This document shows positions 1 through 41,694 of a stretch of 41,694 nucleotides of DNA, piece by piece (the first letter of the stretch is position 1; each line of letters begins with the position of its first letter). The notes below the pieces were generated by a model that saw only the letters and a program-made list of their open reading frames with translations, was not told where the DNA came from and did no database searches. A program made the translations under genes and the position numbers. Source of the DNA: Calocera cornea HHB12733 (taxonomy: Eukaryota; Basidiomycota; Dacrymycetes; Dacrymycetales; Dacrymycetaceae); assembly GCA_001632435.1 (NCBI GenBank), contig KV424127.1, forward strand, positions 1-41,694, given 5' to 3'.

Positions 1-647
1 GTGGAATCTCGTTCCTTTCGACGGTTTGCTTCTTCAAATAGCAGTGCTATTAGCTCGTTTGAAGTGATAGGTGTGCGCCCGACTCGTGATCCAAGTAGCG
101 ACTGGGTGAAGCTGTCCCATGATTCCGGTAGCGAGGTTGTGAGGAGGTTGACGAAAAGTTTGTCCGGCACAACTTCTCCTTGCATATGCAATTGCTCTTG
201 CAGGCGTCGCATATCACTGACATGAGTGGCCATATCGAAGCCCTCAAGTGCTTGTGCCCGGTACAGGCGGCGTTGTAGTGCCATCCGGCCCAGCTCGCCC
301 GTCATCTCCTTCACAGTGATCAGCTGTGACCACATTTGGCCCGCTGTCACCGCTCCAATGAGGTGCACCATGTCCGCATCTCCCACGCACAGCTCAATCT
401 GGCTCTGTGCCCTCACATCTATCTCATCCCAGTCTCTCATCCACTGTCGCTCCGTCTCGGTTGGTTGATCCGTGATCGCAGGTCTCGGACGTGGTGTGGT
501 GCCATCCACGTAGCTCAGGAGTCCGCGCTCTCTGAACACTGCTTGCATGCGCCGTTTCCATGCATACCAGTTGTCTGCATTCAGTGGCTCGATCCTGAGG
601 AGTGAGGCTGGTGCGTCCTTGATGCTGGAAGGTGATATGTGCGACAT
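1..647 (-). CDS. Copia-type retrotransposon gag (UBN2-like), 3' end beyond window
   Basis: This reads as one open frame on the minus strand from the ATG at 647 to the window edge, about 215 codons with no stop. The protein begins MSHISPSSIKDAPASLLRIE and then shows the hallmark of Copia/Ty1 gag (DUF4219/UBN2 family): an N-terminal N-W-Y-A-W-K-R-R-M-Q core, a W-x-x-R-D-W-D-E-I segment, an E-L-G-R-M-A-L-Q-R-R-L-Y helix and a V-N-L-L-T-T-S-L-P-E-S-W motif. Gag forms the virus-like particle that packages element RNA. The reading frame is undamaged as far as it can be seen. Protease, integrase and RT would lie to the left, outside the window. The element is oriented away from NLR A. Confidence 0.85.
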   Translation of the reverse strand, partial: MSHISPSSIKDAPASLLRIEPLNADNWYAWKRRMQAVFRERGLLSYVDGTTPRPRPAITDQPTETERQWMRDWDEIDVRAQSQIELCVGDADMVHLIGAVTAGQMWSQLITVKEMTGELGRMALQRRLYRAQALEGFDMATHVSDMRRLQEQLHMQGEVVPDKLFVNLLTTSLPESWDSFTQSLLGSRVGRTPITSNELIALLFEEANRRKERDS

Positions 648-808
648 GTTGTGTTTGCTGAGTCCGGTCCGGTCCAAAAAATGTGAGCAAAGTGTCGGAG
701 TGGGTTGGTGATGTGTCCGAGTAGGAATGCACTTCTGAGTTCACCTTGATACTAAGGTTACTTCAGATAGAGCAGGAAGGGGTGCTGTGGGTTGCTGGAA
801 GGTGGTAT

Positions 809-838
809 CTTGATGGTTAGAGCGCAGGGCTCATAACC
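809..838 (-). other. Copia primer-binding site complementary to the 5' half of a Met-tRNA
   Basis: On the minus strand the sequence right after the LTR reads GGTTATGAGCCC. The complement continues back to 809 and looks like a tRNA D-arm plus anticodon arm with CAT in the loop. Copia-group elements are known to prime reverse transcription from a tRNA-Met half cleaved in the anticodon loop, and position and sequence both fit. There is no matching T-arm or acceptor stem, so this is not a tRNA gene. Confidence 0.7.
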
Positions 839-999
839 TGTTGAGCGCAGGTTATGGTAAGAGTCAAGATACGTGAATTGACAAAACAGACGCGTCGCGC
901 TACGGACATAGGGTGAGTGGCTGTGCGTACTACCCGCCTGAGGGGCAGTCAGCACAGCCTCTGGGGCAGTCTTGTGGCCTCGCTCCGTCTATACTAACA
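839..999 (-). mobile_element. 5' LTR of the Copia element (about 161 bp)
   Basis: The boundary next to the primer site is sharp: the minus strand reads CGCTCAACA immediately before the tRNA-complementary block. Reading outward, the first TGTT start is at 999 (TGTTAGTATAG), which gives an LTR with TGTT/AACA ends. The partner LTR lies outside the window, so the outer end and the target duplication (possibly gctgg at 1000-1004) cannot be confirmed. The inner end is firmer than the outer one. Confidence 0.55.
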
Positions 1000-1544
1000 G
1001 CTGGAAGACCATATATGCACACGCCCCCACCGCCTCATCACCCACTCGCTAACGAGACACTCACTGGAACATTTGTACCGCACATTACTGTATCAGCAGA
1101 CGGACCCGATATCGACGCGTCCTGAGTCCCGACAGCAGTCCTGGTTTCCCGGTACTCGCCAACAATCAGTACTACAGCACAGCTCGACCTGCCCGGCACC
1201 GGTGGCCTTCCGGCATCGTCGGGTCCTTCATGTTCCGGAGCCAGAAGTCTGAAGAATATCTTCCGCGATAGGGAAGTTGGCGACATCTAAGAAGCATTCG
1301 GGACAATGGATTGCACAGCCTGCTCGGGATTGCCAGCGCATCATCGTATCGTCTTCTGTTCACCCCACAGTCCGCTGGGCCGCTGCACTCTCATAAACTG
1401 CCCGCATCCCTCTGGTTCTGGTTCAGGACACCCATACGCTCGCTCCCTGGCCCTCAGTAAACTCCTCGGCCTGCTGCACAATTGTGTTCCGCGTCTCGCC
1501 TCTCACCTGCCGAGTGCGCCATTGGAGTTTCCAGCCAGCGCCTA
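1000..1544. other. Intergenic, upstream of NLR A
   Basis: This stretch lies between the Copia LTR and the first exon of NLR A. I see no conserved coding frame, RNA gene or convincing core promoter. It must hold the promoter and 5' leader of NLR A, and the Copia insertion sits about 545 bp upstream of that start codon. Confidence 0.5.
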
Positions 1545-4500
1545 ATGACGGGGCCCACCTCCTCACAGAAGGGGCCACTCGCCAGCCTCAGGTCAGCCTT
1601 TGAGAGGCTAAAGGTTACGCCAGTGAAGGACAAGGCCGAGGAGATCCTACGGAGGGTGACGGGGATCTACGAGGTATGACTAGGCGCCGTACCCTTTGAC
1701 GCGTTATGCTAATGCGCCTTCTTCTTAGACTATCCGTGACACACAAGACGATTATCAATACATCACCGATCAACTCGCTCTCCTTGCTACAAGCGTCTTC
1801 AAGGGCCTTGTGGGAAACGAGAAGCTTAGTGAGGAGCTCCGGAAGGCGCTGGACGGGCTCAGCCGGTACGTTGTGCTCCAGAATGGTGTCGTGACGTTCT
1901 GACATCGCTGTGATCCTTCTGTCCCAGAACCTGCCTCGAAATCCAGGCTGAACTGGACAAGCACATGCAAAAGAAGCCCAATGAGCGGGCTGTGGAGGCA
2001 CCGGAGCTCATGGAAAGATTGCAGAAGACGCTATCCACGCAATTACAGCATCTTACAGTACGTCAATCAGTTGTGTATCCACATGTTCCCGTGCTGAGGA
2101 AGAAATCCAGTTCTTGGGTTTCGTAGATTACATGAGAGTACGTTGAATTCTAGTTGTGTAATGCATTGCCTAACATTCACGCAGTACAGGGCCGTCGGAG
2201 CGATTGCCAGGTAAGTCCTTGCTGCCCGAATGCCTTCCATGAAAACTGACAACCTATGCTCTACCAGTCCCGCGGACCTTGGTCGACTCCGGCCTCCTCC
2301 TAAACCAGCCATCTTTTACGGCAGGGACGAGCTGGTACAGTCCATCGTGGACTTACTTCTCCATGAGGAGACGTGTCGCATTCCTCTTCTTGGGATGGGC
2401 GGCATCGGTAAGACTTCCACGGTCGCTATGGTGCTCCACGACGATCGAGTGAAGGCGAAGTTTGGCGAACACATGTTCTTTCTCAGCTGCGAAGGCATTG
2501 TTTCTGCCTCCGGAATTCTCCTGGCCTTGGCCTCGGCATTGGGATTACGGCACGAAAACGGGGTGGAAAAAGCTCTCAGCGACTTCTTCACAAAGCACAA
2601 GTATGTTCTGCTCGTCCTGGATAACCTTGAGACGGTGTGGAACGTGGACGACGAAAGTCAGGTAGAGAAGGTTCTTGCGGAGTGCGCCAACATCGGTACC
2701 GTTTCGCTTGTGATAACCATGAGGGGCACTCTTCGACCTGGCGGAGTGGACTGGAGCGATACCATTCTCGATTCCCTGGACCCATTACCGCTGGAAGCTG
2801 CCCGATTAATGTGGAAGAAGCTTGCAAGGAAGACGGACTCAAGATTGGACGAGCTACTCAAGCTCCTCGATGGGATTCCCCTCGTGATCACGCTGATGGC
2901 CTACCATGGCCAAAGGATGACTCCGACTGAGCTTCTGCATCACTATGAGCAGGGGCCAACATCCTTGATGTCCCACGGAAAACCTGGTCGATTGACGAGC
3001 TTCGAGTTTTCGATGGAATTGTCATTACACTGTCCCACCATACAAGCCGAACCAAACGCGCGAGCCATATTATCCGCTCTCAGCATCCTTCCCGATGGCA
3101 TGGCCACGTCGGAAGTTAACGACATGCTGCCTTCCATCCGTGGAAGCATGCCAGGCGTGCGGGCATTGGTAGAAGTTGGGCTGGCCCACACCACTGCCGG
3201 ACGACTGTCCGCGTTAACTCCAATCCGGGACTTCATCCTCGAAAAATATCCGCCGAGCGAGTGTTCTCTCAAGGAGCTTCGTATTTACCTATGTCGATTG
3301 GCGGCCCTCGCAGACGATTTGGAGACAACGGCTTCTGCGATAGCCGTCAACACACTCCGCACGGAATATGGCAATATCACGGCAGTCTTGCTACGGTGTT
3401 GGCACGGCGACCTCACTCATGACGCTGCCGAAGCGCTTCTGATAGCGACTGTTCAATCGGCAAGGTTCTCACGTCATGCTGGGTACGGAGACAGCATACC
3501 GTTGCTGCGAAGTGCGGAGATCACTTTACACAGACTTGGAGACCGGGAGGGCGCAGCGGACTGCGTCAGAGGTATAGGCGATATCTTGCGTATGCTCAAT
3601 CGCAATGACGAGGCAATGGAAAAGTTCGAGGATGCGAAGGCGACGTACGAGGCCATCGGGAGCCGGATGGGCGCAGCGGAGTGCACCTGGAGCATGGGCG
3701 ATATCTTGCGCATGCTCAATCGCAATGACGAGGCAATGGAAAAGTTCGAGGATGCGAAGGCGATTTACGAGGCCATCGGGAACCGGCTCGGCGTAGCGGA
3801 CTGCATCTGGAGCATGGGCGATATCTTGAACATGCTCGGGCGCAATGGCGAGGCCATGGTGAAGTTCGAGGATGCGAAGGCGACCTACGAGGCCATCGGG
3901 AACCGGCTGGGCACCGCACACTGCACCAGGAGCATGGGCGATATCTTGCGCATGCTCAGTCGCAATGACGAGGCCATGGCGAAGCTCGAGGATGCGAAGA
4001 CGACGTACGAGGCCATCGGGAACCGGCTGGGCGCAGCGAACTGCACCTGGAGCATGGGCGATCTCTTGCGTATGCTCAATCGCAATGACGAGGCAATGGA
4101 AAAGTTCGAGGATGCGAAGGCGACGTACGATGCCATCGGGAGCCGGACGGGCGCAGCGAACTGCACCAAGAGCATGGGCGATATCTTGCACATGCTCAAT
4201 CGCAATGACGAGGCCATGGTGAAGTTCGAGGATGCGAAAGCGACGTACGAGGCCATCGGGAACCGGTTGGGCGCAGCGGACTGCACCTGGAGCATGGGCG
4301 ATATCCTGCGCATGCTCGATCGCAATGACGAGGCAATGGCGAAGCTCGAGGATGCGAAGACGATTTACGAGGCCATCGGGAACCGGTCGGGCGCAGCGCA
4401 CTGCGCCAGGAGCATGGGAGATATTCTGCGAATGCTCAGTCGCCATGACGAGGCAGTGGAGAAGCTGGAGGATGCGAAAGCGACGTACGAGGCCATAGGG

Positions 4501-4866
4501 AGCCGCCTGGGAGCAGCAGAATGTATGAGAAGCTTAGGTGACCTCCAGCGCAGGTTGAATCGATATGATGAGGCCATAGTAAATCTGGAACGGGCAAGGG
4601 TGACGTTTGAAGAGATCGGCAGTCGATATGGAGCCGCATGGTGCTTTCGATATCTAGCACTGGCGTTCATCGATCAGGGCAAGAGCACCGAAGCCAAGAC
4701 AATGGTGGAACACGCTGCAAATCTCTTCAGCGAAATCAACCGGGAAGATGAGGCGAAGAGGTGTCGTGCCCTCTTCGACGAGGTGGATGTTGCAGTTGGA
4801 CTGCGAGACGGCTTTACCTGCGTGGTGCAGGACTTAAGTTACTTCACGATGAAAGTCGGGATGTAG
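1545..4866 (+). CDS. NLR A: N-terminal helical domain, NB-ARC-like NTPase, ten TPRs
   Basis: Model: exons 1545-1673, 1729-1865, 1928-2057, 2111-2137, 2185-2210 and 2268-4866, encoding 1015 aa. Five exons encode a helical N-terminal region (about residues 1-150) with no motif I can name. The long last exon opens with F-Y-G-R-D, then a P-loop GMGGIGKT (192-199), Walker B VLLVLD (about 263-268), a T-M-R-G sensor-like motif and a GLPL-like D-G-I-P-L. A winged-helix region precedes ten 40-residue TPRs (573-972). This is the STAND/NLR layout: a ligand-sensing repeat array, an ATP-switch oligomerisation module and an N-terminal effector or signalling part. The start at 1545 is chosen because the equivalent ATG in NLR B is at the same place. 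An ATG at 2230 lies inside intron 5 and is not the start. The last 30 residues differ completely from NLR B. Confidence 0.88.
3535..4734 (+). repeat. Ten tandem 120-bp TPR units in NLR A
   Basis: Units of exactly 120 bp (40 aa) run in phase with the reading frame. Units 2-8 are nearly identical at the nucleotide level; units 1, 9 and 10 have diverged. Consensus core: SMGDILRML, then R-N-D-E-A-M, then EDAKATYEA. A longer period of 360 bp is visible in the second helix: the order MVKF, MAKL, M/VEKx occurs in units 3-5 and again in 6-8. Most differences between units change the amino acid and cluster at a few positions. Because 120 is divisible by 3, all six frames stay open here, which creates long false ORFs. 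Confidence 0.95.
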
Positions 4867-5044
4867 GCTTCTGGGACAATCTAGGATTTTTATTACGATT
4901 ATTTTCACTTTCCCAACTGCCATTTCGAAATTAAATGCAAGCGGTCATTGTGACGTGAAGTGATATCAAATTCTGCAAGAGATACAGAGTCGGTCAGAAA
5001 CGGAAGCTTTGCTTCCGTGCGAGGAATCCAGCCAGTGCGGTTCT

Positions 5045-5100
5045 CAGGGCCGTCGGCTCCGACGTCCCCGATCCGCGGGCCTGGCGTGCCCCAACTCGCG
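5045..5100 (+). repeat. Dispersed repeat R1, copy 1
   Basis: Begins AGGGCCgTCGGCTCCGA and continues with ATCCGCGGGC and TGGCGTGCCCC. The same string recurs with substitutions at 6358-6410 and 11838-11890. Each copy lies 177-355 bp downstream of the stop codon of an NLR gene or relic, so it is best explained as a 3' flank copied together with the NLR. Confidence 0.7.
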
Positions 5101-5308
5101 GGTGCCGGCGATGATCATCCAGCCCAGGCAATCCAGCGCACGATCGTCGACAGAGCATTCCACGAGCGTCGGTCCTACGCCATCTCCACAGCCCTCCCCG
5201 TAGCGTTGACATCACATTGTCGACCATCAAACAGAGCACACCCATCAGCCTCGGGGGAGAGGAAGGGAGGATGGTTGGGGGAGCCGGGACAGCCCCGGGC
5301 AGCGCTGG

Positions 5309-5570
5309 GGATCCGCGGCATGAGCGTGTGCGTCTTATTTCCTTCCTCCTGAGATCTCTGGTGGGAAAGAATAGGCGGCATGCGGGGAGATGAGGAGCAG
5401 AAGAGCACCATTGCGATCTTAGCGCCGAGGGGAGGGTCGAAAAGCGGCGCGTCGGAGGCGGTGGCGGGCCATCAATGGCTGCTGGAGAACGAGGGAGGAC
5501 CGCGCTTGCCGAGGCGGGATAGACGGCGGGGGAAGGTCGTCTCTTCTGCTTGGGCGAGGGAGGGAGCGGG
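5309..5570. repeat. Dispersed repeat R2, copy 1
   Basis: About 260 bp shared with 7033-7295. Anchor strings are GTCTCTGGTGGGAA-like, GGAGATGAGGAGCAGAAGAG, GCGATCTTAGCGCCGAGGGG and CGCGCTTGCCGAGGCGGG. The block ends just before the NLR relic. It is either part of a transposable element or a piece of an upstream NLR flank. No terminal inverted repeats or target duplication could be made out. Confidence 0.7.
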
Positions 5571-5581
5571 TGATCGCCGCC

Positions 5582-6003
5582 TTCGGAAGGCGGCGTATGA
5601 GGCAATGGGCAACGGGTTGGGCGCAGCGTACTGTGGCAGGAGCATGGGCAATGTTTTGCGCAGGATGAACGACTATGCTGGGGCAACAGATAAGTTCCAT
5701 GAGGCAATGGTGATGTTTGATATCGCCGGGGATCAATGTGGATCGGCCTGGTGCTTACGATATCTGGCACTCATATTCATCGATCAGGGTCAGAACGACG
5801 AAGTCGAAACCCTGGTGGAACGGGCGTCACAGATCTTCATCGAAATCAGCATGCCAGACCAGGCGGACTCGTGTCGTGCCCTGTTAAACGAGGCGCACGC
5901 CGCCGATGAATCGCCCAAGACCGAGGCGGTGGGCTCAAATGTTGCCAGCAGCGTGACTTTCGCAGAAGCCGCCAGAGAGGGAGCCGAGTGGAGAGCTTGT
6001 TGA
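5582..6003 (+). pseudogene. C-terminal NLR-TPR relic
   Basis: A frame ending with TGA at 6001-6003 encodes only the tail of an NLR: one and a half TPRs (Y-E-A-M-G-N onward with G-R-S-M-G-N-V-L), the capping repeat (S-A-W-C-L-R-Y-L-A-L-I-F-I-D-Q-G) and a tail ending R-E-G-A-E-W-R-A-C. That tail matches the C-terminus of NLR B (R-E-G-A-V-W-R-A-C) and not that of NLR A. No NTPase module or N-terminal domain precedes it; the open frame upstream reads into repeat R2. It is most likely the truncated remains of a third tandem NLR copy. A short expressed TPR protein from the same frame is a less likely alternative. Confidence 0.75.
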
Positions 6004-6357
6004 GAGCGACATCTGGATGATGACACTTTGCGGTGGACGCGGAGACCATGATTGGTTGTGACCGTTGTAATGGATTATAGATCGTGGTGGAGGCAGAGTT
6101 ATGGATGTTCGTTTCGCAAGATGCCCAGTGCCTCGGGGGCCGGCCCTATTGTTGTCCCCACTGCGCGTCGCGTGATGACGCGTAGAACGCGTCCAAATCT
6201 TCCGACCCAGCTCTAGCAAAGTCTTGAGCTCCTTTATCTATGAATCCTTGAGTGCATTTGACCACAACGATAGGTCATTGTCCATATCGTAGTGATCAAC
6301 CAGGTAGCGCAAGTGGTCCAGAAGGAGTAAACTTGGTAATGTAATGCTCGGGGCGTT

Positions 6358-6410
6358 AGGGCCCTCGGCTCCGAGGTGCCCAATCCGCGGGCTTGGCGTG
6401 CCCCGATCTG
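6358..6410 (+). repeat. Dispersed repeat R1, copy 2
   Basis: Shares AGGGCC(c)TCGGCTCCGA, AATCCGCGGGC and TTGGCGTGCCCC with the copies at 5045 and 11838. It lies 355 bp downstream of the NLR relic stop. Confidence 0.7.
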
Positions 6411-7032
6411 CGTTCCCACCCGGACCATCATGCCCAGCCCATCTCGATAGCCTGGAATTGTTACATGCTCACCAGAGAGGATCGTATGACCAGAAGACCT
6501 ACGTCATCGTTACAGCCGTCTGTGGAGTGTGACGACTGCTCCTTACGCCGCATCATCCGCTTCATCCACCGCCAGACGCCCTCAGAGCTCAGCCGCGTCT
6601 GCCGTCCCACCGCTTTGGCGCACAACCGCACTGCACACGACACCTCCTGCGTATCCCCAGGCATGCTGGTCTGCCCGTACCAGCAGCGCCCATCCAGCAC
6701 CCACGCCGATTCTACCTCCCGCCCATCGTGTATCCCCATACCGGTATCGCCTGTCCTCTAGCGAGCGCATCCCAACGGTGGTGCTGCAGTTGTCGTTCCG
6801 GTCAATGGCCGCGGACAGCGGATCCATCTTCGTGCTGTGATAGTGCACTGGGACCAGAGGTGCCACGGGAATGGCGCACATGAGAACCTGTACCAGGTCG
6901 TTCAGTACGAGGGCTCGCACACCCGTTCTAGTTCTCTTGCGCACCCGCTCACTCATGGCGCTCTATGACAGGTCATCCACCGCCTTTTGTTGGTCTGACG
7001 TGTTATGCAGGGAGGGCGAGGAGTGTGTTCCA

Positions 7033-7295
7033 AATCCGCAGCCTGGGCGTGTGCGTCGTCCCCCCTTCCTCCAGATGTCTCTGGTGGGAAGGAGCAGAGG
7101 GTATGCTCGGAGATGAGGAGCAGAAGAGCACCGTTGCGATCTTAGCGCCGAGGGGAGGGCAGACGATGAGTACCTCGGAGGACATGGACCTAGGTCCTCG
7201 GTGGCCGCTGGATAGGGAGGGAGGGCCGCGCTTGCCGAGGCGGGGCAGTCCACAGAGGAAGGTCGTGTTCCTGCTCAGATGGGGGACGGAGCGAG
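7033..7295. repeat. Dispersed repeat R2, copy 2
   Basis: Matches 5309-5570 throughout, with substitutions and small indels. Here it stands alone about 480 bp upstream of NLR B, without NLR coding sequence attached. Confidence 0.7.
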
Positions 7296-7777
7296 CGGTG
7301 GCGCAGGACGGATTGATAGCGGTGCATCAGTCAGTACCTCTACTCCAGCATGCATCCTGTGCGTTCATCCACAATACATCTATTGTCCATGCTTGTTCGG
7401 AAGCCTCGGCCCTCGGCTCTCGCAAACCACGGATGTCACGGTACCGCTCGAGCTAGCTGGCACGGCTTGCATTCGAGCACTCTCCGGACAATTGCGTTTC
7501 ACAGCCTGGACGCATGCTCTCCACGGCAAGCAAGATGTCCCGTACTAAGAATCACCGTGGGATAGCAGTGGGCTGCAATCGCCGCTCCGCCATTGTCAGC
7601 CCACGGTTGATCCACCTGCCCAACAGCACGGCGTTGGTGCGTCGCAGCCTCATAACTGCGCGTCCGTCTGCCTCTGGACGCTCAGACTCTGGCGCCGTAT
7701 CCCCCCAATCGACCGCTCAAAGCCCCTCTTTACAACGCCCATCTTCCCACAACCCACCGCTGGCAGATAAGCCCCTG

Positions 7778-10700
7778 ATGAGCAGTTTGTCCTCAGCTCC
7801 CAAGGGGGCACTGGCGGGACTCACCTCAGCCTTTCAGAAGCTGAAAGTTGGAGCGACGTCGGCAGCAGCGCCGGTGAAGGACAAGGCTGAGGAGATCGTG
7901 TTGAGGGTGACAGGAATCTACGAGGTATGAACGGGTGCCGTACCCGCATGTGAAGCCCTGTACTGACATCGCACAGACCGTGCGCAATCAAGGGCCCGAA
8001 TATGAGGACCTCACAAAGCAGCTCATCTTCCTTACGACCCGTGTTCTTGGCGACATCCCTCAACACGCGAGCTTTAGTGAAGAGCTGCGTGATGCACTCG
8101 ATGCGCTCAAGGAGTACGTTTTGCAATACACCCGCGTGCGCATTATTTGACGGAGCAGCAACACTCTCACTCTAGAACCTGTAGTGAAATCGAGACTGAA
8201 CTGAAGCCCATTCAAAAGAATGTCATCGAGCGCGCGGCACAAGCAGCGGAAGTCATTGAGCGATTGCAAAAGAAGCTAGACAAGCAGTCACATCATCTCA
8301 CGGTATGTCGATTACCTTTTCCCTTGTATTTTGCCCTTCTGAATCAGGGATTCCAGCTGGCGGGGACCGTAGACTATATGAGAGTACGCCACACTCACGC
8401 TTCTGCTAGTCTGCAGGATCACTATCTGACATCTACATTCTGCAGTTCAGGGGCGCCGGTACCGCTACAATGTGCGTCATTGCCAAACCCAGACGTACTA
8501 CCTTGACTGACAAGCCTGACAATACCAGGCAAGCCGATCCAGGTCGACTGCGGCCGCCTCCCAAACCCGCCGTTTTCTACGGCAGGGACGGGCTGGTGCA
8601 GTCGATGGTGAACATCCTCCTGCAGGATGAAACTTGTCGCATTCCACTCCTTGGCTTGGGCGGCATCGGGAAGACTTCCACGATCGCTACGGTGCTCCAC
8701 GACGATCAAGTGAAGGCAAAGTTTGGCGAACACATGTTCTTTCTCAGCTGCGAAGGCATTGTTTCTGCCTCTGGAATTCTCCTGGCTTTGGCCTCGGCAT
8801 TGGGATTGCAGCACGAGAACCGGGTGGAAAAAGCTCTCGGCGACTTCTTTGCAGCGCGCAAGTATGTTCTGCTCGTCTTCGATAACCTTGAAACGGTGTG
8901 GAACGCGGACGACGAAAGTCAGGTAGAGAAGGTTCTTGCGGAGTGCGCCAACATCAGTACCGTTTCGCTTGTCATCACCATGAGAGGCACTATTCGACCT
9001 GGCGGAGTAGACTGGAGTGACGCCGTCCTTGACCCCCTTGACCCCCTACCTTTGGAAGCTGCCCGGTCAATGTGGATGAAGCTTGCGAGGAAGACGGACT
9101 CAAGACTGGACGAGCTACTGAGGCTTCTTGATGGAATTCCCCTCGTAATCACGCTAATGGCATACCATGGCCAAAGGATGACTCCGACCGAGCTCATTCA
9201 AGAGTACGATCAGGAACCAGCATCCTTGATGTCCCACGGAAAGCCGGGTCGATTGACGAGCTTCGAATTTTCGATGGAATTGTCATTAAACTGTCCCACG
9301 ATAGAAGCCGAACCAAACGCGCGAGCCATATTATCCGCTCTCAGCATCCTCCCCGATGGCATGGTAACATCCGCGGTAAAGGACATTCTTCCTTCCCTAC
9401 ATGGAAGCGCGCGAGCCGTGCGGGTATTGGTAGAAGTTGGGCTGGCACATACCACTGCCGAACGAGTCTCCGCGTTAACTCCAGTTCGGGACTTCATCCG
9501 CGAAAGATATCCGCCGAACGAGTCTTCTCTCGCTGAGCTTTGTAGTTACTTTACTCGATTGGCCGCTCTCGCAGACGATTTCGTGACAAAGTTTACTACG
9601 AGCGTGGCCCGCACACTTCGCTCAGAATATGGGAACATCAATGCGGTCTTGCTACGCTCTTGGCGCGGTAGCCTTACCCTGGATGCAGCTGCAGTGCTCT
9701 TGAAAGTCACCATTCAATTATCAAGCTTCTCACGTCAGACTGGGCACGGAGATAGCATACCGTTGCTGCAAAGGGCGGAAATCATCCTAAAGGACATTGG
9801 AGACCGTTCCGGCTCAGCGGACTGTACCTGGAGCATGGGCGATGTTCTTCGCCGGCGTAGTCAGTATGACAAGGCAATAGCGATATTTGAGCATGCGGGG
9901 GCAACGTACAAGGCCACCGGAAATCGGTCGGGTGGAGCGAACTGCACCTGGAGCATGGGCGATATGCTGCGCGTGCTCGGTCGCTATGACGAGGCAATGG
10001 AGAAGCTGGAGGATGCGAAGGCGACATACGAGGCCATCGGGAACCGGTTGGGCGCAGCGCAGTGCACCAGGAGCATGGGCGATATCCTGCGCATGCTCGA
10101 TCGCTATGATGAGGCAATGGAAGAGCTTGAGGATGCGAAGGCGACGTACGAGGCCATCGGGAACAGGTACGGCGGAGCGCAGTGCACTATGAGCATGGGC
10201 GATATCCTGCGCATGCTCGGTCGCTATGACGAGGCAATGGAGAAGCTTGAGGATGCGAAGGCGACGTACGAGGCCATCGGGTACCGGTTGGACGCAGCGA
10301 ACTGCACCGGGAGCATGGGCGATATCCTCCGCATGCTCAATCGCTATGATGAGGCAATGGAGAAGCTCGCGGATGCAAAGGCGACGTACGAGGCCATCGG
10401 GTACCGGTTGGGCGCAGCACACTGCACCTGGAGCATGGGAGATATCCTGCGCATGCACGATCGCTATGACGAGGCAATGCAGAAGTTCGAGGATGCGAAG
10501 GCGACGTACGAGGCCATCGGGTACCGGTTGGGCGCAGCGAACTGCACCGGGAGCATGGGCGATATCCTCCGCACGCTCAATCGCTATGATGAGGCAATGG
10601 AGAAGCTCGAGGATGCGAAGGCGACGTACGAGGCCATCGGGTACCGGTTGGGCGCAGCACATTGCACCAGGAGCATGGGAGAGATCCTGCGTGTGCTTGA

Positions 10701-11661
10701 TCGGTATGACGAGGCAATGGCGAAGCTCGAGGATGCGAAGGCGACGTACGAGGCCATCGGGTACCGGTTCGGCGCAGCGAACTGCACCGGGAGCATGGGC
10801 GAGATCCTGCGCATGCTCAATCGCTATGATGAGGCAATGGAGAAGCTCGAGGATGCAAAGGTGACGTACGAGGCCATGGGGAATCGGCTGGGGGCAGCAC
10901 ACTGCACCAGGAGCATGGGCGACGTCCTGAGTGGTCTCGGGCGCTATACAGAGGCGATGGAGAAGCTTGAGGATTCCAAGACGACGTACGAGGCCATCGG
11001 GCACCGGTTGGGCGCAGCACACTGCACCAGGAGCATTGGCGACGCCCTGAGTGGTCTCGGTCGCTATACAGAGGTGATGGAGAAGATAGAGATTGCGAAG
11101 GCCACGACTGAGTCGATCGGAAGCCGGGAAGGCATAGCAGAGTGCTCCACCAGCATGGGTGATATCCTCATCCTCCTCAATCGACTTGACGAAGTGCAGG
11201 AGCACCTTGAGAATGCGAAAGCGATGTTTGAGGCCATCGGGAGCCGGGACGGATCAGCGAGGGCAACACGCAGCATGGGGAATCTCCTGAGGCTTATGAA
11301 TCACCACAATCAGGCAATAGAGAGGCTGGAGGAGGCTAGGGTGACGTTTGAGGCGACCGGCTCACGCTCTGGAGCGGCACGGTGCTTCCGCTATCTGGTC
11401 ATGGTATACATTGATCAGGGCCGGAACTCAGAAGCCGTGAGCATGGTGGGACGCGCTGCGACTCTGTCCCTCGAAATCAAGAGGCCGGACGAGGCGGACT
11501 CGTGTCGTGCCCTGTTGAAGGAATTACGTCCCGCCGATGAACCGCGGAAGACCGAGGTGGTGCGCCCAAGTGTTGCGAGCAGCACGACTGTTGCAGACGC
11601 CAGAAGAGAAGGAGCTGTGTGGAGGGCCTGTATGTATGAGGATGATAAGAGGTTGGGGTGA
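7778..11661 (+). CDS. NLR B: N-terminal helical domain, NB-ARC-like NTPase, fourteen TPRs
   Basis: Model: exons 7778-7924, 7977-8113, 8176-8302, 8357-8383, 8446-8471 and 8529-11661, encoding 1198 aa. Intron positions and phases equal those of NLR A, and exons 2, 4 and 5 are the same length. The helical N-terminus (residues 1-155) is only loosely similar to A. The NTPase module is nearly identical: F-Y-G-R-D, P-loop GLGGIGKT (197-204), Walker B LVFDN with F in place of the L found in A, T-M-R-G and D-G-I-P-L. Fourteen 40-residue TPRs fill residues 578-1137, followed by a variable tail. As a STAND protein it should sit as an inactive monomer until the TPR superhelix is engaged. The ATG at 8470 spans the exon 5/intron 5 junction and is not the start; an ATG at 7514 is an alternative start. 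Confidence 0.9.
9796..11475 (+). repeat. Fourteen tandem 120-bp TPR units in NLR B
   Basis: In-frame 120-bp units with the consensus SMGDILRML, R-Y-D-E-A-M, EDAKATYEA. Units 2-10 are very close; units 1 and 11-14 have diverged. A 240-bp higher period is clear: units 5, 7 and 9 read A-A-N-C-T-G-S-M, while units 6 and 8 read A-A-H-C-T with W or R. This points to expansion of a two-unit block. Every central unit has Y at position 24, where the NLR A units have N, so homogenisation has acted within each gene separately. Confidence 0.95.
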
Positions 11662-11837
11662 TGAAATCGACGATTGCTTGTGATTCTGTTAGAATAGCTC
11701 ATGACGACGGTTGGAATGTACGTTTCCCCCAGTGGAGGGTATGACTTGGCCTCAGTCGGTGGGAGTAAGGAGCCGGCCCTGTTATGTTGGCCCATGCCTG
11801 TGACCGCGCCTCACTTACGTCAGTCCCTTCCACTGTC

Positions 11838-11890
11838 AGGGCCCTCGGCTCCGGACACGCTACTCCGCGGCTGGGCGTTGCCCCACGCCC
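11838..11890 (+). repeat. Dispersed repeat R1, copy 3
   Basis: Shares AGGGCCCTCGGCTCCG, CTCCGCGGCTGGGCG and GCCCCA with the other two copies and is the most diverged of the three. It lies 177 bp downstream of the NLR B stop, nearly the same offset as copy 1 from NLR A (179 bp). Confidence 0.65.
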
Positions 11891-12157
11891 CAATACTGGA
11901 CCAGCAAGCTCGACGCATTCGAACCCAAGGCATCTTCCAACGCATTCTGGCCCTTCTGGAGCACAAAGTGCTCACGAGGGAGCATCGTACGAGCACAAGG
12001 CATCGCTCATTCGCACAATCCTCTGCGTAGCCTCGCAGCAGCGCACGCGACGACCGCGGCTTACCTCGCATCGTCAGCATCAACGACCATCAGACGCTCA
12101 CCGCGGCTCCCCACCCACCTCATCTGCGCACACCCGCACTCCGCAGCACACATCCCG

Positions 12158-12165
12158 CATATATC
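12158..12165 (+). promoter_or_regulatory. Possible TATA element of the SGNH-like gene
   Basis: CATATATC lies 76 nt upstream of the chosen ATG at 12241. A second CATATATC occurs at about 12223, too near the ATG to act as a TATA box. This is weak evidence based only on spacing. Confidence 0.3.
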
Positions 12166-12240
12166 TCGGTCAACAAATAACACCTCGGTATAGACCAACC
12201 CCGCCTCCCGCCCGCACTTGCCGCATATATCATCATCACG

Positions 12241-14289
12241 ATGGCGCCCGTCCTCTCGCCAGCACACGCCTCGTCCTCGTCCCCCAACGTTCCCCAACCG
12301 AAGGTGTACCGCCCTCCCCACCGCAGCTCCCTCCCACCCCCAACCCCCGCCTCAGCAACAACCCCCACAGCCAGCACCTCGACCCCAACGCCCACCACTG
12401 CCAACCCTTCCAATCCGCCGTCCCAGCGCCCGCTCTCCACCACCCGCCCACAAGCGCCTAAGCTCCAGATGCCCCACTTCCCGGGCCGCAAGCGCGCTTC
12501 CGTCCTGACCGCGTATGGGGACTCGTTCGTCGGCCCGCTGGAGCTGCTGGGGGATAAGGCGGTGGTGAAGAAGTACTCGGGGGCGAGCGCTAAGGTGCGC
12601 CTATCTCCCTCCTCTACATATATGCGCGCTAACGGGTGTGGGTGGGCAGGGGCTGAACAACCCGAAGAGCGTAAGCCAGACGGGCCAGGAGCTGCTCTTC
12701 CACCTCGACCGCTTCCGTCCTCCGAACGGTACGCCCCCTCCCCACTTCCTTCCCTGCTGCAAACCGCTGACTAGACCTCAGTCTTGCTCATCTTCGGGCA
12801 CGTCGACCTCCAAGTTGTCTACCTCTACAAAGTTTCCGAGTCCGAGCGGCTCGGCACGCCCGCGCCCGATGCGGACGCGTGGGTGCGTACGGTGTACGAA
12901 GCGTACGAGGCCTATCTGAAGGAGAAGATCCTCCCGCATGTCGTACTCCGCGCTCCCGCCACCAAGGAGGAGGGAGCGGACGAAGAGCCCGCTCCCGACC
13001 CAGATCGCTTCATCTCCCGCCTATACATCTCCTCCGTCACCGCCCCGACCGTGCCGGACGACTTCCTCGACCAGTGCAGCGAGAAGTACAACGAGTCTGC
13101 CGCCGCCGCCTGGCAGGAGAAGGGGATCAAGCTCGCCTCTGCGCGCTCGGCGACGGACTTCACCACGCGCCGCCGGATGGTCTACGACTTCAATGCCATG
13201 GTGCAGCGGTTCTGCGAGCAGGCGAGCGAGGCGGTCACCTTTGTCGATCTCAACCCGCGCATCACGGATCCCAAGACGGGGGTGGTCCTCCCGCCCTACC
13301 TCGTCCCCGATAAGAGCACCATCCACGTCGTGTGGGAAACCACCATCGGTTTCTGGGTCGACGCACTGCGCAGCTCTGGACTATCGGAGTCGGATATCCC
13401 CCCGGACTTGGAGGAGAGCTTGAAGAACTACGAGGAGGACAAGCGGGGGCGGATGGAGAGGCGCAGCCCGACGCCCAGGAAACATATGCGCTATGGCAGC
13501 GCGAGCGTCGTCACCCCGTCCTCCGCGGCACCCGGCGGCCCACCTACGCCCACCCTTCCCAGCGCAGGGGTCAGCACGGCTACGGGGGCGAGGGACAGCC
13601 CTCGCTCTCCCTTCGCAGAGCCGCGATCAAGCCCGTTCGGGGAGCGAAACTTCGGGCTGGGGGAGGGCAAGAGCGGGGGCGCGTTCGCGCATATGCAGCC
13701 TAGGGAGCGGCCTGGCGCTGGGTCGGGGCCGGGGCAGGGCGAGAAACGCGCGGTGTACAGGCCACCGCACTCTAGGGCGTCGGGTAGCACTTCCGGCGCG
13801 GGGGCGTTCTCCCCCACCTCGGCTGTATCACCCGCCTCCGCCCTCTCCCCCACGCCGAGTTCGGCCCTCTCACCCATCTCAGCTGCCTCCCCCGGCCCCA
13901 GCCTGGCCCCAACAACCGGGATGAGAAACGGCAAGGCCCTCCTCTCCCCTCCGCTCACAAAAGGAACCAACGTCGTGCCGCAAGACGATCCGCGCAGGAT
14001 GGGCAGCTTCGTGCACGGGCATGGGCTGCATCGGAAAAGTACGGGCCCTGCGGGAGCCGCGGCGGTGGGGGCCCTCGATGGGCCCATGGGGAGTATTGGC
14101 TCGCGGCCTGCTGGTGGGAAGGCAGCGGAGCGGAAGGACGGGAAGGGAGAAGAGAGTGGCGGGGGAGGGTGGACCGTCGCTGGGGCTGAGAAGGAGGGCA
14201 AGGGGCGCAAGGCAGAGGGGCGGGTTGCGAATGGGGAGAGGACGCCGATCGGGAGAGGAGAGGACAGCAGCAAGGCGGCTTGGCGGTGA
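12241..14289 (+). CDS. SGNH-hydrolase-like fold protein with disordered tails
   Basis: Model: exons 12241-12594, 12650-12728 and 12782-14289, encoding 646 aa. Residues 1-85 are a Pro/Thr/Ser-rich disordered tail. A conserved domain follows: A-Y-G-D-S-F-V-G-P-L (GDS at 93-95, an SGNH block I-like nucleophile motif), K-Y-S-G-A-S-A-K-G-L-N-N-P, then L-I-F-G-H-V-D (150-153) in the place of block III, and a later I-H-V-V-W-E. This architecture is familiar from uncharacterised fungal proteins of the SGNH superfamily; substrate and activity are unknown, and I do not claim catalysis. The last 250 residues are again low-complexity (P, S, G, A, E, K). The short motif Y-R-P-P-H occurs in both tails, at 23-27 and 470-474. 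There is no signal peptide, so the protein is probably cytosolic. Confidence 0.78.
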
Positions 14290-14679
14290 AGGTCTAGTTA
14301 CCGATTTTCTCGCATGCTTTAGGACTTGAAGGGATCTTACCAGGGTAATGGAACGATGTTGTACTACACGTCGTGAACCTTGGCTGCAGGCCTGGTGAAG
14401 AAGATCAGGGGTCAACATTTGTACGTCTGCGGCTCGTTTCCCAACTCATTTCAGTTATGTAGCACCACCAACTTCCGCTAAGAGCCTAGTGAACTTTAGC
14501 TGAACTCCTGATGAGTGACCCCACTAGCGGCGGCATCGTTGGTGCCGACCCCCGGTGCGACCTTTGCGCTATCTGCCCCACCGCCTCGAACAACTCCTAA
14601 ATTTGTTTTCGGGAAACCAGAATGGAAAGAATCAGTACACAAAATCACGACGAGCACGTACTCCCTGCCAGCATAACAC
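14290..14679. other. Convergent intergenic region
   Basis: This lies between the 3' ends of the SGNH-like gene and the small minus-strand gene. No coding signal is seen; it should contain both terminators. Confidence 0.5.
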
Positions 14680-15299
14680 CTAGGAACAGCAGCCGCCCTT
14701 CCTACGTCCCTCCCTGACTAAGGGTTGCCCCGCTTCAACGTCTGGGGGCCTACTCCCCCATCCCGCCGCCCGGTCCTTTCCCTTCCAACAGCAGCCCCTT
14801 GCCTTTTCCCACTCAGCCCACTCAGCGCGCCTCGCCTCCCTCTCCAGCTTCCTAGCCCTCCAGCGTTCCTCGCAGGCCGCGTGCTTGGCAGTGCACCGCG
14901 CGCGCTTCTGAGCGTGATGCAGCTTCATGCGCTCGAATATCCCCGCGAGGATGGTTGGGGTTGCAGCTGTTGCAGGAAGGGGCATGTTGTCCAAAGGAGC
15001 ATCGGTGAAGGATCTAAGACTTTGAGTCAGGCGTCGTTCAGAGATGGGTATGAGAAGAGTACGCACTTGCCCACACTTTCAACAGGACTCCCAGCCTTCT
15101 CCTCCTTCACTGGCTCCGAAGCCAACACAACATCGCCCGACTCGAGGAGGTCCTCGATAGGCGGAAGTACGTGGATTTTGAGCGGCTGGTCGAAGGTGTC
15201 TTCGTACGCAGGCGGCTGGGTGCGCTGGGAGGTGCTCCGTGAGAGTTGGACAGGAGCCGAGTCGGCCTTGCTGAGTGTGGCGCTGTTGACGATCATCAT
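14680..15299 (-). CDS. Small protein of unknown function, charged helical C-terminus
   Basis: Model: minus-strand exons 15299-15067 and 15013-14680 with a 53-nt intron, encoding 188 aa. I do not recognise the family. The N-terminal half is polar, with a PPxY motif (Q-P-P-A-Y-E-D), a sequence type that can bind WW domains. The C-terminal half is an Arg/Lys/Glu/Ala-rich helix (R-A-R-K-L-E-R-E-A-R-R-A-E-W) ending in K-G-G-C-C-S. The start at 15299 (two Met codons, A at -3) is preferred over 15398 because an ATATAAA box lies just upstream of the latter. Supporting evidence is the intron, the TATA box and the open frame; no homology can be claimed. Confidence 0.5.
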
Positions 15300-15408
15300 T
15301 GTGAGGCAGCGGCAGTACTGGTAAGATGTCGAAGTGTATTTGAGCTGCTTCGAGTTCAGTGCAGGAGACGCTTGTTGTTGCGTTGGGCCATCGTGCAACT
15401 GCCGGCGA

Positions 15409-15415
15409 TTTATAT
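15409..15415 (-). promoter_or_regulatory. TATA box of the small minus-strand gene
   Basis: The minus strand reads GATATAAAT about 110 nt upstream of the chosen start at 15299. This is a normal distance for a fungal TATA plus a short leader, and it argues against the upstream ATG at 15398. Confidence 0.4.
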
Positions 15416-16268
15416 CCGCTCATCGTCCACAGCCTGAGCGCGTTCCCAGCATGCTCGGCGACGAGCTTACGTGTCCCTCCACACCCGGCGTGCAGAGCAG
15501 CGCGGTGCCCAACCCGCCGCCCCGACGCGCAGCAATCCCCCTCCCTCCTGAGGCTGCGCATGCTTCTCCAGTTGAGGCAGCACGAGTCCTGGTCGACGCT
15601 GCCTGTCACGGCCCCTGCAGCGGAGGGCGGTGCTCAGTCCATGTTAGGAAATTCAAGGAAAGGGTTGCTCGGTGGGTGTGCCTTGCGCAGTAGCGGAACC
15701 GAATGCCGTTCCCCGCGGTTTGGCGTGGAAGGCTGGAAAGGGATAGTGTTCTACGCGGGAGCCTTCTTGCGGGAAAGGAGCTGAGCTGCAAGGCGAGAAC
15801 AGCGGTCGTCGGCGAGCTCGCCGGTGCAGCGCGCCAAGGCCGAAGCGATTCCGATTTGTGCATGGCTCCAGAAATAAACGCGCCTCGCCTCTGCCAGCAG
15901 GAGAATCTGCCTGGTGTGTGTTACTACTGCACAGCAGTGAGCGAGGTAAACAAAGGCTGGGGATCGTCATTCTCACCATGGGATTGGGCATGTGAAACGT
16001 CTCATGAGCGAGCTATCTCAGGGAGTCCGTCGCGCGACGGTGCGGAATCTCGTCTTGTCACTTGTGGCAAACCACGTCGCGAACAGTTTCCGTATAGAGA
16101 GTGCGTCCCACTGCTCACGGACGCGAGCGTGTGCATAGCCCCGTGCACCGAACAAGGCATCGTCATGATAGAGAGATAGAATCAGTTCTCCGCAGTACCC
16201 GCATAGGCGTACGCAGCTCGAGAGCAACGCGTCGGGGGCGTCCTCGCTCCTGCCCATGATGAAAGGCG

Positions 16269-16370
16269 GTGCCATTGTCATATTATGTAAGCCAGGGTTC
16301 GTCGGGACTTTGCTCGGCGCCCCAGCGGGAGCGGCGGATCTTTCCCCGCCTTTCCACGTCATCAGCGCCT
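16269..16370 (+). repeat. Direct repeat R3, copy 1
   Basis: Shares GGTGCCATTGTCA, TTATGTAAGCCAGGGTTCGT, TTTGCTCGGC and a looser GC-rich tail with 19693-19800. The two copies stand in the same orientation on either side of NLR E. Confidence 0.75.
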
Positions 16371-16502
16371 CTGGTTCCCACGCCATCGGGGTTGTAGCAA
16401 AGTCTGGCACACACATTGCTCTTCTTGCACGTTCGGCCTTTGTATTGATCGTAACCAATGCAGTCAAGATATCTAGTGGGACTTTGTACTCTACAAGCAA
16501 TG

Positions 16503-19473
16503 TCACGGCCCCGCCTCACGCTGCACCTTGGCCAGCGCTTTCTCGCAATCAAGCACGTCCGTCATCCTTCCCAAGTCCTCATACATACTCTTTGCACGGA
16601 CAAATAGCGGTCTTGCTTCATCATACCTCTTCTGCGTCAGCCGAATCCGCCCCAGCATCTCAATGCAGAACGCCTGGCCAGCTTGGTTGCTTGCCACCTC
16701 GAACGCCAACCTTGCCTCTTCATAGACAGGGGCAGCCTCTTCCAGGCGCGATTGCGAGCGAAGGATCTCTGCCCAGCTGGCTAGGCATTTCGCCGCACCG
16801 AGAGGCTCGTTGATGGCCTGGAAGCCCAGCTTTGCTTCCCCCAGCAGGAACTTTGCGTCCTCAATACGAAGTTGCATGCGCCGAACCTCGCCCAAACACC
16901 ATACCGACTGCGCTACACCGAGTGGATGACTCATGGCCTTGAACGCTTCCAGCGAGACTTCGAAGAGATGCCCGGCTTCATCATAGCGACCTTGCATGCG
17001 CCGGACATTACCCAATGCTTGCATGCATTCCGCTGCGTCAAGCGGAGATCCCATCGTCTTAAAGGTCGCCTCCGCCTGCTCCAACACGGGCCATGCCTCA
17101 TCATAGCGGCCTTGTAGATACAAGGTGTTTCCCACACCCCGCTGGCATTGAGCTGCGGCAAGGGGCTGGCCCAGATCTTCGAACACCGACTTGGCCTGCT
17201 CAAACAGCGGCAACGCTTCCTTGTAGCGTGATTGTATCCGAAGGACTTCGCCCAATCCCCGCATGCATTGGGCGGCACCGCGCCGATGACCGAGATCCTT
17301 GAATGCTGACATCGCCCGCTGGAACAGGGGGACCGCTTCTTCATGGTTGGATTGCATGCGCCGAACATCGGCCATCTTGCGCAAACATCGAGCTACACCG
17401 AGGGGATCGTGGATCACCTCGAAAGCCATTGTGGCCTCGTTCAGCAGTGCTAAAGCTTCGTCGTAGCGTGATTGTATACGGCTCATGTCGCCCAACCTCC
17501 GTGCGCACTCAGCCGCATCACCGAAGCGGCTCAATGCCTCCAATCGACCGCGCGCCTCCTTCAGCAGCGGTGCCGGGTCACTGCACTTGGTGAACAGCGA
17601 AAAGTAGGCTGCGTGCCACGTGGCTTGGAGCAGCTCCTCGATTCTTCCTGTGGCAGGTTCCTTCCTCCAAAAGAAGAGTAAAACTGAGTTAATGTTGGCA
17701 AACTCAGGACTAAGGTCGTCCACACGGACCACCATCTGGTTCGTGCCCACATGCTGAACTTGGAGACATATCTCCACACAGTACGTGAACAGCTCTCCTG
17801 GAGACTGGCTTGTGGGAGGGTTTCCTCCCCGAATAATATCTCGAATGGGCGACAGCACCTTCAAGCGTTCATTGATCTCGAAGGCGAGAGCAACCTGTCT
17901 CAAAGTCGAGATGGCCTGGAGCACGTCGCTACTCTGCGAAGGTTGCATTTTCTGCAGTGTATCGGCCGTTGCACCGTCTGGCAGCAGCGACAGTACCCAT
18001 AAGAGGTCGCGGGTATAAGGGTCTTCAAGCATCAGCTTAGATCCAAGTGATACCTCAATTGATACTTGGAGACATCCGAGCCGTCCTCCAGAGCCGATCT
18101 TCATCAACTTCGTAGCAGATGTCTCATAAGAAGCGAGAAGCTGCGTCGGGGTCAAATATCGACCTTGCTTTGCCATCAGTTGAATAGCAAGAGGCAGGCC
18201 GTCGAGCTTCGCAAGAAGCACATCCAGCTGGTCGTCTTTCTTCCGCGCTACTTGATTCCAGATCTGCCCAGCAGCATCGAGGGAAAGGGTGTTCAGGACG
18301 TCGAGAGAATCCCATACGATGCTCGCCGGCGGTATATCTCCTCGCATGGTGACAAGCAACGACAACCGCGGAAGTCTGGATAGTTCTTCCAGCAGTTGTT
18401 CAACATGCTGGCTATCGTCCGAAAACATGGCCGTTTCGAGATTATCCAGCACGAGAAGATACCAGCCTCGAGAGCGAAGATGAGCGAAAAGGGTCACCCG
18501 GGTGTTGGAGTCAAGCTTCAATCCTAGGTATGCCGCCATGCCCTGGACAATACTATCTGCAGTTGCGGAACTCTCGCAACTGAAGAAGAGAATGTTTCGA
18601 CCGTACTTGGCAAGGACGTCGGGGTTGTTAATGGCTGTGATCGCCAACGACGTCTTCCCGATCCCTCCAGTGCCGAGCACCGGAATTCGAGAGGGTCGAG
18701 TCTCCAGAAGCAGACGTACAATCGAAGTGACCAGAGCGTCCCTTCCCAAAAACACTGTAGGCTTGGTTGGGATTTCGGGCTCGACGGAGTCTCTGTGGTA
18801 GCGCGAGTCAGCAATCAAGGTTGAAAATTCGCTTGGTCCTCACTTAGCAAAGATAAATAGCCCCTCATTTCGATCGGTGACCGTGGCAATGCGGACCTCC
18901 TACGAATCATGAATGTGGTGTTGGCCATGGGCTGGCATCAAAGCGCACAAGAAATTTCATTCTGATATCGTTTAGATCATTGATGAACATTTCGATTTGC
19001 TCTTGCCTCTCTTCCGACACCTTCTCCCTTTGTGTCACCGGAGCATGTAGAAAATCAGCTATGCTCGTGGCAGTCCTATAGGGATCCTCTAAGTTGCCGA
19101 TTCCAGGACCACAGTAGGATAACCTACTTCAAAAGGGCTACGGACAGAGCTTGCGCGGTGGCGTCCGTTCCATCCTCTGCCCACGAATAAGATGGAAGAC
19201 GATTGATGACTTGGTCGGTGATCCATATTAGGCTGGAAGCGAGCTTGGTGCAGTCTCGCTGGCGCTCCTTGATCTCCTGATGATCGGACGCGTCAGGGCG
19301 CTTAAAGCACAAGTTGGTGAAAGGCATACCTCCCAAATCCCAAATACTTGCAGCACCGTCTTCTTCAACTTTGAGTCTGGAAGACTAGGGGATGCCGCAG
19401 CCTTGTCCTTTAGGCGCTGAACAGCGACATTCAGTCGTTTTATGTTGTCGTCCAGGATGCTTTCGGCGCTCAT
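16503..19473 (-). CDS. NLR E: N-terminal helical domain, NB-ARC-like NTPase, eight TPRs
   Basis: Model (minus): exons 19473-19330, 19276-19128, 19075-18949, 18899-18844 and 18792-16503, encoding 921 aa. The N-terminal helical region has the same exon logic as A and B, but the two tiny exons 4 and 5 of those genes are one 56-nt exon here. The NTPase module has F-L-G-R-D, P-loop GTGGIGKT (199-206), Walker B L-L-V-L-D-N, T-M-R-G and D-G-L-P-L-A. Eight TPRs of about 40 aa and a short cap end the protein. The repeats are well diverged, with no recent amplification, so this is an older and steadier member than A and B. All splice sites are GT-AG and the frame is intact. An upstream in-frame ATG at 19599 is an alternative start. 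Confidence 0.88.
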
Positions 19474-19692
19474 CACGTCATAAAAAATGCTCAACGGGAC
19501 TCGGGAGCCGCGCGTGCCTCTCCAACACGGTCGAAGCAGGTTTGCTGCAGTAAGGCGGGAGTTGGGATATGGCAAAGATATACGCGGAAATACAGACAAT
19601 AGTTAATAAATAGTGACGGGGTATAATGAGGTGGTGGTCGGGTGGTACCAGGGACTCGGACGCGCCGGCGTCTCGGAAAGCCGCTGCTGCCG

Positions 19693-19800
19693 GTGCCATT
19701 GTCAGGTTATGTAAGCCAGGGTTCGTCGGAGCTTTGCTCGGCCTCGGTGCACAGCGGCGGGAGCGAATCGTTCCCCGCGTTCTGGGAGGAGGAGCGGGGA
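19693..19800 (+). repeat. Direct repeat R3, copy 2
   Basis: Second copy of the roughly 100-bp repeat that also occurs at 16269-16370. It lies 220 bp upstream of the NLR E start; copy 1 lies about 130 bp beyond its stop. Confidence 0.75.
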
Positions 19801-20402
19801 CTGTTCAGTTCTGAGGAGAAGCACTAGGGGTGCAATGGAGCCGGGGAACGTCTTTCTGACACTGCGATTGCACGTATGGCGTCCTGGCGAAGTAAGGGTG
19901 ATATCACAGGGAGTCTATCGGGGGGCGATGCAGAACCCTGCCAATTCGCAGACCACCAGCCTGCGAGTAGCAAGATCGTTTTCCCAACTTTCAGTTATCT
20001 AGCCGTAATATCGCGGAGACCAGGACGGTATGACTATGAGGCGCAAAGTCCAGGCGAGAGCGAAGTGCGATGCCCGAGGAGATACGTGCAATGTACGGCG
20101 CGTCTGCGATAGGAGAACTCGGGGGCGGCGGAACGCGCAGGATTCCTCGGGAAGTACGTTTCCCCTGCGCCGGGGTGGCGGGCGGCCGTCTGGTAATTAT
20201 GTGTGTGCTGCCTTGTTGTGCGCGCATAATGTATGAATCATCGTCGAGTCGGAGCCTGGCGGGCGCCTCTCCTATCCGCCCCAGCCCGGACACGGCGGGA
20301 GAATGATCACGCGGCGGCAGGGAGCGGGTGTCACACGCAAGCTGCACGCGCACCCTGAGCCAGGGGAGGACGGCCGACCATCCGCGACCTCGGGCACGGT
20401 AG

Positions 20403-20410
20403 GTTATATA
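20403..20410 (+). promoter_or_regulatory. TATA box of the FAD monooxygenase gene
   Basis: GTTATATAGC lies 160 nt upstream of the ATG at 20570, leaving room for a leader of about 130 nt. Confidence 0.45.
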
Positions 20411-20569
20411 GCATGCAGCGCCGGCGGGCGACGATTACCCGGGACGCCTTGCTGGAGACGACGACCGAGACGAGCATCAGCTATCGGCGACTCACAACGA
20501 ACAGCCTTACCTTCACGACTGCTTAGGACGCTCATTCTTGCATCATCACGCAGTCGACCCTCCACCGGC

Positions 20570-22412
20570 ATGACGAGCGCAGAGACTGAGTTGCCGCCTG
20601 CAACGAACGGCACGGCCAACGGCACCAACGGCGTGAACGGCACGGATGGCTCGCACCCCGAGTATGCCAAAGCGGACGACGGTGCGAGTGCTCTGCGCGT
20701 CGGCCAGGTACGTCCCTCCTCCACCTCCCCTCCCCTTTCCTTCCACAGCGCACCGCTAACCTTCGGCAGACCGTCACGTTGTACGGCGGCCGCACGGCCC
20801 CCTGCAAGCTCCGCATCATCATTGTCGGCTGTGGCCTAGGCGGGCTTGCCGCAGCGTTCGCCCTCCAAAAGGCGGGGCACGAGTGCGTGATCCTCGAGCA
20901 GGCGCCGGCGATCGGCGAGGTGGGGGCGGGGATCCAGGTCACGCCGAACGTTTCGCGGGTGCTGTTGAGCTGGGGGTTGGGGCCGCAGTTGGAGAGGACG
21001 GCGGTCATCCCGCAGGCTATCGTGTTCAGGAGATGTGAGTCGGGTTGTCGTTCCGCGTGTACTTAGTGCTGACGAGGGCCGCGTCCAGGGGAAACGGGCG
21101 AGAGGGTGTGTCTGCTCCATATCTGCCAACGGCCACCATGCTGATATCTTGTTGAGGTCGGCTACACAAAATGGGGCGACCTCATGCTGCGGGACCACGG
21201 CGCACCATACTGTCACATCCACGTGCGCGCCTCTCTCCCCGTTCCTCCCCAGCCGTACTCACCCCTCTCTCCAGCGCGCCGACTTCCACCGCATGCTATA
21301 TGACCTCGCCGTCGGCGCAGGCGTGCAGATCCGGCTCGGCTGCGCCGTAACCGCCATCGACGCGGACAAGCCGAGCGTGACGCTCCGCTCGGGCGAGTCC
21401 CTCTCGGGTGACCTGCTCATCGGCGCGGACGGCGTGAAGAGCATGATCCGGCAAGTGATCGTCGGTGGGCCCGACGCGCCCGTGGCCACCGGCGACGCCG
21501 CGTACCGAGCGACGATCCCGACCTCGCTCATGCTGCGGGAGGACGACCTGCGCGGGTTCGTCGAGAACCCGGAGATGACGGCGTGGATGGGCCCCGGGCG
21601 GCATATAATGGGGTACTGTATCCGGGGCGGGAAGGAGTACAATGTCGTGCTACTGCATCCGGATGACGGGAGTGTGGAGAGCTGGACGGCGGAGGGGAGC
21701 GCGGATAAGATGCGTGCGGACTTCGAGGGATGGGAGCCGAGGTGCGTGCTTGTTGCCTGCTGCCACGGGCAGGCCGGGAGGTATGATGCTGATGGAGCGG
21801 GTAGGATCCAGAAGATGCTAGGGCTAGTGCCCAGCACGCTCAAGTGGAAACTTATGGACCGCGGGCCGCTCGAGACGTGGATCCATAAGAGCGGAAAGGT
21901 GGTGCTCCTGGGCGACTCGTGTCATCCTATGCTGGTGCGCACATCCTGTGGGCTGCTCGTACCGCACAGGCACTAACGCACGCGTTTAGCCCTACCGCGC
22001 TCAAGGCGCCGCCATGGCTGTGGAGGACGCGGCAGTGCTCGGCAGCCTCCTGTCGCACATCTCCTCCCCCGCGCAGATCCCCTTCTTCCTCCGCGCCTAC
22101 CAAGACCTGCGCCACGCCCGGTGCACGGACACGCAAGCGCAAGCACGGCTGAACCAGCTCATCTTCCACCTTCCCGACGGGCCCGAGCAGCAGGCGCGGG
22201 ACGAGGACATGCGGCGGGCGATGGAGGCTGAGCTGGGCGGGCAGGCGCTCGAGGCGGAGGGAAACCAGAATCAGTGGGCGGACAAGAAGAAGAGCAAGAA
22301 GCAGTTTGGGTATGATGCGGAGGCGGAGGCGGAGAGCTGGTGGAGGGAAGTTGGGGAGAAGGAGCTTCGGGAGCGGGAGGCTACGCCGGCAGAGGAAGCG
22401 ACGAAGGTGTGA
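20570..22412 (+). CDS. FAD-dependent monooxygenase, salicylate hydroxylase-like
   Basis: Model: exons 20570-20707, 20770-21034, 21089-21105, 21157-21222, 21275-21741, 21805-21934 and 21990-22412, encoding 501 aa. It has the three group A flavoprotein motifs: the FAD dinucleotide fold I-I-I-V-G-C-G-L-G-G-L-A (GxGxxG at 66-71), the DG motif G-A-D-G-V-K-S (168-169) and the GD motif L-L-G-D-S-C-H-P-M-L (308-309) followed by P-Y-R-A-Q-G-A-A-M-A-V-E-D-A. Such enzymes hydroxylate aromatic rings with NAD(P)H and O2; closest in feel are fungal salicylate hydroxylases, but the substrate is not readable from sequence. The 17-nt exon 3 is needed to keep the W-E-T-G-E-R motif in frame. There is an unusual Asn/Gly/Thr-rich N-tail and a charged C-tail of about 80 residues. 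Confidence 0.9.
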
Positions 22413-23051
22413 GGATTTACTGAGGCAAAGAACATAATGTACACTAGCTCTATGAGGCAATGTGCAGTATCCCGACAACGGAAAGGAATGAGACAGCTGA
22501 GGTACGAGTACATCAGAGCGGATCTGGGTGACGAGACGAATTCGTCGGTGTGGGGTTGTGCGCTTAGACCAGGGCGGGAAGTTAGCGCCGCCTGCGGACA
22601 TCTCTGACCTGAGTGTGTAGGTCATGAACTGGAGATCAAAACAGGATCGGTATTGTACGCAGCAGATTGAGGAGCAAATGCGACGGTTTGGCTTGTCTTC
22701 AATGCGGGAGCGCGGACCTTGAGCTGGCACTCCTCTACGGCGTCCATAGCCTTGCTTTGGAACAGGTGCCCGAGGCAGAATACCGCTATGCCGAGGCCAT
22801 TCCCCCTCTAAAGCAGGCAGAGAAGATGTTCAAAGCTCAGTCGAAACCAAACGATGTTTTGTATGGTCGTGATGCGCTGGAAAGGATCAGATATATTGAG
22901 AAACGAGGTACGAAGCTGCGGTCACATTTCACAGTGCGCGAAATTAATCTGTACGAAATACACCTGAGTCAACTGCGATCCTCCTTAGCATCGGACATTG
23001 TGCTATCTTCATCTTCCTATTCTTGTGTCGGTAGTACTGCGTCAATGATAT
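22413..23051. other. Convergent intergenic region with a possible TPR relic
   Basis: This lies between the 3' ends of the monooxygenase and the DUF1479 gene. Nothing is supported except the short TPR-like stretch listed separately. Confidence 0.5.
22727..22920 (+). pseudogene. Possible fragment of a TPR repeat
   Basis: In one plus frame the translation reads R-Y-A-E-A-I-P-P-L-K-Q-A-E-K-M-F, followed by about ten residues and G-R-D-A-L-E-R-I. This has the spacing of the second helix of a 40-residue TPR and the first helix of the next, as in the NLRs of this window. No P-loop or further repeats are present. It may be the last trace of another NLR, or chance resemblance. Confidence 0.35.
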
Positions 23052-24675
23052 TCAAACTGCGATCAAACGATTAGCAGCCTTGATCGCATCTCTCTCGCCT
23101 TGACTCATCCCCTCTCTTTCCACGAACGGCTCCAATCCCAGCGCCTGCCGTCCTTCAGCGCTCAGCAGCGTCGCGGGCCCACCACGACCCTTGAAGTCCG
23201 CCTCCCCATTCCCAGGCGCGCTCTCGAAGTCAGGCGGCTTCGTGCCTTTCGCGAAGCACTCGCGCTGCTTGACGAGGTAGGCGGCGTTGGAAACTGTGAG
23301 TGGGAGAGCGCCGATGTAGATGACTGAGGAGTCGTTAGCGCCGACATGATCCTCTTCCACAGCGTGTGGGACATCTGCACGCGTGTATCAGCCGGAGGCT
23401 CAGAGAACGTAGGGCGAGCAGACGCACCATTATGCCAGAAGACCATATCACCCGGCTCCACCTTCGGCACACACGTCATCAGCTCGCCCGGCCGCAGATT
23501 CGGATGCGCGTCCTCCTCGACCCTGATGCTCAGCCCGGGGTACAAGCCAGGGAAGTGCGCCGAGTTGGGGACGAACTCCCAGCTCTTGGCGTCGAAGGGA
23601 TCGAGCTCTGGTGACCGCAGGCGGAAGAAGGGGCGGAGCAAGATGTATGCGTTCGACAGCTGCACGCGGGGGTAGACCTTGAGCGTGCCTTCGCCTGGAC
23701 CGGTGGAGGACAGCGACAGCCAGCCCTGCCAGGCGGCGAAGCAGCTTCCCTGAAGGGGCACGTCAGTAGGTGGACGAACCGCCAGCAGGCATGGCTGCAT
23801 GCGCACCACTGTCTGCGGGGCGATGTCCCAATCTCCTTCCGCGCTCTTCGCCCTGACCCGGCGCTCGGTATCGAACGCGTCGTTCTCCCTCCACCGGCCC
23901 TTGAAGATCATCTCGTAACACGCTCTCATGCGTGCATCGCTCCATCTACCGATGCTTGGTCCGTCAATGTGAGGCGGATGACGCGTCCACTTCCCGCGCT
24001 GTGGGAGGCGGATGCGGAATCGGTCGGCCCAGGTGATGGGTGTGCTGTTGCTGACGAGCCAAGGAGAACCGGGAGGCGGCGGCGTCCAGAGGGTGTTCAC
24101 GAGGGAAATGGCGCGCAAGACCGACGGGTGGGAACGCGCTTCCACCTGCGGAGGTGACCAGCTACCATCAGAGATAAGCATCCATGGCATACACGTGCAA
24201 TAGCTGGACGCACTAGATCTGGAAGAACTGTTTGTCCTCGTCCGGATGCCCAACGCACTGGGGGTTCTTGTCGACGTAATCCTTCAACCCTTGCTTCCAC
24301 GCCAATGCTTGTTCGTCGGGAACGATGTTGCGCACGACGACGCTGCCGACCTTGCGAATCTCGGCTTTCTGCGCATCGGTGAGGTTGGGCAGGTCGAAGA
24401 ACTCGACTTGTGGGATGATCTGTGCCATCATCAGCGATCGATCGCGGTTGTCAGGTTGGTCGAGAGCGCACCTCAGACCCCTTTTCCTTCACCTCCTCAT
24501 ACAACCCCTTAAGCTCCTCGATGATTTCGGCCCAACTGGCGATAACCGCCGGCTCGTCCCCCGGCGCGACAATGCCGCGCTTCATAGTCGCGTAGGACTC
24601 GTCGAAGTTGGGTGCATCGGCCTGTGCGAGACGCTCGGCGCGCGTGGTAGGCTGAGGAGGCGGTGGTCCGTTCAT
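23052..24675 (-). CDS. DUF1479 family protein (YbiU-like, putative Fe/2OG-type dioxygenase fold)
   Basis: Model (minus): exons 24675-24472, 24419-24214, 24161-23428 and 23374-23052, encoding 488 aa. Features typical of the family: an N-terminal region with F-D-E-S-Y-A-T-M-K-R-G, then G-S-V-V-V-R-N-I-V, then Q-I-Y-W-S-P-P-Q-V-E-A-R-S-H-P created across a splice junction. These are followed by W-Q-G-W-L-S-L-S-S-T-G-P-G-E-G-T-L-K-V-Y-P, A-Y-I-L-L-R-P-F-F, and F-W-H-N-D-V-P-H-A-V-E across the last splice. Members are widespread in fungi and bacteria (E. coli YbiU); a double-stranded beta-helix fold with metal-binding His/Asp is assumed. No confirmed reaction is known to me. Four exons join without frame conflict, so the gene looks intact. 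Confidence 0.88.
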
Positions 24676-25546
24676 CTTCGCTCGAGTTGCGGTAGAGATG
24701 TTCGATAATCGGGCCTGTGCGACATGACCGCGCGAGACGATGTTATATGCATGCACCCGTCGTATCGTGCCTCCACTCGGCGTGTCTACCGAGAAGCTCA
24801 AGGGAACGACGGCGAGATCGTCCTTGAACGGGGCCGATTGAACGATGCATTTATGCGAAGCATCCCCGCAGGTCACGTCCGTGCTTCATATTGGGAAGGG
24901 CTGCATCGAGGTCTGTGGAGTCGGAGGGGGTGTGCGGAACCAGGATCGGGCATTCGGACCGACGAGGCCCGCGCTGGATGCGCCGTGCGCGCAACTCCCA
25001 GCATCCGCGGGCTTCGCCAGATCACGCGGGAGCGTATGGGCCTAGTACCAGTCATATCAGTTGTGGTGAACATAGAACCCGGCGACCACGGTCTGAACGA
25101 TCTTTTGGGCGGCATTTTCCATTCCCGCCGCTTTCATCTGTTTCCGACCAATCATATGCTTCCGGGAGTAAGTACTAGATCAAGTTAGCACACAGAGCGG
25201 TGTACCGTAGTCTGAGCTAGACAAACTCGCGGTCATCTTTGCCCATCTTTGGATAAGCGACAGCGTTCACGACCGCGGGGCGACAGCGAGTTGTTGACCA
25301 ATCCGGAAGGATGCGAAGTCTGCTGCGCTATATTCAGGCCCGCTAATCCCGGCGCGCTTGCGGTGTTCGAGGTCTCGCATGGCTTCGACGCTCCTTTGGA
25401 ACTTCTGCACACCTCGCGCCTAATCTTGGTCGAGTATAAGATAACGCTGCGCGTCTTTTTCTCTGATGTCGCGACTTTCGTCTTGTCAAGGACCCGGTTG
25501 AGCCTTCCCGCTCGTCTTCACCTTGATCTTCCCCTACTCGCCATTT
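24676..25546. other. Divergent promoter region between DUF1479 gene and NLR I
   Basis: About 870 bp with no supported gene. Several short open frames lack any signature. It must contain two divergent promoters; a TTATAT-like string at about 24743 could serve the minus-strand gene. Confidence 0.5.
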
Positions 25547-28500
25547 ATGAATCCTCCAACCTCTACGTCCTCGAGCGCGGAGCCGAGCGCGTCAAGGGCT
25601 AGCCTCGGCTTGATGCTTGAGAAAGTCAAGAAGGCAGCAACGTCCAAAATGACTCTCGCGCTAGAAACTGCACTAGAGCTTGGCATGAAGGCAACTAGAA
25701 TCTACGATGTACGCTGTTGACCATTCTTCGCCCTTTCAAGGGAGCTTACCTGTTCTTTTAGACGGTCCAGGAGAAGCGGGAAGATCACCAGAAACTCCTC
25801 GACAATCTGATGTTCGTGACGAGCCGCGTCCTGGGCAATGTTCTTCCAGTCAGTGATCATCTGAGTGAAGAAATGAGCAAGGTCATGACGGAGCTGAAGA
25901 TGTATGACGCTTGTCACTGCTCATCCGTCGAAGACATCGCTAAACTCAAGCACAGCGTCGTGAAGGACGCGGAAGCTGCAGTGAAACGCAATGGCTCCTA
26001 CGGGGCTGCAAGCCTGGCCACAACGGCTTCCCAGTCGATTGAGCGTTTGAACAAGATGCTGGAACATGGCACCCTTCAACTTACGGTGAGAAGCGACTTC
26101 AAATAACACTGTTTTACAGCTCTGAGCCAGCACCTTAGGCAATTCGGACAATGGCTCTCAGCGAAGAACTGGCGGATATGAAGCTCAAGGTACGGTCTTC
26201 CCTGTGTTACAGAACCCGTGCGTTGCTCATCTGTACTGCACCTTCTTTAGGTCGCCGGTAGCGACAGTGTGCTAGTGTACGCCTATCGATCCTCACCGAG
26301 TGCGCGCTTTCATTTAAACTTGGCGTAGCCCAGCAGACCTTCCTCTGGTTGAGAAACCACCACACCCCCCCATTTTCTTCGGAAGAGACGAGCTCATAAG
26401 GACCATCGTCTCAGCCCTTCTCACGCACGAGTCTTGTCATATTCCTCTTCTCGGCACAGGAGGAATCGGCAAGACCACCATTGCCGCGGCCGTCATCAAC
26501 ACCGTTGCTGTCCACCAGAAATATGGAGAAAACATCTATTATGTGCGCTGCGAATGCCTTCTCTCTCAAGAGGGCATTCAGCTTGCATTGGCCGCGGCGT
26601 TGGGCGTAAACCGTGAGCACGGTACTCGAGCTAAGTTGATGGCGGCCTTAGCATCTCGCTCTTTTGTTCTGTTGATCTTGGATGGTATCGAAGCAGCTTG
26701 GCTTTCCGAGGACCGTACAGGAGTCGAGCAGTTTCTATCCGCCTTGGCAGGAGTACGAGGCTTGTCACTTATCATCACCATGCGCGGAGCGCTTCGGCCC
26801 GATGGCGTGGACTGGATACCAGGATTCGAGCCTGTGCCGCCATTGTCCCTTGATGCTTCTCGCGCTATTTGGATGCAGATCTCCGGGCATACGGATGAAA
26901 GGCTAGCTGACTTGCTCCGTGGCTTGGATGGGCTGCCCTTGGCCATCAACCTCATGGCCCATCGTGGGCAGAACATGAGCCCAACCCTTCTGGTCGACAC
27001 ATACACACGCATCAAAACCTCGCTGCTTACACGAGGACAGCCAACTCGTTTAACTAGCCTACAGTTCTCCATAGAGCTGTCCCTCAATTCACCCAGCATG
27101 AAGTCCGCGCCGAATGCACTGAGGCTTCTGTCCTTGATGTGCCTGCTCCCGGACGGCATAGCGATGGCCAAGTTAGACCACATGTTGCCTTCGATGCAGT
27201 GTGCGACGGAAGCGGCGCTGGTGTTGATCGAGGCCGCATTGGTGCTATCGGAAGCTGAACATCTTAGGGTGCTGTCTCCCATTCGTGACTTCGTTTTAGA
27301 GAAATATCCGCCCGGGGAGCCCGAGCTCACGGACTTACGGAATGCCATAATGGAGATTACATGGAACTCAGATCGGATTGGAACAAGCAGATCCAAGGAA
27401 GCGATAGCTTTGCTGTCGGCGCAATTCGGAAACATCCACACTGTCATACTCCACTTTTGGAAGACGATTCCAGACACCAGTCAAATCAATGTTCTCCATC
27501 GAGCAACCGATCGACTTGTTTGGTTCTCTCACGCGGCGAGCTACGGTGACTGCGTCGAGCTTCTGGAAGCCGCCGCGGTGGCTTTCGAGAATCACGACAT
27601 GCCACTTGGTGCGGCACAATGCATTCAGAGCTTGGGAAACGCACTACTATCTATGGATCGTTGCAGCGAAGCGGCCGGCCATCTCGAAAATGCTGAAAGG
27701 GCATTCAAAGCACAAGGAAACATCCGTCTGGGGGCCCGTTGTACGTACAGTCTAGCCTTGCTGCTGCGGAAAGAAGCCCGCTACAAGAACTCCCTGGAAA
27801 AGTTACAATATGCCCGAACGAAGTTCGAGTTGGTCCACGATCGAGCGGGCCAGGCACAGTGTATTCAGACAGCTGGAGAAGTACTCCAGTGTCTACATCA
27901 ACATGCGGCGGCCATCGAAAAACTCGACGAGGCAAAAGCGTGCTTCGAAATTCTTGGCGACATGCTCAGTGTAGCGCAATGCGCACAAAGCATCGGCAAC
28001 TCACTGAGGCTTCTAAGTGAGCCGGAGAAGGCCACAGCTAAGTTTGGCCAGGCCCGGGATGCTTTAGAAGCAGCCGAGGAGCGAATTGGAAATCCTCAAT
28101 ACAGCAAGACAAAGGGCAATGTGCTAGCTTCATTAAGACAGTACACGAAAGCCCTGACAAAGCTGGACGAAGCCAAAGGCGTGTTTGAATCTATTGGAGA
28201 TATACTGGGCTCAGCACAGTGCTCTCAGAGCATCAGTCTTATACATGCCACACAATTCCATTTTAGCGAAGCAAGGGAGCAGATGAGGATTGCTGGGGCA
28301 TTGTATAAGGATATCGGCAATCGGGCTGGTGAGGCAGAGTGCATGCAGAGCTACAGTGAGCAACTTCTCATGACTCGCAATTATACCGAGGCCCTCGACA
28401 CATGCCAATCGGCGGCTCAGTATTTTACAGCCCTAGGAGAACGGAACCGAAGCGCTCAATGCAGATGGATGGCCGGAGATATTTTGTGCCGGCTGCACCA

Positions 28501-29374
28501 CTTTGAGCCCGCTCTCAATAACTTTAAAGCTGCCCAAGAGATGTTCCAAGAGCTGGACAACACGAAGGACCTTGCACGCTGTATACACAGCACGGCGAAT
28601 GTGATGTGGTGTCTGTCGCGTCCTCGGGAAGCTGTGGAACGATTGGGCATGGCAAAGGCGATGTTTGAAAGCTTGCAAGATCCTTTCGGGGTGGCACTGT
28701 GTCACCAAAGCGAGTTTGCACATTTGCTGCGCGAGAACGACTTCAAGTCCGCTTCCCGTGCTTTCGAGATGCTGAAGAAAAACTTCAAGGCAGTTGGCAA
28801 GGACCATGAACTGGCAAAATGCTGGCAGCTAATGGGCGAAGCACTCCTTCGAAATCAGCTTTTCGGTCGTGCTCTTGGACAACTCGAGGAAGCCCGCAAA
28901 GCATTTGAAGTTGAAGAACACGCGCCAGGGATTGCTCAATGTATGCACAGCATTGGAATGGCGGCCATCCCACAGAGGCGTCTGGAGTGCGCGGCGAGTA
29001 ACTTCGTGTACGCCGGCAGCGTCTTCCGACAAATCGGAGATAAAAGCGGAGAGGAGTCGTGTGCAATGTTCTGCGAAGTTCTCGACCTCATCAAGGCTGC
29101 ACCGAGGAGGTTGGAATGTGAGGCAGAACAAAAAATAAGGGGCTACATCCTTTGGCACACGGAGAGACACCTTTACGCTGAAGCCGATGCATGCCGTGCG
29201 GTAGCGGCGGCCCTCGAGAAACTGAAGCTGGAGGCGACACCAAGTGGTTCGAGGACGGTTGCGCAGTTGGATGAGCTACAAGCTCGCCCAATCAGGGCGA
29301 AGACAGGATGGAGATGGAAAATTGGGAGCCTGCGAAAGAAGCAGGGTGATGCTGGCGGCCGCGGATCCAGGTGA
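25547..29374 (+). CDS. NLR I: N-terminal helical domain, NB-ARC-like NTPase, about twelve TPRs
   Basis: Model: exons 25547-25708, 25762-26085, 26139-26189, 26251-26276 and 26329-29374, encoding 1202 aa. The N-terminal helical region follows a Ser/Thr-rich leader and ends with the same L-Q-L-T splice boundary as in A and B. Exons 2 and 3 of A and B are fused here, with about ten extra residues at the join. NTPase motifs: F-F-G-R-D, P-loop GTGGIGKT (230-237), L-L-I-L-D Walker B, T-M-R-G and D-G-L-P-L-A. About twelve TPRs of roughly 40 aa (Q-C-x-Q-S pattern) run from about 27600 to 29060; they are strongly diverged and show no recent unit duplication. The tail is basic (W-R-W-K-I-G-S-L-R-K-K-Q). 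It is a full-length but distant paralogue. Confidence 0.88.
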
Positions 29375-29772
29375 TCAGCTGAAGCGCATTGGGGACCGCA
29401 GGGAGTGGCCGTGGGACACGAGTCCGTGATGGGTGTACGTGAAATGCGCCCCCATGCACCCGTCAAAGGCCCAATTCATGGGACGACAGATCTGGAAGTA
29501 GCTTGAAACAAGCAGTTTCTGCGTAAATAGATGTCTCAAGTTCACGTAGCAAGAAAGGGCCGAGCATCGTCCTTCGCGCATGCTGCTGCGGCATTTGAAT
29601 AGGGGCAGTGCTGTAGAGATGACTAAGCCTGCTCCCGATGCGAGACGCGGTGGTGATCCGCACCTGCCCGGAGACTACCAGCATCGTGAGTGGGCACATC
29701 GGCGACGTGCATACATCTCATTCGGCGCGCCCTCCTCTGCTCCTTGTACAAGTCTGGATAGAAGATAACAGG
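29375..29772. other. Intergenic between NLR I and UBA3
   Basis: About 400 bp. The frame of UBA3 stays open upstream to about 29638, but the residues there do not resemble the family. No other element is seen. Confidence 0.5.
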
Positions 29773-31227
29773 ATGGGTGACATCTCGCTGCCCACTCCCA
29801 TCCCGGCGCCTGCATGGCCAAACCGCTTCCAGCACGTCGACACTCTGCTGGACGCTCCCGGACCGTCGACCGACCCCGAGTTTGTGGGCGGCGATGCGGT
29901 CAAGGACTTCCTGCGTAATCACTGCAAAATTCTCGTCATCGGTGCAGGCGGGCTGGGATGCGAGATCCTCGCGAACCTGGCGCTGATGGGGTTTGCGGAC
30001 ATACACGTCATCGACATGGATACCATCGATATCAGCAATCTCAACCGACAGTTCCTCTTCCGGTACGCTAGGTCTTTCTCATTTCTGAGATATCGATGCT
30101 TATGTCGTGTATGTAGACCGAAGGACGTCGGCAAGCCGAAAGCCATCGTCGCCGCCGAGTTCGTCATGTCACGCGTCCCCGGCACCAAGGTCACCCCATA
30201 CTTCGGCAAGATCCAGGACAAGGACGAGTCATACTACATGCAGTTCAACCTCGTCATTTGCGGACTGGACAGCGTCGAGGCGAGGCGCTGGATGAACGCG
30301 ACGCTGGTGGGGATGGTAGACGAAGACAACCCGGAGAGCATCAAGCCGATGATCGATGGCGGGACGGAGGGCTTCAAGGGCCAGGCGAGGGTCATCATCC
30401 CGACCATGTCGAGCTGCTACGAGTGCTCCCTGGACATGCTCAACAAGCAGACTGTCTTCCCCATCTGTACCATTGCGAACACGCCGAGGTTGCCGGAGCA
30501 TTGTATTGAGTGGGCGAGTGTGCTGGAGTGGCCGCGTGTCTTCCCTGGTGTGTATCGCTGATCTCTATGCCTCAAGTATTATGACTGATAAGCATGACAG
30601 ACAAGAAGATGGACACAGACGACCCGGATCACATCCAGTGGCTCTACGAGCGCGCGTCTGCCCGCGCACAAGAGTTCAAGATCGAAGGCGTGACGTGGTC
30701 GCTCACGCAAGGCGTCGTCAAGAATATCATCCCTGCGATCGCGAGTACGAACGCTATCATCGCCGCGAGCTGCTGCACTGAGGCGTTCAAGATCGCAACA
30801 TCGTGTGCACCGTCGCTGAACAACTACTTCATGTTGATCGGCACGGATGGCATCTACTCATACACGTTCCAGCATGAGCAGAGGAAGGAGTGCCCCGTGT
30901 GCGGAGGAGCGACGATCGACATTCCGGTCAAGAAGGACTGGACGCTGGAGCGGTTCATCGAGGCCCTGGCGGAGAGGCAGGATATGTGCGCCTCACTATC
31001 TTCTTCACTGGTATATCTGCTGAGTATGCAACAGCCAAGCTAAGAAGCCGAGTATCTCCGTTGGGACGCGGCAGCTGTACATGCAGGCACCCAAGCAGCT
31101 CGAGGCGAAGACGCGCCCGAACCTCGAGAAGAAGCTGAGCGAGCTCGTGGAGGACAAGGACGAGCTGATCGTCACTGCCAGCTCGCTCCCGTTCAACCTC
31201 ACGCTGAAGGTGCAGTTCAAGGGCTAG
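29773..31227 (+). CDS. UBA3: NEDD8-activating enzyme E1 catalytic subunit
   Basis: Model: exons 29773-30062, 30117-30547, 30601-30985 and 31035-31227, encoding 432 aa, a normal length for Uba3. The adenylation fold shows I-G-A-G-G-L-G-C-E (57-62 core) and D-M-D-T-I-D-I-S-N-L-N-R-Q-F (81-94). The catalytic cysteine is C214 in P-I-C-T-I-A-N-T-P-R. Zinc ligands are C197/C200 and C338/C341 (C-P-V-C). The C-terminal ubiquitin-like fold ends L-T-L-K-V-Q-F-K-G. With Ula1/APPBP1 it activates the ubiquitin-like NEDD8 for cullin neddylation. The last acceptor was placed at 31034 because only that one keeps the K-K-P-S-I-S-V segment in frame. Its 3' end faces VPS33, 100 bp away. Confidence 0.95.
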
Positions 31228-31327
31228 CTGCGACGAGCGCGGAAGGTAGATATAGAAGGGTTGGCCGGCATATGTATGGATAGAGCAATAATACCACATG
31301 TACTCTCACTCGACTCAGGGTATGGTG

Positions 31328-33896
31328 CTACGTGGTTATAGGTGCCCACGGCGCGGGTGATAGGCTGTCGATGAGCGACGAGCCGTTCACGATGGACGTG
31401 GTGCAGATGAGGTATTTCCGGCCTATGCTCGTCGTCAGTCACGCAGTCATAGTGGGACGAGAGCAGGCGCACCCCTTGTTTGCCGGCTCATCCACCGCAG
31501 AGCGGCAATCTCCGTGTACGTGCATCCCCCGAGGAAGAACACGACCGTGGTAGTCGAGTGCCCTTTGGGCAGCACTATCCGCCCATCAGCTCCCGCCGAC
31601 AGCCGGTGTCGAGCAGACTCACGATCGACCTTTCCCGTGCCGTCCCCCTCGGGCCTCTGCACCTCATCGAACGTCTCGCCCGGCACGCTCCTCACGATCT
31701 CGTCGAACCCCTTCCAGCCCATGATCGGGTGTGCGCGCGGGACGACTTTCAGAGTGCCTTCCTTCTGCGCTTCCCCACCGCCGCTGCCCCCGCCCACGGC
31801 CTTCTCCCCCATCTCCGCCGCGACCACCGCGGGCTTCATGGTCACGCACTGGACGAGGCGGATGGAGAGAGGCGCGTAGCCCGAGTAGACGTAGGCGATG
31901 TCCGTCGGCGCCTGCTCGGACACGTCGTCCACGAGCAGGCGGAGGTGTTTGCGCAGGGACGGCAGGGGGAGGTGCGGCGCGGGTGCGGGCGCTTTGAGCA
32001 GGAGGTTGAGCGAGGAGAGGTGCAGGAGGAGGGTGAGGTACTGGTAGCCGTACGTCTGCAGGATCTCCCGCTTCGTGTTCTCCAGCTGCTTCGGCTTTAT
32101 GCCGCCGACGGTGATGCTGTACAGGCAGAGCAGGCGGAGGACGACGTGCAAGGGCGCTTCCCGGTTGATCAGGTCCTCGATCGTGCTGAACTGCGCGTTG
32201 ACGTCGTAGCCAGCGATCAGGTCTGCATCCCATCAGCACGCGCTAGAAGATGAGCAGCAGACCACGCACTCTGCTGCACCTCCAGAGACTTGTTGAACAC
32301 CTCCGTCTGGGTCATCGGCACGATCTGCTCCGACAGCCCCGTGTCTACCAATGCTTCAGCACCTCATGCCAGCACCGCACCGCACGGCAGCGGACTCACG
32401 CAACCTCAACGCCAAATGCTCTGACTGCAGCCCCCCGAGCTTGCCCACAAAGTCCCGGAGCTGCTCGACCGTCTGGGCCCTGTGCCGCCCCTCGTAGTCC
32501 TCATTGAGCCGCTTCGCGAGGCGGTTCAGGTGCGCGCCGACGACGGAGAAGTTCTCGTCCCGCAGGTCGGTGAAGACTGCGTCGGACGAGGCTTGGAGGA
32601 GGTGCTTTTTCTTCTTTGGTTGGGCGGAGGAGGGGCCGAGCGCGGGCGTGGGGCCGGGCGCGGGCAGGGAGGGCGCACCGGACATCTGCTGCGGGGCGGT
32701 GGACAAGAGCGACGCGTCCACTTCGACGTACGCTGCTCTGCCGTCAGCACCCGCAAGGGCCAGCAAGGAGAGCGCAGAGGCGCACAGTTCTTGATCCCCA
32801 CGAGCTCGTCAATCAAGCCCTGGTACGTCAGCTGCGTGCACAGCGGGGTGATCATATCCACCGCGCGGTCCACGACGACCAGTGCATCCAGTACCGTGCT
32901 GGGCAAGGACAGCGCAGGCGAGGTCGGGTCGTCGGCGAGTCCCGCTTGCCGCATGCGCAGGAGCAGGTCGGCAAGCCGCTTCGCCGCGTCGCCTTTGCCT
33001 ATTATGCGCGGGAAGAGGCCGAAGGCTTGCTGCACCGTCATGAGCGCTTGCGCGGAGTAGTATATCGCCGTGTTGTCGCCGTCCTACCACACCCGAAACA
33101 CCTCAGCCTGGCTCTCCGCATTCCGGCAGCGGCGGCGAAACAGGCGCACAAGGAACACCTCCCGATACGTATTCTCCATCTCCAGGCTCAGCACGTCCTC
33201 CTCGAGCGGGATGAACTCGAGCTTGAGCTGCCCGAGCGTGATGTCCCCAAAGACGCCCTCTTCCTCCAGGATGCGGTCGCAGAGGATCGTGCGCCGCGGG
33301 ACGAGCAGGAGCGTGTAGCTGTGCCGCTCGGAGGAGGCCGTGTGGAGCTTGATCTGCTCTGTGAGGGGTTTAGGCTGGGTGAGGAAGGGAAGGGAGCGGG
33401 GGGAAGGGGACGAACGAGCGATGATCTTCATCCACCGGATCTGGGGTCTGCACAGGTAGACGATGTTCTGCGACTGGGAGGACAGTGCGCCCGCCTCGAG
33501 CCAGAACATCTTGTCGACGCCATGTTGCTACAATGGGCGTATGCCTTTCAGCTGCTGCTTGCTGAATGGGAGGGGGGAAGGGACACACCTTGAGCAACGA
33601 CACTTCTGTGACCAACCCCAGAGGCCCCGCGAGCGTCGGGTCGAGCACAAGCGTCTTCCCGCCCGGCACCTACACGCCATATCAGTCCCCCCATCGCAAC
33701 CAGGCTACAAGAGACGGACGGCATTAAGGGCCTCGACCAAGCCGGTCTTTGCGAGCTGCTTGAGCACGCCGACGTCCACGCCCGGGTCTGAGGAGTCGGC
33801 TGCTGGCTGTTGGGCTGAGGGGAGGCGGGCGGGGCGGAGGGGGGGAACGGAGGGGCCCGCTTGGGGAGGCGGGCGCGGGAGGGCGGCGGTGGCCAT
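31328..33896 (-). CDS. VPS33: Vacuolar sorting SM protein of HOPS/CORVET
   Basis: Model (minus): nine exons, 33896-33720, 33669-33589, 33527-33416, 33358-33150, 33083-32786, 32735-32400, 32344-32270, 32222-31473 and 31422-31328, encoding 710 aa, near yeast Vps33. Family signatures: L-V-L-D-P-T-L-A-G-P-L near the start, Y-L-C-R-P-Q-I, L-V-P-R-R-T-I-L-C-D, L-E-F-I-P-L-E-E-D-V-L-S-L-E-M, V-V-V-D-R-A-V-D-M-I-T-P-L, Y-Q-G-L-I-D-E-L, and V-F-F-L-G-G-C-T-Y-T-E-I-A-A-L-R near the end. It chaperones SNARE assembly for vacuole and endosome fusion. The Pro/Gly/Ala-rich inserts at the N-terminus and at about 32600-32690 are lineage extras. The weakest splice site is the first donor (gtccgt). Confidence 0.95.
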
Positions 33897-34168
33897 GTGT
33901 GTCAGTTGGAGGTCGCCGAGGGGGTATGGAGGTACGGGAGGGCGGTAGGGGATGCACCGGGCTGGGCTCAGGCTGGGCGGGGACGCGCCGAGGGAAGCAG
34001 CGAGCGTGGCGGTGCTGTGAAGCGGCTTCCTTCCTCGTGTCCCGCGCGCGTCGTGCACATTGGCTCCTGACCACCCACCCCCCCCCCTCCCCCTCCCGCT
34101 GCCACCGCATCCCTCTCGCTCCAGCACTGACCCCCGGCCGTATACGGAGCAGAGAAAGTAGGGCTACG
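33897..34168. promoter_or_regulatory. Shared promoter region of VPS33 and CK2 beta
   Basis: Only 272 bp separate the two divergent start codons. A strong C-rich tract (34077-34101) and purine-rich stretches are present, but no clear TATA. This is typical of a bidirectional housekeeping promoter in compact fungal genomes. Confidence 0.55.
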
Positions 34169-35338
34169 ATGGCGCAGATGCAGATGCAGCAGCTGATGGG
34201 CAGGACGGCCGCAGTGGACGATATATCCACAGGCAGCGAGTCCGACTATGCAAAGTGCGCACTCGCCCCTGTCCATTCCACACCCGACCCCATCCTGACA
34301 TTCCTCGCAGCTCGGTGTGCTGCTAAATAAGGGTAGGATATATGCGCGGCGCTGAGAGAACTGTGTATAGTGGATATCATGGTTCCTCTCCACAAAGGGG
34401 AACGAGTACTTCTGCGAGGTCGAGGAGGACTACATCCTCGACCGCTTCAACCTCACCGGGCTCAACGCAGAGGTGCAGAACTACGCCCAAGCGCTGGATC
34501 TGATCAACGACAACCTCGGCGGTGCGCTCCTCTTCATTCTCTGATGCGCATGTCAGGGCGGGGCTGACGATGTGGTGTGGGGGCCGTGCGTAGACGACGA
34601 CATTGAGGATGAGATGCGGGCGACGATCGAGGTCAACGCGCGCTTCCTGTACGGGCTCATCCACGCGCGGTGGATCGTCACCTCTCGCGGACTAGCCAAG
34701 ATGGTGCGCCTCTCTCCCTCCCCTCCCCTCACCCTCACCCCGCTAACACCCCCTCCCACCCGCCCAGCTGGAGAAGTACAAAAAAGCCGACTTCGGGCGC
34801 TGCCCACGCGTCTTCTGCTACTCCCAGCCGCTCCTGCCCGTCGGCCTCACCGACGTGCCGTACGAGAAGGCCGTCAAGCTCTACTGCCCGCGGTGCGAGG
34901 ACATCTACACGCCCAAGTCCTCGCGCCACGGCTCGATCGACGGCGCCTACTTCGGCACCACCTTCCCGCACATGCTCTTCATGGTCTACCCGCACATGGT
35001 CCCCCCCAAGAGTGCGCCGAGCGCCGGGCCACAGGTCCCCGGGTCGCAGAGCGCGAGCAGGGAGGGCGCGGTCGGCCCCGCGGGCGTGGGCACCGTCAGC
35101 ACCGCCGCGGCGGCGATGAAGGCGGAGCGGTACAAGCCCAAGATATTCGGCTTCGGAGTGCATGAGACGGCCAGGTGGCAGAGATGGCAGGAGGCGATGC
35201 GGGACAAGTGCGTTCATTATGGCCCTATTGAACTTCGGTGATATGGACTGACTATTGGATAGGCAGGTGGGCAGGCTGGAGGCGTACGAGCGGGACGAGG
35301 AGGGGAGGCGCCAGCGGGAGGTTGCGAGGACGCGATGA
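34169..35338 (+). CDS. Casein kinase 2 regulatory (beta) subunit
   Basis: Model: exons 34169-34254, 34311-34314, 34371-34521, 34594-34703, 34768-35207 and 35263-35338, encoding 288 aa. The fold is unmistakable: S-D-Y, then [27 protein letters not shown], a zinc finger with C129/C134 and C157/C160 (C-P-R-V-F-C, C-P-R-C), [16 protein letters not shown] and K-I-F-G-F. The zinc finger dimerises the subunit, which holds two catalytic alpha subunits. Exon 2 is only 4 nt; it is required to join S-D-Y to W-I-S-W-F in frame with GT-AG introns of 56 nt on each side. An Ala/Gly/Ser-rich insert of about 35 residues precedes Y-K-P-K-I-F-G-F. Confidence 0.93.
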
Positions 35339-35629
35339 TTGTCGTGACGCATTACGCTTTCTCTCATGCAATTCCATTTTCATTCCTTACGGAACGAACG
35401 CTGCGCTTACTACACGCCCGGAGATAGCAAGAGGACGACCAAAGCGAAGCTCTGTTCAGTAGCGTGAAGCGCACTCAATGGAGACACAATACTGACCCAC
35501 GGGCCTGGGTCTTCTGCCGGAATATTTCAAGATGCAGTACGGCGTTCTATGTTTCTTCACAGGCCAATATTTACACGACCGAAATTTGAACTTCAACAGT
35601 GGGTCGTCGCGCCGTACTCCACCATCCGA

Positions 35630-37106
35630 CTACTCTTGTCCCTGACGCTTGTCATTCTCCTTCTCAGCTTCACTTGACTGATTACCCTCGCGAAGACTGG
35701 CTAATTCTGCCCGACAGTCCTCTACCTGTGCTGTTGCTCCCAGCTCCTCAACCATCTCTATCGCACTAGTCAACATCACCTCCGCGTCTTCACGGCGACT
35801 TTGGGCCACCATAATGTCAGTAAGAACATCGTACACCATCCCCACGCCGTATCGATTGTGTGTGCCTTGAAAGATCCTCTTTGCTTCTTCAAGGTGGTGG
35901 ACAGCTTGCTCGTGTTGACCTTTGCGGAAGGAAATACCCCCCATGTACTAGAGGCATTCTCCTAGCCCGTTCAAACTGCCGATGGCTTCATACATAGACT
36001 TGGCTTCCAGCAGCTTCTCCGACGTGTCTTCAAAGTGTTTCATTGAGATCAGTACCGCACCAATCCTCTGTGTACTTTCTGCAGCACCCACAGGGTAGGC
36101 AGTGGTCTCAAAGGTGGCTCTGGCTTGCTGTAACGTTTGCACTGCCTCCTCGAGCTGTCCTGTGTTACCCAGTACCGCACCCATCCTCAGCAAGCACTCA
36201 GCAGTTCCCAGTCGATACCCGATGTCATCATACAGAGCCTGGACTGCTGGAATTGCTTCAAGGCTTCATCGTGTCTACGGAGTATGCGCAGTGCATCTCC
36301 CATGCTCCATCTGCACTGTGCCTCCCCTAAGCGCTCGCCTAGACTTTCAAAGATCTGAAGAGCCGCCGCCAGAATTCGCAATACCTCTGGGAACAGGTGC
36401 TGCACACGGAGCATCTCGGCGCGCGCATACATGCATCTAGCAAGTTCATGCTGGTTCTCATAGACCCGAAAGACAAACTCGGCATTCTGCAATTCCTGTT
36501 CAGCTTCGGGGTACCGATGCAGCAGGCCAAGGGTCATGCCCAGGTGCCGCCTGCACTTGGCTGCACCCAGTTGATCGCCCATTGCATCGTATTCTTCTCG
36601 GGCCAGTCGAAGCTCCTCCATAGCCTCATCGCACCGATGCATGAGGCGAAGAACATCCCCCATGATTTCTCCACATTGTACCTCTCCCCGATGATGTTCT
36701 AGTCTCCTGTATAACGTCTTAGCTTCCCGCAGTGCTTCCAGAGCTTGAGAGGTCTCGTTAAGGTAGCGCAAGACTTCTCCCATACTCTGTAGGCATTGTG
36801 CGATGCCCAGCTCGTTCCGCACTTCTACAAATGTGGCTTTTGCATCCTCAAGAACGGCAAAAGCAGGGTGATATTGGTTCATCAACCGCAGAACAGACCC
36901 TTTGCTGTGCTTGCATTGGGCTACTGCCAATCGATCCCCCAAGCGCTCAAAGGACACCATTGCTTCGTCTAGATGCTCAAGAGCTTCGCTGTGCCGAGAG
37001 CGAATGGACAACAAGTCTCCCATACTCTTTGTGACCTGTGCTACAAGTGCGGCAGTCTCTTCCGCCGCCCGAAGCTTGAATTTGGCCAGCCCGAGAACTG
37101 GCAAGG
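35630..37106 (-). pseudogene. NLR M: TPR half only, frameshifted, with a premature stop
   Basis: The minus strand encodes about eleven diverged 40-residue TPRs (for example G-D-R-L-A-V-A-Q-C, then S-V-L-R-L-M-N-Q-Y) and a C-terminal tail, but no NTPase module. Three lesions are visible. First, the coding region is cut at 37106/37107 by the LTR of a Ty3/gypsy element, just before the first TPR. Second, a frameshift lies at about 36255-36265: downstream, the frame resumes as A-L-Y-D-D-I-G-Y-R-L-G-T-A-E-C. Third, an in-frame TAG at 35948-35950 replaces the Gln expected in the C-L-x-Y-M-G-G-I context. The NB-ARC half should lie beyond the element to the right of the window. The gene is dead. Confidence 0.85.
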
Positions 37107-37340
37107 TGTAAGGGATCCCTAATAGGGACTAACCTTTCCTAGAAAGGAAAGGTTCACTGTTCTACAGTATTCGGATTTTCTGTATCCGAGAACGGGTTAC
37201 ACGTAGCGCAGCTCTAGGCCGCAATTTTCTCTTCACTCCCTCTTAGTGCACACAATATCATTGTATTAGATCTACTCTAATTACAGAGATTCAGTGTACT
37301 ACTGAGGGCGAAAGAGCACAGACTCTTTCACTTTTTTACA
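37107..37340 (+). mobile_element. 5' LTR of the Ty3/gypsy element
   Basis: Starts TGTAAGGGATCC directly at the NLR M junction and ends TTTTTTACA, giving TGTAA/TTACA termini and about 234 bp. The start is firm because NLR coding sequence stops exactly there; the 3' end is inferred from the inverted termini. No clear tRNA primer site follows. It contains strong hairpins, for example arms 37131-37140 and 37145-37154. The 5-bp flank caagg (37102-37106) may be one copy of the target duplication. Confidence 0.6.
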
Positions 37341-37426
37341 CTACTCGAGACCGGAGTGTATTCTCCAATTAGAGACTTACCCATCGTTGGGTACTATACC
37401 TTGTTAGTGCAGAACGCTCTGCTCGA

Positions 37427-40400
37427 ATGCGCGGCGGGCGTTCGACGGACTACGGTCCTACCTGGCATCAGGGGGATCGACCACGAGTACGTGGTACTAG
37501 CGCGCAACGCGCTTTCCCAAATGGGATGCCCAGCATTGCTGGAGATCCGACTTCGTCCCCTTGGGGGACGTATCGGACAGACCCAAACGTTTGGGGGCAC
37601 GGTCAAGCAACCGACAGCTCAGATTTGAGCAATCATCAGGAAGATGATGATCAGCGAGGTATCTCGCATTCGGCGAACGCCGATGAGAATGCGCCTGCTT
37701 CAGAGGAAGCGGATGAGGTCCATGGGATGGACGAGGAGTCATTGGCTCAACAAAACCCCCGTGGGGTTATAGATTCTCTTTATCGGAGTTCCGATTGGAT
37801 CCGGCGGATCGCTAACGACTATGCCATTCTTATGGACGCACGTCCTGAGCAAGCTGCTCATTACGCGCAGCTCGCGCAGGAGATCGCTCAAGCTTGGGTT
37901 GAGGCGCGACCAGAGTCGCCCGCGGTAATTATACCGCCGCGTGCTCGCCAGACGTCGGGAGAGACCATATCGTCCGGACGCGCAACGATACCGCCTCCTG
38001 TAGAGGCCTCACAGCGACGACACGTCGCACCAGCAGAAGCGTCATGGGCACGAGCTGTCCCTACGCTATCGACAGGACGACCGAACACGTCGTACCCTTC
38101 CGTGGGGTTTGTAACGCCGAGTAATAGATCTGGCGTGAGATTCGGGAGAGTCCCGACTACGGCCGCTCCCTCCCAGAGGGATCAGACTGACCTCGGCACA
38201 AGCGCGTTGTTGCCTGAGGCTCCTCTCAGGAGGATAACCCATTGGGTTGAAGCAGCGAGCGAGCCACCCCCTGCGACCCTTCCTTCTACAAGGACAGGCA
38301 TTAAGCCTAAGATGCCTGATGATCCCTATGGAGGGGATGCGGATATCGACAAGTTTGTCGAATTCATAGCCACGCTGGTTAGGGCGTATCGCATCTGCGG
38401 GATGACTGGCGCTGAACATAGCGCTTGGCAAGTGGATGCCATGAGCCAGTATCTTACTGGAGAAGCCCATCGATGGTTTGAAGCCAACGTTGAGCTTGGA
38501 CTCTGCCCGAGGCAGTCATGGACTTTTTCACAAGTCGTCTGGGGGTTATTCCACAGATTCTTCTCTGCTGAAGAAACGCATAAAGCGTACGTGGAGTTTG
38601 AGACCCTAGATCAGGGTAGACTTTCAGTTGAATCACTGAAAGACAAGTTGAACAACTTGTTGGGGAGGATGCATGAACCTCCGAACCCATATCTCATTAA
38701 GAGAAGATTCCTTTTGGCTTTAACAAAGCCGATCCGTAGAGTTGTCCTCCAGGGAGGATTCAACCCGGATGTCGATTCGTTCGACGATCTCTTCGCGAGA
38801 GCGATAGAGATAGAGCGCGGATTCGCGCTTGCCAACGAGGTTGACTCGTGGAAGACAACCGCGTCTAACGCTGTGCCTAGTCCTAAGGCCGCAACTAAGC
38901 CCGTAAGGACGCATGTTGCTAAAGGGAAGTCGTATGTACGACAACCTGGGCATTTCAACCACTCATTCCGAAGTTCGGGATACGGCGGGAAATCCCCAAG
39001 TACAAGCGGTAATACCGCTCCTCGACCAAAGGATAACAAACCTATTGGTTCAACTCCGTCTGGAGTGAAGGACCCGCGACCCGTCGCAACAAGCAAAGAT
39101 CGTTGCTTTCGTTGCCAGGGGACTGGACACTGGGCTAACGACTGCCCTCAACGCAAGTCTGTGCGTTTCGGAGGGTCCGGACCTCTAGGAGAGGATGAAT
39201 ACCTTGACGATGATGGTATTCATGATATACTCACCAGCGGTGATAGCAACCCCGTCGCTGAATCGCCAGAAGGCGATGAACGTACAGAATTCCCGGATGG
39301 GGACCAATGGGAAGACGAGGGAGACGACCCTCAGGAGTCTGGAGACTCCTGCTCCTCAGATGGGGACATACCGACAGTGACGGTGCGGGCCATGACAATA
39401 TGCCCGCTTGGACCACGAGTGGTCCGAGCAGCATCTGCTGCTGCGAAGAGATTTAACAGCCCTATGAAGGGCGAAACGCCAGAAGAATGGCGTAGTGATA
39501 ATACTATCCGCCTTAAGAAAGGCCAACCTCGACGTGATGTCGATTCATCACCTATTGAATGCTACGTTAGCATTGGCGGACACACCGCCCGAGCGCTGAT
39601 AGACAGCGGAGCAGAGATCGATACGATCTCTGCTGAATTCGTAGTTGCGCATGAGATGCGCTATATCCGATTGGATACTCCCGTGGCTCTTCAGCAAATG
39701 AGCCGCGGGAGTCGTACCGTAATCAACTACGGTGTAAACGCTGACGTCAGCGTGGGAGGTGATGTTTTCGAACATTATTTCGATGTCGTCAATACAGACG
39801 AATACCAAGTTATACTCGGTCTGCCTTTCTGTAGGCGGGTCAGGATGATCTTGGACATCCAAGCGAAGAAATTTCAGCTTGGGGGCGTCAATGGACGCTG
39901 GATCAACTCCGGAGGAGTACTCACGCCTGGCGTAACACTGCCTGTCCAGCCAAGGCAGGTAGTCAAGCGGGCAAAGCACGCTAAGCAACCAGGGGGAAGA
40001 CAACCCAAGGTTGTACACGCCAGGATGGCGAAAATCGCAGACACCGCGATGGCAACGATCGCACCATCTAGTATGGTTGAGCCTACCGCAGCTAAGCTGC
40101 AAGGCCTATCCGCGGTACCGCAAGGCAAATTGGATAGGATCAGGGCGATCCTGATGTCTGAGATTGTCGATCTCATAGGGGATATCCCCCTGGTTCTACC
40201 TCCACTACGGAAGGTGAACCATAAGATCAACTTGGTTGACGACAAGGCCGTCTATCGGACTAGACGTCCGACTTGTCCGGATGTACACCGGGAAGAGCTT
40301 CATGCGAAGACTCAACAATATGTTGAAGCAGGATGGTGGCAACCTGCACAGACGCAGAATGCTCTGCCGATGCTTTGCATCACCAAACGCAACGGAAAGC

Positions 40401-41694
40401 TGTGAACGACAGTAGACTGTTGAGAAAGGAACAACAACACCATAAAGGATGTTACTCCGATGCCGGATCAGGACGAGATTCGTCGCTGGGTAGCGAGATT
40501 CCCCTTCCGATCCAAGTTGGATCTACGCAACGCGTTTGAGATGCTCCGAGTGGAGCCGGATGACGTCTGGAAGACGTCCTTCCAAAATCCTTTTGGGACT
40601 TACTTAAGTCTAGTTGGACAACAAGGGGATTGCAACCTCCCTGCGTCGTTCCAACGCATGATGATGGATATCATGCGTGAGCATTGGATGCTTAGGGTAG
40701 TTTGCTACCTTGACGACATATTCGTCGTCGGATCAACCTTGGAAGAGGCGATTGCCAACCTGAGATTGATCTTCGCAATACTGCGAGAGCAGAAGCTCTA
40801 CCTGTCCGAGGACAAGGTGGACATGCTATCTCCCACGATTGAGTGCCTAGGGCACAAGATCACGGATGATGGCATATATGCCGATGACGACAAGATGTCT
40901 GTCATACGCACGGCGGGATTCCCGCAAGACGCTAAAGCCATGCAGCGTTTTCTAGGTATGGTGACCTATCTGGCACCATACCTGCCGAACGTGGCTAGGT
41001 TCACTAGTCCGTTGTCTGCTTTGACGCATCTGCGTCGACCATACTTGGTCACTCCCTTGCACGAATCGTGCTTCAAGAAGATACTTGAATTGGCTACGCA
41101 CTACCCAGTGCTTAAACCAATTGATCCGTCCAACGGACAAACGGTATACGTCATTGTTGACGCTTCCACAAGTGGAGTCGGGTGCCTATATGGGCAAGGT
41201 ATGAGCTGGGACAAAGTCCACCCAGCTGGCTTCCACTCGAAGCGATTTACCAACGCCCAGATGGCGTATCCTACATACCAGCAGGAACTATTGGCCCTAT
41301 TGGAGGCTCTGCTCAAATGGGAAAGCCAATTGATCGGTATACCGATAACCGTTTGTACGGACCATGAACCATTAAGGTACCTTCAATCGAAGGCGACTCT
41401 TGCTGGTCCAAGAGTTACTCGAGCTATCGAGTACCTTCAGCGATTCAATATCGCTAAAATACAGCATGTACCGGGGGAACGCAACATAGTTGCAGACTGG
41501 ATGTCTCGGTCAGAAGGACCGAAAGGACCAGTATCCGCGGACGTGCGGATTGACAAGGAAATGGACACCTTGTCCGAAGCTCGGATAGCTGAACTACTGC
41601 CAGTAGTGTCGGTTCGTCAAATGACGACGAGGTACAGAGGGACTAAGGTCCCACCTCGGGAGCGTGTCGAGCCGCGAATTGCGGAGAGCGAGAG
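37427..41694 (+). pseudogene. Ty3/gypsy gag-pol (gag, protease, RT, RNase H), two internal TGA codons, 3' end beyond window
   Basis: One frame runs from the ATG at 37427 to the window edge. Gag capsid includes R-W-F-E-A-N-V-E-L and the F-x-x-L-x-Q-G-x-L-S-V-E-S-L segment. A CCHC zinc knuckle C-F-R-C-Q-G-T-G-H-W-A-N-D-C starts at residue 560. The aspartic protease has L-I-D-S-G-A (D726). RT has L-D-L-R-N-A-F-E, P-F-G-T-Y and the catalytic Y-L-D-D (40706-40717). RNase H has V-D-A-S-T-S-G-V-G and T-Y-Q-Q-E-L-L-A-L. Gag and pol share one frame, with no frameshift. TGA codons at 40403-40405 and 40421-40423 break RT near its start, both where the family has Arg. Integrase and the 3' LTR lie outside the window. 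With these stops this copy could not make full RT unless they are read through. Confidence 0.92.

Follow-up and report, generated by a model that had tools for sequence, protein, structure and literature searches.

The window, the whole 41,694-nt stretch analyzed from contig KV424127.1 of Calocera cornea HHB12733 (GCA_001632435.1), carries on the forward strand, at 37107–41694, a long terminal repeat (LTR) retrotransposon that domain profiles assign to the Ty3/gypsy type. Its 5ʹ LTR (37107–37330, TG...CA) is present, and the contig end falls inside pol. Within the gag-protease frame (37427–40402), a CCHC zinc knuckle and an aspartyl protease scored above the Pfam cut-off (PF00098, PF13650, and PF08284) upstream of the reverse transcriptase (RT), while a Ty3 capsid match in gag stayed below it. 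The RT and RNase H region (40460–41692), which runs off the contig, matched PF17917, PF17919, and PF00078 above cut-off, a set that we take to denote the gypsy type. The LTR, CCHC gag, aspartyl protease, RT, and RNase H are features common to the Ty3/gypsy elements (Metaviridae) of Agaricomycotina; relatives with the same RT and RNase H domains were found, and the closest RTs were 44–50% identical. For gag, the best 7,998 candidates yielded one weak match, in Tulasnella, at 36% across 14% of the query. No relative was confirmed in the viral contigs searched, and no Rfam family reached its gathering score in the window. The first 35 bases after the 5ʹ LTR had no exact complementarity of 8–12 bases to the LTR or leader, indicating the lack of a self-priming match. 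There are two long copies of the element, each terminating at a contig end, and the genome has further copies of the LTR at C165, C285, C83, C242, C38, and C48. The LTR at C83 is a solo LTR with CAAGG flanking it on either side, as judged by eye, and no target-site duplication was evident at the C38 and C48 LTRs.

The sequence-only reading had described the element as built almost entirely from short perfect hairpins, and this excess proved real and very strong. Perfect inverted repeats with arms of at least 5 bp and loops of 0–7 nt numbered 166 in 37107–41694, compared to 28.8 (SD 5.6) in 40 dinucleotide shuffles; for arms of at least 6 and 8 bp, the numbers were 80 and 7, compared to 7.2 and 0.6, respectively. 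The LTR held ten repeats with arms of at least 5 bp, some overlapping, in a 225-base match, and the gag-protease frame and the RT and RNase H region held 106 and 47, respectively. In 37427–38030, where about 20 hairpins with loops of 0–5 nt had been counted by eye, we found 23 (3.4 in shuffles), and arms of at least 6 bp, claimed for about half, occurred in 15 of 25 hairpins with loops of 0–7 nt (1.4 in shuffles). The examples named in that reading were all present: 37111–37120, the longest LTR hairpin at 37131–37154 (10 bp stem, loop AGAA), and two back-to-back 8 bp hairpins in gag at 38621–38642 and 38643–38660. No perfect stem in the element was longer than the one at 39610–39634, which had 11 bp and a loop of 3 nt. 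The host flank, with which that reading had proposed a comparison, had 227 repeats in 1–37106 versus 271 in six shuffles, indicating no excess there.

The density was even over coding and non-coding parts (18–26 repeats in each of 14 overlapping 600-base windows), compared to a maximum of 10 per 600 bases in positions 1–37000, and most of the excess was lost when synonymous codons or codon order were shuffled, in agreement with the earlier argument that coding is not the cause. With each of the dinucleotide, synonymous, and codon-order shuffles removing most of the excess, and a second copy on another contig having equal hairpin density and scattered differences from the window copy, an origin in chance, assembly error, low complexity, base composition, or codon usage is practically ruled out.

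The hairpins had a characteristic size. With loops of 3–7 nt, arms of 3, 4, 5, 6, and 7 bp numbered 212, 85, 71, 41, and 7, compared to 202, 49, 12, 3, and 1 in base shuffles, respectively, so there was no excess at 3 bp. The excess lay mainly at loops of 0–7 nt, with counts of 2 at loop 8 and 5–9 at loops 9–12, compared to a mean of 3.1 at loops 12–30. Typical hairpins had a 5–6 bp arm and a loop of 3–6 nt, and 140 non-overlapping ones tiled 46% of the bases of 37107–41694. Overlaps were rare, with 29 overlapping pairs versus 87 expected from random placement, and this avoidance was absent in shuffled sequences. Regular spacing was not seen along the element; the spacing was random, with gaps of up to 79 nt. 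The loops were diverse, without a shared motif of the kind expected for capsid binding, and were not purine-rich beyond background. The hairpins were slightly more stable than matched random hairpins (−4.93 versus −4.48 kcal/mol), and arm GC content dropped from 0.60 to 0.56 and 0.50 at 5, 6, and 7 bp. Arms of 5 bp went with loops of 4 nt and arms of 6 bp with loops of 6 nt (Fisher p 0.0036, a comparison chosen post hoc), with loop 7 running opposite to the trend (7 versus 1).

Hairpin saturation was not a trait of all retroelements in the genome: 71 other retroelement loci of Calocera cornea had 0.63–1.91 times the chance number, compared to about 5–6 times for the hairpin element, and none of the 30 rve (integrase) loci examined, among 49 rve matches in the genome, was hairpin-rich. 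The hairpins also marked the residue order of the proteins of the element, whereas the nine nearest relatives (44–50% identity), compared as protein sequences, had no such imprint, which does not support a family-wide trait. Hairpin saturation sets the element apart from the Ty3/gypsy elements of Agaricomycotina as far as the protein order of the nine relatives and the other RT loci of its own genome, which were near chance, show. Protein conservation showed no clear difference between one hairpin arm and the other. No precedent for such an element was found in open PMC papers, in line with the earlier statement that none had been described.

Genome-scale ordered RNA structure (GORS) is known from some RNA viruses, and the sequence-only reading had offered selection for an ordered RNA, or fold-back template switching by the reverse transcriptase, as the two explanations. 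This was the right choice to pose, and the first option has since been weakened in its sense-RNA form. In the sliding-window folding analysis that had been suggested (75 windows of 120 nt), the mean z was −2.27 for the sense strand, compared to −0.12 in the flank, and the folding energy was 24% below that of shuffles over the whole length, in coding and non-coding parts alike, as in GORS viruses. Selection for an ordered sense RNA, serving packaging, stability, or translation control, would account for this energy. However, the antisense strand was structured at least equally (mean z −2.55), and pairing was almost purely Watson–Crick: at interior stem positions flanked by two or more pairs on either side, Watson–Crick pairs numbered 296 versus 71 in shuffles, G.U 33 versus 29, and A.C 32 versus 34. 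Between the perfect hairpins, there was also an excess of 6-pair stems interrupted by a single broken interior pair (34 versus 14.5), the broken pairs being 5 G.U, 7 A.C, and 22 others, approximately chance proportions. Among the stems examined, a weak lean toward G.U was confined to the LTRs and the longest stems. Stems composed of four inner and two outer pairs had 7 G.U versus 1.2 expected and 3 A.C versus 1.6, and stems of at least 8 with one odd pair had 8 G.U and 3 A.C. This lean, together with compensated LTR pairs, some of them next to G.U, is in favor of sense-RNA selection; if 5 bp stems had to reach a stability threshold, a G.U pair might be no better tolerated in them than a mismatch.

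We also simulated selection on folding with short, coding-free runs (about 2,800–8,400 steps; 6, 6, and 8 sequences of 300 nt for sense RNA, both RNA strands, and DNA energy, respectively), in which the perfect repeats reached 11.7, 17.2, and 17.1 per kb, respectively, compared to 35.3 per kb in the element. Sequences selected to about the local sense-RNA energy of the element were biased toward sense-strand folding, by 8.3 kcal/mol per 300 nt, whereas the strand difference in the element was +1.2 ± 1.3 kcal/mol per 300 nt. At about equal folding energy, the element exceeds the simulated sequences two- to threefold in perfect repeats. Compared with the GORS of viruses, the element has short local perfect hairpins, equal strands, and little G.U. 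As the strands fold equally, G.U is hardly used, loops are not purine-rich, and the energy-matched simulations differ, we consider selection for an ordered sense RNA improbable.

Selection on short hairpins in both strands survives better, although we still regard it as unlikely. Hybridization would be slowed by hairpins, whether in RNA, in antisense RNA, or in single-stranded cDNA, which would shield the element against antisense pairing or silencing by small RNAs, and pairing would have to be perfect, given that each G.U pair turns into an A.C mismatch when the opposite strand folds. The strand symmetry of folding, the size threshold and stability trends, the overlap avoidance, and the occurrence of LTRs rich in hairpins beyond a single lineage are consistent with this, and the host genome encodes Piwi, RdRP, and RNase III domains, with two RNase III domains adjoining on C98. 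However, a whole hairpin fell within only 30% of 21-nt windows (12% in the flank), and with random spacing this makes a weak shield. In addition, near-hairpins broken by every type of mismatch were in excess, the simulation of energy selection on both strands yielded only half the repeats, the orientation bias described below is left without explanation, and LTR arms were no better conserved than bases outside hairpins (0.110 versus 0.119).

Comparison of the LTRs across seven loci revealed how hairpins change. Even at only 80–86% identity, LTRs contained hairpins, strongly so in two of four, and had paired arm changes. The hairpin actgt-TCT-acagt at 37156–37168 reads accat-TCT-atggt in the C48 LTR, with two compensated pairs. 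At 37131–37154, the C83 LTR has a different perfect hairpin, and a clustered change in this LTR swaps one perfect hairpin for two others, the affected stretch being identical in five of the six remaining LTRs. The 7 bp hairpin at 37310–37329 had identical arms in the C214, C165, C285, C83, C38, and C48 LTRs and one changed outer base in C242, whereas its loop varied. The alignment is uncertain near the 5ʹ end, making the first two hairpins unreliable, and the hairpin at 37207 is offset by a few bases; with these three left out, six reliably aligned hairpins, counted by hand, had 7 G.U, 3 A.C, 5 paired, and 8 other changed cells, compared to 8, 5, 7, and 27, respectively, in the whole table. 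Paired changes, which the sequence-only reading had proposed to look for between copies, thus occurred between LTR lineages at some hairpins, together with one cluster, but not between the two young copies, which differed by single changes and one single-base indel and had no template-switch footprint. The differences between the young copies may be host mutations after insertion.

Since strand and G.U are largely ignored, the data favor fold-back copying over selection on a folded sense RNA, so the second explanation of the sequence-only reading is the better fit of its two, short of proof. We give nearly even odds to the view that this Ty3/gypsy lineage was rewritten into dense perfect hairpins by templated copying. 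During copying of the element, the growing strand would fold back onto itself for a few bases, copy one arm into the other, and rejoin the template, by which chance quasi-palindromes would be turned perfect; protein selection would retain just those events that the proteins tolerate. As the pattern is missing from the other retroelement loci analyzed in this genome, the putative agent is most likely the reverse transcriptase of the element itself. Template switching is a published route to making and repairing perfect stems, and that account describes perfect close inverted repeats with compensated and clustered changes, as in the element, although its events concern RNA genes rather than a whole element (PMC8794818). 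The close perfect arms without marked G.U preference agree with such a process.

An orientation signature was also detected. The outermost 5ʹ base was a purine in 93 of 140 hairpins, and the second pair was C-G in 70 and G-C in 27 of 140, a C share of 0.72 compared to 0.48 in both the shuffles and the flank and 0.52 for the other retroelement loci, this bias being picked after viewing about twenty stem and flank positions. It was found irrespective of codon position and in either half of the element, and swapping the arms was energetically neutral, so neither coding phase nor stacking energy is supported as its source; it was weak in 4 bp arms and missing from the fifteen 7 bp arms. The rRNA stem asymmetry described in PMC8794818 (G-C over C-G, U-A over A-U) is overall opposite to the arm bias here, with the outermost pair agreeing for G-C. 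We count the orientation signature, like the clustered change in the C83 LTR, in favor of fold-back copying. Counted against it are the weakness of the signature in 4 bp arms and its absence in 7 bp arms, the young copies without footprint, the undepleted one-mismatch quasi-palindromes, the G.U signs in the longest stems and LTRs, the signs of a stability threshold, and the similar protein conservation of the two arms.

Tentatively, the copying enzyme of a selfish element may act as a mutational drive that turns its whole sequence, proteins included, into perfect mini-palindromes, giving structure without selection, and the oriented signature (a purine, then C, at the foot of the 5ʹ arm) may reflect where the enzyme exits and re-enters the template. 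If the origin is mutational, this would be a natural case of an element shaped throughout, its proteins too, by an error mode of a polymerase, and one could then test directly what template switching contributes to the origin of RNA stems. If it is selective, a transposon would be ordering its nucleic acid in a new way, and doing so in a host having silencing genes. On either reading, short perfect hairpins throughout coding sequence affect how an excess of folding energy in other genomes is interpreted.

The Ty3/gypsy-type element of Calocera cornea, a jelly fungus of the Dacrymycetes, lies at 37107–41694 (plus strand) and comprises a long terminal repeat (LTR; a 225-base match repeated in the genome), a gag-protease frame with a zinc knuckle and an aspartyl protease, and a reverse transcriptase with RNase H. 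In the 32.1 Mb genome searched, in which the window is contig C214, a second long copy on contig C165 was 99.5% identical to the window copy, and five further LTRs were found on contigs C285 (99.6% identity), C83 (85%), C242 (86%), C38 (82%), and C48 (80%). Both long copies end in pol at contig ends, with neither integrase nor 3ʹ LTR visible. The window copy has stop codons early within the reverse transcriptase frame and the gag frame of C165 is broken; to judge from these frames, each seems to carry a separate lesion. In the flank, a cluster of five genes read from translations (2230–4866, 8470–11661, 16503–18818, 26543–29374, and 36187–37104) looks like fungal NLR/STAND proteins; three of them show a P-loop (e.g., LGMGGIGKTS), and there are TPR-like repeats. 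The distance between the LTR start and the first start listed for the TPR-like frame 36187–37104 (minus strand) is three bases, so the insertion may interrupt this gene. On the minus strand, opposite the TPR-like arrays, long open frames at 3526–4446 and 9814–11205 probably result from the repeats.

A sequence-only reading had described this element as saturated with short perfect hairpins, and that observation is confirmed. From 37107 to the window end, 166 perfect inverted repeats (arms of at least 5 bp, loops of 0–7) were counted; 40 dinucleotide shuffles averaged 28.8 (sd 5.6). Raising the minimum arm to 6 bp left 80 repeats, compared with 7.2 in shuffles. The 37,106-base flank had no excess (227 repeats versus 271 in 6 shuffles). 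Within 37427–38030, where about 20 hairpins had been counted by eye, the program found 23 (loops of 0–5) versus 3.4 in shuffles. As had also been claimed, the pattern begins at the LTR and persists, with a steady 18–26 repeats per 600 bases up to the contig end (14 overlapping windows); 600-base windows in 1–37000 reached 10 at most. Both codon controls cut the counts strongly: gag-protease fell from 106 repeats to 28.7 upon synonymous-codon shuffling and 19.1 upon codon-order shuffling, and reverse transcriptase-RNase H from 47 to 11.7 and 7.9.

The excess was absent for arms of 3 bp, appeared to some extent at 4 bp, lay mostly at 5–6 bp, and was small at 7 bp. It was concentrated at loops of 0–7, mostly 3–6, and then dropped steeply; 6 bp arms had loops of 6, 7, and 8 in 11, 1, and 0 cases. 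Non-overlapping tiling yielded 140 hairpins covering 46% of the element, and their spacing matched random placement. Overlapping hairpin pairs numbered 29 versus 87 under random placement, an avoidance absent from shuffled sequences.

The comparison covered 71 other retroelement loci from this genome (28 obtained via reverse transcriptase, 30 via integrase, and 13 via copia reverse transcriptase), which partly overlap, all include flanking DNA, and leave out 19 of 49 integrase and 22 of 52 reverse-transcriptase matches. Their ratio of repeats to shuffles was 0.63–1.91 (15 shuffles) and their highest 600-base count was 16. Loci L001–L005, which are excerpts of the two long copies (L003 also includes 0.7 kb of host DNA), gave 4.9–6.4. 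The top control ratios (1.89–1.91 at L059, L061, L062, and L067), far under the element, are perhaps worth a look. Literature searches covering open PMC papers brought up no description of an element with such hairpin saturation.

The reading had offered two explanations, selection on the RNA or fold-back template switching. Folding z-scores in 75 windows of 120 nt were well below shuffles, averaging −2.27 on the sense and −2.55 on the antisense strand (paired difference 0.28 ± 0.13; flank −0.12 on either strand), with a mean sense energy of −39.7 versus −32.0 in shuffles. Random sequences selected to approximately the local sense-RNA energy of the element carried 11.7 perfect repeats per kb, compared with 35.3 in the element, and favored the sense strand by 8.3 kcal/mol per 300 nt, compared with +1.2 ± 1.3. 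Simulated selection on both RNA strands gave 17.2 repeats per kb, and on DNA energies 17.1. Interior pairs flanked by two pairs per side showed G.U 33 versus 29 and A.C 32 versus 34 (observed versus shuffles). When perfect hairpins were masked, stems with one interior non-Watson-Crick pair numbered 67 versus 48 (5-pair), 34 versus 14.5 (6-pair), and 11 versus 4 (7-pair); the broken pairs in 6-pair stems were 5 G.U, 7 A.C, and 22 other, with 2.25, 2.42, and 9.78 expected. Imperfect hairpins thus exist, without a preference for G.U. The longest stems, however, go against this result: stems with four inner and two outer pairs had G.U 7 versus 1.2 and A.C 3 versus 1.6, and one odd pair was G.U in 8 and A.C in 3 stems of at least 8, and in 23 and 16 of at least 7.

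The hairpins were also oriented. The outermost 5ʹ base was a purine in 93 of 140. At the second base, C outnumbered G by 70 to 27, and at the fifth by 56 to 19. The C share of C+G at the second place was 0.48 in synonymous shuffles, codon-order shuffles, and flank, and 1,873 hairpins of other retroelement loci had 492 C and 458 G there. Each of the three codon positions and each half of the element showed the bias, and the ten LTR and leader hairpins had 6 C and 0 G; it was clear for arms of 5 and 6 bp, weak at 4 bp (17 versus 12), and absent at 7 bp (4 versus 4). Stacking is not supported as its source, since swapping the arms shifts the mean energy by 0.02 kcal/mol. One guess is that it marks preferred switch points.

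The seven LTRs contained 5–12 perfect repeats each, versus means of 1.4–1.8 in 200 shuffles; those of C214, C165, C285, C83, and C48 (9–12) exceeded all shuffles, and those of C242 and C38 (5 each) equaled the highest. Hairpin 37156–37168 occurs with arms actgt/acagt or accat/atggt, and in C242 with two G.U pairs. attagaTCTACtctaat is common to five of the other six LTRs and is replaced in C83 by attag-AAA-ctaat plus taatt-T-aatta; at the long 5ʹ hairpin, atacttg-C-caagtat takes over in C83. The first hairpin unit of the C83 solo LTR (L037 1482–1520) is tandemly duplicated at the LTR start, agggatttccctaat. In a hand count of changed cells in the six reliably aligned LTR hairpins, 5 were paired, with 7 G.U, 3 A.C, and 8 other. 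In the well-aligned part, substitution was 0.110 in arms, 0.119 outside hairpins, and 0.199 in loops. Arms are scarcely better conserved than non-hairpin sequence and several are still complementary, which is better accounted for by arm-to-arm copying than by purifying selection, although the divergent LTRs also decayed after insertion and loops change faster.

The strand symmetry, the near-perfect pairing that takes little account of G.U, a number of perfect repeats above what equal folding energy requires, the energetically neutral orientation bias, and the occurrence in a single element out of those examined together favor the copying of arm into arm over selection for RNA stability. One arm would be copied into the other through template switching, which we infer to be carried out by the reverse transcriptase; template switching is described as capable of both forming perfect stems in genes and repairing them (PMC8794818). 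The main rival is selection that operates on both strands; Piwi, RdRP, and RNase III domains are present in the host. Selective explanations also draw on the stability trends and size threshold, on the tendency of the longest stems toward G.U, and on the two young copies (C214 and C165), which lack template-switch footprints between them.

Random-codon back-translation of the element's proteins gave 9.1–9.2 repeats per kb versus 6.2–6.6 for shuffled residue order (z of 5.7 and 3.8), and nine relatives showed no imprint in this test (z of −1.6 to 1.4). Hence, the hairpin-forming process seems to have altered residues besides synonymous sites, and it either originated in this lineage or never was common to the nine relatives.
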